DNA from: Micromonospora acroterricola
Lineage (GTDB): Bacteria > Actinomycetota > Actinomycetes > Mycobacteriales > Micromonosporaceae
Assembly: GCF_003172955.1 (NCBI RefSeq)
Contig: NZ_QGKR01000149.1
Coordinates: 1 to 64,000, forward strand
DNA length: 64,000 bases
Direction: 5' to 3'
Part shown: one piece after another, positions 1-64,000 of the stretch
How positions within the stretch are numbered: the stretch's first letter is position 1
Layout of the letters: every line of letters begins with the position of its first letter
The notes under the pieces: model-generated
The model's database searches: none
What the model was told of the DNA's origin: nothing
The model's input: only the letters and a program-made list of their open reading frames with translations
Program-made: the position numbers and the translations under genes

Positions 1-466
1 CCTCGGGGCGGGTGACCGGGGTGGGTACCAGGATGCCGGTGGCGCCGGCGGCGAGCGCGGCGGTCATGTCGCGGCCGATGTCGCCGACCATGACGCAGCG
101 GTGGGGAGTGGTGCCGAGCGACCGGGCGGCGGCGTGCACCAGGCCCGGGGCCGGCTTCCGGCAGGCGCAGCCGTCGGTCTCGTCGTGTGGGCAGATCGCC
201 CAGTCGTCGAACGGGCCGAGCAGTTCCTCGATCCGGGCGTTGACCGCGTGCATCTGCCGCTCGGTGAACAGGTCACGGGCCAGGCCGGACTGGTTGGTGA
301 CCACGGCGAGGCGGAGCCCCTCGGCGCGCAGCCGGTCGAGGGCCGGTCGGGCGCCCGGCACCGGGCGGACCTTCTCCGGGTCGCCGTTGTAGGGCACGTC
401 CTCCACGAGCGTGCCGTCCCGGTCGAGCAGCACCGCGTCGTAGAGGGCGGAACCGGGCGCGGTCAT
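1..466 (-). CDS. HAD-superfamily D,D-heptose 1,7-bisphosphate phosphatase (GmhB-like), 3' end beyond the window
   Basis: The visible N-terminal ~155 residues contain the HAD nucleophile motif LLDRDGTL (DxDGT), motif II VVTNQSG, a Cys/His zinc loop (CPHDETDGCACRKPAPG) and motif IV MVGDIGRDM. The zinc loop is the mark of the histidinol-phosphatase/GmhB subgroup, which removes the C7 phosphate of heptose bisphosphate in the cytosol. The ATG at 466 overlaps the TGA of the upstream glycosyltransferase (ATGA), so translation is probably coupled. Together with the carbamoyltransferase and GT2 genes it points to synthesis of a heptose-type or carbamoylated sugar for a surface glycan or secondary metabolite (inference). 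The stop codon lies left of position 1. The family is clear; the exact substrate is not. Confidence 0.85.
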   Translation of the reverse strand, partial: MTAPGSALYDAVLLDRDGTLVEDVPYNGDPEKVRPVPGARPALDRLRAEGLRLAVVTNQSGLARDLFTERQMHAVNARIEELLGPFDDWAICPHDETDGCACRKPAPGLVHAAARSLGTTPHRCVMVGDIGRDMTAALAAGATGILVPTPVTRPE

Positions 467-1533
467 GCCGGCTCCGGGGTCCGCGGCGAGCGGGGTGACC
501 CTCCACCCGTCGTCGCCAGCCCATCCGCCGTGACCGGCGCGCCAGTGGGCACCGTGCGGGTTCGCCACCAGCCGCCCACCCAGTGGACGACCGCGAGCGG
601 CGGGATGAGCGCGCTGGTGGCCAGCATGGTGGACACCTCGTCCGGGCTGCGGGGGCCGGGCGCGACGCGGACGCGGGTGAACTCCGCGGTGCCGGCCGCC
701 CAGCCCAGCGCGGCCGCGCCGGCCACCACACCGAGGACGCGCCGACGACGGCGGGAACGGTCCACCGCGCGCAGCGCCAGGCCGGCCAGCGCGATCACTC
801 CGGCCGCGGTGACCGCGACGTGCCGCGTCCGCCGGCCGGGGGGCAGGTCGAGCTGTGTGCGCCAGGTACGCCCGTACAGCCGGCGCAGCAGCGCGTCGTC
901 GGCGTTGCCACGCTGGGTGCGCAGGCTGACCCAGCGGCTTTCCGGGCGTACCGGATGGGTCACCTGGCGCCGACCCCGGACCAGGTCCCAGCCGGCGAGA
1001 CGGACCCGGTGGGCCAGCTCGGCGTCCTCCCGGTAGGCACGGGGGAAGCGCTCGTCGAAGCCGCCCACGGCGGCCAGCGCCGCCCGCCGGTAGGCCATGT
1101 CCGCGGTGATCCATCGCCCCTCGGCCAGGCCCGCGGTGGCGCGTTCCCAGTCGGTCGGGCGGCGGCCCGCCGGCAGCGGGACCACCACCGCGCCCTGCAC
1201 GCCCCCCACCCGGTCGGCCACACCGAGGTCGTCGCGCAGCCGCCGGGCCCAGTCCGGGGCCGGCACCACGTCGTCGTCGAGGAAGGCCACCCACCGGCCA
1301 CGGGCCTCCCGCCAGCCCAGGTTGCGGGCCGCCGCCGGGCCCGCGCCCCGCCCGGTCAGCACCTTCGTGTACGCCGCCAGCGTGCCCGGCACCGCCAGCT
1401 CGCCGGTGTCGTCGGGACGATCGTCGACGAGCAGCAGCTCGACCTCGGGCAGCTCGGCGAGCTGGCCGGAGAGCGCGTCGAGCAGGGTGGCGAGGCTGGG
1501 CCGGCCGAGCGTGGGAACGACGATGCTAATCAT
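463..1533 (-). CDS. GT2-family glycosyltransferase with C-terminal membrane region
   Basis: 356 residues. The protein opens with the GT-A signature ISIVVPTLGRPS. It has a nucleotide-sugar/metal motif FLDDDVVP near residue 105 and an acceptor-side acidic motif YREDAELAHRV near residue 190, all typical of GT2 inverting glycosyltransferases. About residues 255-325 hold two or three hydrophobic stretches, suggesting anchoring at the inner face of the membrane, followed by a Ser/Pro-rich tail. The start is set at ATG 1533 because the methionine begins the conserved beta-strand and overlaps the carbamoyltransferase stop (ATGA); a longer in-frame extension upstream is the shadow of that gene. Donor and acceptor cannot be read from sequence. 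Confidence 0.87.
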   Translation of the reverse strand: MISIVVPTLGRPSLATLLDALSGQLAELPEVELLLVDDRPDDTGELAVPGTLAAYTKVLTGRGAGPAAARNLGWREARGRWVAFLDDDVVPAPDWARRLRDDLGVADRVGGVQGAVVVPLPAGRRPTDWERATAGLAEGRWITADMAYRRAALAAVGGFDERFPRAYREDAELAHRVRLAGWDLVRGRRQVTHPVRPESRWVSLRTQRGNADDALLRRLYGRTWRTQLDLPPGRRTRHVAVTAAGVIALAGLALRAVDRSRRRRRVLGVVAGAAALGWAAGTAEFTRVRVAPGPRSPDEVSTMLATSALIPPLAVVHWVGGWWRTRTVPTGAPVTADGLATTGGGSPRSPRTPEPA

Positions 1534-3182
1534 CGGCTGCCGGCCAGCGCGCGCCGGTGCACCGCGAACGGGCCGAGGGCGAGCAGGTCGACCGGTGCGG
1601 AGCCGAACAGCTCCATCGCCTCGCGCGGTGTGTCCACCATGGGGCGACCGGCGGTGTTCAGCGAGGTGTTCACCACGACCGGCAGACCGGTGAGACGCTC
1701 GAACCCGGCCAGCATCTCGGCGAGCACCGGCTCGGTGTCCGCCTGGACGGTCTGCACGCGGGCCGTGCCGTCGACGTGCGTGACGGCCGGGATCCGGTCG
1801 CGCCACTCCGGCTTCACCCGGTGCACGAAGAGCATGTAGGGGCTGGGAAACACCCCCTCGAAGATCTCCGCGAAGCGTTCCGCGCGGACCATCGGCGCGA
1901 TCGGCCGGAACTGCTCGCGCCCCTTGACGTCGTTCATCCGCGCGGTGGTCGCCGGGTCACCGGGGTGAGCGAGCAGCGACCGGTGGCCCAGTGCCCGGGG
2001 GCCGTACTCGCTGCGCCCCTGATACCAGGCGACGATCCCGTTGTCGGCGAGCACCCGGGCCGCCTCTGCGGCGATCGACTCCGGCCGGGTGTACGGCAGC
2101 GCCGCCCTCCGCAGCTCCGCCTCCAACTCCTCGTCGGACCAGCCCCGGCCCAGATCCACCCCGTTCAGGGGCGTGGAACGGTCGCCCAGGTCGCCCGCCA
2201 CGTGCAGGGCCGCTCCCAGCGCGGTGCCCGCGTCGCCGGCCGCCGGCTGCACCCACACGTCCCGGTACGGCCCCTCGGCAGCGAGCCGGGCGTTGGCCAC
2301 GCAGTTCAGGGCGACTCCGCCGGCCATCGCGAGGGTGGTGGCGCCGCCGGAGGCGTCGTACAGCCAGCGGGACAGATCGAGAATGACCTCCTCCAACCGG
2401 GCCTGCACGCTGGCGGCCAGGTCGGCGTGGTCGTCGCTGAGCTCGCCCTCGCCGGTGCGCGCCTTGGCCAGGCTGGCCCAGTCGATCCGTTCGACGTGGA
2501 AGCCGCCGTCGTCGGTGACCCGGACCAGCTCACGGAGCGTCCCCAGGTGTCGTGGCTGGCCGTACGACGCCAACGCCATCACCTTGTACTCGTCGCTGGA
2601 GTGCAGGAAGCCGAGGTGACGGGTCAGGTCCTCGTAGAGCAGGCCGAGCGAGTGCGGGAGCTGCTGCGAGTGCAGGGGCGACAACCGTCCGTCGCGGTAG
2701 ACGCCGGCCAGGTGGCTAGCCACCTCGCCGCGTCCGTCGAGAACCAGCACCGCGGTGTCGTCGCCGGCCGTCGGAGCGGCCAACCCGGCGGAGGCGGCGT
2801 GCGCCACGTGGTGCGGCACGAACCGCACCTTCTCCGGGTCGAGCCCGGGCAGGGCGGCGGCGAGGAACTGCGGCGCCCGCTTCGCGTAGTCGACGCGCAA
2901 CCAGTCCCACGGGTCGTCGAGTCCCAGCCCGGTGAGGTCGCCGCACAGGCCGGGATCGAAGGAGTACGCCACCGCGTCGAGGCTGTGGACGTCGATGCCC
3001 GCCGAGGCCAGGCACCACGCCGCGGACAACTCGGGCAGCTCCCAGGCGGAGAAGGGCACGGGACGCTTGCCGTGCTTGCGGCGGCTGAACCGCTCCTCCT
3101 CGGCGGCGGCCACCACCCGGCCGTCGACCACCAGGGCGGCCGCGGGATCGTGGAAGATCGCATTGATGCCAAGAACGCGCAT
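1530..3182 (-). CDS. NodU/CmcH-family carbamoyltransferase
   Basis: 550 residues, the usual length for O-carbamoyltransferases, which transfer carbamoyl from carbamoyl phosphate (via carbamoyl-AMP) to sugar or antibiotic hydroxyls. Visible motifs are the N-terminal GINAIFHDPAAALVVDG and EEERFSRRKHGKRP, the ASKHA-type AMAGGVALNCVANARL and, in the C-terminal half, QGRSEYGPRALGHRSLL and KGREQFRPIAPMV. ATG 3182 is preferred over an upstream in-frame ATG because the conserved strand starts there and a GAGG ribosome site lies about 8 nt upstream. It is the first gene of a coupled operon (1530/1533 and 463/466 overlaps) and is divergent from the phosphoesterase at 3359. The acceptor sugar is unknown. 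Confidence 0.92.
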   Translation of the reverse strand: MRVLGINAIFHDPAAALVVDGRVVAAAEEERFSRRKHGKRPVPFSAWELPELSAAWCLASAGIDVHSLDAVAYSFDPGLCGDLTGLGLDDPWDWLRVDYAKRAPQFLAAALPGLDPEKVRFVPHHVAHAASAGLAAPTAGDDTAVLVLDGRGEVASHLAGVYRDGRLSPLHSQQLPHSLGLLYEDLTRHLGFLHSSDEYKVMALASYGQPRHLGTLRELVRVTDDGGFHVERIDWASLAKARTGEGELSDDHADLAASVQARLEEVILDLSRWLYDASGGATTLAMAGGVALNCVANARLAAEGPYRDVWVQPAAGDAGTALGAALHVAGDLGDRSTPLNGVDLGRGWSDEELEAELRRAALPYTRPESIAAEAARVLADNGIVAWYQGRSEYGPRALGHRSLLAHPGDPATTARMNDVKGREQFRPIAPMVRAERFAEIFEGVFPSPYMLFVHRVKPEWRDRIPAVTHVDGTARVQTVQADTEPVLAEMLAGFERLTGLPVVVNTSLNTAGRPMVDTPREAMELFGSAPVDLLALGPFAVHRRALAGSR

Positions 3183-3358
3183 GTGGAGACCTCTACCCCC
3201 GCGCATCCGGCCCAACCTGTAGATCATCGACTTCTTTGCGGCGTCGGTCCCGTGTGGAGATTCGGCGGCTGGATCCCCCGCCGACCACGGCCCTGCGGAG
3301 CGACGAACCCGGGCAAACAGGGTTACGCCTGCCCGCCACCTGTCCTATGTTGGGAGTG

Positions 3359-4714
3359 ATGAATGCTCTGCCGACCGCCCGTCCGGGGACCGCCGTGCGG
3401 ATCCTGGCCACCACCGACCTGGGCGCGGCATTCGTGCCGCTGCGGACGAGTTTCGGCACCGCCGGCACCTGCGCCGGCCTCGCGGACCTGCTGGAGCGGG
3501 AGCGAGAGGCGCAAGCGACCATCTGGCTGGACGCGGGAGACCTCGCCGTCGGGCCGGTCCAGCCGCTGCTCGGCCGCCGCCCGTGGCAGGAGTTGGCGCA
3601 CCTGCCCATCGACGCGGCCGCGGCCGGCAACCACGAGTTCGACGAGGGAGTACCGGCGCTGCGGGCGGCCGCCGGACTGCTGCCCTATCCGGTTCTGTGC
3701 GCGAACGTCGACGTCGGCCTACCGGCGTCCACCATCATCGAGACCGCCGGTGGTCCCGTCGGTGTGATCGGGTTGACCCACCCCTTCAGCCACCGGTTCG
3801 CTGCCGCCCCGCCGCCGTTGGACGGTTGGCCACACCGGGTCGCCGAACTGAGCGCCGACCTACGTGCGGACGGCGCCCGGTGGGTGGTCGTCCTGCTGCA
3901 CGACGGCGTGGACTGGTGGCCGCAGCAGCCGGACGCCGCCGTCGTGGGCGCCCGTACCGAACGGCTGACCACGCTCACCGAGCCGTGGATCACCAGCGTC
4001 GACCTCGTCCTCGGCGGGCACACTCCCGCCTCCTGGATCGGCACGCTCGGCGGCGTCCCCTTCGGGCACCCGCACATCTTCGCGGCGTCCGTCCTGGTGG
4101 TGGACCTGCCGTCCAATGGCGGCCGGGCCGACGTCCGTGGCGTCCACCCGGCGCCCGTCCGGCGACCGCAGCACCGCGATCCGGCCGTCCGCGCCCTCGA
4201 CGCCGCGGCCGCGAACGTCCTCGGGCAGAGCCGACACACCTGGTTGAGCCGCACCGGCGCCCGGCACTACCTTCCCGGTCTCATCGCTCGGGTCGCCCGC
4301 GACAGCAGCGGGGCGGACGCCGGGCTCGTCCTCGCCAGCGAGCACACCAACCAGGGCGCGGTGGACGGCGCGGTCGCGGTGCTGCACGGCGGGCCGGTCA
4401 CCGAACTCGACCTCATGCGCCTGTTCGGGCAGGCCGACGACCGGCCGGCAGTCGTCCAGCTGCGGCCCGGTGAGTACGCCGCCCTCCACCGGACCGTCAC
4501 CGCCTGGGCCGACCCGGCCAACCCCGCCGGTGATCAGGTGTGGTGGAACTGGTGCCGAATGCCGCCCGGCCTCAGCACCACCACCGCCCACCCGAGCACC
4601 GTCGCGGTGGCGCGCGCTCTCGTGCCCCGCCTCGCCGAACTGCTGGACCGTGCCCTCGACAGCGAGTTGGCGAGCGTCGGGACTCGCCAGGCGCTGCTCG
4701 CCGCCCTCGCCTGA
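3359..4714 (+). CDS. 5'-nucleotidase-like metallophosphoesterase
   Basis: 451 residues with the two-domain layout of the UshA/5'-nucleotidase family. There is a calcineurin-like domain (roughly 10-260) with LDAGDLAVG, AAAAGNHEFDEG, VVLLHDGVDWW and LVLGGHTP, and a C-terminal substrate domain (about 290-450) with NQGAVDGAVAVLHGGPVTELDLMRLFG. No signal peptide is evident, so it may act in the cytosol, unlike most relatives. The first metal-ligand motif, normally DxH, reads TTDLGAAF here, so the His ligand is missing. The ATG at 3359 lies just behind GGGAG; an overlapping GTG at 3356 is possible. Divergent from the carbamoyltransferase operon. Confidence 0.8.
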   Translation: MNALPTARPGTAVRILATTDLGAAFVPLRTSFGTAGTCAGLADLLEREREAQATIWLDAGDLAVGPVQPLLGRRPWQELAHLPIDAAAAGNHEFDEGVPALRAAAGLLPYPVLCANVDVGLPASTIIETAGGPVGVIGLTHPFSHRFAAAPPPLDGWPHRVAELSADLRADGARWVVVLLHDGVDWWPQQPDAAVVGARTERLTTLTEPWITSVDLVLGGHTPASWIGTLGGVPFGHPHIFAASVLVVDLPSNGGRADVRGVHPAPVRRPQHRDPAVRALDAAAANVLGQSRHTWLSRTGARHYLPGLIARVARDSSGADAGLVLASEHTNQGAVDGAVAVLHGGPVTELDLMRLFGQADDRPAVVQLRPGEYAALHRTVTAWADPANPAGDQVWWNWCRMPPGLSTTTAHPSTVAVARALVPRLAELLDRALDSELASVGTRQALLAALA

Positions 4715-4777
4715 TCCGCAACCGTTCGGGTCAGGGTCCGTGGGAATCATCCGACAACCAAGGGGTAACGGCCCGGT

Positions 4778-5644
4778 ATGTCTGATTTTGATCGTATGCC
4801 CGATCCTCGTCCACAGGAGCAGCCCTACCCCGGCGAGACCGCCGGCATGAACCCTCGGCCCCGCGACGAGATGGCCGACTACACCGGCCGCGACCTGCTC
4901 CGAGGCAGACGGGCCCTGGTGACCGGTGGCGACTCGGGCATCGGGCGGGCCGTCACGGTGGCCTTCGCGAAGGAGGGCGCGGACGTCGCGGTGGCCTACC
5001 TCAACGAGGACGACGACGCCCGACACACCGCGGAGCTGGTCCAGGCGACGGGACGACGCTGCATACTGCTCCCCGGCGACCTGGCCGATGCCCGACACTG
5101 CGCCGACGTGGTCGCCCAGGCGGCGCGAGAGCTCGGGGGCCTGGACCTGCTGGTCAACAACATCGCCTACCAACAGAACGCCAACTCGTTGACCGAGATC
5201 ACCGAGGAACAGTGGCAGCACACCTTCGCCGTCAACATCCACAGCTACTACCGGGTCACCAGGGCGGCGCTGGAGCATCTGCCGGAGAACTCGGCGATCA
5301 TCAACACTGCCTCGATCAACGGGCTCAAGGGCAACAGCCACCTGATCGACTACTCGGCCACCAAGGGCGCGATCATCGCCCTCACCTACTCCCTCGCCCA
5401 GTCCCTGATCCAGAAACGCATCCGGGTCAACTGCGTCGCTCCCGGCCCGGTCTGGACGCCCCTGATCCCCGCCACGTTCCCCGCCGACAAGGTCCAGGAG
5501 TTCGGCCAGCAGGTGCCGATGGGACGCGCCGCCCAACCGGACGAGATCGCACCCTCGTACGTGTTCTTCGCCAGCGATCAGCTGTCGTCGTACTACACCG
5601 GCGAGGTGCTCGCCCCGATCGGCGGCATCACCCTGCCCGGCTGA
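4778..5644 (+). CDS. SDR-family oxidoreductase (YghA / general stress protein 39 type)
   Basis: 288 residues with an N-terminal extension of ~45 residues rich in Pro and acidic residues, typical of the YghA/GSP39 branch of short-chain dehydrogenases. The Rossmann motif TGGDSGIGRA, NAG-like LLVNNIAYQ, catalytic Ser in TASINGLKG and the YSATKGA (YxxxK) motif are all present, followed by the PG motif VNCVAPGPVWTPL. It should be an NAD(P)-dependent soluble reductase; members are often linked to general stress. ATG 4778 has an AAGGGG ribosome site about 12 nt upstream. Downstream lies a hairpin before the convergent copper protein gene. Confidence 0.9.
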   Translation: MSDFDRMPDPRPQEQPYPGETAGMNPRPRDEMADYTGRDLLRGRRALVTGGDSGIGRAVTVAFAKEGADVAVAYLNEDDDARHTAELVQATGRRCILLPGDLADARHCADVVAQAARELGGLDLLVNNIAYQQNANSLTEITEEQWQHTFAVNIHSYYRVTRAALEHLPENSAIINTASINGLKGNSHLIDYSATKGAIIALTYSLAQSLIQKRIRVNCVAPGPVWTPLIPATFPADKVQEFGQQVPMGRAAQPDEIAPSYVFFASDQLSSYYTGEVLAPIGGITLPG

Positions 5645-5673
5645 CGACCGGGCGCGACGGCATCGCGCGGTCG
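5645..5673. terminator. Candidate hairpin terminator between convergent genes
   Basis: The arms CGACC..GCGCGA (5645-5657) and TCGCGCGGTCG (5663-5673) pair over 11 bp with a 2-nt bulge and a 5-nt loop. It sits directly after the SDR stop and before the stop of the opposing copper-protein gene, so it could serve both. There is no U-tract, as is common in high-GC actinomycetes. Confidence 0.45.
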
Positions 5674-5691
5674 GACGTGCCGGCGGTCGGC

Positions 5692-6096
5692 TCAGCTGAT
5701 GGTGGCCAGCAGGTCGCGGCACGCCTGCTCGCAGGCCCGGCAGGCGTCAGCGCAGACCCGGCAGTGTTCGTGCATCTGCGCGTGCCGGGCGCACTCGTCA
5801 CCACAGGCCTTGCAGGCGGTGGCGCAGGCCTCCAGCAGCGTACGGCTGACGTTGGCGTCGTAGCCGGTGTGCCGGGACAGCACCCGGGCGGTGGTGGTGC
5901 AGATGTCGGCGCAGTCCAGGTCGGTACGCACACACTTGGTCAACTCAGCCACGCTGTCCTCGCTCAGGCAGGCGTCCGCGCACGCCGTGCACGCCTGCGC
6001 GCAGGCGTTGAGCGCGTCAATCGTCGCGGCCAGCTTCGCCCGGTCGAGGTTGATCGACTTCGGGTAGGTCTCCAGCATCGACATGGTGATCGTCAT
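5692..6096 (-). CDS. Cys-rich four-helix-bundle copper-binding protein (Csp/DUF326 type)
   Basis: 134 residues with more than a dozen cysteines in CxxxC/CxxC spacing along predicted helices, for example CAQACTACADAC, CVRTDLDCADIC, CATACKACGDEC and CRVCADACRACEQAC. This is the signature of the copper storage proteins whose four-helix bundle is lined by Cys thiolates binding many Cu(I) ions. There is no signal peptide, so it resembles the cytosolic Csp3 class. ATG 6096 is chosen over the ATG at 6120 because GAGGGG lies about 7 nt upstream of it. No copper ATPase or regulator is adjacent. Confidence 0.85.
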   Translation of the reverse strand: MTITMSMLETYPKSINLDRAKLAATIDALNACAQACTACADACLSEDSVAELTKCVRTDLDCADICTTTARVLSRHTGYDANVSRTLLEACATACKACGDECARHAQMHEHCRVCADACRACEQACRDLLATIS

Positions 6097-6197
6097 GGTC
6101 GTCCCCTCGCTGGTGGGCATGGTCCTGACCGCGCTACCCGTCCGCGCGGCACCTATGCCAGGCGCGGTCCTGATGGCGGGGGCTCGCGCGTCAGCCG

Positions 6198-6284
6198 GGC
6201 CGGTTGGCGGCTCTCAGCGACGCTGCCCTCGCCATCGCCGTGACGCTTCTCGTGCTGGAGATCCAACCGCCGGCGCGCGAAGCA
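6198..6284 (+). pseudogene. Fragment of a TMEM175/DUF1211-type membrane protein
   Basis: The stretch reads GRLAALSDAALAIAVTLLVL followed by EIQPP, which matches the conserved first transmembrane segment of the TMEM175 (DUF1211) potassium-channel family (pattern R-L-x-A-(F/L)-S-D-x-x-x-A-I-A-x-T-L-L-V-L). There is no start codon with a ribosome site, and after about 29 residues the frame turns into basic, non-membrane sequence. I see it as a decayed remnant inside the 6097-6530 gap; nothing else was recognised in that gap. Confidence 0.5.
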
Positions 6285-6530
6285 GGGCCTGCGGACGGCG
6301 GTCGTCGTCCACGGCGCCACACTGCGGGCCAGGGCGAGCGCCAGGTCACCGGTCTCCGCTGTCACTCACCACCTGTCCATTGTGCCCATGACGGGCCGAT
6401 CCGCGCCCGGTACCGATGACCTCGTTCACTCCACACCATCGACTGTCCGTGTTCGGCGTGGTACGCCGGGTGGCGCGGAGTTGGATACTGGTGGTGTGCC
6501 GGCGGTGCGACAAAGTCCGGGAGGTACAGG

Positions 6531-7226
6531 ATGTGGATCTACGCAGGCAGCGTCGCGTCCCAGTTCCACCGAGACCTGACAGACCTTCTGGACGACCTGC
6601 GCGCCCTCGGTGCCGGCGGTGCCCGAGGGACGCTGGAGCGGGCCTCCGAGTGGGCCGACGTCGACTACACCTTCGGCGGCACCATCAGCGTGACGCCAAC
6701 CCTGCCCGCCGCAGGGGAGGATCGCCGGCAGGTCGTCGTACGACCGCGCGTCTGGTTTGCCACGCACCCGCTGGTGCCGGGCCGGGCCGAGCAGCGGAGG
6801 CTGGACCCGGCCTTCCACGGAACGGACGACGTGACCTGGCTGTTGTCTCAGCGGGTGGGTGGACGGGACCTCGCTGTGGGAGCCGAGGGCCCCGAGTTTC
6901 TGGTGGATCTCGCCGGCAGCCGGGAAGCGCAGGATGCCGCTGCCCCCACCGCCGAGGACATCGCGGCCTGGCAGCGGCAGCGATGCCAGTGCGCCCCGAC
7001 GGCCGACGACGACCGGCGGTGCGAGGGGCCCCTCGACCTGATCCACGTACGCGACGGCGACACCGTGCTCCACGGTTGTTACGGGCACGCGGTGGATGTC
7101 CTGCGGCGCGACACGTCGGCCGAGGTCGAACCGGGTACGACGCCGGGATACACGCCGGCGGCACTGGCCGCGGCGGCACAGGGGGTGGCTGACCTGGCGG
7201 GGCCTCGACGGCGTGACACCCGCTGA
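6531..7226 (+). CDS. Hypothetical protein with C-terminal Cys/His cluster
   Basis: 231 residues, not recognised. The ATG has GGGAGG about 8 nt upstream, and codon third positions fit the neighbours, so it is likely a real gene. It has no signal peptide or membrane segment. A cluster of potential metal ligands lies around residues 151-191 (RCQCAP, RRCEG, HGCYGHAVD). The protein is rich in Asp, Arg and Trp. It stands alone, between the TMEM175 fragment and the rifamycin-type locus, and nothing in the context suggests a function. Confidence 0.6.
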   Translation: MWIYAGSVASQFHRDLTDLLDDLRALGAGGARGTLERASEWADVDYTFGGTISVTPTLPAAGEDRRQVVVRPRVWFATHPLVPGRAEQRRLDPAFHGTDDVTWLLSQRVGGRDLAVGAEGPEFLVDLAGSREAQDAAAPTAEDIAAWQRQRCQCAPTADDDRRCEGPLDLIHVRDGDTVLHGCYGHAVDVLRRDTSAEVEPGTTPGYTPAALAAAAQGVADLAGPRRRDTR

Positions 7227-7371
7227 GCAACCGGCGGCGACGTCGCCGGAGACGCCGCGACAGCGCCCCAGGCAGCAGGGTGCCGCTGCGTGTGAAGGTG
7301 ATTCGTCGGCCGGATGATCATGGGGAAGGCAAACACCCATTCCCTGCCACTCTCAACATATACCGCACCTG

Positions 7372-7390
7372 GGGGCTTGCCGCAAGACCC
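7372..7390. promoter_or_regulatory. Rifamycin-associated element (RAE) inverted repeat
   Basis: The 19-mer GGGGCTTGCCGCAAGACCC is an inverted repeat (GGGGCTTG / CAAGACCC, 7 of 8 pairs). As I recall it, it matches the RAE described upstream of rifamycin phosphotransferase, glycosyltransferase, monooxygenase and helR genes in actinomycetes, where it is needed for rifamycin-induced expression. It lies 462 bp upstream of the MFS gene and about 2.3 kb before the HelR-type gene. The nearest downstream start is a broken reading frame at 7448. The rest of the 7227-7852 gap holds no gene I can support. Confidence 0.8.
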
Positions 7391-7447
7391 GGGTCATGCC
7401 GCAGAATTGCCGGCCGAAGCCCAGTACCTGCGGAAATGAGTCGTGAG

Positions 7448-7540
7448 ATGCGTGTGCTGTTGTCGACGGTCGGGCCCCGGCGGGTATCGGGTCTGACGCC
7501 CCGAACAAGATCGCCTCGCGGGGCGCGGGACTCGCCGTGA
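7448..7540 (+). pseudogene. Possible N-terminal remnant of a GT1-type (rifamycin) glycosyltransferase
   Basis: Thirty codons open with MRVLLSTVG, which is the canonical first strand of GT1 antibiotic glycosyltransferases (usual continuation: S/T-R-G-D-V-x-P), and then stop at 7538-7540. The start lies 57 nt behind the RAE, the distance expected for the gene an RAE controls, and rifamycin glycosyltransferases are known RAE-controlled genes. After residue 9 the similarity fades, so either most of the gene was deleted or the match is chance. A nine-residue match alone is weak; its position behind the RAE is the main support. Confidence 0.35.
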
Positions 7541-7852
7541 GCGAGCCGTCCGTGCCGCTTCTTCAGGGCCCACCTACCCGGGCCCGATCCGGGGTGGCGA
7601 GGTAGAACGTCGTCCGTCCGCCCTGCTGGGGGCGCCTGGACCGGTTGGACGGCGGATGGGGTCGTGGATCCTGCTGCCGTCGCCGTACCACCCACCGCTG
7701 ACGGCTGGGACGCCCGAGCCGACACGCAGGTCATCGCTGCCATGCCGGCTGCCGCATCCCGCCGCGTCACGGCGCGGCCCAATCGCCCACCGGTGGCCGA
7801 GGCGCTCGTCAACCACCCCGGCCATCTTCAGTTCCGACACCGAGGAGATTTC

Positions 7853-9505
7853 ATGACCGTTCAACCCGAGCCGGCCGCGGCCGGGACCCCTGCCGCGCTC
7901 GCGTCGGACGACCTGGCCGTGGCCGGCGTGCCCGTGGCCGCCCGGGCGGCGGCCCCCGACGAGGTGCCGGCCGAGCAGGCGGGGCGGATGTCGCACGGCG
8001 AGGTGATCCAGGCGCTGTCCGGCCTCATGCTCGGCATGTTCGTCACGATCCTGGCGTCGACGATCGTCTCCAACGCGCTGCCGCGCATCATCGCCGACCT
8101 CGGCGGCACCCAGTCGGTCTACACCTGGGTGGTCACCACCGAGTTGCTGGCGATGACCGCGACGGTGCCGCTCTGGGGCAAGATGGCCGACCTCTACAGC
8201 AGGAAGCTGCTGATCCAGCTCTCGCTGAGCCTGTTCGTGGTCGGCTCCCTCATCGCCGGCTTCGCGCCGAACGTCACGCTGCTGCTGGTCAGCCGCATCG
8301 CGCAGGGCGTGGGCGCCGGCGGCATGGGTGCCCTCGCGATGATCGTGATGGCCGCGATGATCCCGCCGCGCGAGCTGGGCCGCTACTCCGGCGTCTTCGG
8401 CGCGGTGTTCGGCGTCGGCACGATCGCTGGCCCGCTGATCGGCGGCGTGCTGGTGGACACCTCGTGGCTGGGCTGGCGCTGGTGCTTCTTCATCGGCATC
8501 CCGTTCTCGCTGGCCGCGATCGCCCTGCTGCAGAGGACGCTGCACCTGCCGGTCGTCCGCCGGCCCGTGACGGTCGACTGGCTGGGCGCACTGCTGATCA
8601 TGGCGGGCGTCTCCACGCTGCTGGTCTGGTCCAGCCTGGCCGGTCACCACTTCCCCTGGGGCTCGTGGCAGACCGCGGCGTTCGTCGTGGGCGGCGTGCT
8701 CCTGCTGGCCCTCGCGGTGCGGACCGAGTCGCGGGCCGCGGAGCCGATCATCCCGCTCGGCATCTTCCGCAACCGCACGGTCGCGCTGACCGTGGTGGCC
8801 AGCACGCTGGTGGGCGTGGCGCTGTTCGGCAGCACGGTGTTCCTGTCGCAGTACTTCCAGGTGGCGCTCGGTAAGTCACCGACGGTGGCCGGCCTGATGA
8901 GCCTGCCGATGATCCTCGGCCTGCTGGTGTCCTCGACGGTGGCCGGACAGCTCATCACGCGGTACGGGCGCTGGAAGGCGTACCTCGTGGTCGGCTCGCT
9001 CGTGATGACCGGCGGCTTCCTGTTGCTCAGCACGATCGACGCGACGACCGGCGTGGTGCCACTGGCGACATACATGGTGGTGCTCGGGATCGGGGTCGGC
9101 ATGCTCATGCAGAACCTCGTCCTCGCCGCACAGAACGACGTGCCCGCCGCCCAGTTGGGTGCGGCCACCTCGACGCTCACCTTCTTCCGCAGCATGGGCG
9201 GCGCGATCGGGGTGAGCGCTCTGGGCGCGGTGCTCAGCAGTCGGGTGACCTCGCTCGTCGCCGACCACTTCGGCGCGGAGGCGACCGGCGGCGGCAGCGC
9301 CAAGGTGCCCGACCTCGCGACGCTGCCCGCGCCGGTCCTCGCCGTGATCCGCGACATCTACGGCACCGCGACCTCGGACCTGTTCCTGGTGGCGACGCCG
9401 ATCGCGGTCCTCGCCGTGCTCGCGGTGCTCTTCATCAGGGAGAAGCCGCTGTCCACCCTCACCGGCGACGAGCGTCGCGCGCGGGAGGCGGCGGCGCCGC
9501 ACTGA
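7853..9505 (+). CDS. 14-TM MFS drug exporter (DHA2, EmrB/QacA type)
   Basis: 550 residues. After a ~45-residue Ala/Pro-rich cytosolic N-terminus come about 14 hydrophobic segments. MFS motif A is seen as GKMADLYSRK near residue 105 and motif C (antiporter) as GVFGAVFGVGTIAGPLIGG near residue 182, placing it in the proton-coupled DHA2 multidrug antiporters. The start ATG 7853 has GAGGAG 5-6 nt upstream; an in-frame extension upstream lacks a ribosome site. It is the first intact gene downstream of the RAE and precedes the HelR-type gene, so rifamycin-type drugs are the likely exported substrate (inference). A hairpin at 9511-9541 follows. Confidence 0.92.
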   Translation: MTVQPEPAAAGTPAALASDDLAVAGVPVAARAAAPDEVPAEQAGRMSHGEVIQALSGLMLGMFVTILASTIVSNALPRIIADLGGTQSVYTWVVTTELLAMTATVPLWGKMADLYSRKLLIQLSLSLFVVGSLIAGFAPNVTLLLVSRIAQGVGAGGMGALAMIVMAAMIPPRELGRYSGVFGAVFGVGTIAGPLIGGVLVDTSWLGWRWCFFIGIPFSLAAIALLQRTLHLPVVRRPVTVDWLGALLIMAGVSTLLVWSSLAGHHFPWGSWQTAAFVVGGVLLLALAVRTESRAAEPIIPLGIFRNRTVALTVVASTLVGVALFGSTVFLSQYFQVALGKSPTVAGLMSLPMILGLLVSSTVAGQLITRYGRWKAYLVVGSLVMTGGFLLLSTIDATTGVVPLATYMVVLGIGVGMLMQNLVLAAQNDVPAAQLGAATSTLTFFRSMGGAIGVSALGAVLSSRVTSLVADHFGAEATGGGSAKVPDLATLPAPVLAVIRDIYGTATSDLFLVATPIAVLAVLAVLFIREKPLSTLTGDERRAREAAAPH

Positions 9506-9510
9506 GTCGT

Positions 9511-9541
9511 GCGGGGCCCGGCCCGTCGGGTCGGGCCCCGC
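9511..9541 (+). terminator. Hairpin between the MFS and HelR-type genes
   Basis: GCGGGGCCCG (9511-9520) pairs perfectly with CGGGCCCCGC (9532-9541) across an 11-nt loop, directly after the MFS stop. It may act as a full or partial terminator, so the downstream HelR-type gene may depend on read-through or its own promoter. Confidence 0.5.
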
Positions 9542-9671
9542 GAGGGCGTACCCGATGGAGCCGCGCCGCACCGACGACCCGTCGCCGGCGGCGGACCCGG
9601 TGGAGACGGTTCGCGCGCGGGCCACCGCGCACCCGTCTCCCCGCACCGAAACCCAGATCGGAGCTGTTGAC

Positions 9672-11876
9672 GTGAACCCGCTGACGACCGGTGTGTTCGA
9701 CCTTCCCGACCGCCTCTCCCACAAGGCCGACCCGACGTTGATCGCCCGCGACGAGCAGCACTTCGCGGCCATCGCGGAGAACCTTGAGCAGGTGTTCGCC
9801 GACCTGTCCGCACGCCTCGACGCCGCGCGCCGGGCGCCCGGTGGCAAGGGCCGGCAGGCGGTGGACCGGGACCAGGAGATCCGCCGACTGGCGGGGCGCC
9901 TTCGCACCCTGCGCCGCTTCGGTCTCGACCTGTGCCTCGGCCACATGGTCGACGCCGACACCTCCGAGACCGTGTACGTCGGACGACGTGGCCTCATCGA
10001 CAGCTCGGGTCGTCAGCTGCTGCTCGACTGGCGCTCCCCCGCAGCCGAGCCGTTCTTCGGAGCGACCCACGCCAACCCGATGGGCCTGGCGAGCCGTCGC
10101 AGGTATCGCTGGACCCGCGGCCGGATCAGCGACTACTGGGACGAGGTGTTCACCGCGGACGGGCTGGAAGGGCGCGCCGCGCTCGACGACCAGTCCGCCT
10201 TCATCGCCAGCCTGGGCAGCAGCAGGTCGACCCGGATGCGGGACGTCCTCAGCACCATCCAGGCCGACCAGGACGCCATCATCCGCGCCGGATCCCGCGG
10301 CGCTCTCGTCGTCGACGGCGGGCCGGGCACGGGGAAGACCGTCGTCGCCCTGCACCGCACCGCCTACCTCCTCTACTCGGACCCCCGTCTCGGTCACCGC
10401 CGGGGCGGCGTGCTGTTCGTCGGCCCGCACCAGCCCTACCTGACGTACGTCGCCGACGTCCTGCCCAGCCTCGGCGAGGAGGACGTGCAGATCTGCACCC
10501 TGCGGGACCTCGTCGCCGAGGGAGCCACGGCCACGATCGAGAGCGACCCGGACGTGGCCCTGCTGAAGTCGTCCGCGGGCCTGGTGACGGCGGTCGAGGC
10601 GGCCGTCCGGTTCTACGAGGAGCCGCCGACGAGATCGATGACGGTCGCCACGGACGACTCCGACATCCGGCTGAGCGCCGACGACTGGGCTCAGGCGTTC
10701 GAGGCGCCGGGGCCCGGCACCCCGCACAACGAGGCGCGCGACGAGGTCTGGGAGGAACTGCTCACGATCCTTGTGGAGAAGTACGACGGCGACGCCCCGG
10801 CGGATCTGGTCCGCGCGTCGCTGCTGCGAAACAGCGAGCTGCGGGCGGCCTTCACCCGGGCCTGGCCACTGCTCGACGCGGCCGACCTGGTCGGAGACCT
10901 GTGGTCGGTTCCCGCCTACCTGCGCCGGTGCGCTCCCTGGCTCAGCCCGGACGAGGTCCGGAAGCTGCAGCGCGACGACCCCCAGGCCTGGACGGTGTCC
11001 GACCTGCCGCTCCTGGACGCCGCACGACAGCGGCTCGGCGACGCGGAGGCGTCCGGGCGCAAGCGCCGGCACGACGCAACTGTCGCCGCCGAGCGCACGC
11101 GCATGTCCCGGGTCGTCGACGATCTGATCGCGGCCGACACCTATGACGACGGTGAAGGTGTGCTGTCGAGCCTGCGCCAACCGGACCTCCAGGACGCCCT
11201 GGTCGACGAGGCCGCGCTGCCCAGCATCGAACCGGACCTGCTCGCGGGCCCGTTCGCGCACATCGTGGTGGACGAGGCCCAGGAGCTGACCGACGCGGAG
11301 TGGCAGATGTTGCTGCTCCGATGCCCGTCCCGGAGCTTCACCATCGTGGGTGACCGCGCCCAGGCACGGCACGGCTTCACGGAGTCGTGGCAGGAACGGC
11401 TCGAGCGGGTCGGGCTCGACCACATCAACCTGGCCTCCCTGAGCATCAACTACCGCACGCCGGAAGAGGTCATGACGGAAGCCGAGCCGGTCATCCGGGC
11501 AGCGCTCCCGGACGCCAACGTGCCGACCTCCATCCGCAGCAGCGCCATCCCCGTCGTGCACGGGTCCACCTCGGACCTGCGCTCCATCCTCGACTCCTGG
11601 CTCGACGAGCACGCCGAAGGCGTCGCCTGCGTCATCGGTGATCCGGCCTTCCAGGAGATGACCCGCGTCCGGTCGCTCACCCCGGTGCTGTCGAAGGGAC
11701 TCGAGTTCGACCTGGTGGTCCTCGTCGACCCCGAGGCGTTCGGCGACGGCATCGAGGGCGCGGTCGACCGCTACGTCGCGATGACCCGAGCCACCCAGCA
11801 ACTCGTCATCCTCACCAGCACCCCGGTGAACGGTGCCGCGGTCGCCTCAAGGAATGCTCAAATTCGATCGACGTGA
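9672..11876 (+). CDS. helR: HelR-type RNA polymerase recycling ATPase (SF1 helicase-like), rifamycin tolerance
   Basis: 734 residues. HelR proteins displace rifamycins from RNA polymerase and recycle stalled enzyme. Helicase motifs are complete: Walker A GGPGTGKTVV (about residue 215), Walker B VVDEAQEL (about 533), motif III TIVGDRAQARHG, motif IV SINYRTPEE, motif V KGLEFDLVVLVDPE and motif VI YVAMTRATQQL. The N-terminal 150 residues are charged and helical (FDLPDRLSHKADPTLIARDE), as in the HelR/HelD secondary-channel arm. GTG 9672 starts the conserved part and has GGAG about 9 nt upstream; an ATG at 9555 in frame is a less likely alternative. Location downstream of an RAE supports HelR rather than a generic UvrD or HelD. 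Confidence 0.88.
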   Translation: MNPLTTGVFDLPDRLSHKADPTLIARDEQHFAAIAENLEQVFADLSARLDAARRAPGGKGRQAVDRDQEIRRLAGRLRTLRRFGLDLCLGHMVDADTSETVYVGRRGLIDSSGRQLLLDWRSPAAEPFFGATHANPMGLASRRRYRWTRGRISDYWDEVFTADGLEGRAALDDQSAFIASLGSSRSTRMRDVLSTIQADQDAIIRAGSRGALVVDGGPGTGKTVVALHRTAYLLYSDPRLGHRRGGVLFVGPHQPYLTYVADVLPSLGEEDVQICTLRDLVAEGATATIESDPDVALLKSSAGLVTAVEAAVRFYEEPPTRSMTVATDDSDIRLSADDWAQAFEAPGPGTPHNEARDEVWEELLTILVEKYDGDAPADLVRASLLRNSELRAAFTRAWPLLDAADLVGDLWSVPAYLRRCAPWLSPDEVRKLQRDDPQAWTVSDLPLLDAARQRLGDAEASGRKRRHDATVAAERTRMSRVVDDLIAADTYDDGEGVLSSLRQPDLQDALVDEAALPSIEPDLLAGPFAHIVVDEAQELTDAEWQMLLLRCPSRSFTIVGDRAQARHGFTESWQERLERVGLDHINLASLSINYRTPEEVMTEAEPVIRAALPDANVPTSIRSSAIPVVHGSTSDLRSILDSWLDEHAEGVACVIGDPAFQEMTRVRSLTPVLSKGLEFDLVVLVDPEAFGDGIEGAVDRYVAMTRATQQLVILTSTPVNGAAVASRNAQIRST

Positions 11877-12047
11877 ACCGCTGACGCCGCAAACGCACAT
11901 ACGCTCACCGGACCCAGCCCCGCTCACGCCCTCCCCGTTCCTTCTCGCAGGCTCACCGCGCGTTCGGCATGGCTGTCCTACATGGGGGCGACGCGCACGG
12001 GGACCTGCCACCACCTCAACCACACGTCGTTAGTAGAAGGAGGGGGA

Positions 12048-14525
12048 ATGCGGCGCACACAACGGCGCATCGCGCTTCTCGCGCTGCCCGCCCTGGTGGG
12101 TAGCATCCTCGTGGCGACCGGGCCCGCGGGCGCGGATCCCACGGGGTCGTCAGCCACCGCCAGCCGATCCCAGCTTGAGGATCGGGAGGCGGTACGCCTC
12201 GTACACATCAGGCTGACCGGCGCCGACATGCTGGACAAGGTGGCCGCCGCCGGCTTCGACCTCGAGCACGGCCTCCGGCGCGTGCCGACCGGCATCGAAG
12301 GCGAGGCGGTGGTGACCGCCGGGCAGGTCGCCGAGCTCGAGGCGATGGGCGTCGACGTGCTCGGCGACGACGCGGGCTTCGCCTGGAGCGACGAGGCCGA
12401 CGGCGGCATCGGCATCGCCGCCGGCGCGCGGGCCGTCCAGCCGTTGAACCACGAGGCGACGGTACGCATCGCCCGCGCCGACTGGTTCACCACCAAGGGC
12501 CAGGGCTTCCTCTACGTCGAGGCGCGGACCACCGAGGGGCAGCAGGCGGACCCGATCGTCGGGATGCAGCTCGAGAACGACTCGGGCAAGGGCACGCCGT
12601 TCGGCTTCGCCCGGACGATGAGCCGGTTCGTCGACTCCGGGCAGTACATGTTCCACCGCAACCTGTTCAAGCTCGACGCGCGCCCCAGCAAGATCCAGGT
12701 GACGAGCTCCACCGGTGGCGTCGCCACCGGCGTCGTCTCCAACTGGCTCGAGGACGCGCCGCCGCCGTTGACGGCGAACCCGTCCTACAAGTCCGACTTC
12801 GTGGACGGCTACAAGCACCCGCAGCAGCTCTACAGCCGCGCCAAGGAGATCGCCCGCCAGTACCCGGACATCGCCGAGATCGTCTACCTGCCGAACGAGA
12901 CGAACGGGTACCAGCGCAAGGCGCAGGCCCAGATCGGCGGTACGGGGCAGGCGGCGGTCGTCGTCACCTCGGCGGCGTGGGGCCACGAGGGCGGCAACGA
13001 CATCACGGTCGAGTTCGTGGACCGGCCGGGTGCGGACCTCCCGCTCGCGGTGGAGGTCGCGGGCAAGGCGGTCCGCGTGCTCCTCGCCAAGGACGCCTCC
13101 GGCGGGCCGGCGAGTACGGCCACCGAGGTGGCGGAGGCACTGCGGACCGGGTCGCAGGGCCTCATCGACCGGGCGCACCCGTACCGCGCCAACGAGGGCA
13201 CCGGCATCGTCGCGCCGACGGCCGGCCCGGTCGCGCTGACCGACTTCCTCGACCAGAAGCGCGCCGGCGCACCGGCGGGCGAGGTGCCGCGAGGCCCGGC
13301 CACGATCCCCGTCCTGCGGGTCGGCAAGCACCGTGACGGCAGTAAGCCCGGTGTCCTGATCCAGGCGCAGGACCACGCCCGCGAGTGGGTGCCGGCGACG
13401 ACCAGCCTGGAGTCGGCCGAGCGTCTGGTGCACAACTACCGGTCCGACCGGGAGACGAAGAAGATCGTCGAGAACACCGACGTCTTCTTCATCCTCTCCA
13501 ACAACCCGGACGGGGCGAACTACAGCTTCTACAACTTCGCCTCGCAGCGGAAGAACATGACGAACCACTGCCCGGACGCGAACGCCGATCCGGCGCAGCG
13601 GAACTCCTGGGGCGTCGACCTGAACCGGAACTACCGGGTCGGGTCGGGCCACGACGGCTACGCCGGAGGGTCGACCAGCTGCGTCAGTGGCACCTACCAG
13701 GGGCCGGAGGAGCTGTCCGAGCCGGAGTCGAAGAACATCATCTGGCTGGTCGAGAAGTACTCGAACATCAAGTTCATGATGTCGGTGCACTCCAACGGCG
13801 GCCAGCTCTTCTGGCAGCCCGGCGCCTACATCGCGGACGGCCGGATCACCACGCCGCGCCCGCCGTTGGGTGACGAGGCGTTCTACTGGCAGTCGGCCGC
13901 CCGGATCCTGTCGCAGGTCAAGGCGCACCGGGAGACCGTCGTCACGCCGGAGAACGTCGGCGGCTCGTCCGACGTCCTCTACTCCTCGTCGGGCAACGTG
14001 CGCGAGGACCTGTACTACACCTACGGGATCTACGCGTTCGGCTGGGAGGTCGGCGGTTCCGTCTACAACCCGGCCACCGGCGACTGGCAGGGCGGTTCGT
14101 TCCAGCCAGAATGGGCGGGGAATCCCGAGCTCGTCAGCGGTCACGCCGAGACGATGGAGTACGCCAACGGGATCATGGAGATGTTCCGGGTCGCGGCGGA
14201 CTGGGGCAGGGACCGGAAGGACCCGACGTCCCGGCTCATCCCCGGCAGCGGGAAATACCGCGGGCCCGTCGACGTGCGCTTCGAGACGAGCGAGCCGGCC
14301 ACCATCTACTACACGACGGACGGCAGCCGTCCCACGCTCCAGTCGCCACGCTATGCGGCGACCGAGTTCCGTGAGCCGGGGCAGGTGTTCCACGTGACCG
14401 AGACGACGACGTTCCGCTGGTTCTCGGTCGACAGCGCCGGCAACATCGAGAAGAACTACGACCCGACGAAGAGCGACAAGCGCAACAACTACCGCACGGC
14501 GACGATCACGATCGTCAAGAAGTAG
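12048..14525 (+). CDS. Secreted M14 zinc carboxypeptidase with C-terminal beta-sandwich domain
   Basis: 825 residues with a Sec signal peptide (about 1-30, RRTQRR then ALLALPALVGSILV, cleavage near AGA-DP). The M14 domain runs from ~255 to ~720. The zinc motif HxxE is in QDHAREWVP (about 441), the third ligand His in MMSVHSNGG (about 579) and the catalytic Glu in FGWEVGGSV (about 665); NNPDG and DLNRNY are also seen. Between the first strand and the HxxE an extra segment of ~130 residues is inserted. Residues ~735-825 (RFETSEPATIYYTTDGSRPT) resemble the chitobiase/hexosaminidase C-terminal (CHB_HEX_C) domain. AAGGAGGGGG precedes ATG 12048. It probably digests peptides outside the cell. Confidence 0.9.
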   Translation: MRRTQRRIALLALPALVGSILVATGPAGADPTGSSATASRSQLEDREAVRLVHIRLTGADMLDKVAAAGFDLEHGLRRVPTGIEGEAVVTAGQVAELEAMGVDVLGDDAGFAWSDEADGGIGIAAGARAVQPLNHEATVRIARADWFTTKGQGFLYVEARTTEGQQADPIVGMQLENDSGKGTPFGFARTMSRFVDSGQYMFHRNLFKLDARPSKIQVTSSTGGVATGVVSNWLEDAPPPLTANPSYKSDFVDGYKHPQQLYSRAKEIARQYPDIAEIVYLPNETNGYQRKAQAQIGGTGQAAVVVTSAAWGHEGGNDITVEFVDRPGADLPLAVEVAGKAVRVLLAKDASGGPASTATEVAEALRTGSQGLIDRAHPYRANEGTGIVAPTAGPVALTDFLDQKRAGAPAGEVPRGPATIPVLRVGKHRDGSKPGVLIQAQDHAREWVPATTSLESAERLVHNYRSDRETKKIVENTDVFFILSNNPDGANYSFYNFASQRKNMTNHCPDANADPAQRNSWGVDLNRNYRVGSGHDGYAGGSTSCVSGTYQGPEELSEPESKNIIWLVEKYSNIKFMMSVHSNGGQLFWQPGAYIADGRITTPRPPLGDEAFYWQSAARILSQVKAHRETVVTPENVGGSSDVLYSSSGNVREDLYYTYGIYAFGWEVGGSVYNPATGDWQGGSFQPEWAGNPELVSGHAETMEYANGIMEMFRVAADWGRDRKDPTSRLIPGSGKYRGPVDVRFETSEPATIYYTTDGSRPTLQSPRYAATEFREPGQVFHVTETTTFRWFSVDSAGNIEKNYDPTKSDKRNNYRTATITIVKK

Positions 14526-14538
14526 CGCCCCTCCCAGT

Positions 14539-14588
14539 GATCAGTGCCCCGTCAGTGCGGTCCACCCGCGACTGGCGGGGCACTGATC
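14539..14588. terminator. Bidirectional hairpin terminator
   Basis: GATCAGTGCCCCG (14539-14551) and CGGGGCACTGATC (14576-14588) form a perfect 13-bp stem; the 24-nt loop can fold further. It lies between the convergent carboxypeptidase and cupin genes. Confidence 0.75.
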
Positions 14589-14628
14589 GCGCGAACTCAG
14601 GACCTGCCGGAGACCGTCGGGTAGGTGG

Positions 14629-15039
14629 TCACGCGGGCCGGCGGCCGTACTCGTCGTCGGTCACGTGCTCGCCCCACTCGGTCTCCGGCCCGTCCTGCCC
14701 CGCCGTGAGGCCGTCCCAGATCGCCAGATGGGTCATGAAGTGGTCGGGGGCGGCCCCGTGCCAGTGCCACTCACCGGGCGGACACCAGACGGCGTCGCCC
14801 GGGCGGATGACGACGACGTCGCCACCGCGCGACTGGGTCAGCCCGACGCCCTCGGTGACGTGCAGCAGTTGGCCGTTGACGTGCCGGTGCCAGGCGGTGC
14901 GGGCGGCGGGGGCGAAGTGCACGGCGTTGCACCGGCCGATGGTCGTTCCGTTCATCGGAACGATCTGGTCGAACCAGACGTCTCCGGTGAACCAGTCGGC
15001 CGGTCCCTTGACCGACGGCAGCTTGGTCATGATCTCCAC
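14629..15039 (-). CDS. Single-domain cupin protein
   Basis: 136 residues forming one cupin barrel. Motif 1 is seen around RTAWHRHVNGQLLHVTEG (two His plus Glu-type ligands) and motif 2 around PGDAVWCPPGEWHWHGAAP. This matches the small RmlC-like cupins often called carboxymuconolactone-decarboxylase-associated or quercetinase-like; the reaction is unknown. The GTG at 15039 is supported by GGAGGACAC upstream; an ATG lies three codons in. It follows the alcohol dehydrogenase by 36 nt on the same strand and is probably cotranscribed with it under the divergent XRE regulator. Confidence 0.85.
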   Translation of the reverse strand: MEIMTKLPSVKGPADWFTGDVWFDQIVPMNGTTIGRCNAVHFAPAARTAWHRHVNGQLLHVTEGVGLTQSRGGDVVVIRPGDAVWCPPGEWHWHGAAPDHFMTHLAIWDGLTAGQDGPETEWGEHVTDDEYGRRPA

Positions 15040-15075
15040 GTGTCCTCCGTGCGGTACGCCTGGCTCGTTGTCTCG

Positions 15076-16098
15076 TCAGGGATTGAGAAGGACCTTGATG
15101 GCGCGGCGCTCGTCCATCGCCCGGTACCCCTCGGCGGCCTCGTCGAGGGGAAGGGTGAGGTCGAAGACCCTGCCGGGGTCGATCTGCCGGGTCGCGATGA
15201 GGTCGATCAGCTCGGGCAGGAAACGGCGTACCGGGGCGGGGCCGCCGTGCAGGTGCACGTGGGAGAAGAACAGCTCCTCGCCGGGCAGCTCGACGTCGTG
15301 GGCGACTCCGACGTACCCGACGTGGCCGCCGGCACGGGTGGCCCGGATGGCCTGCATCATCGACTCCTGGGTGCCGACCGCCTCGATGACCGAGTGTGCC
15401 CCGAGGCCGTCGGTGAGGTCCTTGATCCGTGCGACGCCGTCGTCGCCGCGCTCGGTGACGATGTGGGTCGCGCCGTAGTGCGCGGCCAGCTTCTGGCGCG
15501 GCTCGTGCCGGCTCATCGCGATGACGCGTTCCGCGCCGAGCCGCTTGGCGGCCAGCACGGCCAGCAGACCGACGGCGCCGTCGCCGACCACCGCGACGGT
15601 CTTGCCCGGGCCGACCTCGGCCGCCACGGCGCCGAACCAGCCGGTGCCGAGCACGTCGGAGGCGGCGAGGTAGCTCGGGATCAGGTCGTCCGAGGGGACG
15701 TCCGGCGTGGCGACCAGGGTGCCGTCCGCCAGCGGTACGCGCAGGTACTCGGCCTGGGCACCGAGCCCGCCGACCGGCTCCCGGTGGACGCACGACGACT
15801 GGTAGCCGGCACGGCAGATCGCGCAGGTGTTGTCGGAGGCGAAGAACGAGCCGATCACGAACTGGCCCGGCTTGATGTTCCTGACCTCGCCGCCGACCTC
15901 CTCGACGATGCCGACGTACTCGTGGCCCATCGGGGACGGCCCCTTGACCGCTTCGACGCCCCGGTACGGCCACAGGTCCGAGCCGCAGACGCAGGTGGCG
16001 GAGAGACGGATGATCGCGTCGGTCGGGAGCAGGATCTCGGGATCCTCCCGCGTCTCCACCCGGACGTCGCCGGGAGCATGCATCACAACACCACGCAC
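15076..16098 (-). CDS. Zinc-dependent alcohol dehydrogenase (MDR family)
   Basis: 340 residues. The medium-chain dehydrogenase fold is shown by catalytic zinc residues in CVCGSDLWPY and MGHEYVGIV, a structural-zinc loop with three visible Cys (CAICRAGYQSSC, the usual first Cys replaced by an SDN segment) and the Rossmann motif VAVVGDGAVGLLAVLAAK. It oxidises or reduces an alcohol/aldehyde with NAD(P). GTG 16098 is preferred because AAGGAAGAG lies just upstream and the conserved strand RGVVMHAPGDV starts there. It is first in an operon with the cupin and divergent from the XRE regulator at 16329, which is the likely regulator. Confidence 0.88.
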   Translation of the reverse strand: MRGVVMHAPGDVRVETREDPEILLPTDAIIRLSATCVCGSDLWPYRGVEAVKGPSPMGHEYVGIVEEVGGEVRNIKPGQFVIGSFFASDNTCAICRAGYQSSCVHREPVGGLGAQAEYLRVPLADGTLVATPDVPSDDLIPSYLAASDVLGTGWFGAVAAEVGPGKTVAVVGDGAVGLLAVLAAKRLGAERVIAMSRHEPRQKLAAHYGATHIVTERGDDGVARIKDLTDGLGAHSVIEAVGTQESMMQAIRATRAGGHVGYVGVAHDVELPGEELFFSHVHLHGGPAPVRRFLPELIDLIATRQIDPGRVFDLTLPLDEAAEGYRAMDERRAIKVLLNP

Positions 16099-16328
16099 AG
16101 GCTCTTCCTTTCCGAAGGACCGGCCACGATCCGGCCCGTGTTCTCTTCCGCCTACCCGAGCGGGTCGTGATGATGCCGCCATCCGGGCACATCCCGGACA
16201 ACGACCGTCACTCGCACCACGCTCATCGGTCTCCAGCTAACCCCGGCAGCGCCCCCGCAGGGAGTTCCTCTCCGGAGGTGTACTGACAGAGCACCCCAAC
16301 GACCAGCCGTGCGACGTACGGTCCAGAC

Positions 16329-17219
16329 GTGGACAACCGCACTGAGGTCCGCGAGTTCCTCGTCTCGCGGCGCGCCAAGCTCCGGCCGGAGCAGGCCGGC
16401 CTGCCCGCCGGCACCAGGCGACGGGTGCCGGGGCTGCGCCGCAGCGAGGTCGCGTCGCTGGCCGGTGTGAGTATCGAGTACTACTCGAAGCTCGAACGCG
16501 GCACGGTCGCTGGCGTGTCGCCGAGCGTGCTCAACGCCGTCGCCCGGGCGCTCCAACTCGACGACGCGGAGCGGGCGCACCTGTTTGACCTCGCCCGGGC
16601 CGCCGACGGCAGCGGCGCCCTCATGCGGCCCCGCCGTCGCACCGCGCGGCAGTGGTCGGTCCGCCCCAGCCTGCAATGGGCCCTCGACGCGGTGACCCAG
16701 GGCCCCGCGTTCGTGCGCAACGGCCGGATGGACCTGCTCGCGGCCAACCGGCTCGCCCGAGCGTTCTACGCCGAGGTGTACGCCGACCCGCAGCGCCCCG
16801 CCAACATCGCCCGCTTCACCTTCCTCGACGAGAAGGCGCACCGCTTCTATCCCGAGTGGGACCTCGCCGCCGACATCTGCGTCGCCATCCTGCGCACGGA
16901 GGCGGGCCGCGACCCCCACGACAAGGATCTCCACGACCTCGTGGGTGAACTCTCCACCCGCAGCGACGAGTTCCGGACACGCTGGGGCGCCCACAACGTG
17001 CGGCACCACGGCACCGGCGTCAAGAAGTACCGCCACCACGTCGTCGGCGACCTGACCCTCGCCTACGAAGGGCTGGAGATGGCCGCGGAACCGGGCCTCA
17101 CGCTCACGATCTACACCGCCGAGCCCGCCTCCCCGTCCGAGGACGCGCTACGCCTGCTCGCCTCCTGGGCGGCCTCCCAGGAGACCGATTCCGACGCGCA
17201 GACCGTCGTCCGGGAGTGA
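16329..17219 (+). CDS. XRE-family regulator with MmyB-like ligand-binding domain
   Basis: 296 residues. Residues ~5-90 form a helix-turn-helix (RVPGLRRSEVASLAGVSIEYYSKLERG) of the actinomycete XRE class. About 105-285 match the MmyB-like C-terminal domain, thought to bind a small, possibly fatty-acid-like ligand. No ribosome site precedes GTG 16329, so the mRNA may be nearly leaderless. It is divergently placed from the alcohol dehydrogenase/cupin operon, the usual arrangement of this family with the oxidoreductase genes it represses. Confidence 0.9.
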   Translation: MDNRTEVREFLVSRRAKLRPEQAGLPAGTRRRVPGLRRSEVASLAGVSIEYYSKLERGTVAGVSPSVLNAVARALQLDDAERAHLFDLARAADGSGALMRPRRRTARQWSVRPSLQWALDAVTQGPAFVRNGRMDLLAANRLARAFYAEVYADPQRPANIARFTFLDEKAHRFYPEWDLAADICVAILRTEAGRDPHDKDLHDLVGELSTRSDEFRTRWGAHNVRHHGTGVKKYRHHVVGDLTLAYEGLEMAAEPGLTLTIYTAEPASPSEDALRLLASWAASQETDSDAQTVVRE

Positions 17220-17242
17220 GCGAGGCGTGTGGTGTGGTTCGA

Positions 17243-17288
17243 GTCCGGGTGGCCCGTCGTCCTCTGTGGCGGGGCGGGTCACCCGGAC
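17243..17288. terminator. Bidirectional hairpin terminator
   Basis: GTCCGGGTGGCCCG (17243-17256) pairs with CGGGTCACCCGGAC (17275-17288) over 14 positions (one G-U), 18-nt loop, between the convergent XRE and Mn-catalase genes. Confidence 0.7.
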
Positions 17289-17312
17289 CCCTGACGCGGC
17301 TCCGCTGTCGTG

Positions 17313-18230
17313 TCAGTCGAGGGCGTCCTTGACCTTGCGGACCACGTTGGTGACGCCCTGCGCGTGGGCTCCGGCCGCGTCGCCGGGCTTGCCGGGGCCG
17401 CGGGAGCCGTCGTAGGTGGCGTACAGCTTCGGGTCGGGCGGCGGGGGCAGGGCCGTGTCGTCGGTCAGCGCGACCGGCTCGGGCCGGTAGGTCAGATCCT
17501 CCCCGCCGATGAGGCTCGGTCCCTGTGCCCAACGACCCTCTCCGGCGCGGCTGTCCGTACCGAAACTCCAGAACGTGTGGTTGTGATCCGCGTTCTCGAT
17601 GTCGCTGTTGGAGCGCTCGATGCCGTGCTCGACGTAGCCGTCGGCGATGAGCTGCTCGATGCCGAGCAGCCACTGCTGCTGGTGGTAGGTGTCCCGGGCC
17701 AGGTTGAAGCCGAGCATCTCCTTGACACCGGGGTCGTCGGTCATGTTCAACACCCGGCTGGTCTGTAGGCGGCTCTGCGCCTCCGCGGCGACGTTGGAAC
17801 GGAAGTCCGCGAGGAGGTTGCCACTCGCGACGATGTAGCCGGCGTTCCACGGGACACCCTGGCTGTCGCGGGGCAGCGGGCCGCCGCCGCCGACGATGGC
17901 GTGCTGCGGGTTCATGCCGCCGAGCACCGCGGCGAGGACGGGGTTGGCCGCGACCGCCTTCTCCGTCGTCTCGGCCGGGGCCCCCTCCAGGAGCCGGGCC
18001 AGCATCGTGGTGAGCATCTCGACGTGGCCGATCTCCTCGGTGCCGATGTCCATGATCATGTCTTTGTACTTGCCGGGCACGCGGCAGGTCCACCCCTGCC
18101 AGAGGTACTGCATCATCACGGTCATCTCGCCGAACTGGCCGCCGAGGATCTCTTGCAACTTCATCGCGAACAGCGCGTCGGGCTTCTCCGGCCTGGCCTT
18201 GAACTGAAGGTGTCGGTCGTGGCGGAACAC
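17313..18230 (-). CDS. katN: Manganese (non-haem) catalase
   Basis: 305 residues. Dimanganese catalases split hydrogen peroxide without haem. Ligand helices are visible: GGQFGEMTVMMQYL, TEEIGHVEML (ExxH), NVAAEAQSRLQ and ARDTYHQQQWL, giving the Glu/His set of the bimetal site. The C-terminal ~70 residues (PEPVALTDDTALPPPPDPKL onward) are the usual extended tail. GTG 18230 has GGAGG 5 nt upstream. It stands alone, divergent from the SGNH esterase, with a TAGATAG inverted repeat in the intervening region. It complements KatG at 32370. Confidence 0.93.
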   Translation of the reverse strand: MFRHDRHLQFKARPEKPDALFAMKLQEILGGQFGEMTVMMQYLWQGWTCRVPGKYKDMIMDIGTEEIGHVEMLTTMLARLLEGAPAETTEKAVAANPVLAAVLGGMNPQHAIVGGGGPLPRDSQGVPWNAGYIVASGNLLADFRSNVAAEAQSRLQTSRVLNMTDDPGVKEMLGFNLARDTYHQQQWLLGIEQLIADGYVEHGIERSNSDIENADHNHTFWSFGTDSRAGEGRWAQGPSLIGGEDLTYRPEPVALTDDTALPPPPDPKLYATYDGSRGPGKPGDAAGAHAQGVTNVVRKVKDALD

Positions 18231-18404
18231 GGGTCCTCCGATCAGACGTACGGGACGCCGTCACGAGGCGGCGCGCCCCGCGTCTTCCCGCTCCGCTGGC
18301 CCCACCGTGCCAACGCCCGGCCCGCCGGGGCCACACTCCCGCTCCGCGACCGCCCGGACCGACGTGGCCCCAGCCAGGTAGCCCCGGCCCACAGCTCGGA
18401 CCAG

Positions 18405-18424
18405 TAGATAGTGAGCCCTATCTA
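18405..18424. promoter_or_regulatory. Inverted repeat TAGATAG-N6-CTATCTA, candidate operator
   Basis: Perfect 7-bp arms (18405-18411, 18418-18424) in the 262-bp region between the divergent Mn-catalase and SGNH esterase genes. AT-rich sequence of this kind stands out in such GC-rich DNA, so a regulator site or promoter is likely. The regulator is unknown. Confidence 0.5.
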
Positions 18425-18492
18425 TATTGACGCTCGTCGTGGCCGTCGACAGACTCTCGGCACCACCACCAGCACCCCCTCTGGGAGGCGCC

Positions 18493-19386
18493 ATGACCCG
18501 TCCCCGCCTGCCGCTCCTGCGGGCAGCCACCCGGTTGGCCGCACTCGCCGCGGCGACCGCCGCCGTGCTGCTCGCCGTCACCACGCCGGCGAACGCCGCC
18601 GTGCCGACCGGACGCTACGTCGCACTGGGCGACTCGTACACCGCCGGTCCGCTGATCCCCACCCAGGTCGACCTGAACTGCCTCCGCTCCAACCGCAACT
18701 ACCCGTCCCTGGTCGCCGCGTCCGCCGGCTCGTCGCCGTTCGTCGACGTGAGCTGCTCCGGGGCCACCACCGACGACATCCTCTACGGCGGGAGCGGACA
18801 GCTGGGCATCGCGGTGCCACCACAGCTCAACGCGGTCACGTCGACCACGGCGCTGGTGACGGTGCAGATCGGCGGCAACGACATCGGCTTCTCCGGCATC
18901 ATCAGCGACTGCGCGGAGGCGAGCCTCAGCAGCCCGCTCGGTTCGCCGTGCAAGGACCGGTTCACCGCCGGCGGCACCGACCAGTTGCAGGCCAGGATCG
19001 CCGCCGCCGCCCCGAAGGTGACCGCCGTGCTCCAGGCGGTCCGCCGGGCCGCGCCGGGCGCCCGGGTCGTGGTGCTCGGGTACCCGGCGATCCTGCCGGA
19101 CACCGGTTACGGCTGCTGGCCGGTGGTCCCGATCGCCTACCAGGACGTGCCGTACCTGCGGGGCGTCGCGAAGTCGCTCAACGCCACCCTGGCCCGCACC
19201 GCCGCGGCGAACGGCGCCACCTACGCCGACGTCTACACCCCGTCGATCGGCCGCGACACGTGCAAGAGCAGCGGCACCCGGTGGGTCGAGGGACTGGTGC
19301 CGCAGAACTCGGCCGCCCCGTTCCACCCGAACGCACGGGGCGAGCAGGGCATGGCCACCGCTCTGCTGGCCACGCTCAACAGCTGA
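18493..19386 (+). CDS. Secreted SGNH-family esterase/lipase
   Basis: 297 residues with a Sec signal peptide (about 1-36, cleavage near ANA-AV). The SGNH blocks are clear: block I YVALGDSYTAG (nucleophile Ser), block III VQIGGNDIGF, and block V PFHPNARGEQG (catalytic His). Six Cys in the mature part probably form disulfides, as in the Streptomyces extracellular lipases of this type. It should hydrolyse acyl esters outside the cell. GGGAGG precedes ATG 18493; an in-frame ORF extends upstream to 18427 without a ribosome site. Confidence 0.92.
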   Translation: MTRPRLPLLRAATRLAALAAATAAVLLAVTTPANAAVPTGRYVALGDSYTAGPLIPTQVDLNCLRSNRNYPSLVAASAGSSPFVDVSCSGATTDDILYGGSGQLGIAVPPQLNAVTSTTALVTVQIGGNDIGFSGIISDCAEASLSSPLGSPCKDRFTAGGTDQLQARIAAAAPKVTAVLQAVRRAAPGARVVVLGYPAILPDTGYGCWPVVPIAYQDVPYLRGVAKSLNATLARTAAANGATYADVYTPSIGRDTCKSSGTRWVEGLVPQNSAAPFHPNARGEQGMATALLATLNS

Positions 19387-19403
19387 CCAGGCAGCGCACG
19401 GTC

Positions 19404-19433
19404 GAGCCGGCCCCGTCGCGGCGGGGCCGGCTC
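19404..19433. terminator. Bidirectional hairpin terminator
   Basis: GAGCCGGCCCCG (19404-19415) and CGGGGCCGGCTC (19422-19433) form a perfect 12-bp stem with a 6-nt loop between the convergent esterase and DUF4185 genes. Confidence 0.75.
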
Positions 19434-19531
19434 AACCCGGTACTGCTCCGGGTTGGCGCATCGTTACGGGTGTCCGCCGGCTCGACCTCCGCGGGCTGGA
19501 CCTGGCGGCCAGGGTGGGCGCGGAGGCCCCG

Positions 19532-20659
19532 TCACACCGACCCGACGAACTGGCTGACGTGGTAGGCGGTGCTGCGGCCGTCCGGCGTACGGGTCCACTT
19601 CGAGACCATGAGATGCAGATCGTTGGCGTCGCGGCTCGACCAGGGATGGATGAACCCACCGTAGAGTCCCGGCTCCTGCCAGCTCGTGACCTGGACCTTC
19701 TCCGCCGTCCACGCGCGGTCCGGTCCCGGCGCCGTCCGGGTGACCACACAACCGTTCTGGCAGTTCAGGTACGACATGACCCAGGTCCCGTCGCCCAGGC
19801 GGCGTACGGACGGCTCGCCGAAGCGGCCGGTGAGGATGGGTGTGCAGGGTCTCCCCCAGCCCCAGTTCGCGCCGTTCCAGCCCCACCCCTCGTAGGACTC
19901 GGGGTAGAACAGCCGGTCCCACCGGACGCGACGCAGCATCATCGGCCCGTCCTGCCGGCCGGAGCGCACCGAGAAGACGTAGACGTGGTCGCCGTCGCGC
20001 TGCATCGTCCACATTTGGAACGGGTCCTTGTTGTCCGGGCTGTTCCACCACTTCAGCGGCGTACGGATGAAGTCGTTGCCGTTGTCGGAGTAGGCCAGGC
20101 CCGCGTAGCGGGACTTCCACTGCGGTCCCGCCGGGCCGGCCGAGTTCCAGTTCTCGATGCTCATGTAGGAGATGAGCTGGCGACCGGTCTCGGGGAAGCT
20201 GATGCCGTCGTTGGGGATGACGGTCACCTCCGGGAGCCCGTCGATGCCGATGCCGTGGTGGCCGTTGTGCATCAGTTCGGGCGCGCGTCCGTTGCCGGCG
20301 ACCCGCGCCGCGCTGTCGAAGACCACTCCGCCCGGCGCGCCCGGGTGGATGGCGGACCGCAACATGACCGGTGACCGCCAGTCGTTCGGCAGGGGCGGGC
20401 CCTCGGGCCACGGGGTGTTGAAGGTGTCACCGAAGAGGTAGCCGATCGACGCGTTCTCCAGCACGTAGGGAATGCCCAGATCGGTGCCGGCCACCCGCCA
20501 TCGGCTGTTGGTGTCGAGGTCCGCTCCGGTCAACCGCTTCTTCCAGACCGCCGCCTGGGCCGGACCGGCCGTTGTCAGGACACCCCCGATGACACCGGCG
20601 GCGCTGGCGGCGCCTATCGCGGCGGCGCGACCGAGGAGCGAGCGACGAGGCAGGCCCAT
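19532..20659 (-). CDS. Tat-exported DUF4185-type protein
   Basis: 375 residues. The N-terminus has a twin-arginine signal (PRRSLLGRAAAIGAASAAG, cleavage near AQA-AV). The mature part carries DUF4185-like five-bladed propeller motifs (YLFGDTFNTPWPEGP, SPVMLRSAIHPG, RRLGDGTWVMSYLNC, SWQEPGLYGGFIHP), resembling glycoside-hydrolase-like propellers; the activity is unknown. The ATG at 20659, with GAGAGG upstream, begins the Tat signal; an in-frame extension to 20719 is unlikely. It is divergent from the peptidoglycan hydrolase tandem at 20871. Confidence 0.82.
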   Translation of the reverse strand: MGLPRRSLLGRAAAIGAASAAGVIGGVLTTAGPAQAAVWKKRLTGADLDTNSRWRVAGTDLGIPYVLENASIGYLFGDTFNTPWPEGPPLPNDWRSPVMLRSAIHPGAPGGVVFDSAARVAGNGRAPELMHNGHHGIGIDGLPEVTVIPNDGISFPETGRQLISYMSIENWNSAGPAGPQWKSRYAGLAYSDNGNDFIRTPLKWWNSPDNKDPFQMWTMQRDGDHVYVFSVRSGRQDGPMMLRRVRWDRLFYPESYEGWGWNGANWGWGRPCTPILTGRFGEPSVRRLGDGTWVMSYLNCQNGCVVTRTAPGPDRAWTAEKVQVTSWQEPGLYGGFIHPWSSRDANDLHLMVSKWTRTPDGRSTAYHVSQFVGSV

Positions 20660-20766
20660 GGCTGTCCTCTCCGAGACATCGATTGCCGAGAGTAAACCCG
20701 CAGGCACCGTCCATGTCAATACCTGCCCGCATCAGCGAGCACTGTGAAGGAAATCTTCAGGTTACA

Positions 20767-20792
20767 TTGACAGCCGTCATCGCCCTGATGAC
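20767..20792 (+). promoter_or_regulatory. Candidate promoter/operator upstream of the hydrolase tandem
   Basis: TTGACA (20767-20772) is followed by the perfect inverted repeat GTCATC-N5-GATGAC (20776-20792), which would overlap a promoter spacer. It lies about 80 bp before the first hydrolase GTG and could also act on the divergent DUF4185 gene. No good -10 box is obvious. Confidence 0.35.
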
Positions 20793-20870
20793 ACTCTCAG
20801 CAATCGAACCGGCGTCAGAGGCAGCAGCACGACGCCGCCGGGATGACCCACCGACCTCGCGAGGAGCATC

Positions 20871-22313
20871 GTGAGACGTACTCTCCTGGCCCTGTTGGTC
20901 GCCCTCGGCACCGCGGCGGCGGCCGTCACGGCAGCACCGGCTCATGCCGACCCGGTCGGCATCCTGGCCTGCCCCTCCATCCCCGCCAACCGCGACCCCG
21001 CGGTGACCCTGGTGGTCTACCGGGTCGCCCGCGCCCACAACGCCAACGACAAGGTGATGCTCTCCGCATTCGAGGCGGGCTGGGTCGAGTCACACATGAA
21101 CAACCTGCCGTGTGGCGACAAGTCGTCGCTCGGGGTGTTCCAGCAGCGCTGGGACTACGGCTGGGGCACTCCGGAACAGATCATGGACCCGGTCTACGCC
21201 AGCACCCAGTACGTCACCCGGGCGATCGTCTGCGACCGCAACAACCCCGCCTACAGCGCGGGACAGGTCGCCCAGTGCGTGCAACGGTCGGGCTTCCCGG
21301 ACCGGTACGACCAGGTGGCCGCCACCGCCCGGGCCCAGCTCAACGAGGCGGCCCGTACCCACGCCATCGCCGGCGGGTCCGCCACCGACGTCACCGGCGA
21401 CGGCCGCGACGACGTCGTGGCCTTCACGCAGAACGCCCTCGCCGACGTCTACGTGGGCGCCTCCACCGGTGGTTCCTTCACCGGCACCTCGGTCAAGTGG
21501 AACGACTTCTTCTCCATCGGCGGGGAGACCGCCTCGACCGGCGACGTCAACGGCGACGGCAGGGACGACATCGTCACCTTCGCGCACAGCAACACCGGCG
21601 ACGTGTACGTCGCGCTCTCCAACGGCACCTCGTTCGGCGGCGGCGGGAAGTGGCACGACTGGTTCGCGCCGGGCGCGGAGATCGGCGCGGTCGGCGACGT
21701 CAACGGCGACGGCCGCGACGACATCGTCGCCTTCACCCACAACCCCGCCGGCGACGTGTACGTGGCGCTCTCCACCGGCGCCGGGTTCGGCCCCGGCCTC
21801 AAGTGGCACGAGTACTTCAGCCCGTTCGGCGAGTTCCCGGCGCTCGGTGACGTCGACGGCGACGGACGCGACGACATCATCACCTTCACCCAGGGCCCCG
21901 CCACCGCCGCCGACGTCATCGTCGCCCTGTCGACCGGCAGCGCGTTCGGCGCCCCACAGAAATGGCACGACCTGTTCGCCGTCGGCGCCGAACAACCCCG
22001 CGTCGGCGACATCAACGGCGACGGCAAAGACGACATCGTCACGTTCACCTGCAACACCGACGCCGACGTCTACGCCGCCGTCTCCACCGGCACCGGCTTC
22101 ACCGGAACGACCGTGAAGTGGAACGACTTCTTCTGCCTCGCCGGCGAATTCCCCTACCTCGGCGACGCCAACGGCGACGGCCGCGACGACATCATCGTCT
22201 TCACCAAGGGCGCCACCAACGACATCCACGTCGGCCTCTCCACCGGCACCGGCTTCCTCGGCGCCACCAAATGGCACGACTTCTTCGGCCTCAACGGCGA
22301 AACCACCCTGTGA
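20871..22313 (+). CDS. Secreted lysozyme/transglycosylase-like protein with FG-GAP propeller
   Basis: 480 residues. The signal peptide (about 1-26) ends at AHA-DP. Residues ~30-160 look like a lysozyme/lytic-transglycosylase fold: AFEAGWVESHMNNLPCGDKS contains the probable catalytic Glu, followed by LGVFQQR and WGTPEQIMDP. Residues ~165-480 hold six ~51-residue FG-GAP/VCBS-type repeats, each with a calcium-type loop (for example GDVNGDGRDDIVAF) and a Trp-rich end (KWHDWFAPGAE), predicted to form a beta-propeller for wall or carbohydrate binding. GAGGAG precedes GTG 20871. First of three paralogous genes; its last 470 bp are nearly identical to the next gene. Confidence 0.85.
   Translation: MRRTLLALLVALGTAAAAVTAAPAHADPVGILACPSIPANRDPAVTLVVYRVARAHNANDKVMLSAFEAGWVESHMNNLPCGDKSSLGVFQQRWDYGWGTPEQIMDPVYASTQYVTRAIVCDRNNPAYSAGQVAQCVQRSGFPDRYDQVAATARAQLNEAARTHAIAGGSATDVTGDGRDDVVAFTQNALADVYVGASTGGSFTGTSVKWNDFFSIGGETASTGDVNGDGRDDIVTFAHSNTGDVYVALSNGTSFGGGGKWHDWFAPGAEIGAVGDVNGDGRDDIVAFTHNPAGDVYVALSTGAGFGPGLKWHEYFSPFGEFPALGDVDGDGRDDIITFTQGPATAADVIVALSTGSAFGAPQKWHDLFAVGAEQPRVGDINGDGKDDIVTFTCNTDADVYAAVSTGTGFTGTTVKWNDFFCLAGEFPYLGDANGDGRDDIIVFTKGATNDIHVGLSTGTGFLGATKWHDFFGLNGETTL
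21844..22313 (+). repeat. 470-bp near-identical repeat, copy 1
   Basis: The 3' end of the first hydrolase gene matches 23931-24400 in the second with, by eye, about four base differences, covering the last three propeller repeats and the stop codon. Upstream parts of the two genes are clearly more divergent, which suggests recent gene conversion or duplication. Confidence 0.9.
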
Positions 22314-22333
22314 ACGGCGAACTGGAGGCCCCG

Positions 22334-24400
22334 ATGCGACTGACCCGGCCCTCGTGGCGCGCCTGCGCCCTCCTCCTGACGGCGGCGCTCGTCGCCCAGG
22401 CCACGGCCACGCCGGCCGTCGCGGCCCGGCCCGCGGCACCCGGTTCGCTCGGCACGGCCTTCGTGCGCGCCGCCGCCGAGTTCGACGTACCTCGGGACCT
22501 GCTGGTCGCCGTCGCCTACGGTGAGTCGCGGCTGGACGGGCACGACGGTCTGCCCAGCCAGGCCAACGGTTACGGGGTCATGCACCTGGTCAGCAACCCC
22601 ACCCAGCACAGCCTCGAACGTGCGGCCACGCTCACCGGCGAGCCGGTCGCCCGCCTGCGCTCGGTCACCTCGGCCAATGTCCGGGGTGGTGCGGCGGTGC
22701 TGCGCGACCTGGCCGACAGGGAGGGACTGACGAGCGGTGCGCGGGACCGGCTCTCCGCCTGGTATCCGGTCGTGGCGCGCTACAGCGCCGCCGTCGACGA
22801 CCCGACGGCCCGGCTCTACGCCGACCACGTCTACGACCTCCTGCGTACCGGAATCGCGGCCCGTTCGGTGCGGGTCGCGCCGCAGCCGCTCCGACCCGAA
22901 CTCGGCCGCTACGCGCGGGTCGCCCCCGCGGGCGCCGCCGCCGGTCCGAACGCCGCCGCGGCCGCGGTGCCGGAGTACGGGCCGGCGCGGTGGGTGTCGG
23001 CCTACGGCGGCAACTACCAGGTCGGCCGGTCGTCACGAATCACCACGGTGGTGGTGCACGTGACCCAGGGCTCGTACGCCGGCACGGTGAGCTGGTTCCA
23101 GAACCCGTCCGCGGGAGTGAGCGCGCACTACGTCGTGAAGTCGAGCAACGGTGAGATCACCCAGATGGTGCGCGAGGGAGACACGGCCTACCACGCGCGC
23201 TCGGCCAACCCGTACTCGGTGGGCATCGAGCACGAGGGGTTCGTGGACAATCCGGCCTGGTTCACCGACGCCATGTACCGGTCCTCGGCAGCGCTGACCC
23301 GCTACCTGTGCGACAAGTACGGGCTGCCGAAGAACCGCACGGCGATCAAGGGGCACAACGAGCTGCCCGGCAACGATCACACGGACCCCGGTCCCAACTG
23401 GAACTGGAACTACTACATCTCGCTGGTCAACGCCGGCAGCTCCGGCGGTCGCTACCTGGCGGGGTCACCGACGGACTTCACCGGCGACGGCCGGGACGAC
23501 GTGGTCGCCTTCACCCAGGGCAGCCTCAACGACGTCTACGTGGCCGCCTCCACCGGCAGCGCCTTCGCCGGCACCTCCGTCAAGTGGAACGACTTCTTCG
23601 GCCTCACCGGTGAGACCCTGCTCAGCGGCGACGTCAACGGCGACGGCCGCGACGACGTCATCGCCTTCACCCACGGCACCCTCGCCGACGTCTACGTGGC
23701 CCTCTCCACCGGCGCCAGCTTCGGCGGCGGCCAGAAGTGGCACGACTGGTTCGCACCGGGCGCCGAGGTCGGCGCGGTCGGCGACGTCAACGGCGACGGC
23801 CGCGACGACATCGTCACGTTCACCCACGACACGAACGCCGACGTGTACGTGGCCTTGTCCACCGGCGCCGGGTTCGGCCCCGGCCTCAAGTGGCACGACT
23901 ACTTCTCGATCCCCGGCGAGTTCCCGGCCCTCGGTGACGTCGACGGCGACGGACGCGACGACATCATCACCTTCACCCAGGGCCCCGCCACCGCCGCCGA
24001 CGTCATCGTCGCCCTGTCGACCGGCAGCGCGTTCGGCGCCCCACAGAAATGGCACGACCTGTTCGCCGTCGGCGCCGAACAACCCCGCGTCGGCGACATC
24101 AACGGCGACGGCAAAGACGACATCGTCACGTTCACCTGCAACACCGACGCCGACGTCTACGCCGCCGTCTCCACCGGCACCGGCTTCACCGGAACAACCG
24201 TCAAGTGGAACGACTTCTTCTGCCTCGCCGGCGAATTCCCCTACCTCGGCGACGCCAACGGCGACGGCCGCGACGACATCATCGTCTTCACCAAGGGCGC
24301 CACCAACGACATCCACGTCGGCCTCTCCACCGGCACCGGCTTCCTCGGCGCCACCAAATGGCACGACTTCTTCGGCCTCGACGGCGAAACCACCCTCTGA
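22334..24400 (+). CDS. Secreted N-acetylmuramoyl-L-alanine amidase with lysozyme-like domain and FG-GAP propeller
   Basis: 688 residues. The signal peptide (about 1-31) ends near AVA-AR. Residues ~35-175 resemble an SLT/lysozyme-like domain (VPRDLLVAVAYGESRLDG with the likely catalytic Glu). About 220-365 form an Amidase_2 domain: zinc ligands are visible as His in VVVHVTQG, His in KGHNELPG and the NDHTDPGPNW motif, with Glu in VGIEHEG. Residues ~375-688 are six FG-GAP repeats like those of the neighbours. It may cut both glycan and stem-peptide bonds of peptidoglycan. GGAGG precedes ATG 22334, only 20 nt after the previous stop, so it is probably cotranscribed. Confidence 0.88.
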   Translation: MRLTRPSWRACALLLTAALVAQATATPAVAARPAAPGSLGTAFVRAAAEFDVPRDLLVAVAYGESRLDGHDGLPSQANGYGVMHLVSNPTQHSLERAATLTGEPVARLRSVTSANVRGGAAVLRDLADREGLTSGARDRLSAWYPVVARYSAAVDDPTARLYADHVYDLLRTGIAARSVRVAPQPLRPELGRYARVAPAGAAAGPNAAAAAVPEYGPARWVSAYGGNYQVGRSSRITTVVVHVTQGSYAGTVSWFQNPSAGVSAHYVVKSSNGEITQMVREGDTAYHARSANPYSVGIEHEGFVDNPAWFTDAMYRSSAALTRYLCDKYGLPKNRTAIKGHNELPGNDHTDPGPNWNWNYYISLVNAGSSGGRYLAGSPTDFTGDGRDDVVAFTQGSLNDVYVAASTGSAFAGTSVKWNDFFGLTGETLLSGDVNGDGRDDVIAFTHGTLADVYVALSTGASFGGGQKWHDWFAPGAEVGAVGDVNGDGRDDIVTFTHDTNADVYVALSTGAGFGPGLKWHDYFSIPGEFPALGDVDGDGRDDIITFTQGPATAADVIVALSTGSAFGAPQKWHDLFAVGAEQPRVGDINGDGKDDIVTFTCNTDADVYAAVSTGTGFTGTTVKWNDFFCLAGEFPYLGDANGDGRDDIIVFTKGATNDIHVGLSTGTGFLGATKWHDFFGLDGETTL
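23931..24400 (+). repeat. 470-bp near-identical repeat, copy 2
   Basis: Second copy of the segment at 21844-22313, offset by exactly 2087 bp and ending at the stop codon of the amidase gene. Confidence 0.9.
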
Positions 24401-24483
24401 GCACGTCCCGAGGCGTCGCGGTGGTGGGCGGCCGACCCGTGCCGGCCGTCCCCCCCGGGCACCATCCCGACAGGAGCCACGCC

Positions 24484-26004
24484 ATGTTCCGGCACTCGCG
24501 TACCCCTCTGCGCCGCTCCCTGGTCGCGCTGCTCACCCTGGCTGCGGCGGTTCTGACAGCCGTGGTGGCGACACCCTCGCCCGCGTTCGCCGCACCGAAC
24601 TTCAAGGCGCCGTTCCCGTGCGGGCAACGGTGGACCTACGACCACCACAGCGCGGAGGTACGGCAGGCGCTGGACTTCGTCCGCGCCGACGGCGGGACGA
24701 CCGGAGGCACCCCGCAGGTCGCCTCCGCCGCGGGTGTGGCCCGGCACTACTCCCAGCCCAGCGGCGCCGGCAACTACATCGTCATCGACCACGGTGGCGG
24801 CTGGACGACCTACTACTTCCATCTCAGCGCCTACTCGGTCGCCAACGGCGCGTACGTGCAGCAGGGCCAGCAGATCGGCATCACCGGCAGCACGGGCAAC
24901 TCCTCCGGACCGCACGTCCACTACGAGCAGCTCTACAACGGCGTCGGCCAGACGATCGTCATCAACGGCGTCTCACTGGCGCCGTACCCGGCGCAGTACC
25001 ACCAGAAGTACCTGGTCAGTGACAACTGCGGCGGGTCGTCGGCCGGCGGCCGGTACCTGGCCGGCTCGCCCACCGACTTCACCGGCGACGGCCGCGACGA
25101 CATCGTCGCGTTCACCCGGGGATCGCTCAACGACGTGTACGTGTCGTCGTCCACCGGGACCTCGTTCGCCGGAACGTCGGCGAAGTGGAACGACTTCTTC
25201 GGCCTGAACGACGAGACGCTGCTGTCCGGGGACTTCAACGGTGACGGCCGCGACGACATCGTGGCCTTCACGCACGGCTCGCTCGCCGACGTCCACGTGG
25301 CGTTGTCGACCGGGTCGTCGTTCGCGGGCGCCACCCGATGGCACGACTGGTTCGCGCCGGGCGCCGAGGTGGCCGCGGTCGGCGACGTCAACGGCGACAG
25401 CCTCGACGACATCGTCGCCTTCACCCACAACGACGCCGGGGACGTTCACGTCGCCCTGTCCACCGGGTCGTCGTTCGCCGGTACGGCGCTGAAGTGGCAC
25501 GAGTACTTCTCGATCGGAGGCGAGTACCCGGCCCTCGGTGACGTCAACGGCGACGGCCGGGACGACATCATCACGTTCACGCAGGGTCCGGTCACGGCGT
25601 CGGACGTCATCGTCGCCCTGTCCACGGGGTCGTCGTTCGGCGCCGCCCAGACGTGGCACGACCTGTTCGCCGTGGGCACGGAACAGCCCCGCGTCGGGGA
25701 CATCAACGGAGACGGCAAGGACGACATCGTCACGTTCACCTGCAACGCCGACGCCGACGTCTACGCGGCCGTCTCCACCGGCACCTCCTTCGTCGGCACC
25801 ACCGTGAAGTGGAACGACTTCTTCTGCCTCGCCGGCGAGTTCCCCTATCTGGGTGACTACGACGGCGACGGCAGGGACGACATCATCGCCTTCACCAAGG
25901 GCAGCCTCAACGACGTCTACGTCGGCCTCTCGACCGGCACCGCCTTCGGCGGCGGCGCGAAATGGCACGACTTCTTCGGCCTACCCAACGAAACCACCCT
26001 CTGA
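24484..26004 (+). CDS. Secreted M23-family peptidase with FG-GAP propeller
   Basis: 506 residues. The signal peptide ends near AFA-AP (about residue 37). Residues ~40-185 form the LytM/M23 zinc endopeptidase domain: the first ligand region is TYDHHSAEVRQALDFVRADG and the HxH motif is SSGPHVHYEQ. A short linker is followed by six FG-GAP repeats (about 195-506); the third repeat carries NGDSLDD instead of NGDGRDD. Protein similarity to the two upstream propellers is high, but the DNA is more diverged. CAGGAG precedes ATG 24484, 83 nt after the previous gene. It likely cleaves peptidoglycan cross-bridges outside the cell. Confidence 0.9.
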   Translation: MFRHSRTPLRRSLVALLTLAAAVLTAVVATPSPAFAAPNFKAPFPCGQRWTYDHHSAEVRQALDFVRADGGTTGGTPQVASAAGVARHYSQPSGAGNYIVIDHGGGWTTYYFHLSAYSVANGAYVQQGQQIGITGSTGNSSGPHVHYEQLYNGVGQTIVINGVSLAPYPAQYHQKYLVSDNCGGSSAGGRYLAGSPTDFTGDGRDDIVAFTRGSLNDVYVSSSTGTSFAGTSAKWNDFFGLNDETLLSGDFNGDGRDDIVAFTHGSLADVHVALSTGSSFAGATRWHDWFAPGAEVAAVGDVNGDSLDDIVAFTHNDAGDVHVALSTGSSFAGTALKWHEYFSIGGEYPALGDVNGDGRDDIITFTQGPVTASDVIVALSTGSSFGAAQTWHDLFAVGTEQPRVGDINGDGKDDIVTFTCNADADVYAAVSTGTSFVGTTVKWNDFFCLAGEFPYLGDYDGDGRDDIIAFTKGSLNDVYVGLSTGTAFGGGAKWHDFFGLPNETTL

Positions 26005-26036
26005 CTCCACTCGGCCACGGCGAGCAGGCCGGCGGC

Positions 26037-27248
26037 CTACATGAAGTTGCGGGTGTGCAGGGCGGAGAGCTCGGCGGCCTCGTCGGGGCGGAAGCCCAGT
26101 CGTACCAGCCGGCGCTGCCGACCCTGGTCCATCGCGTGCTGGAGCTCCTGCACCCGCTGGAAGCCGGCGGACACGTCATCGGGACGCCAGCTTCCCGCCG
26201 CGAGCACGACGAGCGCGTCGAAGACGTCCGCGTTGAGGCCGGCGGTGTCGATGAGCGCGTCGTGTCGCCGGTGGATGGCCGCGCGCAGCCGGTCCCGCAG
26301 CCGCGGGTCCACCGTCGCCTGGTGCTCCAGGTGCGCCATGCCGAACACCACGTGCCGGCGCTCGTCCTGCATCGCCAGCCAGCAGATCCGGCGGGTCACC
26401 GGGTCCGGGGCGTTCCGCTCCAGGAACGAGAGCAGGTCCACGAAGCTGCCCTCGCCGAGCACGGACAGCAGGAACGAGGCCAGGGCGAAGTCGGACTCCG
26501 CGACGAGCGTGAAGAGCGACTGTCGGCCGCCGGCCGACGACGTGCCCAGCTCCGCGCCCCGCAGCAGCGCACGCCGGCTGAACACCTCCATGTGCCGGGC
26601 CTCGTCGGCCATCTGCACCGCGAGAAGCTGCGTCACCTCGCGGAAGTGCGGGTGGATGCGCCCGACGAAGCGCGCCGGCACGACGAGCGCGGCCTGCTCG
26701 TTCTCGACGAGGTAGGTCATCACCTGCACCACCGCCGCCTCCACGTCGGCCGGCAGCGTGAACGCGTCGTCCCACGGGACCTCGCTCTCCGGGTCCCACT
26801 GTCGGGCGGCGGCCTGGGCGTACAGCTTGGGCGCCACGTCGGCCCACACCAGATCGCGCTCGTCCAGGTCGAACCGGGCCTCGGGGCCGCCGGCCTCCAG
26901 CAGCGCGCCGCGGGCGCCGAGCCCCCACCGTGGCGGCGGGCGGCTGCTGAGCGCCGTGGGCAGGGCCGGGCCGGCCCGTTCCGCGCCGAACCAGCGGTCG
27001 TCATCGGCCGTGCCCCGGACGACCACCGCCACCAGCTCGCTCCGATCGGCGGGATCCGGCCATTCGACCCGGTGCCCCCGGCTCCGGCACCACGCGGGCA
27101 GGTGCACGGGCAGGGCCGGGTCGCGGCCGGAGACCGCCAGCCGGCCACCGGGCGGCAGCCCGGCGAGGGCGCGCTGCACCAGCAGGTGCGCTCCCCGGCC
27201 GAAGCCCAGGCCGCCGAGGTGGATCTCGGCGGCGGGTACGGCGTTCAC
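26037..27248 (-). CDS. TusA-like/ferritin-like diiron fusion protein
   Basis: 403 residues. Residues 1-65 (IHLGGLGFGRGAHLLVQRAL...) resemble a TusA/SirA-like fold, but the catalytic CPxP Cys is absent (GFGRG at that place). Residues ~140-395 form a long helical ferritin-like domain with diiron-type ligands: YLVENEQAAL, MADEARHMEVF (ExxH), LGEGSFVDLL and MQDERRHVVFG (ExxH). It may be an oxidase or oxygenase; no substrate is known. The GTG start overlaps the stop of the PhnD-like gene (GTGA), so the two are coupled. It is last in the operon and convergent with the M23 gene. Confidence 0.75.
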   Translation of the reverse strand: MNAVPAAEIHLGGLGFGRGAHLLVQRALAGLPPGGRLAVSGRDPALPVHLPAWCRSRGHRVEWPDPADRSELVAVVVRGTADDDRWFGAERAGPALPTALSSRPPPRWGLGARGALLEAGGPEARFDLDERDLVWADVAPKLYAQAAARQWDPESEVPWDDAFTLPADVEAAVVQVMTYLVENEQAALVVPARFVGRIHPHFREVTQLLAVQMADEARHMEVFSRRALLRGAELGTSSAGGRQSLFTLVAESDFALASFLLSVLGEGSFVDLLSFLERNAPDPVTRRICWLAMQDERRHVVFGMAHLEHQATVDPRLRDRLRAAIHRRHDALIDTAGLNADVFDALVVLAAGSWRPDDVSAGFQRVQELQHAMDQGRQRRLVRLGFRPDEAAELSALHTRNFM

Positions 27249-28090
27249 GGCCGGTAGCCGGCGGCCGTCACCCGCCCGTCGGCGGCGTAGAACCCGCTCG
27301 CGTCGACCGCGCGGGCGAGCGCGTCGTACCCCGAGGTCCGGCTGTCCTCCCAGGCCGTCAGTCCCTCCAGGTCGAGCAGTGGCCGCACCTGCGAATCGGC
27401 GTACGACATGCCGCGCAGAAGCGTGCCGAAGAGCCGGACCCCGGCCGACGCGGGGTCGCGGACCGTCATGTTGCAGTGGTCGTATCGCGCGGTCTGCGCG
27501 ACGATCCGGGTGCCCTCCGGCGGCAGCGTGCCCTCCTGGACGAACGCCAGGTGATTGGCGTCGATCATGCAGGCGGCGTCCACCTCCTTGGCGATGAGGG
27601 CCCGGGCCGCGTCGCGCTCACCGCCGATGTGGTCGCCGTGCAGACCGACGCCCACGTCGAACCGGCGGACGTCGACCGGCACGCCGGCCGCCGCGAGGTG
27701 GCCGAGCGGGATCAGCGTCGCCTGTGGGCTGTCCACGGCACCGACGGCGACCACCAGCCCGGCGAGGTCCTCGACCTGCCGCACCGGCGAGTCGGCGCGC
27801 ACCACCACGACGGAGGTGAGGTCCCGGTCGGTGTCGCGCATGGTGAGCGCGTGCACGGCGCTGCCGCTGGCCGCCGCCAGCCGTTCGGCCCGCAACCAGG
27901 CGAGGGGTGAGTTCCACGCCGCGTCGATCCGGCCGGCGACCAGGTCCTCGACCTGCCGCTCGTAGTGGGAGTAGAGGACGAAGTCGAAGTCCAGGCCGTT
28001 GCCCCGCAGCCAGGCGCGGAAGCCCTCCCAGATGGTCACGACCTTGGGGTCGTACGCGACGGCGCCCATCAGGACCGTTGGCGCCGGCAT
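27245..28090 (-). CDS. PhnD-like substrate-binding-fold protein without signal peptide
   Basis: 281 residues of the periplasmic-binding-protein type II (PhnD/SsuA/transferrin) fold: AYDPKVVTIWEGFRAWL, HYERQVEDLVAGRIDAAWNS, SVVVVRADSPVRQVEDLAG and LIAKEVDAACMIDANHLAFV. PhnD proteins bind phosphonate or similar anions for ABC import, but here no signal peptide or lipobox precedes the domain and no ABC permease or ATPase is nearby, so a cytosolic binding or sensing role is more likely (inference). The ATG shares its last base with the upstream TGA and its own stop overlaps the next start, so the whole operon is tightly coupled. Confidence 0.78.
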   Translation of the reverse strand: MPAPTVLMGAVAYDPKVVTIWEGFRAWLRGNGLDFDFVLYSHYERQVEDLVAGRIDAAWNSPLAWLRAERLAAASGSAVHALTMRDTDRDLTSVVVVRADSPVRQVEDLAGLVVAVGAVDSPQATLIPLGHLAAAGVPVDVRRFDVGVGLHGDHIGGERDAARALIAKEVDAACMIDANHLAFVQEGTLPPEGTRIVAQTARYDHCNMTVRDPASAGVRLFGTLLRGMSYADSQVRPLLDLEGLTAWEDSRTSGYDALARAVDASGFYAADGRVTAAGYRP

Positions 28091-29258
28091 CAGCGGTTGG
28101 CCTCGTCGAACAGCGGCAGCCCGGTGGCGACGCGGCCGACGAAGTCGTGCAGGGCGTCGGTGGTCGGTGCCATCACCCGGGCCGCCCGGGAGTCGCGGAA
28201 CCGGCGTTCGAGCCCCAACTCCTTGCGGAACGCGCTGCCGCCGCAGAGCTGCATCGCGCCGTCGGTCACCTCGGCGGCGGTCTCGCCAGCGAGCGCCTTG
28301 ACCTGCAACACCCGCAGCATCGCGTCGTCCCGGCCGGTCTCCAGCGCGGTGAGGGTGTCGCCGAGGAAGGCGCGCAGGGCGTCGGCGCGGATCTTCAGCT
28401 GGGCGAAGCCACGCCGGGTGACCGGCGCGTCGCGGAGGGCCGCGCCGGTGTGCGTCAGTGTGGTCCTCGTGAGGTGGCGGCCAGCCTCGGCGACCGCGCT
28501 GTCCGCGAGGCCGAGGCAGAACGCGGCGTTCAACACCAGGAACCAGGGCAGGACCGCGCCGAGCGCGGTGTCGAGGCCAGCGCCGTCGGCGGCCAGCATG
28601 GCGCCGGTGGAGACCCGGAGCCCGTCGGCCGTCATCGGTCGGGAGCCGTTGCCGCGCAGGCCGAGCCCGTCGAAGTCGCCGGTGACGCTGAGGCCGACGC
28701 TGTCGGCCGGACGAGCCACAGGGTCATCGGGCCGGCCCCCGGGGAGAGGGGGAGACTCGACCATACGTAGCTGTTCGCCTCGCCGGCCGAGGTGACCCAG
28801 CTCTTCCTGGCGTCGAGCCGGACCGTGCCGTCGTCGGCCGCCGCCGCGGTGCCGGTCGGCGACCAGAAATGGCTGCGCGAGCCGTACTCGGAGAAGGCCA
28901 GCGTGGTCAGGTGGTCACCGGCGGCGATGGCCTCGCGGACCTCGCGCGGGCCGTGCGCCTCGATGACGGCGGTCGCCGCGTAGTGCATGAGAACGACCAT
29001 CGCCGTCGACCCGCACTCGGCGGCCAACCGCTCGATGACCTGGGCGACCTCGCGCATGCCCTGGCCGGCGCCGCCGACCTCCGTCGAGGAGGCCAGGCCG
29101 AGCAGGCCAGCCGCGCCGAGAGCGTCGATGCCCTGCCGGGGAAAGGCCCCGTTCCGGTCGACGGTCGCCGCCTGGGGACGGATCACGTCGTCGAGCACCG
29201 TGCCGAGTGTGTGCGAGGTGTCGGTGCGGGAGCGGGGATTGTCGACACTGGCCGTCAT
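28090..29258 (-). pseudogene. Acyl-CoA dehydrogenase-like flavoprotein, interrupted by a frameshift
   Basis: Two overlapping frames together give a complete ~390-residue acyl-CoA dehydrogenase-fold protein. The first (29258 down to ~28715) holds the helical N-domain and middle strand region (TLAFSEYGSRSHF, SWVTSAGEANSYVW). The second (from ~28720 to 28090) continues with SVGLSVTGDFDGLGLRGNGS and the C-terminal helices ending QLCGGSAFRKE and FDEANR. The switch occurs near 28705-28720 and fits loss of one base in a G/C run (frame A reads LVRPTAS, frame B ARPADS). Related flavoproteins include DszC/SfnB-type monooxygenases as well as true dehydrogenases. It may be a pseudogene or a sequencing error; first gene of the operon with the PhnD-like and ferritin-like genes. 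Confidence 0.8.
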
Positions 29259-29362
29259 GAGAGGTGTCCCCTTCAGTCGGAGCGCTGCAACCGCTGTCGA
29301 AGCTATCCGATGAAGGAACCGCCGTGCGGCATCGTCGATGGCCGTCGTCGTTGGGGTGTCGC

Positions 29363-29395
29363 GCGGGCGGGCACGGACTCTCGGTGCCCGCCCGC
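29363..29395 (-). terminator. Hairpin terminator after the DHFR-like gene
   Basis: GCGGGCGGGCAC (29363-29374) and GTGCCCGCCCGC (29384-29395) form a perfect 12-bp stem with a 9-nt loop just downstream of the minus-strand reductase stop at 29410. It separates that gene from the acyl-CoA dehydrogenase operon. Confidence 0.75.
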
Positions 29396-29409
29396 TTCCC
29401 CGGTGTGCT

Positions 29410-30003
29410 TCAGGACTCGGCTCTGGTGTAGGTCGCGATGATGACGCCGGTGGTCGTCACCTGGCTTCCGCTGAGCCGCAGCCGCCGCTGGGCGCCGTCG
29501 TCAGGGAAGATCCGCTTGCCGCCGCCGACGAGGACCGGCTCGATGAAGAGTCGGAGCTCGTCGACGAGGTCGTTCTCGATGAGGGTCTGGGTCAGCCGGG
29601 AACTGCCGACGACGTGGAGGTCTCCGCCGTCCTCCTGCTTCAGCGACTCCACGGCCTTGGCGACGTCGCCGTCGAGGACCGTCGAGTTGTGCCAGGCGAG
29701 CGGCTCGGTGAGCGTCGTCGACACGACGTACTTCGGCCGGTTGTTGAGCACCTCGGCGAGCGTCGCGAGCTCGTCGGGAGCGGTCGGCCAGAACGACGCG
29801 AAGATCTCGTACGTACGCCGGCCGAACAGGAAGGCGCCGGTCTCGACCGTGGTCCTGGTGACCCAGTTCGTCGTCATGTCGTCCATGTGGGGCATGTGCC
29901 AGCCGCCGTGGCGGAAGCCACCGTCGCTGTCCTCCCCGTCGTAGCCCGGGGCCTGTACGACCCCGTCGAGGGTCATCCATTCGTCCGCGATCAACTTCCG
30001 CAC
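29410..30003 (-). CDS. Dihydrofolate reductase-family protein (RibD C-terminal type)
   Basis: 197 residues of the RibD_C/DHFR fold: MTLDGVVQAPGYDGED, AFLFGRRTYEIFASFWP, KYVVSTTLTEPLAWHNS and DLHVVGSSRLTQTLIENDLVDELRLFIEPVLVGGGKR. These stand-alone actinomycete proteins are NADPH-dependent reductases with unknown substrates; they are not the essential folate enzyme. The GTG 30003 start has TAGGAG about 6 nt upstream. It lies 102 nt after the saccharopine-dehydrogenase-like gene on the same strand. A paralogue occurs at 56848. Confidence 0.9.
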   Translation of the reverse strand: MRKLIADEWMTLDGVVQAPGYDGEDSDGGFRHGGWHMPHMDDMTTNWVTRTTVETGAFLFGRRTYEIFASFWPTAPDELATLAEVLNNRPKYVVSTTLTEPLAWHNSTVLDGDVAKAVESLKQEDGGDLHVVGSSRLTQTLIENDLVDELRLFIEPVLVGGGKRIFPDDGAQRRLRLSGSQVTTTGVIIATYTRAES

Positions 30004-30105
30004 GTCGGTCTCCTACGGGTCGCCTGTGTCGCCGCCACATTCTGCCGAACAACCGGCGAGGCGAGGGGGCACCGCACCTGGGCCGCCCAGCATCGCGGCC
30101 GAGGG

Positions 30106-31167
30106 TCAGGCGGACCGTGGCGCGCGCGACTCGTGGCACGGTCCGAGCGAGATGCACGCGGACAGCGCGCGGAGGAAGTCGGGCGCGTCGAAGATCGCGC
30201 CGGCGGAGGCGACCCCGCTCGTCCTCGTCCGACCGTCGAGGATGCGTTGGACCGCTTCGACCGCCAGCGGTGCGCTGCTGGCGTAGATGTCCTGGCCTCT
30301 GGCGACGACGCGTCGCTGCGTGTCGCCGGAGCGCACGATGACGTCGACCGTGAACGTCTGCGCGGACCGGCCGCGCTCGTCGACCGCCGTCGGTGCGGGC
30401 GTGCCTGGCGCGGCCAGTTCCCTCGCCGCGTCGGTGGCCATGTACGTCCGCACCTCGGGGATGGACAGGTGGCTGGGGACGGTGACGACGTCGGCCATCG
30501 CGAAGTCGCCGAGAACGGCCCGGGGGCCCGTCGGGGCGGGGAAGTCCCACTGCACGGTTGGCAGGTCACGCTCGTCGGCGTGGTACTCCAGCCGGCCACC
30601 GGTGTAGCGGACCCGTTGGCCGTCGCGCCGTTGCCGGGAGACGGCGCCGGAGGCGAGGGTCCCCGCCGTGGGGTGCCAACTGCTCAGTCCGTACGCGACG
30701 TGTGCCTCGTCGGCCGCCGCCCAGTCGCCCATCGCGGTCGTGACCAGCAGATCGCCGAGGCCGCCGAAGAAGGCCATCGCCGGGACCACCGCGACGCCCG
30801 CGCTCCGGGCGCGGTCGCTGAACTGCGTGAACGTGTCGACGTTGGCCTCGATCTCGGCCGCCACATCCACGTAGGGGACTCCGGCGCGCAGGGCGGCCTC
30901 GATCACGGGGGCCGCCGTCGAGACGAACGGGCCGGCGCAGTTGATGACGGCGGCGGCGCCCTTCAACGCCTGGTCGAGCGAGGCCGGATCGTCGACCGAC
31001 ACCACCCGGTGTTCGAGCCCCTCGTGCGACGCCGCCAGCGCCTGGAGCTTGCCCCCGTCGCGGCCGAGGAGCAGCGGGACGAACCCGCGGTCGCGCAACT
31101 CCGTGACCACGAACCGCCCGGTGTGTCCGTACGCCCCGAACACCGCCACCGCCTGGTTCGAACCCAT
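30106..31167 (-). CDS. Saccharopine dehydrogenase-like NAD(P)-binding oxidoreductase
   Basis: 353 residues. The N-terminal Rossmann motif VAVFGAYGHTGRFVVTEL and following VINCAGPFVSTAAPVIEAALRAGVPYVDVAAE are typical of the saccharopine dehydrogenase NADP-binding superfamily (trans-acting enoyl reductase and homospermidine synthase relatives). AFFGGLGDLLVT begins the second domain. The real substrate is unknown. It is divergent from the GlxA-type regulator at 31272 (104 bp apart), which probably regulates it. Confidence 0.85.
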   Translation of the reverse strand: MGSNQAVAVFGAYGHTGRFVVTELRDRGFVPLLLGRDGGKLQALAASHEGLEHRVVSVDDPASLDQALKGAAAVINCAGPFVSTAAPVIEAALRAGVPYVDVAAEIEANVDTFTQFSDRARSAGVAVVPAMAFFGGLGDLLVTTAMGDWAAADEAHVAYGLSSWHPTAGTLASGAVSRQRRDGQRVRYTGGRLEYHADERDLPTVQWDFPAPTGPRAVLGDFAMADVVTVPSHLSIPEVRTYMATDAARELAAPGTPAPTAVDERGRSAQTFTVDVIVRSGDTQRRVVARGQDIYASSAPLAVEAVQRILDGRTRTSGVASAGAIFDAPDFLRALSACISLGPCHESRAPRSA

Positions 31168-31271
31168 CCGCAGTTCCTCCGTACTCCTCGAAAGATCGAC
31201 TGAGACGATCCTCTCCGCGGTGGCCGGCCTGAACCAGTGTCTGGAACGCCATCCCCCGTACAGTTTCGGAC

Positions 31272-32228
31272 ATGGCCACCATCGCGCTCGCCGCCACCGA
31301 CGGAATGCTGCACTTCGAGCTCGCCATGGCCTGCGAGGTCTTCGTCCGCGACCCCTCCGGCCTGGCGGACCCGTGGTATGACCTCGTGGTCTGCGGTCCG
31401 GGGCCGGTCCGGGTCGGCGCGTTCCGCGTGGAGCCGGACGACGGGCTGGACCGACTCGCCCACGCCGACACCGTGATCATCCCGGCCGTTGACGACATCG
31501 ACGCCGACGTGCCACCCGACCTGCTCGACGCCGTCCGCGCGGCCCACCAGGCGGGCGCTCGGATGGTCTCGCTGTGCACCGGTGCGTTCGTGCTGGCCGC
31601 CGCCGGGGTGCTGGACGGGCTGCGCGCGACCACGCACTGGGCCCACACCGAGGCGCTGGCCGCCCGCTATCCCCGGGTGACGGTCGACCCGGACGTGCTC
31701 TACGTCGACAACGGCACCGTGCTCGCCTCCGCCGGCAAGGCCGCCGCGATCGACCTGTGCCTGCACCTGATCCGCCGCGACCACGGCTCGACGGTCGCCA
31801 ACGCCGTCGCCCGCCGCCTGGTCGTGCCCCCGCATCGCGCCGGCGGTCAGGCCCAGTTCGTCACCACCCCGGTGCCGGCCCGCGACGACCATCCCCTCGC
31901 CCACCTGTTTCCCTGGGCGATGGAACGGCTGGACTGCCCGCTGACCGTGGAGGACCTGGCCCGGCAGGCGAACATGAGCTCCCGCAACCTGGCCCGCCAC
32001 TTCAGGGCGGTGGCGGGCACCACCCCGTTGCAGTGGCTGTCGACGCAGCGGATCCGCCGGGCGCAGGAGCTGCTGGAGAACACCGACACCAGCATCGACG
32101 TGATCGCGCAGGCGGCGGGCATGGGCACCGCCACGACGCTGCGTCGACACTTCCACCGCACGGTCGGTGTGTCTCCGGACGCCTACCGTCGCACCTTCCG
32201 CAGGCCCGGGCCCGCGTCCGGATCGTGA
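31272..32228 (+). CDS. GlxA-family transcriptional regulator (DJ-1/PfpI plus AraC HTH)
   Basis: 318 residues. Residues ~1-170 form the DJ-1/PfpI-like domain with the nucleophile-elbow region MVSLCTGAFVLAAAG. Residues ~215-310 are an AraC-type double helix-turn-helix (TVEDLARQANMSSRNLARHF and SIDVIAQAAGMGTATTLRRH). The ATG has no ribosome site, so the transcript may be leaderless. Its divergent position suggests it activates the saccharopine-dehydrogenase-like gene. A strong hairpin follows. Confidence 0.93.
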   Translation: MATIALAATDGMLHFELAMACEVFVRDPSGLADPWYDLVVCGPGPVRVGAFRVEPDDGLDRLAHADTVIIPAVDDIDADVPPDLLDAVRAAHQAGARMVSLCTGAFVLAAAGVLDGLRATTHWAHTEALAARYPRVTVDPDVLYVDNGTVLASAGKAAAIDLCLHLIRRDHGSTVANAVARRLVVPPHRAGGQAQFVTTPVPARDDHPLAHLFPWAMERLDCPLTVEDLARQANMSSRNLARHFRAVAGTTPLQWLSTQRIRRAQELLENTDTSIDVIAQAAGMGTATTLRRHFHRTVGVSPDAYRRTFRRPGPASGS

Positions 32229-32314
32229 TCATCACCCGGTCGGCGGGCTGACAGCGTCGCGGCCCGGCACGAGGGCGGCGAACCCGGGCGCCGTCCGCCC
32301 GACCACACAACGGG

Positions 32315-32355
32315 GCGAGCCCCGGTCGATCGCAGGTGGATCGACCGGGGCTCGC
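32315..32355. terminator. Bidirectional hairpin terminator
   Basis: GCGAGCCCCGGTCGATC (32315-32331) and its exact complement (32339-32355) form a 17-bp stem with a 7-nt loop between the convergent GlxA-type and katG genes. Confidence 0.85.
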
Positions 32356-32369
32356 GGGTTGGCGCCGAA

Positions 32370-35098
<2,729 letters not shown>

Positions 35099-35104
35099 GT
35101 GCTG

Positions 35105-35134
35105 AACATAGCCCACTCTTTTGGAATGGATCAA
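35105..35134 (-). promoter_or_regulatory. furA-katG promoter and probable FurA operator
   Basis: On the minus strand TTGATC (35129-35134) and TATGTT (35105-35110) are separated by 18 nt, giving a sigma-70-like promoter whose start point would fall at or next to the furA ATG. The spacer and flanks are unusually AT-rich for this genome, as expected of a FurA site; this last part is inference. Confidence 0.55.
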
Positions 35135-35260
35135 GTTTTCCTGGATCCCCGACCCGCACGTGCCGGATGGCACCCAACGGGCGCGATCGAGCCTGATGAT
35201 CTCAATGGCGCCGTCGGGGCACGCGGCGGCGCGCCGGAGACACCCCGTTCGCGCCGACGA

Positions 35261-35484
35261 TCAGGATGGCCCGTCGATGTCCAGGACGAACCGGCCCCGG
35301 GCCGCGCTGTGTTCGGTCAGGTCGTGTGCCTGATGCGATCTCCCCCAACGGCAGCCGGGCGGCGATTGGACAGCGCAGGCCACCGGCGCCCAGCGCGGCG
35401 GTCAGGTCGGGATGCGCGGCTCGGCCGCACCGGTGGCGTAGGTGGCGGTCACGCCGCCGTACCGGAGGATCTCCAGGCTGGTCG
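35261..35484 (-). pseudogene. Decayed C-terminus of a zinc-type NAD(P)H:quinone oxidoreductase
   Basis: Three frames joined by two frameshifts give a recognisable MDR-dehydrogenase C-terminus: LEILRYGGVTATYATGAAEP, then DLTAALGAGGLRCPIAARLPLGEI, then HDLTEHSAARGRFVLDIDGP and a stop at 35261-35263. The last part is the typical end of quinone oxidoreductase-like proteins. The N-terminal two thirds are missing, so the gene is dead. It fills the gap between furA and the membrane protein gene. Confidence 0.7.
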
Positions 35485-35563
35485 GCGTGAGGCCGACCCG
35501 ACCGACCGACGGCGGGCCGCGAGCTGTCAGGCCGCTTCAGAGACTGCTGTTCACCGGGACGGG

Positions 35564-36154
35564 TCAGTCCGGCAGCAGACGTCGCAGCACGCCCTTGCTG
35601 GTGGCGCCGACCCGGTAGGACTGCACGAGGTACGAACCGCAGACGATGTTCGCGCCGGCGAGCAGGGGCACCGCGTACTGGGCGATCCGCTGCCTCCGCT
35701 GCCACATCGCGAGATCGGCAGGGGTCCGCTCGGTGGACAGGGTGGCGTCCCGCACCTCCACCTGATCACCGCGCCGGTGCGCCTCCTCGGCCACCTGGCC
35801 GATCCGCTTGCCGCAGTACGCCGAGTAGGCGCTGGCGGCCGCGCCGGCCACGGCGATGCCGGCCTTCACCGCGCCGACCGTTCCGAAGCCCTTCTGCAGG
35901 GCCATCCGCCGACCACCGACCCGGGCGAGCTGGAGCCCGCCGAGCAGGGTCGCGCCGATACCGAGCCACTGCGCGGGGCTGAAGCGACCCCAGGCCGACT
36001 CCGCGACGCGGATCCGGTCGATGCCCTGCTGCAGGTCGCTGCCGGACTTGTTGACTCCCGCGACGCCCATCACCGTGCCGCCGAACCAGAGCGCCGACCC
36101 GACGTCGTGTACCGCCTGCGCCACCGCGTGGTTGTCCGTAGCGGTCAACTGCAT
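35564..36154 (-). CDS. Hypothetical helical membrane-associated protein
   Basis: 196 residues, not recognised. The sequence has Gly/Ala-rich hydrophobic stretches (VGSALWFGGTVMGVAGV, LGIGATLLGGLQLA, VGAVKAGIAVAGAAASAYSA, YAVPLLAGANIVCGSYLV) that could be three or four membrane helices, separated by polar segments (HRRGDQVEVRDATLSTERTP). The ATG 36154 has GGAGGG upstream; the longer in-frame reading to 36412 is Pro/Arg-rich and unlikely to be coding. Neighbouring genes give no clue. Confidence 0.65.
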   Translation of the reverse strand: MQLTATDNHAVAQAVHDVGSALWFGGTVMGVAGVNKSGSDLQQGIDRIRVAESAWGRFSPAQWLGIGATLLGGLQLARVGGRRMALQKGFGTVGAVKAGIAVAGAAASAYSAYCGKRIGQVAEEAHRRGDQVEVRDATLSTERTPADLAMWQRRQRIAQYAVPLLAGANIVCGSYLVQSYRVGATSKGVLRRLLPD

Positions 36155-36580
36155 CTCTCGGCCCTCCGCGCCCCGTGTGACTGCCTTCCCGGATTCAAGC
36201 ACTGTTCCGCAGGGTCCGAATGGCGTTCCGGGAAGCCCGGGTGGTACCCACGGCACCAGCCTGCCCGCGACGCGGCGACGGGACCGGCGGCGGGGCTGCG
36301 CCAATGAGCCTGCCGGCGCCTCCGAAGGGCCGCACGACGGCGGCCCGCCGAACCGGCCTGAATCCGCCCCGAAACCGGCGCAGGCCTCATGTTCGCCGGC
36401 CGGGCATTCCACTCGCCTGACCAGAGCCGCAGGTCAGGCATTGTTCATCGCCTCAAACTCCGCCAATGTCACCATTTGCCGGTGTGATTATCACCGTGCC
36501 GTCATGACTCATCACACTATGAACACGGATCGGCCACTCGCAGGATTGACGTCACCAACCAGGTGGCGGAGGCGAGCAGG
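36155..36580. other. Non-coding stretch upstream of the lanthipeptide cluster
   Basis: No gene is supported here. From about 36440 the composition becomes AT-rich and includes the palindrome GTGATTATCAC (36484-36494; arms GTGAT/ATCAC), about 90 bp before the LanKC start. This is the likely promoter/operator zone of the cluster and a candidate binding site for the downstream LuxR-type regulators. Confidence 0.5.
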
Positions 36581-39145
36581 ATGGATGATCGGTACGACTC
36601 GTACTGTGCGGTCGACCCGCTCTTCTACGACTCGCTGTCGACGGCGGCGTCGACGGCGCCCCGATACGCGGCCGACCGCCCGCTGCCCGCCGGCTGGGAG
36701 CGCGAGACCAAGGACGACTGGCTGGTGTACGGGCCGGTCGGCGGCACCCTCCCCCAGCAGGGCTGGAAGATCCACATCTCCGCTCGGCTCGACAACGCCG
36801 AACGGGTGCTCACCCGGGTTCTCGACTACTGCCAGGCCCGGGACATCCCGGTCAAGCACCTGCGCGGTCCGCGGCTGCTCCTGATGCGCAACAGCAAGTA
36901 CGCCCGGCGCGGCAGCAGCGGCAAGTTCATCACCGTCTACCCGCGCGACGACGCCGAGCTGGAGCTGACCGCGAAGGAGCTGGCCGACCTGCTCGACGGC
37001 GAGCCGGGGCCGTACGTGCTCAGCGACCTGCGCTACGGCGCCGGCCCCGTGCACCTGCGCTACGGCGGTTTCGCCGCCCGGTACTGCCTCTCCCCCGACG
37101 GCCAGGTCGTCCCGGCGATCGAGGACCAGCACGGCCGGCTCGTCCCGGACCGGCGCGATCCGGTGTTCCACGTGCCCGAGTGGGTCACCCTGCCGGACTT
37201 CCTCGCCCCGCACCTGGCCGCCCGCAACGCCACCACCACCGGCGACCTGCCGTACCGGATCGAGAAGGTCATCCACTTCTCCAACGGCGGCGGGCTGTAC
37301 GAGGCCCGGGACACCCGCACCGATGAGCGGGTGGTGTTGAAGGAGGCCCGCCCGCACGCCGGGCTGGACTCCACCGGCACCGACGCGGTGACCCGGCTGC
37401 ACCGCGAGGCCGAGATGCTGACCCGGCTGGCGGACGTGCCGCACCTGGTGCGCGTGCACGACCAGTTCACCCTCGGCGAGCACGAGTTCCTGGCTCTGGC
37501 GTACGTCGACGCCCGCCCACTCAACCGGCTGATCGTGGAGCGGCACCCGCTCGTGCACCTGGACGCCGACCGGGCCGCCTACACCCGCTGGGCGCTCGAC
37601 GTGGACCGGCAGGTGTCCGAGGCGCTGGCGGCGATCCACGCCCACGGCGTCGTCTACGGCGACCTGCACATGTTCAACATCCTGGTGGCCGAGGACGGCA
37701 CCGTCACGCTGGTCGACTTCGAGGTGGCGGCACCGCTGGAGGAGGCGACCCGGCCCGCGCTGCGCAACCAGGCGTTCGCCGCCCCGCGCGACCGCACCGG
37801 GTTCGACGTGGACCGGTACGCGCTGGCCTGCCTGCGGCTGGCCCTGTTCCTGCCGCTGACCGCCATGCTGCGGCTGGCCCCGGGCAAGGGCGCGCACCTG
37901 GCCGACGTGATCGCGGAGCACTTCCCGGTGCCACGGGCCCTGCTGGACGAGGCGGTCGCCGTACTCGACGGGACGCCCGACGCTGCGGCGCGCACCGCCC
38001 CCCGGCTCGAACCGGGCACCCTGGAGATCGACCCGGACGACTGGCCGGGGCTGCGTGACCGGCTCGCCGCCGCGATCGTCGCCAGCGCCACCCCACACCG
38101 TGACGACCGGCTCTTCCCCGGCGACATCCAGCAGTTCACGGGCGCCGACGGCGGGCTGAACGTCGCACACGGCGCGGCCGGGGTGCTCTGGGCGCTGCAC
38201 GCGACCGGCGCGGGCGTCGATCCCGAGCACGAGCGGTGGCTCGTCGACCGGGTCCGCGAACCGGCCTCCGGCACCCGGCTCGGCTTCTACGACGGGCTGC
38301 ACGGCATCGCGTACGTGCTGGACCGCCTGGGCCGGCACGAGGAGGCGCTGCGCCTGCTCGACGCCTGCCTCGCCGAGCCGTGGCACGCCCTCGGCGCCGA
38401 CCTGGCCAGCGGCCTGTCCGGCGTCGCACTGAACCTCGCCCACTTCGCGGACACCACCGGGGACCGTCGCTACCTCGACGCCGCCCGGCAGGCGGCCAGC
38501 CTGGTCACCGAACGGCTCGGCCCGGTGGACTCGGTTCCGGAGATCAGCGGTGGCCGCAACCCGTGGGCGGGGCTGACCCGCGGCGGCGCCGGGATCGCCC
38601 TGATGCTGCTGCGGATGTACGAGCGCGACGGCGATCCGGCGCTGCTGGACCACGCGGGCACCGCGTTGCGGCAGGACCTGCGCCGGTGCGTGCTGCGGGA
38701 GGCCGGTCACCTTGAGGTCAACGAGGGGTGGCGGACGATGCCGTACCTCGCGCACGGCAGCGTGGGCGTCGGGCTGGTGCTCGACCAATACCTGGCGCAC
38801 CGGGCCGACGAGGAGCTGGGCGACGCGGCGCGGGCCATCCGGCGCTGCGCGGACTTCCCGTTCTACGCCCAGTCGGGCCTGTTCGCCGGGCGCGCCGGGA
38901 TCGTCGCCTACCTCGCCGAGCGCGGCGAGCTGGACCAGGCCCGTGACCAGGGCCGGCTGCTGAGCTGGCACGCCCTGCCGTACCGGGGACTGCCCGCCTT
39001 CCCGGGCGAGCAGTTGCTGCGCCTGTCCATGGACCTCGCCACCGGGACCGCGGGGGTACTGACCGCGCTGGCGGCGACCCGCCCGGAGCGCACCGTACGA
39101 CTGCCGTTCCTCACGCCGCGCACCGACGGGGCGGCCGGCGACTGA
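36581..39145 (+). CDS. ramC: Class III lanthipeptide synthetase LanKC (RamC/AmfT-like)
   Basis: 854 residues with the three-part LanKC layout. The N-terminal lyase-like region (about 1-215) is followed by a Ser/Thr-kinase-like domain (about 220-500) with VVLKEARPH (Lys ~250), catalytic loop HGVVYGDLHMFN (~357) and metal motif LVDFEVAA (DFE), then a C-terminal LanC-like cyclase (about 515-854) with HGAAGVLWAL, GFYDGLHGIAYVL and AHGSVGVGLVL but without the zinc Cys/His set, as in class III. It phosphorylates Ser residues of the precursor, eliminates and cyclises to form (labionin/)lanthionine rings. ATG 36581 has GGAGG 8 nt upstream; an in-frame GTG at 36563 lacks one. It lies directly before the precursor genes. 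Confidence 0.95.
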   Translation: MDDRYDSYCAVDPLFYDSLSTAASTAPRYAADRPLPAGWERETKDDWLVYGPVGGTLPQQGWKIHISARLDNAERVLTRVLDYCQARDIPVKHLRGPRLLLMRNSKYARRGSSGKFITVYPRDDAELELTAKELADLLDGEPGPYVLSDLRYGAGPVHLRYGGFAARYCLSPDGQVVPAIEDQHGRLVPDRRDPVFHVPEWVTLPDFLAPHLAARNATTTGDLPYRIEKVIHFSNGGGLYEARDTRTDERVVLKEARPHAGLDSTGTDAVTRLHREAEMLTRLADVPHLVRVHDQFTLGEHEFLALAYVDARPLNRLIVERHPLVHLDADRAAYTRWALDVDRQVSEALAAIHAHGVVYGDLHMFNILVAEDGTVTLVDFEVAAPLEEATRPALRNQAFAAPRDRTGFDVDRYALACLRLALFLPLTAMLRLAPGKGAHLADVIAEHFPVPRALLDEAVAVLDGTPDAAARTAPRLEPGTLEIDPDDWPGLRDRLAAAIVASATPHRDDRLFPGDIQQFTGADGGLNVAHGAAGVLWALHATGAGVDPEHERWLVDRVREPASGTRLGFYDGLHGIAYVLDRLGRHEEALRLLDACLAEPWHALGADLASGLSGVALNLAHFADTTGDRRYLDAARQAASLVTERLGPVDSVPEISGGRNPWAGLTRGGAGIALMLLRMYERDGDPALLDHAGTALRQDLRRCVLREAGHLEVNEGWRTMPYLAHGSVGVGLVLDQYLAHRADEELGDAARAIRRCADFPFYAQSGLFAGRAGIVAYLAERGELDQARDQGRLLSWHALPYRGLPAFPGEQLLRLSMDLATGTAGVLTALAATRPERTVRLPFLTPRTDGAAGD

Positions 39146-39221
39146 CCGGCACACACCAGCTCCCCGGGGGTCACTCCGGGTGAAACCGAACACCGCGAGA
39201 CGACGAGGGAGGTGAACACGA

Positions 39222-39341
39222 ATGGCTCTGCTGGACCTCCAGGGAATGGAGCTGCCGGCCGCCGAGCGGACCGGTGGCGGCAGCCAGGCCAGCCTGCTGC
39301 TCTGCGGCGACAGCTCGCTGAGCATCACCACCTGCAACTGA
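39222..39341 (+). CDS. ramS1: SapB-type class III lanthipeptide precursor 1 (RamS/AmfS-like)
   Basis: 39 residues. The leader MALLDLQGMELPAAER carries the LLDLQ helix motif recognised by LanKC enzymes. The C-terminal core reads TGGGSQ followed by ASLLLCGDSSLSITTCN; the latter 17 residues are identical to the C-terminal part of SapB, the surfactant that lets aerial hyphae leave the aqueous medium in Streptomyces coelicolor. Two SSLSITTC-type Ser-Ser...Cys units would form the two rings. GAGGGAGG lies about 8 nt upstream. Differs from the second precursor only at residue 13 (Ala). Confidence 0.95.
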   Translation: MALLDLQGMELPAAERTGGGSQASLLLCGDSSLSITTCN

Positions 39342-39416
39342 CGCCGACGGTCACCGCAGCGGTGACCGCGGCCCACCGAACCAGAACCCAACCGACGACC
39401 GGAAAGAGGTAAGGAC

Positions 39417-39536
39417 ATGGCTCTTCTCGACCTTCAGGGGATGGAACTGCCCACCGCCGAGCGCACCGGTGGCGGCAGCCAGGCCAGCCTGCTGCTCTGC
39501 GGCGACAGCTCGCTGAGCATCACCACCTGCAACTGA
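39417..39536 (+). CDS. ramS2: SapB-type class III lanthipeptide precursor 2 (RamS/AmfS-like)
   Basis: 39 residues, identical to precursor 1 except Thr for Ala at position 13 in the leader; the core peptide is the same. The DNA of the last ~70 bases is identical between the copies, while the leader codons vary synonymously, indicating a recent duplication or conversion. AGAGGTAAGG lies upstream. The ABC transporter genes follow 65 nt downstream. Confidence 0.95.
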   Translation: MALLDLQGMELPTAERTGGGSQASLLLCGDSSLSITTCN

Positions 39537-39601
39537 CGCCGAGTTCGTCTGGTCCCGGGCCGGTTCCCACCGGCCCGGGGCCGCGCTCATGGGAGGGGTG
39601 G

Positions 39602-41269
39602 ATGACGCCAGCCGACCGGCTCCTGCTGCGGGCCGTCCGCGCCGCCGGCTGGTGGACGCCGGCGCTGCTGGTCGTCACGCTGGCCGGGGTCGCCGCCGAG
39701 CTTGCGCTGCCGGCCGTCCTCGGCCGCGCCGTCGACGCCGCGGTCGGCTCCGCCCCGACGTCCGGGCCGTACGGCTGGCTCCCCGTGGTCGCCGGGCTCG
39801 TCGCGGTCATCGTGGTCACCGGCGCGCTGCGCGACTACGGCACCGGCGTCGCCGCCGCCCGGTCCACCGCCAGCCTGCGCCACCTGCTCGTGCGGCACGT
39901 CTTCGCCCTGGACCCCCGGCGCGCGGCCCGACACCCGGTCGGCGAGCTGGTGGGCCGGCTGGTGGGACAGGTGGCCGACGCGGGGCAGGCGGCCCCGACG
40001 GCCGTGCTGGCCGTCACCGCCACGGTGCCGCCGCTGGGCAGCCTGGTGGCGCTCACCCTCATCGACCCGTGGCTCGGCCTCACCTTCGTCGCCGGGCTGG
40101 TGATCCTGGGGGTGCTGCTGCGGACCTTCGTCGCCGACGCCTCGGCCGCGGTCGCCGGCTACCAGCAGGCGCAGGGGCTGCTCGCCGGACGGCTGGTCGA
40201 GGCCCTGGCCGGGGCGCGGACCATCGCCGCCGCCGGCACCGCCGACCGGGAGGTGGACCGGATCCTGGCGCCGGTCGACGCGCTGCGCGAACACGGCGCG
40301 CGAACCTGGTCGGTGCTGGCCCGCGCGGCCGCCCGCGGCGCCGTGGTCAGCCCCCTGCTCCAGCTCGCCGTGGTGGCGGTGGGCGGGCTCGCACTCGCCG
40401 CCGGCCGGCTCACCCCGGGTGAACTGCTGGCCGCCGTGCAGTACGCGGCCCTCGGTGCGGGGCTGGGCACCGTGGTCAGCACGCTGAACAAGCTGGTCCG
40501 GGCACGGGCCGGCTGTCGCCGGGCGACCGACGTGCTCGGCGAGCCGGTCCGCCGCTACGGCACCCGGGCGCTGCCGGCGGGGCCGGGCGAGCTGCGGCTG
40601 TGCGGGGTCACCGTGCGGTCCGACGACGGACGGCCCCTGCTCGACCGGGTCGACCTGCACGTCCCCGGTGGGGCACTGCTCGCCGTGGTCGGCCCGTCCG
40701 GGTCCGGCAAGTCCCTGCTGGCGGCCGTGGCGGGCCGGCTGCGCGACCCCGACGAGGGCGAGGTACGCCTGGACGGGGTGCCACTGCCCGAGCTGACGCA
40801 CACGGCTCTGCACACCGCGGTGGGCTACGGGTTCGAACGGCCGGTGCTGGTCGGTGCGACGGTCCGCGAGGCCGTCGGGCACGGCCGGGACCCGGTGCCG
40901 ACGGCACGGGCGGCGGCCATCCACGACTTCGTCGAGCGGTTGCCCGTCCGCTACGACACCGAGTTGGCCGACGTCGCGATGTCGGGTGGGGAGCGGCAGC
41001 GCCTCGGTCTGGCCCGCGCGATGCGCGCCGACCGCCTGCTCATCCTCGACGACGCCCTGTCCAGCCTGGACACCGTCACCGCCTACCGGGTCGGCCAGGC
41101 GTTGACCGCCGCGGCGGACCGGCGTACCCGGGTGGTGGTCGGCTACCGCGTGCCGACCGCCGCCGCGGCGGACCTGGTCGTGTGGCTGGACGGCGGGCGG
41201 GTGCGCGCGGTCGGTCCGCACCTGCTGCTGTGGGCCGACCCGGCGTACCGGGCGGTGTTCCGGTCGTGA
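39602..41269 (+). CDS. ramA: ABC exporter half-transporter, degenerate-site partner (RamA-like)
   Basis: 555 residues. The membrane domain (about 1-310, six hydrophobic spans) is fused to an ATPase domain with Walker A VVGPSGSGKS, signature MSGGERQR and Walker B LLILDDAL. The catalytic Glu after Walker B is Asp, and the H-loop His is replaced (VVVGYRVP instead of AHR), so this NBD probably forms the non-hydrolysing site of a heterodimer. It should export the SapB-like peptide together with the next gene. GGGAGGGG precedes ATG 39602; its stop overlaps the next start (GTGA). Confidence 0.9.
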   Translation: MTPADRLLLRAVRAAGWWTPALLVVTLAGVAAELALPAVLGRAVDAAVGSAPTSGPYGWLPVVAGLVAVIVVTGALRDYGTGVAAARSTASLRHLLVRHVFALDPRRAARHPVGELVGRLVGQVADAGQAAPTAVLAVTATVPPLGSLVALTLIDPWLGLTFVAGLVILGVLLRTFVADASAAVAGYQQAQGLLAGRLVEALAGARTIAAAGTADREVDRILAPVDALREHGARTWSVLARAAARGAVVSPLLQLAVVAVGGLALAAGRLTPGELLAAVQYAALGAGLGTVVSTLNKLVRARAGCRRATDVLGEPVRRYGTRALPAGPGELRLCGVTVRSDDGRPLLDRVDLHVPGGALLAVVGPSGSGKSLLAAVAGRLRDPDEGEVRLDGVPLPELTHTALHTAVGYGFERPVLVGATVREAVGHGRDPVPTARAAAIHDFVERLPVRYDTELADVAMSGGERQRLGLARAMRADRLLILDDALSSLDTVTAYRVGQALTAAADRRTRVVVGYRVPTAAAADLVVWLDGGRVRAVGPHLLLWADPAYRAVFRS

Positions 41270-43065
41270 CCACGGTCGGCGCGGTGGTGCGGGCGGCGCT
41301 GCGGGGCCGGCGGGCGGCGCTGTGGCGGCTGGCCGGGTGGTCGGTGGCCGAGTCGCTGCCGGCGGCGGCCGCGGGCCTGCTGACCGCACGGGCGGTGGAC
41401 GACGGCTTCCTGGCGGGCCGGCCCCTGGCCGGGCTGCTCTGGCTGGCCCTGCTGGGCGGGGCCGTGCTGGTCGGCGCGTACGGCACCGCCCGTGCCTACG
41501 CGCTGCTCGGGGACGTCGTCGAGCCGTTCCGCGACGAGCTGCTGCACCGGGTGGTCGCCGCCGCGGTCGGGCAGGCGACGGCCGCCGGCGGCCGCGCCGA
41601 CGACGCCGTGGTGGCCCGGCTGACCCATCAGGTGGAGCTGGTCCGGGACACCTGGGCGGGCCTGCTGATGGTGATCCGCGGGTTCCTGTTCGCCGCGGGC
41701 GCCGCCCTGATCGGTCTGGTCTCGCTGGCCGCGCCGGTCGCGTTGGTGGTGGCCGTGCCGGTGCTCGCCGGGCTGGGCCTGTTCGTCGTGGCGCTACCGG
41801 CGATGGTCGCGCGGCAGCGGCAGTACGTGCTGGCCGACGAACGGCTGGGTCGGGTCGCGGTGACCGCCGTGTCCGGGCACCGCGACGTCGTCGCCAGCGG
41901 CGCCCGGGACCGGACGGCCGACTGGGTCGGCGAGCAGGTGGACGCCCAGGCGCGGGTGGAGCGCCGGCTGGCCACCATGGCCGCCACCCGGGCCCTGAGC
42001 CTGGCCGTCGGCGGGTGGCTGCCGGTGCTGGCGGTGCTGCTCTCCGCCCGCTGGCTGGTCGAGCAGGGCCTCGGCCCGGGGGCGGTGCTGGGCGCGCTGA
42101 TCTACGTGGTGCGCGGGGTGCAGCCGGCGCTGCACACGCTGGTGCAGGGGGTGGCCGCCGGTGGGCTGCGCTTCGCCGTCACCCTCGACCGGCTGCTGCG
42201 CACCAGCGCCCACCTCGACGCCGTTCACGAACGCCCGGTCGCCACGGTGACCGCGCCGCGCGCGAGCACCGCCACGCCGGCCCTGTCGCTGCGGGGTGTC
42301 ACCTTCCGGTACGGGCCGTGCGCGGCACCGGTGCTCGACGGCTTCGACCTCGACGTACCCGACGGCGACCACCTCGCGATCGTCGGCGCCAGCGGGATCG
42401 GCAAGTCCACACTGGCCAACCTGGTCGCCGGCATCCTGCACCCGCAGGCCGGGCGGGTCCACCTCGGTGGCCTGCCGGTTGCCGGCGCGAGCCCGGCCGA
42501 GCTGGCCCGGCGGCGGGTGCTCATCCCGCAGGAGGCGTACGTCTTCACCGCGCCCGTGCGGGACAACCTGGCGTACCTGCGCCCCGACGTACCGCAGGAG
42601 GTGCTGGAGCGGGCGGTGGCCCGGCTGGGCCTGGGCGGGCTGGTGCGGCGGCTCGGCGGCTACGACGCGACCCTGCGCCCGGCGGATCTCTCCGCCGGTG
42701 AGCGGCAGCAGGTCGCCCTGCTGCGGGCCTGGCTGTCGCCGGCCCGGCTGGTGATCCTCGACGAGGCGACCTGTCACCTGGACCCGCCGACCGAGGCGCG
42801 CCTGGAGCGGGCCTTCGCCGAGCGGCCGGGGACCCTGGTGGTGATCGCGCACCGGGTCAGCTCGGCGCTGCGCGCCCGCCGGGTGCTGCTGCTGGACGGC
42901 GCCAGCGCGCTGCTGGACGACCACGAGGGGCTGCTGGAACGCTCCGCCACCTACCGTGAGCTTGTCGGGTATTGGACAGACGGCCCGGAGCGGGTCAGAT
43001 CCAGCCCGACTCCCGTGCGATCCGGACGGCGTCCAGACGGGTCCGCGCACCCGTCTTGGCCATGA
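41266..43065 (+). CDS. ramB: ABC exporter half-transporter, active-site partner (RamB-like)
   Basis: 599 residues. Six-span membrane domain (about 1-320) plus ATPase domain with Walker A VGASGIGKST, signature LSAGERQQ, intact Walker B VILDEATCHLD and H-loop VVIAHRVSS. It pairs with the preceding degenerate half-transporter, as RamA/RamB and AmfA/AmfB do. The GTG start overlaps the previous stop. The final ~24 codons overlap the 3' end of the convergent LuxR gene by 71 bp. Confidence 0.92.
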   Translation: MTTVGAVVRAALRGRRAALWRLAGWSVAESLPAAAAGLLTARAVDDGFLAGRPLAGLLWLALLGGAVLVGAYGTARAYALLGDVVEPFRDELLHRVVAAAVGQATAAGGRADDAVVARLTHQVELVRDTWAGLLMVIRGFLFAAGAALIGLVSLAAPVALVVAVPVLAGLGLFVVALPAMVARQRQYVLADERLGRVAVTAVSGHRDVVASGARDRTADWVGEQVDAQARVERRLATMAATRALSLAVGGWLPVLAVLLSARWLVEQGLGPGAVLGALIYVVRGVQPALHTLVQGVAAGGLRFAVTLDRLLRTSAHLDAVHERPVATVTAPRASTATPALSLRGVTFRYGPCAAPVLDGFDLDVPDGDHLAIVGASGIGKSTLANLVAGILHPQAGRVHLGGLPVAGASPAELARRRVLIPQEAYVFTAPVRDNLAYLRPDVPQEVLERAVARLGLGGLVRRLGGYDATLRPADLSAGERQQVALLRAWLSPARLVILDEATCHLDPPTEARLERAFAERPGTLVVIAHRVSSALRARRVLLLDGASALLDDHEGLLERSATYRELVGYWTDGPERVRSSPTPVRSGRRPDGSAHPSWP

Positions 43066-43612
43066 TGCGCGACAGGTGGTTGCGCACCGTCCCCGCCGAC
43101 AGGGCCAGCTTCCGTGCGATCTCCCGCACCGGATGGCCCTCGGCCACGATGTCCAGCACCTCCCGCTCGCGCGGGGTCAACGGGTTGTCGTGCCCGTCGA
43201 GCGCGGCCACCACCAGGTCGGGATCGAGGACGACCTCCCCGGCGGCGAGGTCACGGACGCCGTCGGCGATCCGGCCCGGCGCGACATCCCGGCCGAGGAG
43301 ACCGACGTGGCGGCCGTGCTCGGCGATCAGCGGGCTCAGCCGGGCCGCCCGGCGCGGCTCGACCAGCATCAGCAGGCGAGCGCCGTCGTCCCGCAGGGAC
43401 GCGAGGTCGGGGGTCAGCCGGCACAGCTCGTCGGTCGGCAGGATCCGCACGTCGAGCACGGCGACGTCCGGACGCTCGGCCCGCACGGCCGCCCAGAAGC
43501 CGTCCGGCGTGTCCGTCTCCCCCACGACGTCGATGCCGGCCTCGGTGCGGAGGTAGTGGGCGAGGGCACCCCGGACCAGCTCGCCCTGTAGGGCGAGCAC
43601 TGTTCGGACCAT
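42995..43612 (-). CDS. LuxR/NarL-type regulator with atypical receiver (RamR-like)
   Basis: 205 residues. The C-terminal LuxR HTH is intact (NPLTPREREVLDIVAEGHPVREIARKL, SAGTVRNHLSRIMAKTGA). The N-terminal domain has a receiver fold with the phospho-acceptor-like Asp in VAVLDVRILP, but the acidic pair after strand 1 is lost (VLALQGELVRG) and the conserved Lys is absent (LLGRDV), so phosphorylation is doubtful. ATG 43612 begins the domain; the longer frame upstream is non-coding. It is convergent with the exporter gene. RamR/AmfR regulators control SapB clusters, so this is a probable cluster activator (inference). Confidence 0.85.
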   Translation of the reverse strand: MVRTVLALQGELVRGALAHYLRTEAGIDVVGETDTPDGFWAAVRAERPDVAVLDVRILPTDELCRLTPDLASLRDDGARLLMLVEPRRAARLSPLIAEHGRHVGLLGRDVAPGRIADGVRDLAAGEVVLDPDLVVAALDGHDNPLTPREREVLDIVAEGHPVREIARKLALSAGTVRNHLSRIMAKTGARTRLDAVRIARESGWI

Positions 43613-43731
43613 CCCGATCCCCCCATCGTGGACCCCCGTCCGCTGACAATGTGTACGCGTGGAAGCACACGCAGTTAGGGATCCTAGGACAGTGCGTCGC
43701 TTTGCAACAGGCCGGTCACAGTCTGGCGACC

Positions 43732-44403
43732 TCAGATCCAGCCGGCGTCCTGCGCCCGGCGGACCGCCTCCCAACGATTGCGGGCACCGGTCTTGCGCAG
43801 GAGGGTCGACATGTGGTTGCGAACGGTGCCAGGGGCCAGGAAGAGCGCCTCGGCGATCTCCTTCGACCGCAGTCCCCGCGCCGCCGCCGCGGCGACCTCG
43901 CGTTCGCGATCGGTCAGCGGGTTGACCGACGCCTCGATGGCGGCCAGCGCCGCGAGCGGGTCGATCCGGCGTTGCCCCCGGGCGACCGCCCGCAACTGAC
44001 AGAGCAGGTCGGACGGTGGCACGTCCTTCGCGATGACGCCACGCACCCGATCACGGAGCGCCCGGCGCAGCATCCGCGGGGTACGCCGGCCGGTCAGCAG
44101 GACGACGACACAGCCCGGCGCGTCGACGCGCAGACGTGCCATCAACGCCGGCAGGTCGTCGAGCACGTCGAGATCGGCCAGCACCAGGTCGGCCGCCCGG
44201 TCACCGGCCAGGCCCGACACGTCCCCGGACGGGTCGACCTCTCCCACCACCGCGAAGTCGGCAGCCGCGTCCAGCACCGACACCAGGACACCGCGCAGCA
44301 GGCCCGGCGCCCCGACGACCGCCACCCGGACCACCGACCGTGGCCCCGCCTCCGACGAGGAGCCCGGGTCCCGACCACGAAGCGACGACAGGCTGGCTGC
44401 CAT
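43732..44403 (-). CDS. LuxR/NarL-type regulator with atypical receiver, second copy
   Basis: 223 residues. The LuxR HTH NPLTDREREVAAAAARGLRSKE...GTVRNHMSTLLRKTGA is intact and similar to the neighbour. In the receiver the acidic pair is replaced (VAVVGAPGLLRG), while the Asp in LVLADLDVLDD and Lys in GVIAKDV remain. GGAGGAGG lies upstream of ATG 44403. It precedes the other regulator by 119 nt on the same strand; the two look like diverged duplicates and may act together on the lanthipeptide genes. Confidence 0.85.
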   Translation of the reverse strand: MAASLSSLRGRDPGSSSEAGPRSVVRVAVVGAPGLLRGVLVSVLDAAADFAVVGEVDPSGDVSGLAGDRAADLVLADLDVLDDLPALMARLRVDAPGCVVVLLTGRRTPRMLRRALRDRVRGVIAKDVPPSDLLCQLRAVARGQRRIDPLAALAAIEASVNPLTDREREVAAAAARGLRSKEIAEALFLAPGTVRNHMSTLLRKTGARNRWEAVRRAQDAGWI

Positions 44404-44596
44404 GGCCCTCCTCCAGCGGACACCACGGGCTTGCGGCGCAACCGGCCGGCGAACACCCACCGGACGGCGCCTCCGCCCGGTGCGGACATCTGACCTGGGC
44501 GATCCTCGAACAGGATAGGGCGTTACCGGCCGGTCCGCTCAGCGGCGCATCCGTGTCGGGGCCGCAGCGAGGCCGCGCCACGGGAGTCGTCCACGG

Positions 44597-45169
44597 CTAG
44601 CGGTTCCTCGAGACGACCCGCTTGAGAGCCAGGTAGGCGACCCCTCCGGCCAGCACCCAGGGCGCGGCCACGATGATCGGGTCGAGCGGGTGGTGCACAC
44701 GGTCCGCCCGCTTGCCGCGCAGGCGCGAGGAGAGGCCGTGGTGGGTGAACTCGCTCAGAACGCCGGTCTCGGTGATCGGGTTGTCGGGGTGGCGGGACGC
44801 GAACGAGCGGAGAGTGCTCTCCACCGCGTCCACCCGGTCCGCCGCGAGCAGGAGCAGCCAGTGGGCCGCCCGGCCCTCGCTGTACGTGCGGTAGGAGTAC
44901 CGGCGGATCACCCCGGAGAGTCCCTTGGGCGGGCACGAGGTGCCGAAGACCGGGGTGAGGAACTTGTGCTCGATCGACATCTCCCGCGGCCACTTCTCGG
45001 GCTGCCGCTCCGGGAACTCCCAGTGCGCGCCGTTGAGGTTCGGGTCGAACCGCTCCTTCGGCACCGAGGGGCGGTCCTCGGGGTCGAGGTCGACGCCCCA
45101 CCCGGGGATCCGGGCACGCAGCTCGTCGCTGGATTCGGCCAGTTTCGGCTTGTCCGGTGTGTAGGGCAT
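44597..45169 (-). CDS. Hypothetical protein with C-terminal membrane helix
   Basis: 190 residues, not recognised as a named family. The N-terminal half is polar and rich in Pro/Trp/Glu (PGWGVDLDPEDRPSVPKERFD, HWEFPERQPEKWP). A hydrophobic segment (DPIIVAAPWVLAGGVAYLAL) near residues 162-182, followed by basic residues, suggests a tail anchor with the bulk of the protein on one side of the membrane. It begins only 18 nt after the formaldehyde-dehydrogenase-like gene on the same strand, so the two are probably one operon. Confidence 0.75.
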   Translation of the reverse strand: MPYTPDKPKLAESSDELRARIPGWGVDLDPEDRPSVPKERFDPNLNGAHWEFPERQPEKWPREMSIEHKFLTPVFGTSCPPKGLSGVIRRYSYRTYSEGRAAHWLLLLAADRVDAVESTLRSFASRHPDNPITETGVLSEFTHHGLSSRLRGKRADRVHHPLDPIIVAAPWVLAGGVAYLALKRVVSRNR

Positions 45170-45187
45170 GGTCGGGCTCCCGGTCGG

Positions 45188-46336
45188 TCAGGCGGCGTTC
45201 GGGACGATGATCGGCTTGATGCAGCCGTCGAGCTTGGCGGAGAAGATGTGGTAGGCCTCGGCGATGTGCTCCAGCGGGATCCGGTGGGTCACGATGTCAC
45301 TGGGCTTGAGGTAGCCGTTGCGAATGTGCTCGAACAGGCGCGGCCACTGCCGCTTCACCGGGCACTGGTTCATCCGCAGGGTCAGCCCCTTGTTCAGCGC
45401 GTCGCCGAACTTGACGGCGCTGAACATCGGCCCGTACGCGCCCATCACCGAGATCGTGCCGCCCTTGCGTACCGAGTCGATCGCCCAGTTGAGCGCGACC
45501 GGAGAGCCGCCCTGCAGCTTCAGCTTCGCGGCGGTGACGTGCTGGAGGAAGTTGCCGTCCGCCTCCGCCCCGACGGCGTCGATGGCCACGTCGGCGCCCA
45601 GGTGGTCGGTGATCTTCTTCATGTGGACGACGATGTCGTCGTACTCCGCGAAGTTGTAGGTCTCGGCGTGGGCGAACGACGCCGCCTTCTCCAGCCGGTA
45701 GTCGAGGTGGTCGATGACGATGACCCGGCCGGCACCCATCAGCCAGGCCGACTTCGCGGCGTACAGACCGACCGGTCCGGCCCCGAAGACCACGACCACG
45801 TCACCTTCGACGATGTCGCCGAGCTGCGCGCCGAAGTAGCCGGTGGCGAGCGCGTCGGTGAGCATGACGGCGTCGTCGTCGTCCATCCACTCGGGAATCG
45901 GGCTCGGGCCGACGTCGGCGAACGGCACCCGGACGAACTCGGCCTGGCCGCCGTCGTAGCCGCCGCAGGTGTGCGAGTAGCCGTAGATCCCGCCCACGGC
46001 CGTGGCGTTGGGGTTGACGTTGTGGCAGTTGCTGAACAGCCCCCGGGCGCAGAAGAAGCACGACCCGCAGTACACGTTGAAGGGAACCATCACCCGGTCG
46101 CCCGGCTTGACGTTCCGCACCGACGGGCCCACCTCGTCGACCACGCCGATGAACTCGTGACCGAAGGTCATCCCGACCCGGGTGTCGGGCATCATCCCGT
46201 GGTAGAGGTGCAGGTCCGACCCGCAGATCGCGGCGCGCGTCACCCGCACGATCGCGTCGTTGGGATGCTCGATGGCGGGACGGTCCTTCTCCTCCACGCG
46301 CACCCGGTACGGGCCGCGGTAGACCATTGCTCGCAT
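45188..46336 (-). CDS. Glutathione-independent formaldehyde dehydrogenase-like zinc enzyme
   Basis: 382 residues. MDR fold with catalytic zinc residues (AAICGSDLHLYHG, FGHEFIGVV), the four-Cys structural zinc loop CGSCFFCARGLFSNC, and the long loop YGYSHTCGGYDGGQAEFVRVP typical of the FdhA branch that retains tightly bound NAD. The Rossmann motif is VVVFGAGPVGLYAAK. It may oxidise formaldehyde or dismutate aldehydes. ATG 46336 has AGGAGG 6 nt upstream. The small membrane-anchored protein gene follows in the same operon. Confidence 0.88.
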   Translation of the reverse strand: MRAMVYRGPYRVRVEEKDRPAIEHPNDAIVRVTRAAICGSDLHLYHGMMPDTRVGMTFGHEFIGVVDEVGPSVRNVKPGDRVMVPFNVYCGSCFFCARGLFSNCHNVNPNATAVGGIYGYSHTCGGYDGGQAEFVRVPFADVGPSPIPEWMDDDDAVMLTDALATGYFGAQLGDIVEGDVVVVFGAGPVGLYAAKSAWLMGAGRVIVIDHLDYRLEKAASFAHAETYNFAEYDDIVVHMKKITDHLGADVAIDAVGAEADGNFLQHVTAAKLKLQGGSPVALNWAIDSVRKGGTISVMGAYGPMFSAVKFGDALNKGLTLRMNQCPVKRQWPRLFEHIRNGYLKPSDIVTHRIPLEHIAEAYHIFSAKLDGCIKPIIVPNAA

Positions 46337-46587
46337 TCCTGCCTCCTGCACCAGCGCGCTCCGGACAATCGCCCCGGCACCGTCCGAAGCACTGGTCTCC
46401 CTACCCCCGCGATGGGGAGGCAAACGCGAGCCCTCCGGGGTCGGTAACGTCCCGGCGGCCAGCGGAGGACCTGCTGTTCGGCCACGACGAGCACGTCGGC
46501 GACGACCATGACGGCGGTGACTGGTGGACTACCGTGCCGGAGGTCTGGCACCTCCCCGACAAGGTCGAGCGCCTCGGGCCGGCAGGC

Positions 46588-47217
46588 TCACTCGGGCGGC
46601 TTAGCCCCCGACTGCTCGCTCACCATGTACGTCGCGTACCAGTCGGGCCAGTTCGGGTCGCTCGCGCCGGTGCGCTTCTCGTGCTCGCCGTGGGCGTCGG
46701 CCGCGCGTCGCAGCGCGCTCGCGAGGTCGCTCGCGGAGCCGAAGGACGTCAGGCCGCCCTCGATGCGCCCGGGAAGCCGGGTCGTGATCTCCTGCATCAG
46801 CCAGGTGTTGCCGTCCGGGTCGCGGAACACCGCGCGCGAGAAGTAGCTGCGCCGCTCGGGGTCCAGCCCGTCGACCGGCCCGTCCGGGCCGGCGTGGAAG
46901 ATGTCGCCCACCTCGACGCCGGCGGAGACCAGGGTGTCGCGGGCCTCCTCGACGTCGGACACGATCAGGTACGCCATGGCCGAACCGGGCGCCGCCGACG
47001 TCAGTTCCGGGCCGAACTGCACGGAACAGCCGGAGCCGTGCGGCGTGAACTGGACCACGCCAGGCGGTGTCCGGTCGAGCCGCCACCCGAGGCGTGCGTA
47101 GAACTCCTTGGCCCGGTCGACATCCGACACCGGAACGACGATCACCTCGAGCTTCACGTCGAGGCTCTCGGGACTCGACATCCGACTCGCGTCGCCCTGG
47201 GCGTCCTTCGGGCTCAT
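46588..47217 (-). CDS. VOC-superfamily (glyoxalase-like) protein
   Basis: 209 residues with two beta-alpha-beta units of the vicinal-oxygen-chelate fold: VIVVPVSDVDRAKEFYARLGW, GVVQFTPHGSGCSVQFG, LIVSDVEEARDTLVSAGVEV and AVFRDPDGNTWLMQEI. The C-terminal 45 residues (ADAHGEHEKR, WPDWYATYM) extend past the fold and end with the WYATYM pattern seen in several actinomycete VOC proteins. The substrate is unknown. ATG 47217 is supported by GGGAGG 5 nt upstream. It is a single gene; 46337-46587 holds nothing recognisable. Confidence 0.87.
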   Translation of the reverse strand: MSPKDAQGDASRMSSPESLDVKLEVIVVPVSDVDRAKEFYARLGWRLDRTPPGVVQFTPHGSGCSVQFGPELTSAAPGSAMAYLIVSDVEEARDTLVSAGVEVGDIFHAGPDGPVDGLDPERRSYFSRAVFRDPDGNTWLMQEITTRLPGRIEGGLTSFGSASDLASALRRAADAHGEHEKRTGASDPNWPDWYATYMVSEQSGAKPPE

Positions 47218-47396
47218 CGCGGCCTCCCTGGATTGAGTACGGCTGACGCGCTTGCCGGCGTACTCGTGGAATTCCTCGGCGGCGGGCCGCGACGCGGCCG
47301 AACCCACCGGAGCGGCCCGCACGCCACCGCTCCCCCGAGCGCCGTCCGATCACCACGCTACTGGTTGGGTCCCGGTTGGGTTCCTCGTTCCCCGCA

Positions 47397-48587
47397 TCAG
47401 CCGGGGGCCATCCTCGTGGCCCTGCGCAACCCGAGCAGGGCCACGAGCGCGAGGAGGATGACGGCGACGGAGTACTCGTCGGCGGTCCGGGGCAGGCCGC
47501 CGGCGTAGACCACGAGGAAGCCGGCGATCACCGTGGGGAGGCCGAAGCCGACGTAGCAGACGAGATAGAGCAGGGAGAGCACGCTGGCGCGTTCGTGCGC
47601 CTCGACAAGCGGCATGATCGTCTTGAGGCTGCCCTGGAAACCGCCGCCGAAGCCGACGCCGCCGAGCGCGAGGCCGACGAAGAACCCGGGGACGGACTGG
47701 GCCATGACCGACACCAGCGTGACGAGCATGCCCAGGATGAGAGCGACGATCCCGGTCAGGATCACGGTCTTCGCGGCGGTGTTGCGCATCAGCAGGACGG
47801 CGATGGACCCGAAGAGGGCGAACACGAAGAGGACGAGACCGCCGACCACGATCGACGTGTTCATGAGGCTGCGCACGAGCGCCGGGCCGAGCGCCCCGAA
47901 GAAGCCGGCCAACGCCCAGACCGCGAACAGCACCGGGACGACGACCAGTACCGGCTCGCGCACGGAGCGGGGCAGCTTGATGTCCGGACGCAGGCTGCGC
48001 CGCGCGCCCGCCATCGGTGTGACCGTCTCCGGCATCAGCGCGACCCCGACGGCCTGGATCAGCAGGATCACGAGAAGGACGACGTACACCAGCCGTGTCG
48101 GCGCGGGCAGGAACTGGATGAGCAGCGCCGAGAGCAGGGCGCCGCTGCCGGTCCCGATGCCCGGGGCGATCGAGTTCGCGAGCGTGCCGCGGGCGCGGTC
48201 GATGTCGAGCATGGCGGCACCGACGGCGCCGGTGGCGGCACCGGCCGCGAGCCCCTGCACGAGGCGGGCGGCCAGCAGCGTGGGTACGCCGTTGGCGAAG
48301 ACGAAGACGATCAGCGAGACCATCTGCACCGCGATCGCGACGGCCAGGACCGGACGCCGACCGACATGATCGGACAATTTGCCGAACGTGAGCAGCGACG
48401 CCAGCACCGCGAGGGCGTAGACGGCGAACACCACGGTGGTCGTGACCGGCGAGAAGTGCCAGCGCTCCTGGTAGATCCCGTAGAGCGGGGTCGGGGCCGC
48501 CGACGCGGCCAGGAACGACACGAGAATCGACGCGAGCAGCACCAGGGATGGCCCCGGTGCGAGTCGTGGCCGCCCCGCGATGTGCAT
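47397..48587 (-). CDS. 12-TM MFS transporter
   Basis: 396 residues with about 12 hydrophobic spans. Motif A is seen as GKLSDHVGRRPVLAVAIA near residue 69, and GAMLDIDRARGTLANSIAPGIGTGSGALLS gives a motif-C-like fifth helix, pointing to a drug/proton antiporter of the DHA1 group. The family is certain, the substrate is not. GGAGGAG lies about 8 nt upstream of ATG 48587. It is monocistronic and divergent from the AlkD-like gene. Confidence 0.9.
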   Translation of the reverse strand: MHIAGRPRLAPGPSLVLLASILVSFLAASAAPTPLYGIYQERWHFSPVTTTVVFAVYALAVLASLLTFGKLSDHVGRRPVLAVAIAVQMVSLIVFVFANGVPTLLAARLVQGLAAGAATGAVGAAMLDIDRARGTLANSIAPGIGTGSGALLSALLIQFLPAPTRLVYVVLLVILLIQAVGVALMPETVTPMAGARRSLRPDIKLPRSVREPVLVVVPVLFAVWALAGFFGALGPALVRSLMNTSIVVGGLVLFVFALFGSIAVLLMRNTAAKTVILTGIVALILGMLVTLVSVMAQSVPGFFVGLALGGVGFGGGFQGSLKTIMPLVEAHERASVLSLLYLVCYVGFGLPTVIAGFLVVYAGGLPRTADEYSVAVILLALVALLGLRRATRMAPG

Positions 48588-48767
48588 GTCGGTGCTCCTC
48601 CACTGCGCTGGAAGCGGTCGAACCCGGCCACTCCGCTGGCGGGAAGGCCGCCGACGGCGTACCCGGTGTGCTCCGTCGCATGCGGGCGGGACGGCACGGG
48701 TGCTGAATCAGCCAGCAGCTCCGCCGCAGCACCGTCGACACCGACAGTCGCGGTAGGTTGCACAGTC

Positions 48768-49478
48768 ATGGCCACGACCGCCGACGTCCGTCACGACCTC
48801 GCCAGCCTCGCCGATCCGCGGCGGGCCGAGGGATCGAGCCGGTTTCTGCAGATGGTTCCCGGCGGGTACGGCGAGGGCGACCGAACCATCGGTGTCTCCG
48901 TGCCGGACCAGCGCAGGGTGGCCGCCCGGCACTGGCGGGACCTGTCCCTGGCCGAGACGACGAAGCTGCTGACCAGCAGCGTGCACGAGGAGAGGCTGAC
49001 CTCGCTGTTCATCCTGGTGCGGAAGTTCACCGGGGCGGACGAGGAGGAACGGGGCCGGATCTTCCGCATCATCCTGGCCAACACCGACCGCATCAACAAC
49101 TGGGACCTGGTGGACTCCTCCGCGCCGTACATCGTCGGGCCCTGGCTGATGGACAGGGACCGCGGCGTCCTGGACCGGTTGGCCGCGTCGGGCGTGGTGT
49201 GGGAGCGGCGCATCGCCATCATGGCGACGTTCGCCTTCATCAGGGCAGGTGACTTCCACTGGACCTTCCGCCTCAGCGAACAGCTCCTGCGCGACCCGCA
49301 CGACCTGGTCCACAAGGCGGTGGGCTGGATGCTGCGCGAGGTGGGCAACCGTGACAGAGCGGCGGAGGAGGAGTTCCTGGCCCGGCATTACCGGGTCATG
49401 CCGCGGGTCATGCTGCGGTACGCGATCGAGAAGTTCGAACCGCAGCGACGCGGAGAGTATCTGTCCGGCGTCGTCTAG
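48768..49478 (+). CDS. AlkD-like DNA alkylation repair protein
   Basis: 236 residues of the HEAT-like-repeat DNA glycosylase family (AlkC/AlkD, COG4912). Visible signatures are VSVPDQRRVAARHW, RIILANTDRINNWDLVDSSAPYIVG (conserved Asn-Trp-Asp), RLAASGVVWERRIAIMATFAFIRAG and DLVHKAVGWMLREVGNRD. Such enzymes excise positively charged N3/N7-alkyl purines without flipping the base. The ATG has only a weak ribosome site. Its stop lies 2 bp from the stop of the opposite methyltransferase, leaving no room for a terminator. Confidence 0.92.
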   Translation: MATTADVRHDLASLADPRRAEGSSRFLQMVPGGYGEGDRTIGVSVPDQRRVAARHWRDLSLAETTKLLTSSVHEERLTSLFILVRKFTGADEEERGRIFRIILANTDRINNWDLVDSSAPYIVGPWLMDRDRGVLDRLAASGVVWERRIAIMATFAFIRAGDFHWTFRLSEQLLRDPHDLVHKAVGWMLREVGNRDRAAEEEFLARHYRVMPRVMLRYAIEKFEPQRRGEYLSGVV

Positions 49479-49480
49479 TG

Positions 49481-50311
49481 TCAGTGCTTGCGGCCCACCC
49501 CGCCGAAGGCGTCGATGTCGGCGGGGGTGTCGACCGCGTCGTCGGGCCGCCATTGCGGGCACGGTACGACGCCCGGCTCCACCACTTCCAGGCCCTCGAA
49601 GAATCCGGCGATCTGCTCGGGCGAGCGCAGCGTGTACGGCGCCGCCCCGGTGTCGTTGTAGTCGTCCTGCGCCTGTTGCATCTCGGGGCTGATCAGGCTG
49701 GTGCCGTCGTTGAGCGAGAGGTAACTGCCCGTGGGCAGCGGCGCCAGCAGCTGCCGCGTGAGCGACCGGGCCGTCTCGTAGTCGGGCACGTGGCCCATGA
49801 CGCCGCTGAGGATGAGCCCGATCGGCTGCTGGAAGTCCAGCGTCCTGCCGGCCTCGGCGATGACCGCGGCCGGGTCGCGCAAATCCGCGTCGATGTAGGC
49901 GGTCTGACCCTCGGCCGTGCTGACCAGCAGCGCACGGGCGTGGACCAGCACCAGCGGGTCGCTGTCGACGTAGACGATCCGCGCGTCCGGCACGATCCGC
50001 TGCGCCACCTCATGGGTGTTGTTGGCCGTCGGCAGCCCCGTGCCGACGTCGAGGAACTGGCGGACGCCCGCCTCGCCGGCGAGGAACGTGATCGAGCGGA
50101 CCAGGAACTGCCGGGAAGCACGGGCGACGTCGACGACGCCGGGGAAGACCTGCCGGTACTGGTCGCCGGCCTCGCGGTCGACCGCGAAGTTGTCCTTGCC
50201 GCCGAGCCAGTAGTTCCAGATCCGCGCCGAATGCGGCACCGACGTGTCGATCTTCTGCTGCACGTCGACCTCGCCAGCCTCAGGCCGGCCGGCCTGCGAG
50301 TCCATGGTCAC
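49481..50311 (-). CDS. SAM-dependent methyltransferase (DUF574 family)
   Basis: 276 residues. The family signature is seen at TSVPHSARIWNYWLGGKDNFAVDR, the SAM-binding loop at FLDVGTGLPTANNTHEVAQ, and VYVDSDPLVLVHARALL binds the ribose. These methyltransferases are highly expanded in actinomycetes, often near regulators, and their substrates are unknown. GTG 50311 and ATG 50305 are both possible starts. It is convergent with the AlkD-like gene. Confidence 0.92.
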   Translation of the reverse strand: MTMDSQAGRPEAGEVDVQQKIDTSVPHSARIWNYWLGGKDNFAVDREAGDQYRQVFPGVVDVARASRQFLVRSITFLAGEAGVRQFLDVGTGLPTANNTHEVAQRIVPDARIVYVDSDPLVLVHARALLVSTAEGQTAYIDADLRDPAAVIAEAGRTLDFQQPIGLILSGVMGHVPDYETARSLTRQLLAPLPTGSYLSLNDGTSLISPEMQQAQDDYNDTGAAPYTLRSPEQIAGFFEGLEVVEPGVVPCPQWRPDDAVDTPADIDAFGGVGRKH

Positions 50312-50523
50312 GACGACCCCCCGTTCCGACTGCGTACACGAAATGTGGTCACGGACCGCCCTGTCGGGGAAGCAGCCGCCCGCGACCGTGCCACGGTATA
50401 GAAGCCGGAGAATCCGCGCTACCCGCCCGACCGGTCCGCCTGTCCGCCGTGGAGCGACTCGATTCGATCGGCATCCGGATCGGGTTGACGGACCCCGGCG
50501 AGGGCGCCACCGGCTGCAGCCGT

Positions 50524-51279
50524 CTATCCGTGATCCGAGCGTGGCGTGGCCGTGCCGCCCGAGGTCGTGTCGGGTTTCGTGTGGAGGATCTCGCGGGCCT
50601 GCTCCGCGGCGCGGGTGATGCTTTCGCCGACGAAGTCGACGAAGCGGGCGATGTTCTCCAGGCGGGCGGCGGCCGGGGTGTCGGGGCCGAGGATCCCGAC
50701 ACCCTGCCGGGCGGTCTGGGCGAGCTGGGCGTTGGCTCGGGCGGCGGCGATCATCGACTGGTACCAGACGTCGTCGTCGACGAGGTAGCGCTCGCGGCGC
50801 CGTTCGTCGCGTTCCCGGCGGACGAGGCCCTGACTTTCGAGGAACGCGACCGCTTTGGAAATCGACGCCGGGCTGACCTGGAGGCGCTGAACGAGTTCGG
50901 ATGCGGTGAGGCTGCCGGCGTCGACGGTGAAGAGGCAGGTCAGCACCCGGGACATCATCGTGGGCAGGCCCTGTTGCATCAGGAGCGTCGTGAACGTCTC
51001 CTCGTACTCGCGCACGGCCTCGGCGTCGCGTCCGTGGGCCTGCGACGACGCCTGCGACGTGCGGGGGGCGGTCTGCCTGCGCCGGTGGGCGCGGCGTTCG
51101 GTGGCGCGATGGGCCAGGTCGGCGCGGTACGCGGTGGGGCCGCCGTTGCGCATCACCTCACGGGTGATGGTCGAGGTGGGGCGGTCCAGACGCCGGGCGA
51201 TCTCGGCGTAGGCGAGCCCGTCGGCCACCCCCAGCGCGATCTGCTGGCGTTCCTGCTGGGTGAGTCTGCCTCCCGGCAC
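50524..51279 (-). CDS. HTH regulator combining IS30-like and MarR/GbsR-like domains
   Basis: 251 residues. Residues 1-45 form an IS30-transposase-like HTH (LTQQERQQIALGVADGLAYAEIARRLDRPTS, listed in parts). After a basic linker, residues ~85-190 form a winged helix of the GbsR/MarR type (SLTASELVQRLQVSPASISKAV, FLESQGLVRRERDERRRERY). It has two DNA-binding parts in one chain, and it faces an array of CGTTGC operators (51339-51459) shared with the divergent DUF4097 gene. GTG 51279 has AGGGAG upstream. It probably represses itself and the 51503-53078 genes. Confidence 0.85.
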   Translation of the reverse strand: MPGGRLTQQERQQIALGVADGLAYAEIARRLDRPTSTITREVMRNGGPTAYRADLAHRATERRAHRRRQTAPRTSQASSQAHGRDAEAVREYEETFTTLLMQQGLPTMMSRVLTCLFTVDAGSLTASELVQRLQVSPASISKAVAFLESQGLVRRERDERRRERYLVDDDVWYQSMIAAARANAQLAQTARQGVGILGPDTPAAARLENIARFVDFVGESITRAAEQAREILHTKPDTTSGGTATPRSDHG

Positions 51280-51338
51280 CGCGATCTCCCTTCACGCTTC
51301 CCTGGCACCTCCAGCATAGCGTTCACTCGCCATCCAAT

Positions 51339-51459
51339 GCAACGACCGTGCTGTTGACGTTGCGTTAGAAACGGAGCCGTTGCAACGATTATGGGCGGGT
51401 TACCTGCAGTTACACCTGTTTCAAGCAACAGACTCGTTGCCGGATTGTGGAACGCAACG
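51339..51459. promoter_or_regulatory. Operator array of five CGTTGC/GCAACG elements
   Basis: GCAACG (51339-51344), CGTTGC (51358-51363), the palindrome CGTTGCAACG (51378-51387), CGTTGC (51435-51440) and GCAACG (51454-51459) all lie in the 223-bp divergent promoter region. The two outer pairs both have 13-nt spacing but opposite order, making a mirrored layout. This is a likely binding array for the HTH regulator at 50524. Confidence 0.65.
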
Positions 51460-51502
51460 TAGCGTTTCGGCTATCAGAAACAAGCGCAGCGAGGAGAGCA
51501 CG

Positions 51503-52168
51503 ATGCAGAAGTTCGACACCCCCACCCCGATCTCCGCCGTCCTGGACATCCCCGCGGGGCGCGTCCAGTTCATCGCCGCCGACCGGGCCGACACCATGGT
51601 CGAGGTCCTGCCCGCGGACGCCTCCAAGGGCCGCGACGTGAAGGTGGCGGAGCGCACCACGGTCGAGTACGGCGACGGCGTCCTGCGGATCCGGACCTCG
51701 GCGAAGAACCAGATCCTCGGAAGCTCCGGATCTGTCGAGGTGACGGTCCAGATGCCCGTCGGTTCCCGGGTGACGGTGAAGGCGGCCAGCGCCGAGTTCC
51801 GGGCCGTCGGACGGTTCGGCGACGTCGCCTTCGACGGCGCGCACGGCGCGATCAAGATCGACGAGGCCGCGAGCGTCCGCCTCACCACCGCCGCCGGTGA
51901 CGTCTCGATCGGCCGCCTCAACGGCCCCGCGGAGATCAGCACCGCGAAGGGCGACATCCGCATCGCCGAGGCCGTGCGCGGGACGCTCGTGCTGCGCACC
52001 CAGATGGGCGACGTGTCGGTCGGCGCCGCCGCCGGAGTGTCCGCCTCCCTGGACGCCGGCACCACCCTCGGCCGGATCCACAACGCACTCAAGAACGCCG
52101 ACGGCGCCGCCGACCTGACCATCCACGCGACCACCGCCCACGGCGACATCGACGCCCGCAGCCTCTGA
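51503..52168 (+). CDS. DUF4097-type beta-strand repeat protein
   Basis: 221 residues, mostly a right-handed beta-helix built from short repeats such as FGDVAFDGAHGAIKIDEA, AGDVSIGRLNGPAEIST, KGDIRIAEAVRG and MGDVSVGAAAG, typical of the DUF4097/DUF4098 (adhesin-like) family. There is no signal peptide, so it is cytosolic; the function is unknown. GAGGAGAG precedes ATG 51503. The DUF4097 gene with a divergent MarR/GbsR-like regulator and a downstream alpha/beta hydrolase is a layout I recall from other actinomycetes. Confidence 0.88.
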   Translation: MQKFDTPTPISAVLDIPAGRVQFIAADRADTMVEVLPADASKGRDVKVAERTTVEYGDGVLRIRTSAKNQILGSSGSVEVTVQMPVGSRVTVKAASAEFRAVGRFGDVAFDGAHGAIKIDEAASVRLTTAAGDVSIGRLNGPAEISTAKGDIRIAEAVRGTLVLRTQMGDVSVGAAAGVSASLDAGTTLGRIHNALKNADGAADLTIHATTAHGDIDARSL

Positions 52169-52200
52169 ACGAGCACCCGTCGCGACGAACCCGACCATCG

Positions 52201-52245
52201 CGGTTGCACGAGTCCTACGGCGACATCACCGTCCACCGCTCCTGA
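52201..52245 (+). pseudogene. Possible C-terminal remnant of a second DUF4097 gene
   Basis: Fourteen codons read RLHESYGDITVHRS and end in TGA. The YGDITV-R-S ending is typical of DUF4097 proteins and resembles the end of the preceding gene (HGDIDARSL). It lies between that gene and the alpha/beta hydrolase with no start. It is short, so this is only a suggestion of an earlier tandem copy. Confidence 0.35.
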
Positions 52246-52274
52246 TCCACCTCAGCCCCCGGGAAAGGGAAACC

Positions 52275-53078
52275 ATGAGCATCGAACAATCCGCCTGGAC
52301 CGGCATGGTGTCGGTTGACGACACGGCCCTGGCGGTGACCGACACCGGCGGTTCCGGTATCCCTGTGCTCTACCTCAATGGCCAGTTCGCCACCCAGGGA
52401 TACTGGCGGCGGGTCATCGCCGAACTGGGGACGGGGTGGCGGCACATCACCTACGACGAGCGGGCCCGCGGCAGGAAGTCGAAGCCCTCGGCGGACTATT
52501 CCTTCGAGGCCGCTGTCCGTGATGTCGATGCCGTCCTCGCGGCCAGGGGCGTGGACCGGGCGCTGCTGGTGGGCTGGTCCTACGGGGCGTTCGTCGGGGC
52601 GCACTGGGCCAGCCGGAATCCCGACCGCACCCTGGGCGCGGTCCTGGTCGACGGCGCGTTCCCGTACGACTGGCTCGACGAGGCCATGGAGCAGCGGATC
52701 CGGAAGATGTTCCGGCGGATGGGCTGGTTCATGCCGCTGCTGCGCCCGACGGGCCTGACCCCGCGGATGACCGCCCAACAGCAGGCGGACAGCAACATCG
52801 AGGTCGGCAGGATCTCCCGGGAGCGCGAGCTGGGCCCCGTGCTGGACAGAATCACCGTCCCGGCGCGGTATGTGGTCGCTTCGGGGACGTCCTTTGGAAG
52901 CAAGGGTGATGAGCAGGAGCGGATCCGCGCCGGCCTCGACGCGGTGACCGCCCGCAACCCGAACATCAGGATCAGCGCGAAGGTCGCCAGCAACCACGGT
53001 GCGATCCTGAAGAAGGACTTCGCGGCCGTCGCCGAGGCGGTACGCGAGGTCGCCGCCCTCGACCGTACGGGTCGCTGA
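52275..53078 (+). CDS. Alpha/beta hydrolase
   Basis: 267 residues. The alpha/beta-hydrolase core shows an oxyanion region VLYLNGQFATQGYWRRVI, a nucleophile elbow LLVGWSYGAFVGAHWA (GxSxG) at about residue 101, and the catalytic His in ASNHGAIL (about 241). The lid region includes RIRKMFRRMGWFMPLLRP. The substrate is unknown; esterase, haloperoxidase or lactonase activity are all possible. AAAGGGAAA precedes the ATG. It is probably part of the DUF4097 operon regulated by the HTH protein at 50524. Confidence 0.9.
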   Translation: MSIEQSAWTGMVSVDDTALAVTDTGGSGIPVLYLNGQFATQGYWRRVIAELGTGWRHITYDERARGRKSKPSADYSFEAAVRDVDAVLAARGVDRALLVGWSYGAFVGAHWASRNPDRTLGAVLVDGAFPYDWLDEAMEQRIRKMFRRMGWFMPLLRPTGLTPRMTAQQQADSNIEVGRISRERELGPVLDRITVPARYVVASGTSFGSKGDEQERIRAGLDAVTARNPNIRISAKVASNHGAILKKDFAAVAEAVREVAALDRTGR

Positions 53079-53140
53079 GGGGCATGGCCGGCGGGGCCCA
53101 CCGCCACCGCCCGGCCGAGGGCGGCGTACACCGACACCCC

Positions 53141-53170
53141 GTCGGCGTACGCCGCCCGTCGGCGTACGCC
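53141..53170. repeat. Two direct repeats GTCGGCGTACGCC containing a palindrome
   Basis: GTCGGCGTACGCC occurs at 53141-53153 and 53158-53170, each including the palindrome GGCGTACGCC. The pair sits in the 244-bp gap before the secreted protein gene and may be a regulator site; its role is unknown. Confidence 0.4.
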
Positions 53171-53322
53171 AGCGACGCCCGTCCCCCGGCGCCGGCGCGA
53201 CCACGGCTGCGTCAGCTCCCTCCCGGAACGGAGTCGGCTCCCGCCACCGAGGGAGGTGACCGGTGTCGCGTACCGGCAGCGTGGAACCCGACGGCGACAC
53301 CGGTCGCCACGAGGGAGGACCG

Positions 53323-53925
53323 ATGAGGAAGACATTCCGGGGACTGGGTACGGCGGCGGTCGTGGTCACGGCGACGCTGGTCGCCGTGCCGGGCGCCAGC
53401 GCCACCCCGCACGCGCCGAAAACGGCCAGCGTCGGAGGGGCCGGTGAGGTCCGGTTGACGTTCGCGCCCGACCGCGACGTGCGCAGCTTCACCTTCGACG
53501 CGCGCGCCACCCCGTACACCCGACCGATGCCCGGCGCGCCCCACGGCCTGCCCACCGACGCGACCGGCACGGTCCGGGTCGCCCACCGGGTCGCGGCGGA
53601 CGGCGTCACCGTCCGCTTCGCGGCCCGCGTCGACTGCCTGGTCACGGCCGCGCGGACCGCGACGCTCACCGCCGTGGTCACCGAGGCCGACGCGCCGGCG
53701 GCGGGCCTGGTCGGTCGCCGGCTCGGCTTCAGCGTGTACGACGGACCGGGCGGCGACCGGGTCGGCTTCTCGTGGGCGGTGGTCAACGCCGACCAGGGAC
53801 CCGATGGCCAGTGGCGCGAGGGCACAGTCGGCACCTGCATGGCGCCGGCGCCCTTCGCCCCGGTCACCGACGGCGACTACGTCGTGCGGCACGCCGAGCT
53901 GTCGCCGCCCCCGACGGACAGCTGA
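53323..53925 (+). CDS. Secreted hypothetical protein
   Basis: 200 residues, not recognised. The signal peptide is seen as RKTFRGLGTAAVVVTATLVAV with cleavage near ASA-TP. The mature part has alternating strands (FDARATPYT, GTVRVAHRVAADGVTVRFAARV, ATLTAVVTEAD, RVGFSWAVVNADQG) suggesting a beta-sandwich, and Cys in VDCLVT and GTCMAP that could form one disulfide. ATG 53323 is chosen because GAGGGAGG is 5 nt upstream and the signal begins there. It stands alone, downstream of two palindromic repeats. Confidence 0.75.
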   Translation: MRKTFRGLGTAAVVVTATLVAVPGASATPHAPKTASVGGAGEVRLTFAPDRDVRSFTFDARATPYTRPMPGAPHGLPTDATGTVRVAHRVAADGVTVRFAARVDCLVTAARTATLTAVVTEADAPAAGLVGRRLGFSVYDGPGGDRVGFSWAVVNADQGPDGQWREGTVGTCMAPAPFAPVTDGDYVVRHAELSPPPTDS

Positions 53926-53964
53926 CCCGCCAGCGGCGCTGACCGGGGAGGAACGCCGACCCGG

Positions 53965-54891
53965 TCAGCGCACCGTCGCGACGACGACCTTGGTCGCCTC
54001 GGCGATCAGCGGATCGGCGGAGGACGCGTCCGGTACGCCGCGATCCGACTGGATGGCGATGATGAGGGGGCTGCCGGTGGGGGGCCAGACGACGGCGATG
54101 TCGTTGCGGGTGCCGTATCCGCCGCTGCCGGTCTTGTCGCCGACCTTCCAGTCGGAGGGGACACCGGCCCGGATGTACGGGCCGCCGGTCGTGTTGCCGA
54201 TCAGCAGGTCGGTCAGCTTCAGCCGCCTGGCCTTCGGCAGGACATCACCGAGGGCGAACGTGCGCAGATCGGTGCCGAGCGCCCGCGGGGTGCTGGTGTC
54301 CCGGTCGTCGCCCGGGACGGCTTCGTTGAGCGTTGGTTCGTTCCGGTTGATGTTCGTGGTCCGGTCCTCGATCTTCCGTAGTTCACCTTGCAGTCCCTTC
54401 GGACCACCGATCTCGTTCAGCAGGAGGTTGGCGGCAGTGTTGTCGCTGTACCGCACCGCGGCGGCGATGAGGTCCTCGACCGGCATTCCCGTGGCCACGT
54501 GCTGGGACGTGATCGGCGCGTGTTCCAGCAGGTCGGCTTCGGTGTACGTCACGACGCGCCGCAGGTCTTCGTCGGACAGGCGGCGGAGCAGCACCGCAGC
54601 CAGCAGGGCCTTGAACGTCGACGCGTGCGCGAAGCGCTCGTCCGCGCGGTGGGTGACCGTGCGACCGGTTCCCGTGTCGATCGCGTAGACGCCCAGGCGG
54701 GCGCCGAACCGGCGTTCGAGCTCGCCGAACTGGCGGTCCGCGGAGGCCGACACCGCAACGGCCGACGGGGACGCGGGACCTGACGGGGCCGGCGGAGGGT
54801 TGGCGACGTCCGCGCCGCACCCGCTCAGCAACGCGGCGGCGAGGACGAGTGGGAGGGCCAGGACGGCAGGACGCCGGATAGCAGGAATCAT
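53965..54891 (-). CDS. Class A beta-lactamase, lipoprotein
   Basis: 308 residues. The lipobox is seen in LLSGCGAD (Cys ~25), so the mature enzyme is membrane-anchored outside the cell. The catalytic motifs are complete: STFK (Ser ~91, Ambler 70), YSDN (Ambler 130), the omega-loop NEPTLNE (Glu166-type) and DKTGSGGYG (Ambler 234). It hydrolyses penicillins and probably some cephalosporins. The gene is divergent from a LysR-type regulator with a T-N11-A operator between them and a PBP-like sensor downstream of that regulator, so inducible expression is likely. Confidence 0.95.
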   Translation of the reverse strand: MIPAIRRPAVLALPLVLAAALLSGCGADVANPPPAPSGPASPSAVAVSASADRQFGELERRFGARLGVYAIDTGTGRTVTHRADERFAHASTFKALLAAVLLRRLSDEDLRRVVTYTEADLLEHAPITSQHVATGMPVEDLIAAAVRYSDNTAANLLLNEIGGPKGLQGELRKIEDRTTNINRNEPTLNEAVPGDDRDTSTPRALGTDLRTFALGDVLPKARRLKLTDLLIGNTTGGPYIRAGVPSDWKVGDKTGSGGYGTRNDIAVVWPPTGSPLIIAIQSDRGVPDASSADPLIAEATKVVVATVR

Positions 54892-54947
54892 GGCTTCGAG
54901 CTTGCGGGCCTGGACTCATGCGGTCAAAGACGCCAACAGGGGTTTCC

Positions 54948-54962
54948 ATGCTGTTCCGGCAT
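54948..54962. promoter_or_regulatory. LysR-type T-N11-A operator in the bla divergent promoter
   Basis: ATGC-TGTTCCG-GCAT has perfect 4-bp arms and the T-N11-A spacing of LysR boxes. It lies 11 bp before the regulator GTG (54974) and 56 bp before the beta-lactamase start, so binding could control both. Confidence 0.6.
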
Positions 54963-54973
54963 AACATGAGGTC

Positions 54974-55861
54974 GTGGACTTGATCGAAGCCTGCCGGGTG
55001 TTCGTGCACGTCGGCGAACGAGGAAGCTTCACGCTCGGCGCCGCGGCCGCCCGGGTGCCGCAGCCCGTGGCGAGCCGGCGTATCGCCGCCCTCGAGAAGC
55101 GGTTCGGTGAGAGGCTGTTCGACCGGGCCGCCCGGCGTGCGGTCCTGACCGCGTTCGGGCGCGACATGGTGGCGCCGGCGAAACGGCTGGTGCAACTCGC
55201 GGACGCATTGGAGGACGACGTCGAGAAGGCGAAGCTCCGACCACTCGCCGTCGCCGTGCCCGAGACCTGCCCGGTCCGGCAGTTGGCGTTGCTGGATGCG
55301 GCCGCACGCGAGGTGGGCACGATCCTTGACTTCCGACACGCCGGCCCGTCGGCTCGCGCCGACCTGCTCAGGTCCGGCGAGGTGCGGGTGGCGCTCGTCG
55401 CGCTCCCGCCGGACGAGGCGACCTGGGTGGCGCCGCTCGGCCTGGCCTCGGCCCGCGACGACGGCGCGGAACCCCTGCACATCGAGACGCTGAGGCCGGG
55501 CCGGGCGCAACGCTCGTCCCGGCGGATCTGGATCCAGCCCGAGGACGACGTCGCGCACGTCCGGGACCGGCTGGTCCAGATCGGCCATCGCGCCGCGCTG
55601 GCCCCCGCGCAGATAGCGGTCGCCGCGACGCTCACCGCCGCGGTGTCCGACGTGGTCCGGACGAACAACCTGCTGCTGTGCCCGGCCGCCCAGGCAGACG
55701 AGCTGGAGCTGTACTGGCGTCCGGTGGCCGGCGACCCCGTCGCGCGCGGCTACGGGGTCTCCGCCGTGGCCGGTGGCGACGCCGATCAGCTCCGCGGCGG
55801 GCTCGGCGCCCAGGTCGGACGCTGCCTGGCCGCTTCCGCAGGCTCCGGTGAGCCGCGATGA
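54974..55861 (+). CDS. LysR-type regulator of the beta-lactamase (BlaA/AmpR-like)
   Basis: 295 residues. The N-terminal LysR HTH is seen at VFVHVGERGSFTLGAAAARVPQPVASRRIAALEKRFGERLFDR (given in parts: SFTLGAAAARVPQPVASRRI, ALEKRFGERLFDRA). The C-terminal effector domain is about 90-280. The GTG lies 82 bp from the divergent beta-lactamase and the stop overlaps the following PBP-like gene (ATGA). This is the same order as blaL-blaA-blaB of Streptomyces cacaoi, where BlaA activates the beta-lactamase. Confidence 0.9.
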   Translation: MDLIEACRVFVHVGERGSFTLGAAAARVPQPVASRRIAALEKRFGERLFDRAARRAVLTAFGRDMVAPAKRLVQLADALEDDVEKAKLRPLAVAVPETCPVRQLALLDAAAREVGTILDFRHAGPSARADLLRSGEVRVALVALPPDEATWVAPLGLASARDDGAEPLHIETLRPGRAQRSSRRIWIQPEDDVAHVRDRLVQIGHRAALAPAQIAVAATLTAAVSDVVRTNNLLLCPAAQADELELYWRPVAGDPVARGYGVSAVAGGDADQLRGGLGAQVGRCLAASAGSGEPR

Positions 55862-56763
55862 CCACCGCTGAACGGCTCGTCCAGGCCCTGCGCCGACGGC
55901 TGACCGGCGCCGGCCTGTCCGGCTCGTTCCTCGTGCGGGACCTGGCCAGCGGGGCCGAGATCGGCATCGCGCCCGATCTCGTCTACCCGATCGCCTCGCT
56001 GGTCAAGGTGCCACTCGCCACCGCCGTGCTCGCCCGCGTCGAGGACGGACACATCGACGGCGCCAGGATGATAGACGTCGAACCGGGTCGGGTCGAGACA
56101 GCCGGTCCGACGGGGCTGACCAAGTTCCGTCATCCTGCCCGGATCGCCGTGGACGACCTGCTGTACCTCAGCACCGCGATCAGCGACAACGTTGCCGCCG
56201 ACGCGCTGTTCGCCCTGGTCCCGCCCGCCGAGGTCAACCGCGCCGTGCGTGACGCGGGGATCTCCGGCATCGCCGTCCGGCACCTGCTGCGCGACCTCAT
56301 CGAGACACCCGCCGAACGTTTCGAGCCCCGCGACGTACACCTCGCGCACTCCCTGGCGATCGGCTCGGGGACCTCCGGGCGTGGACACGCCGTGCCGCAG
56401 CTGGACGTGAGCCGCGCCAACGTCGGCACCGCCCGGGCCTTCGTCGATCTCCTCGAAGCGCTGTGGGTCCCGTCGCGGATCGCTGCCGGTGTCGCCGCCC
56501 GGATGCGGTCGCTCATGGGCGACAACGTCGTACGGCACCGCCTCACGCCCGACTTCAGCTCGGACGCGTCGAGATGGTCCGCGAAGACGGGCACCCTGCT
56601 CAATCTGCGACACGAGGTCGGTGTGGTCGAGCACGACGACGGCGGAGTGTTCGCCGTCGCCGCGCTGACCGAGTCCGTCGTGCCGGCCGCGGTCCAGCCG
56701 GCAGCCGAGGCGGCGATGGGCGAGGTCGCCCGCGCCCTGCACGACCACCTCCGAGCACACTGA
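55858..56763 (+). CDS. Cytoplasmic PBP-like/beta-lactamase-family serine protein (BlaB-like)
   Basis: 301 residues. The penicillin-recognising motifs are seen as ASLVK (Ser ~47, SxxK), ISDNV (~109) and AKTGTL (~243), but the omega-loop Glu region is absent and there is no signal peptide, so it stays in the cytoplasm. By homology to BlaB of Streptomyces cacaoi, it probably helps the LysR protein sense beta-lactams or wall fragments rather than destroying the drug. It is translationally coupled to the regulator (ATGA overlap). Confidence 0.85.
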   Translation: MTTAERLVQALRRRLTGAGLSGSFLVRDLASGAEIGIAPDLVYPIASLVKVPLATAVLARVEDGHIDGARMIDVEPGRVETAGPTGLTKFRHPARIAVDDLLYLSTAISDNVAADALFALVPPAEVNRAVRDAGISGIAVRHLLRDLIETPAERFEPRDVHLAHSLAIGSGTSGRGHAVPQLDVSRANVGTARAFVDLLEALWVPSRIAAGVAARMRSLMGDNVVRHRLTPDFSSDASRWSAKTGTLLNLRHEVGVVEHDDGGVFAVAALTESVVPAAVQPAAEAAMGEVARALHDHLRAH

Positions 56764-56847
56764 ACCGGTTTCGCGAGCGGCCCCGCGTGGCTGCCGGCCG
56801 GGTCGGCTCCGGCCGCCGCGCCGGAACGGGATCGGCCAGCGCGGCCC

Positions 56848-57462
56848 CTACTGACCTTCGGGCACGTACTCCTTGACCTCGTCGTAGCCGACCGTGGCAG
56901 GTGCCGCGGTCGGCGAGTAGATCACGCGGATCACGCCCGTCGGGTACGCCTCCGTCGCCGTCATCTTCAGGTGGTACGGCGCGTCGCCCTCGTCGAACAA
57001 CCTGCGGCCCTTACGCGCCGCGACCGGATGCACCAGCAGGCGCAGCTCGTCGACCAGCCCCGCGGCGAGCAACTGCTGCACCACGGAGATCGACCCGGGG
57101 ATGAGGACGCCTCTGACGCCGGCATCGGCCTTGAGAGCGGTGACGGCATCGAGGAGATCGCCCTCGATCAGCTCGGAGTTGCGCCAGGAGAACTCCAGCG
57201 GCTGGCGCGAGACGACCACCTTGCGAATGTCGCCGAGTTGCTTGGCGAACGGCGCGTCCTCCCCACCCGCCGCCTCACGCTCGGGCCATGCGCCGGCGAA
57301 GCTGTCGTAGGTCTCACGGCCAATGAGCAGCACGTCAGCGGTGTCATAGTCCTCGGTGACGGCTCGACCCATGTTCTCGTCGAAGTACGGGAAGTGCCAG
57401 TCCGGATCGATCTCGGCCACACCGTCGGCCGAGATGAACAACGTGGAGATGACCTTTGCCAT
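56848..57462 (-). CDS. Dihydrofolate reductase-family protein (RibD C-terminal type)
   Basis: 204 residues of the RibD_C/DHFR fold: STLFISADGVAEIDPDWHFP, VLLIGRETYDSFAGAWP, RKVVVSRQPLEFSWRNSELI and VLIPGSISVVQQLLAAGLVDELRLLVHPVAARKGRRLF (in parts). It resembles the protein at 29410 in fold, but the two are not close copies. NADPH-dependent reductase of unknown substrate. ATG 57462 is clear. It is a single gene, convergent with the BlaB-like gene. The following gap (57463-57707) holds nothing recognisable. Confidence 0.88.
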   Translation of the reverse strand: MAKVISTLFISADGVAEIDPDWHFPYFDENMGRAVTEDYDTADVLLIGRETYDSFAGAWPEREAAGGEDAPFAKQLGDIRKVVVSRQPLEFSWRNSELIEGDLLDAVTALKADAGVRGVLIPGSISVVQQLLAAGLVDELRLLVHPVAARKGRRLFDEGDAPYHLKMTATEAYPTGVIRVIYSPTAAPATVGYDEVKEYVPEGQ

Positions 57463-57707
57463 CAGGGTGATCCCTTCGAGTCAGGTGCTGTCGACAGGTA
57501 GACCGGCGCATCATCCCAAACTCATCGGCCAGCCACAGGTCCGTCGCGATGGAGGATCGGGCGTTTCGAGGTCGTTGCGGTGAATCGAAATAGGACCCGA
57601 ACGCAGGTGGCGGCACTGAGCGTGGTGTACGCCCACCCGCACGTGCGTCCACTCTGCGTCCGGGGCGGCGCAAGAGCGAGTGGACCAGTCGCACGTGTTT
57701 CGACACA

Positions 57708-58991
57708 GTGGGCGGGTACCACGGGATCGTGCAGATGACCGTGGTGCGCTATGTGGCTGCCGCGATCCTGGCACGCGGGGCGGATGCGGGAGCCGCGGTC
57801 GGGTTCGTCCTGCTGGCCGCCGTCACACCGGATGTGCCGCGTCCGTCGCTGGTCGGGGCGCTACTGGTCACCTGCCTGACCGCGCCCCACCTGCTCGGGC
57901 CCGTCCTGGCCCGGCGCCTCGACCGGTCCCGGGACGGCCGGCGACTGATCGCCGCGATCTGTGTTTCGTACGGCCTGTTGGTCGCAGCGGCGGCGCTCGG
58001 CTTAGGACGGCTGCCGGTTGTGGCGGTTGCCGTGCTGGCGGCTGCTGCCGGTGTGTGCGGGCCCCTGCTGACCGGCGGATTGAGCAGCCGGCTCGCGGGC
58101 CTGGTGCGCTCGGACGAACGCGCCCAGCGTCGCGCGCAAGGGTTGGACTCGCTCAGCTACGGCGTCGGCGGCACCGCCGGCCCGGCCGCGGTGGCGTTGC
58201 TGGCCGCGTTGACGGGCGCGCGTACGTCGATGCTGGTTCTCGCGGCCGCGGCGATCGTCGCCGGGATGCTCGTCCGTACGCTGCCGGCCAGCGGGGACTC
58301 CGTGGCGCCGGAGCGGGTGCTCTCCGTACGCGAGGCATTGCGGTTGATCGTGGCTACCGGACCGTTGCGCAGGGTCATGTACACGACGGTCGTCGTTGCC
58401 ATCCCCGGTGGGGCTGTCGCCGTCCTCGCCGTCGCGCTCGGCCACGAACTGCACGTCGACGCGGGTACGGCCGGGCTACTCGTCGCCGGGTTCGGTCTCG
58501 GCAACCTGGTCGGCTCGCTGGCGGTGACCGCTCGACCACTGCTCGGCGAGCCGGAGAAGCTGGTCACCGGCACGGCCGGACTGGTGGGGATCGCGCTGGC
58601 GCTGTGCGCGCTGGCGCCCAGCTTCAGTCTGGCGCTGGCTGCCTTCGCGCTGGTCGGGGCCCTGAACGCGCCGTTCTTCACGGCCACGCTGGCGTCCCGG
58701 GCGCAGTACTCGCCGCCGGAGGCGCGGGCCCAGGTGTTCGTGTCCATGGCCGCGATCAAAGTGGGGGCGGCTTCGGCCGGCACGGCTGCGGCGGGAGCCC
58801 TGCTGGGACCGGGCCCGCGAGTTCTGCTGGTCATCGGCGCGGCCATGATCCTCGTTACCGCCGCAGTCAGCCTCATCGACCGTCGGCACCAGCGCGCCAC
58901 TGTCCCGCTGCGGGGCGCCGGATCACACGCACACTCTCGTGCACCCGCGAAGACTCCCGGGCCACCGGTCAGCGACTCCGGCGGGTGTTGA
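57708..58991 (+). CDS. MFS transporter
   Basis: 427 residues with ~12 hydrophobic segments. The motif-A-like loop ARRLDRSRDGRRLIAA near residue 68 and GLGNLVGSLAVTARPLLGEPEK in the second half identify an MFS permease, probably an exporter. The N-terminus is uncertain: GTG 57708, GTG 57729 or ATG 57735 (MTVVRYVAAAIL) are all possible and none has a good ribosome site. The His/Ala/Pro-rich tail (about 400-427) is polar. Its 3' end overlaps the 3' end of the convergent sigma-factor gene by 23 bp. Confidence 0.82.
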   Translation: MGGYHGIVQMTVVRYVAAAILARGADAGAAVGFVLLAAVTPDVPRPSLVGALLVTCLTAPHLLGPVLARRLDRSRDGRRLIAAICVSYGLLVAAAALGLGRLPVVAVAVLAAAAGVCGPLLTGGLSSRLAGLVRSDERAQRRAQGLDSLSYGVGGTAGPAAVALLAALTGARTSMLVLAAAAIVAGMLVRTLPASGDSVAPERVLSVREALRLIVATGPLRRVMYTTVVVAIPGGAVAVLAVALGHELHVDAGTAGLLVAGFGLGNLVGSLAVTARPLLGEPEKLVTGTAGLVGIALALCALAPSFSLALAAFALVGALNAPFFTATLASRAQYSPPEARAQVFVSMAAIKVGAASAGTAAAGALLGPGPRVLLVIGAAMILVTAAVSLIDRRHQRATVPLRGAGSHAHSRAPAKTPGPPVSDSGGC

Positions 58992-60126
58992 GACGGGCGG
59001 CCTGGCGCGTCAGGTGGTCGCGTTCGGCGAGGTTGGGCGCCTTCCGGGCCGCCTCGGCGTACAGCCGTGCCGCCGTCGCCAGGTCGCCGTCGCGCTCATG
59101 GAGGTACGCGGCCACCGCCGTGTGGCGGGGCAGTGCGCCGTCCAGCGCCGCGAGCGCCGCCAGGCCCGCACGCGGTCCGTCGGCCTCGCCGACGGCCACC
59201 GCGCGGTTGAGCCGGACGACCGGGCTGTCGGTGAGGCGCGCCAGCTCGTCGTACCACTCGACGATCTGCACCCAGTCGGTCTCCTCGGCGGTGGGCGCGT
59301 CGGCGTGGAGTGCCGCGATGGCGGCCTGGGCCTGAAACTCGCCCAGGCGGTCGCGGGCGAGGGCCGCCTGCAGGATCTCGACGCCCTCGGCGATCGACGT
59401 GGTGTCCCATCGACCGCGGTCCTGCTGGGCGAGCGGCACCAGGCTTCCGTCGGGCGCGGTCCGGGTGGCGCGCCGGGCGTGGTGGAGCAGCATGAGGGCG
59501 AGCAGTCCCGCCACCTCGGGGTGGTCGATCGCGGCCGCGAGCTGCCGGGTGAGCCGGATGGCCTCGGCCGCGAGGTCGACATCGCCGGATTAGCCCTCGT
59601 TGAAGACCAGGTAGAGGACGCGCAGGACGGTCGCGACGTCGCCGGGCTGGTTGAACCGCACGCCGGAGACGGTGCGCTTGGCCCGGCTGATGCGCTGCGC
59701 CATGGTCGCCTCGGGCACGAGGTAGGCCTGGGCTATCTGGCGGGTAGTCAGCCCGCCGACGGCGCGCAGCGTGAGCGCGACCGCGGACGACGGCGTCAGC
59801 GACGGGTGGGCGCACAGGAAGTAGAGCTGGAGCGTGTCGTCCACCGCGGGCGTGGGCCCGGGCGCCGGCTCCTCGTCGACGAGGTCCTCACGCCGGCGCC
59901 GGGCGGCGTCGGCCCGGGTCGCGTCGAGGAACCGGCGCCAGGCCACGGTGACCAGCCAGCCCTTCGCGTCCCGCGGCTGGTCGGCCGGCCAGACGCGGAC
60001 CGCCTCGACCAGCGCGTCCTGCACGGCGTCCTCGGCCGCCGCGAAGTCGGCTCCGCGGCGGACGAGGATCCCGAGCACGCTCGGCGTGAGGCTCCGGAGC
60101 AGGGCTTCGTTCACCGGAGAGGTCAC
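58969..60126 (-). pseudogene. ECF sigma factor (SigJ/DUF6596 type) split by an in-frame TAA
   Basis: Read through one stop, the frame encodes ~385 residues. Region 2 is at DFAAAEDAVQDALVEAVRVWP and KGWLVTVAWRRFLDATR, region 4 at GGLTTRQIAQAYLVPEATMAQRISRAKRTV, then the C-terminal DUF6596 region (SGDVDLAAEAIRLTRQL, LLALMLLHHARR, ETDWVQIVEWYDELARL). The normal sequence LVFNEGY... is broken by TAA at 59590-59592 where relatives have Tyr, in the same frame. The sigma part alone is 178 residues and might still bind polymerase. GTG 60126 overlaps the stop of the YCII gene (GTGA), the normal order for this sigma family. Confidence 0.85.
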
Positions 60127-60530
60127 TCCGTGATGGTGGGCGGCTCGGTCAGGAAGGGGCGCAGCTCGAGCCACTCGTGGATCGGCTTCCCGCCCGCTCC
60201 GGGGGCGGCCGACAGTTCGCCGGCCAGCTCGACGGCGCGCTGGTAGCTGTCGACGTCGATCACCATCCAGCCGGCGATGAGATCCTTGGTCTCGGCGAAC
60301 GGGCCGTCGGTGACCGGTGGGCGCCCCTCGCCGTCGTACTGGACGAACGTCCCCTCGGGGGCGAGCGCCTGGCTGTCGACGAACTCGCCGGTCTCCTCCA
60401 GCCGGGCCGCGAAGTCGCGCATGTACTGCATGTGCGCCGAGATCTCCTCCGGCGTCCACTGGTCCATGGGGACGTCGTTGACCGCGGTCGGAGCGCCGCG
60501 GTAGTGCTTGAGCAGCAGGTACTTCGCCAT
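60123..60530 (-). CDS. YCII-family protein preceding an ECF sigma gene
   Basis: 135 residues. The YCII (DGPF) domain is shown by KYLLLKHYRGAP, WTPEEISAHMQYMRDFAARL, VTDGPFAETKDLIAGWMVIDVDS and PIHEWLELRPF. The His/Asp of the family are present. Such proteins usually sit directly upstream of this sigma-factor type and are thought to sense or modify a small molecule; the role is unproven. The stop overlaps the sigma GTG. ATG 60530 is the natural start. Confidence 0.92.
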   Translation of the reverse strand: MAKYLLLKHYRGAPTAVNDVPMDQWTPEEISAHMQYMRDFAARLEETGEFVDSQALAPEGTFVQYDGEGRPPVTDGPFAETKDLIAGWMVIDVDSYQRAVELAGELSAAPGAGGKPIHEWLELRPFLTEPPTITE

Positions 60531-60785
60531 CGGTGTTCTCCTCGGTGCTGGTGCGACCCATTCTGGTCACGTTTCACCTCGGGGACGGAGCCGGTCACCG
60601 GTTCTCGACATCGCCGTGGGAATTCTGTCGGCCAGTTCGAGAATCTCGGTCGTGGGCGCGTCGCCGCGCCGTCCGGTGCACCGCCATCGAGGTCGGAGAT
60701 CGGTCAGCCACCCCATCGCCGTACGAGGGAGGTCCGCGCACTAGCATTGCCGCGGTCCGGGACGGCTCTGCTGAAACGAGGCGAA

Positions 60786-61499
60786 ATGCGGTGGCTCCGG
60801 CGGTTGCTGGGCGGCGGACGTGTCCAGCTCGATGAGGGGCGGCAGCAGGCGCTGCTACAGGACGTCCAGTACCGGTACGGCCCCCGAGCGTCGATCCCCT
60901 TCTCGGAGCAGGTCGAGGCGGTCACCGGGGTCCTCAACGGCGACGACGGTCTGGTGGTGGCGGCCCGGATCGTGAGCCAGGTCGCCGACGAGGCCCACGC
61001 GGACCTGCAGGCCCAGGCCCACGCGATACACCAACGGACGGGCCGGCGGCTCCTGGTGCACCGCCGGAACTACCGGCCGCTGTGGAAGGAGGCCGGCCCG
61101 GCCCTGCGGTGGCCACTGTTCGCGCTGCCGTGCGGCTTCCACCCGTACGCGCAGGTGGCCGCCGCCGTCGCGGTGGTCGGGAACCAGGCGTCCCGGCTTG
61201 ACCGGGTGACCGACCCGAACCCGCTCCTGACCCGCGTTTTCGAGGTGCTGGACCTCACCGTCGCCGGCTGGGAGTACGGCCGGGTGCGGGTGGACACCGA
61301 CGGCGCCGCCCTGGTCGATCGACTGATCTCGAGCGCCGCTCAGGTCCTCGCGGCCATGGACGACCCGCCCCGGCTGCCCCCTGCCGTCCGTGAGCTGATG
61401 CGTCGCAACAACACCCTCGCCGTGCACGCGCCGACCGGCCCTCAGGCGGTGGGTGGGATCAACCTGGGCGCGACGATGCGCGAGCGTCTCCTGGCCTGA
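60786..61499 (+). CDS. Hypothetical protein
   Basis: 237 residues, not recognised. It is probably cytosolic and mostly helical: WLRRLLGGGRVQLDEGRQQA, EQVEAVTGVLNGDDGLVVAARIVSQVADEAHADLQ (in parts), and a Tyr/Trp/Pro-rich middle (RRNYRPLWKEAGPALRWPLF). Cys appears once (LPCGFHPYAQ). A CGAGG ribosome-like site lies about 6 nt upstream of the ATG. It is monocistronic. Codon use agrees with the neighbours, so it is a real gene. No functional hint comes from the context. Confidence 0.65.
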   Translation: MRWLRRLLGGGRVQLDEGRQQALLQDVQYRYGPRASIPFSEQVEAVTGVLNGDDGLVVAARIVSQVADEAHADLQAQAHAIHQRTGRRLLVHRRNYRPLWKEAGPALRWPLFALPCGFHPYAQVAAAVAVVGNQASRLDRVTDPNPLLTRVFEVLDLTVAGWEYGRVRVDTDGAALVDRLISSAAQVLAAMDDPPRLPPAVRELMRRNNTLAVHAPTGPQAVGGINLGATMRERLLA

Positions 61500-61590
61500 A
61501 GGCACCGCGGCGGGACCAGGCGCAACGAGTACGTCCGCCAGATCGGGGCCGGCGGTGGGCACGCCGGCCGCCTGGTCGCCTGACCGTGGT

Positions 61591-61767
61591 CCGGAAATGC
61601 TCCGGAAATTTCGGCGACACCCACCCGGATCCTGATCCGTCGATGGACGGTCCGATCTGATCACCCCCGATCCCGATCGACCAGGTTAAGTCTTCTGGCC
61701 AGGATGAACGCCTTCCTGCCGCGAACCGGCCGTCCAGGCGAGGTTGCCAGAACGTTTCCGAAAATTG
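61591..61767. promoter_or_regulatory. GAAA/TTTC motifs upstream of the xylanase promoter
   Basis: CCGGAAAT occurs twice (61591-61598 and 61602-61609), the second continuing into the palindrome GAAATTTC (61605-61612). GTTTCCGAAAATTG ends next to the -35 box (61754-61767). GAAA/TTTC palindromes recur in xylanase and cellulase promoters of streptomycetes, where sugar-responsive repressors bind; the assignment here is inference. The remaining part of the 61500-61996 gap contains no gene I can support. Confidence 0.45.
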
Positions 61768-63025
<1,258 letters not shown>

Positions 63026-63051
63026 CCCCGACCAATTCCTGACACCGCACC

Positions 63052-63083
63052 TGTGGCGCGGCGGCCTCGGCCGCCGCGCCACA
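63052..63083. terminator. Strong hairpin terminator
   Basis: TGTGGCGCGGCGGCC (63052-63066) and its exact complement (63069-63083) form a 15-bp stem after the xylanase stop. The arms are separated by 2 nt, so the innermost pairs will open to form the loop. It may also serve the convergent kinase gene. Confidence 0.8.
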
Positions 63084-63206
63084 CCGGGTCCGCACAAGCC
63101 CGGCACCATCCCCGGCCGGCGGGCCGGCGATCCTCAGGCCGGATCCGCCCGGGGCACGCGCCGAGGCAGGCGCCGCTGTCCGCGACGTGGCCTGCGCCAG
63201 CGTCGA

Positions 63207-64000
63207 CTAGCCCCGGGGCGTTGCGGTCCCTCCGGCTGCCGATTCCTCGACCGTTGGCTCCGCCGTCGGGCCCTCCGTCGGCTCCTCCGTCGGCTCCTCG
63301 GTCGGCTCCACGGTCGGTGCCACCGTCGTATCGTCCGTCGGCGCTACCGTCGGTTCCGGGGAGGCGCTCTCCGACGTGGTGGGACCGGGTGCGCCCACAC
63401 TGCTCCCGCCGGACGGCGTGGGCCGGGCTGTCGTCCTCTCCCCTGCCGACCGGGTGGCCGTCGGGGCAGGAGATCCGGGCGCCCGCACCGGCACACTGGC
63501 AGAACCGCGGGTTTCCGGCTCGCCGCCACCGCCGCCAGGGCCGGGTCCAGGTCCAGGGCCAGGTCCAGGTCCGTCCTGAGATGGCGACACGGCAGGGGGG
63601 ACCGCGGGGGGCACCGACGGTCGCCCGGTCGGGCCGGGCATCATCCCGGTGGGATCAGCGAGCACCAGGACGGCACCGGCGGCGGCCAACGATCCGAGAA
63701 GCACCGCGAGCGTCGTACGGTGACGACTGACGGCCCGGCTCCGCGCACCGCCGACGGTCGACCGCCGGGTCGCCAGGAGCGCGGTTCGCGCCCCGGCGGA
63801 GGTCGCCCCGGTAGCGGCCTTCACCTGCCCGTCGGACGAGTCCGCGAGGGCCTGCGCCGCGGCGGCCATGGCCGCCGCCGTCGGGAACCGGTCAGCGGGC
63901 TCCTTGGCCATCGCGGTGGCCACCAACTGCCGCACCTCCGCCGGGACGCCTTCGGGCAGCGGCGGCGGGTTCTCTTCGAGGTGCTGCAGCGCCACGGCGA
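63207..64000 (-). CDS. Membrane Ser/Thr protein kinase (PknB type), C-terminal part
   Basis: The frame runs in from the right edge, so the kinase catalytic core is not seen. What is visible starts at VALQHLEENPPPLPEGVP, the usual end of the kinase domain, with VRQLVATAMAKEPADRFPTAAAMAAA (kinase helix I). After a basic stretch comes one transmembrane helix (TLAVLLGSLAAAGAVLVLA), then a low-complexity extracellular tail rich in Pro/Gly/Thr, with GPGPG and PTEEP/EPTV repeats. PASTA domains are absent. The role would be signalling across the membrane; the ligand is unknown. Confidence 0.85.
   Translation of the reverse strand, partial: AVALQHLEENPPPLPEGVPAEVRQLVATAMAKEPADRFPTAAAMAAAAQALADSSDGQVKAATGATSAGARTALLATRRSTVGGARSRAVSRHRTTLAVLLGSLAAAGAVLVLADPTGMMPGPTGRPSVPPAVPPAVSPSQDGPGPGPGPGPGPGGGGGEPETRGSASVPVRAPGSPAPTATRSAGERTTARPTPSGGSSVGAPGPTTSESASPEPTVAPTDDTTVAPTVEPTEEPTEEPTEGPTAEPTVEESAAGGTATPRG

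Follow-up and report, generated by a model that had tools for sequence, protein, structure and literature searches.

Genes for D-arabinan degradation were first identified in 2023 (PMC10115798, PMC10509167). As described in the available portions of these reports, the locus of Microbacterium arabinogalactanolyticum encodes GH183, GH172 and GH116 enzymes together with a sugar transporter, an isomerase and a kinase, three residues of EndoMA1 were demonstrated to be essential, and the GH172 family also includes fructofuranosidases (PMC10509167); two catalytic glutamates were reported for DgGH172c, and mycobacteria encode GH183 too (PMC10115798). Peptidoglycan hydrolases are unmentioned in those portions. 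Likewise, among the literature matches listed, represented by titles and abstract openings, none places peptidoglycan hydrolases in a D-arabinan locus, and none joins a propeller of the kind described below to peptidoglycan hydrolases. UmbA4, according to the available text of its description, is a lectin that binds a wall glycopolymer, the teichuronic acid of Streptomyces (PMC13274773).

Here we describe three adjacent genes, O1, O2 and O3, in a 64,000-nucleotide stretch of the Micromonospora acroterricola genome (contig NZ_QGKR01000149.1; hereafter the window). We propose, with moderate confidence, that they encode lectin-addressed peptidoglycan hydrolases of a D-arabinan regulon for digesting the arabinogalactan-type walls of other bacteria.

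Three predicted hydrolases with a common propeller

O1 (20871–22313, 480 aa, GTG start), O2 (22334–24400, 688 aa) and O3 (24484–26004, 506 aa) are complete open reading frames in tandem on the + strand, separated by spacers of 20 nt (O1–O2) and 83 nt (O2–O3), and each product is a secreted protein by its signal-like N-terminus. Because generic scans of 20500–26300 for sigma-70 promoters and terminators found none, the operon assignment rests on these spacers and on the upstream motif described below. O1 consists of a lysozyme/transglycosylase-like domain (20949–21368) followed by a propeller (21369–22310); O2 combines an SLT-like domain (~22424–22873), an Amidase_2 domain (~22970–23431) and a propeller (23456–24397); and O3 joins an M23 peptidase domain (~24592–25038) to a propeller (25060–26001). 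The earlier note's description of three head-to-tail genes with a common six-repeat propeller agrees with Pfam, which finds six FG-GAP/VCBS stretches in each protein (E values of 1.1e-22 to 4.3e-26), made up of PF01839/PF13517 repeats with DxDxDG-type loops. The enzyme types it had named are firm by Pfam for the amidase of O2 (PF01510, E = 8.8e-33) and the M23 peptidase of O3 (E = 3.6e-21), and weaker, being alignment-based, for the lysozyme-like parts.

The N-terminal domain of O1 matches no lysozyme family in Pfam or NCBIfam, has a weak match in the PDB (8b2h, E = 0.005) and is all-helical in the predicted structure, and that of O2 matches Pfam SLT at E = 0.22, which fails the curated cut-off. 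We aligned the window's own sequences with 17 of 31 (O1), 15 of 26 (O2) and 14 of 21 (O3) relatives found. Both N-terminal domains display an invariant Glu and SLT-like motifs (18 sequences for O1 and 16 for O2), and we take these invariant residues to belong to lysozyme/SLT motifs. H212, H311, D321 and E269 of the O2 amidase domain are invariant in 16 sequences and presumably act as Amidase_2 Zn ligands or in other active-site roles. Invariant in 15 sequences are H18, H19, D28, H77, H108 and H110 of the O3 M23 domain, which keeps the Zn-ligand His/Asp and HxH residues of M23 peptidases; its first M23 His lies 9–10 residues ahead of the Asp, a spacing that we take to be a feature of the LasA branch. 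Candidate active-site residues are therefore invariant in all four catalytic domains. O2-type proteins are already public and, among the best 120 of 1994 matches, are mostly named N-acetylmuramoyl-L-alanine amidase where they are named at all. Propellers led the Foldseek matches listed for the O2 predicted model (pLDDT 70.0, pTM 0.50) and filled those listed for O1, a search that barely probed the O1 N-terminal domain.

At the protein level, the O2 and O3 propellers are 88% and 77% identical to that of O1, a likeness far above chance. Over its 3′ half (~480 nt), the propeller DNA of O1 (21827–22313) is 99.0% identical to that of O2 (23914–24400), both being on the + strand, as against 87–91% identity of each to its own orthologues in three close Micromonospora loci (L039, L040 and L043), which is the signature of gene conversion between neighbours. 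Such homogenization, together with the shortened propellers present in some relatives, indicates that the module is recombinogenic, as would be expected if it served merely in stability, secretion or assembly and had been spread by recombination among functionally unrelated genes. We consider that explanation very improbable in view of the common putative operator and the repeated co-localization with two enzyme classes across genera, both described below. In a Foldseek search with the predicted model, the closest structure to the O1 propeller among the matches listed is the lectin UmbA4 (PDB 9oee), which makes a lectin role plausible. Integrin, Tc-toxin and further propellers also appear among the Foldseek matches, with lower scores, and were set aside. 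Elsewhere, the propeller is also joined to trypsin-like, subtilase and polysaccharide-lyase-like domains, and a ligand other than arabinogalactan is therefore conceivable.

D-arabinan-type genes and their distribution

Divergent from O1 lies a gene for a GH183 (DUF4185) endo-D-arabinanase homologue (19532–20719, − strand), with a probable ATG at 20659 and an Arg-Arg signal. Its product matches PF13810 (E = 1.8e-70) and EndoMA1 (PDB 8hhv; E = 9.3e-36), and all three essential EndoMA1 residues, which are carboxylates, are kept. The genome's fourth close propeller copy (56% identity) is carried by a GH172 protein on another contig, C44. This protein has a signal-like N-terminus and, by alignment, retains both catalytic glutamates of DgGH172c. 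Beside it are GH43-like, FGGY kinase, L-fucose-isomerase-like and LacI genes; the isomerase-like gene scores slightly under the Pfam cut-offs, and no relative of its product was found in the PDB. C44 also holds the sole GH116 match in the genome (C44:2474–3265; PF04685, E = 1.4e-38). A 200-aa piece of L137 that was not aimed at the GH116 domain had no Pfam match. A second GH172 gene (C222:133083–133811) stands in an operon with an ABC permease and a binding protein at a contig end. By sequence, both GH172 proteins are members of an exo-enzyme family within which an arabinanase role is putative. The genes of D-arabinan type are split over the window, C44 and C222 rather than forming one contiguous cluster, and owing to the split between the window and C44 we class the set as a regulon, not a single locus. 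In a related genome, G018, a single stretch of ~18 kb contains the hydrolases together with GH172, the isomerase and transporter genes; G018 has no GH183 match, and its LacI is 78% identical to that of C44 over 279 residues.

A scan with the propeller alignment returned 63 named loci, mostly from Micromonospora and Catellatospora, with others in Dactylosporangium, Hamadaea, Actinophytocola, Lentzea, Nonomuraea, Streptomyces and further genera; the nearest are Micromonospora, and the scan favours close relatives because the window's own propellers served as its seed. The gene set recurs beyond the genus Micromonospora. The loci hold 124 propeller genes (122 distinct), among which 78 encode peptidoglycan hydrolases (31 lysozyme-like, hereafter LYZ; 26 SLT+amidase; 21 M23), 18 GH172, 4 GH183 (all in Catellatospora) and 1 GH43, with 19 unclassified and 2 cut by an edge. 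GH183 or GH172 is also held by 32 of the 45 loci with a peptidoglycan hydrolase (32 of 43 once two locus pairs, each being overlapping stretches of one contig, are merged), and 13 of the 45 have neither in the stretch covered.

These partnerships bear on a broader reading, in which the proteins form a kit directed at a wide range of Gram-positive walls, for competition or scavenging. The propeller would then bind GlcNAc or a glycopolymer that such walls have in common, and the arabinan enzymes would be linked to it only through a general wall-eating programme without a mycobacterial-type target. The 13 loci without GH183 or GH172, the propeller's occurrence on proteases and a polysaccharide-lyase-like domain, and the ligands described for UmbA4 (Streptomyces teichuronic acid) and for PVL-type lectins (GlcNAc) in the available texts would all suit it. 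Against it, GH172 is the commonest non-peptidoglycan propeller partner seen (18 of 122, with GH183 adding 4), and the GH172 and GH183 promoters have a putative operator in common, and we regard this broader reading as rather unlikely.

Within the genus, presence is patchy, which argues against a housekeeping role. Relatives of O3 with 79–86% identity occur in at least 5 of 36 other genus genomes, in one case truncated where the contig ends. GH183 is represented by 11 genes in 10 of 37 genus genomes: five (in G000, G010, G027, G029 and G033) have a propeller-hydrolase gene within ~1 kb, two adjoin an M23 gene (G012 and G014, with DUF346 repeats found in G012), and four, one of which is the G019 locus, have no propeller or M23 match on their contig among the matches listed. 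PF00756-type esterase matches, some of them fragments, occur in 11 of the 45 peptidoglycan-hydrolase loci, one with an operator (L066); a search of the host genome, run without a positive control, gave no such match. We considered this esterase as a mycolyl hydrolase and dropped it from the mechanism, as its closest relatives in the PDB are esterases of generic and feruloyl type, and the match to corynebacterial Cmt1 is weaker.

Arabinose is among the whole-cell sugars of Micromonospora, and the enzymes could accordingly serve in remodelling of the host's own wall during growth, sporulation or germination, GH183 and GH172 trimming an arabinose-containing polymer; that mycobacteria encode GH183 themselves is in keeping with such a role. 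The literature searched gave nothing usable on which enantiomer of arabinose the Micromonospora wall contains, and the available text of PMC3229680 does not bear on it. The patchy presence of the genes, GH183 being found in 10 of 37 genus genomes, speaks against self-remodelling, as do the sugar kinase, isomerase-like, ABC transporter and LacI genes, which indicate catabolism. Furthermore, searches of the host genome for Emb and AftA, each with Corynebacterium glutamicum as positive control, found neither; AftA matches occur in 2 of 36 other genus genomes, one being the kit-bearing G027. We therefore favour foreign arabinogalactan-type walls, live or dead, as the substrate. A mycobacterial-type arabinan in the host's own wall is unlikely, missing Emb and AftA not ruling out every arabinan, and self-remodelling as a whole seems to us improbable.

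A common promoter/operator-like motif

The region between GH183 and O1 contains two promoter/operator-like sites, TTGACA...TTTACTCTCGGCAATCGA for GH183 (20679–20719, − strand) and TTGACA...CAGCAATCGA upstream of O1–O2–O3 (20767–20807, + strand). Between the two divergent −35-like boxes lies the palindrome TGAAGGAAATCTTCA (20745–20759), and TGAA-N7-TTCA occupies this position in 8 of 10 aligned Micromonospora orthologues. Alignment of this intergenic region from the window and ten named loci displays this pair of outward-facing −35-like boxes with blocks resembling GCAATCGA, a layout also present at the GH172 promoters of C44 and G018. In the 6,508,102-base genome, TTGACAN{20,36}GCAATCGA has three matches, upstream of GH183, O1 and the C44 GH172-propeller operon, and the reversed pattern has none. 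A fuller palindrome, GVAATCGATTTC, also occurs three times (control, 0), ahead of the C44 kinase, the GH172-propeller gene and the second GH172, the last placement assuming an inner ATG as start. The window sites are incomplete relative to GVAATCGATTTC, with one mismatch at GH183 (GCAATCGATGTC) and four of 12 positions differing at O1 (GCAATCGAACCG), where only GCAATCGA is retained.

We counted this 12-mer, with up to two mismatches, in 419-nt upstream stretches of the named loci, excluding matches below 50% identity (GH183 exempt) and those less than 420 nt from a stretch end. It precedes 7 of 16 LYZ, 4 of 5 GH172 and 5 of 14 GH183 genes in Micromonospora, along with 0 of 11 M23, 1 of 13 SLT and 1 of 13 esterase genes (fragments of one esterase gene being tallied separately), against 2.6% of 1500 random stretches, themselves containing true sites. 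For the other genera the counts are 8 of 14 LYZ, 9 of 12 M23, 5 of 12 GH172, 0 of 4 GH183 and 0 of 15 SLT (random, 4.3% of 1500); in both sets, a site between divergent genes counts twice. The SLT+amidase gene, mostly in operon position two, behaves as an internal negative control. These counts fall short of a strict hold-out, since the window, C44 and G018 supplied the initial pattern and the 12-mer consensus was composed after viewing matches in all 63 loci; the genome-wide count of the exact 12-mer was made afterwards. Across those loci (1,096,497 bases), the 12-mer has 12 exact and 19 one-mismatch occurrences, some overlapping, and its reverse has 0. Most upstream stretches fail the exact −35 plus core pattern, which is found at 5 of 30 LYZ, 6 of 17 GH172, 2 of 14 GH183, 1 of 23 M23, 1 of 13 esterase, 0 of 5 GH43-like and 0 of 28 SLT genes and in 92 of 20000 random stretches.

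Two genomes played no part in composing the pattern: in G019 the operator flanks the LacI gene on both sides, within a GH116-LacI-GH172-GH183 locus, and in G040 it stands upstream of a GH172 gene. A looser pattern has 40 matches in 31 of 61 genomes (reversed control, 5), 11 of them placed by their coordinates at kit or D-arabinan loci. LacI proteins 67–97% identical to that of G018 are present in 8 of the 63 loci, and a ninth (L094, 77% over 79 residues) shares a contig with one of the eight (L058). These patterns suggest that a LacI-type repressor, presumably relieved by an inducer, probably controls the regulon through a putative operator of which the O1 site is a partial copy.

Proposed wall digestion and comparison with known systems

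In the mechanism that we propose, GH183 would cut the D-arabinan coat of the target wall, and GH172 and GH116 would trim it down to D-arabinose, which the isomerase and FGGY kinase would pass into pentose metabolism. O1–O3 would open the underlying peptidoglycan at its glycan strands, MurNAc-peptide amide and peptide links, and the six-bladed propeller may be a Ca-loop lectin that keeps the tagged enzymes on one wall surface. More tentatively, and with somewhat less than even confidence, we suggest that Micromonospora and its relatives use one LacI-type circuit of mostly lectin-tagged enzymes to strip, open and eat cells of Mycobacteriales type. The earlier note had seen in the three genes a modular kit for cell-wall lysis or predation rather than housekeeping enzymes. 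The view of the set as a lysis kit, and not housekeeping, fits its patchiness in the genus, its recurrence in further genera, the invariance of the candidate active-site residues and the resemblance of the propeller to a wall-glycan lectin. Predation fares less well, as feeding on wall debris fits equally, and a three-gene kit overlooks the larger system of GH183, GH172 and common motifs.

If our proposal is true, the peptidoglycan hydrolases would supply the missing second half of D-arabinan degradation, opening the sacculus, along with an address tag common to the parts, which would explain how soil actinobacteria could use mycobacterial-type walls. The proteins would then provide a ready-made enzyme set to dissect arabinogalactan-peptidoglycan, the propeller would be a candidate probe for arabinogalactan-type walls, and the ligands of uncharacterized actinobacterial VCBS propellers would become testable.

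Compared with the Microbacterium locus, the host genome holds all the same enzyme types, split over the window, C44 and C222, but differs in having three peptidoglycan hydrolases in the neighbourhood with a common promoter motif. In the host, GH172 begins with a signal-like segment and bears a propeller of lectin type; the exo-enzymes of Microbacterium, by contrast, are described in the available text as lacking signal sequences (PMC10509167). UmbA4, a component of the Streptomyces umbrella toxin particles, is reported there to pair a trypsin-like domain with its bulb lectin (PMC13274773); O1–O3 instead bear wall-hydrolase domains and have no trypsin-like Pfam match. The fungal GlcNAc lectins of PVL type (PDB 2bwm and 4tqm) are eukaryotic and, in the available description, seven-bladed (PMC8023676), in contrast to the six repeats of O1–O3. 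GH183/DUF4185 proteins encoded by predatory bacteria and by the lysis cassettes of phages, as far as the available portion relates, cut arabinan where a mycobacterial-type wall is opened (PMC10115798); unlike these, the host GH183 is chromosomal, adjoins propeller-tagged hydrolases and has a promoter motif in common with sugar-catabolism genes. The parts are of known kinds, and their combination, with a common address module, appears to be new.

Neighbours of the hydrolase genes and of GH183

The gene for GH183, the endo-D-arabinanase homologue divergent from the first hydrolase gene, is adjoined by a GDSL lipase gene (18427-19386). In Micromonospora sp. RHAY321, a GDSL lipase (94% identity) likewise adjoins GH183 (L101:7824-8714); of the 63 named loci found with the propeller alignment, L101 alone gave a match to this lipase. 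Immediately 3' of O3, the M23 peptidase–propeller gene, lies a pair of genes on the opposite strand. One (26037-27248, minus strand) encodes a product that matches AurF and TusA weakly, in each case under the curated cut-off, and the other (27245-28090, minus strand) encodes a phosphonate-type binding protein.

Elsewhere, the window encodes an M14 zinc carboxypeptidase (11982-14525) whose N-terminus is signal-like and which also has a chitobiase-C-terminal-like domain. A manganese catalase is encoded at 17313-18230 (minus strand), and the product of 32370-34826 (minus strand) contains two stretches of haem peroxidase. A RamC/LanKC-like lanthionine synthetase (PF25816, kinase and LANC_like; 36563-39145) is followed by an ABC transporter (39602-41269), and together they probably form a class III lanthipeptide locus.

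An M23 protein with other repeats

At two loci (L034 and L035; genomes G012 and G014), GH183 is adjoined by an O3-related M23 gene. The G012 protein carries seven DUF346 repeats in place of the FG-GAP propeller, and these repeats are a swapped address module.

Other partners of the propeller

In five of these loci, L050 (gene at 5380-8082, minus strand), L058, L059, L088 and L094, the propeller is fused to an N-terminal part of ~570–630 residues, for which Pfam gave no match in L050. This part may represent an unrecognised wall glycosidase.

Polysaccharide-lyase-like, trypsin-like and subtilase domains are further partners of the O1–O3-type propeller (L067, L068, L071, L083–L086 and L093). Pfam matches identify a polysaccharide-lyase-like domain (PF14099) in L067 and a trypsin-like domain (PF00089) in L084 and L093, and the partner in L086 is a subtilase. 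The trypsin-like fusions recall the architecture of UmbA, the Streptomyces umbrella-particle protein.
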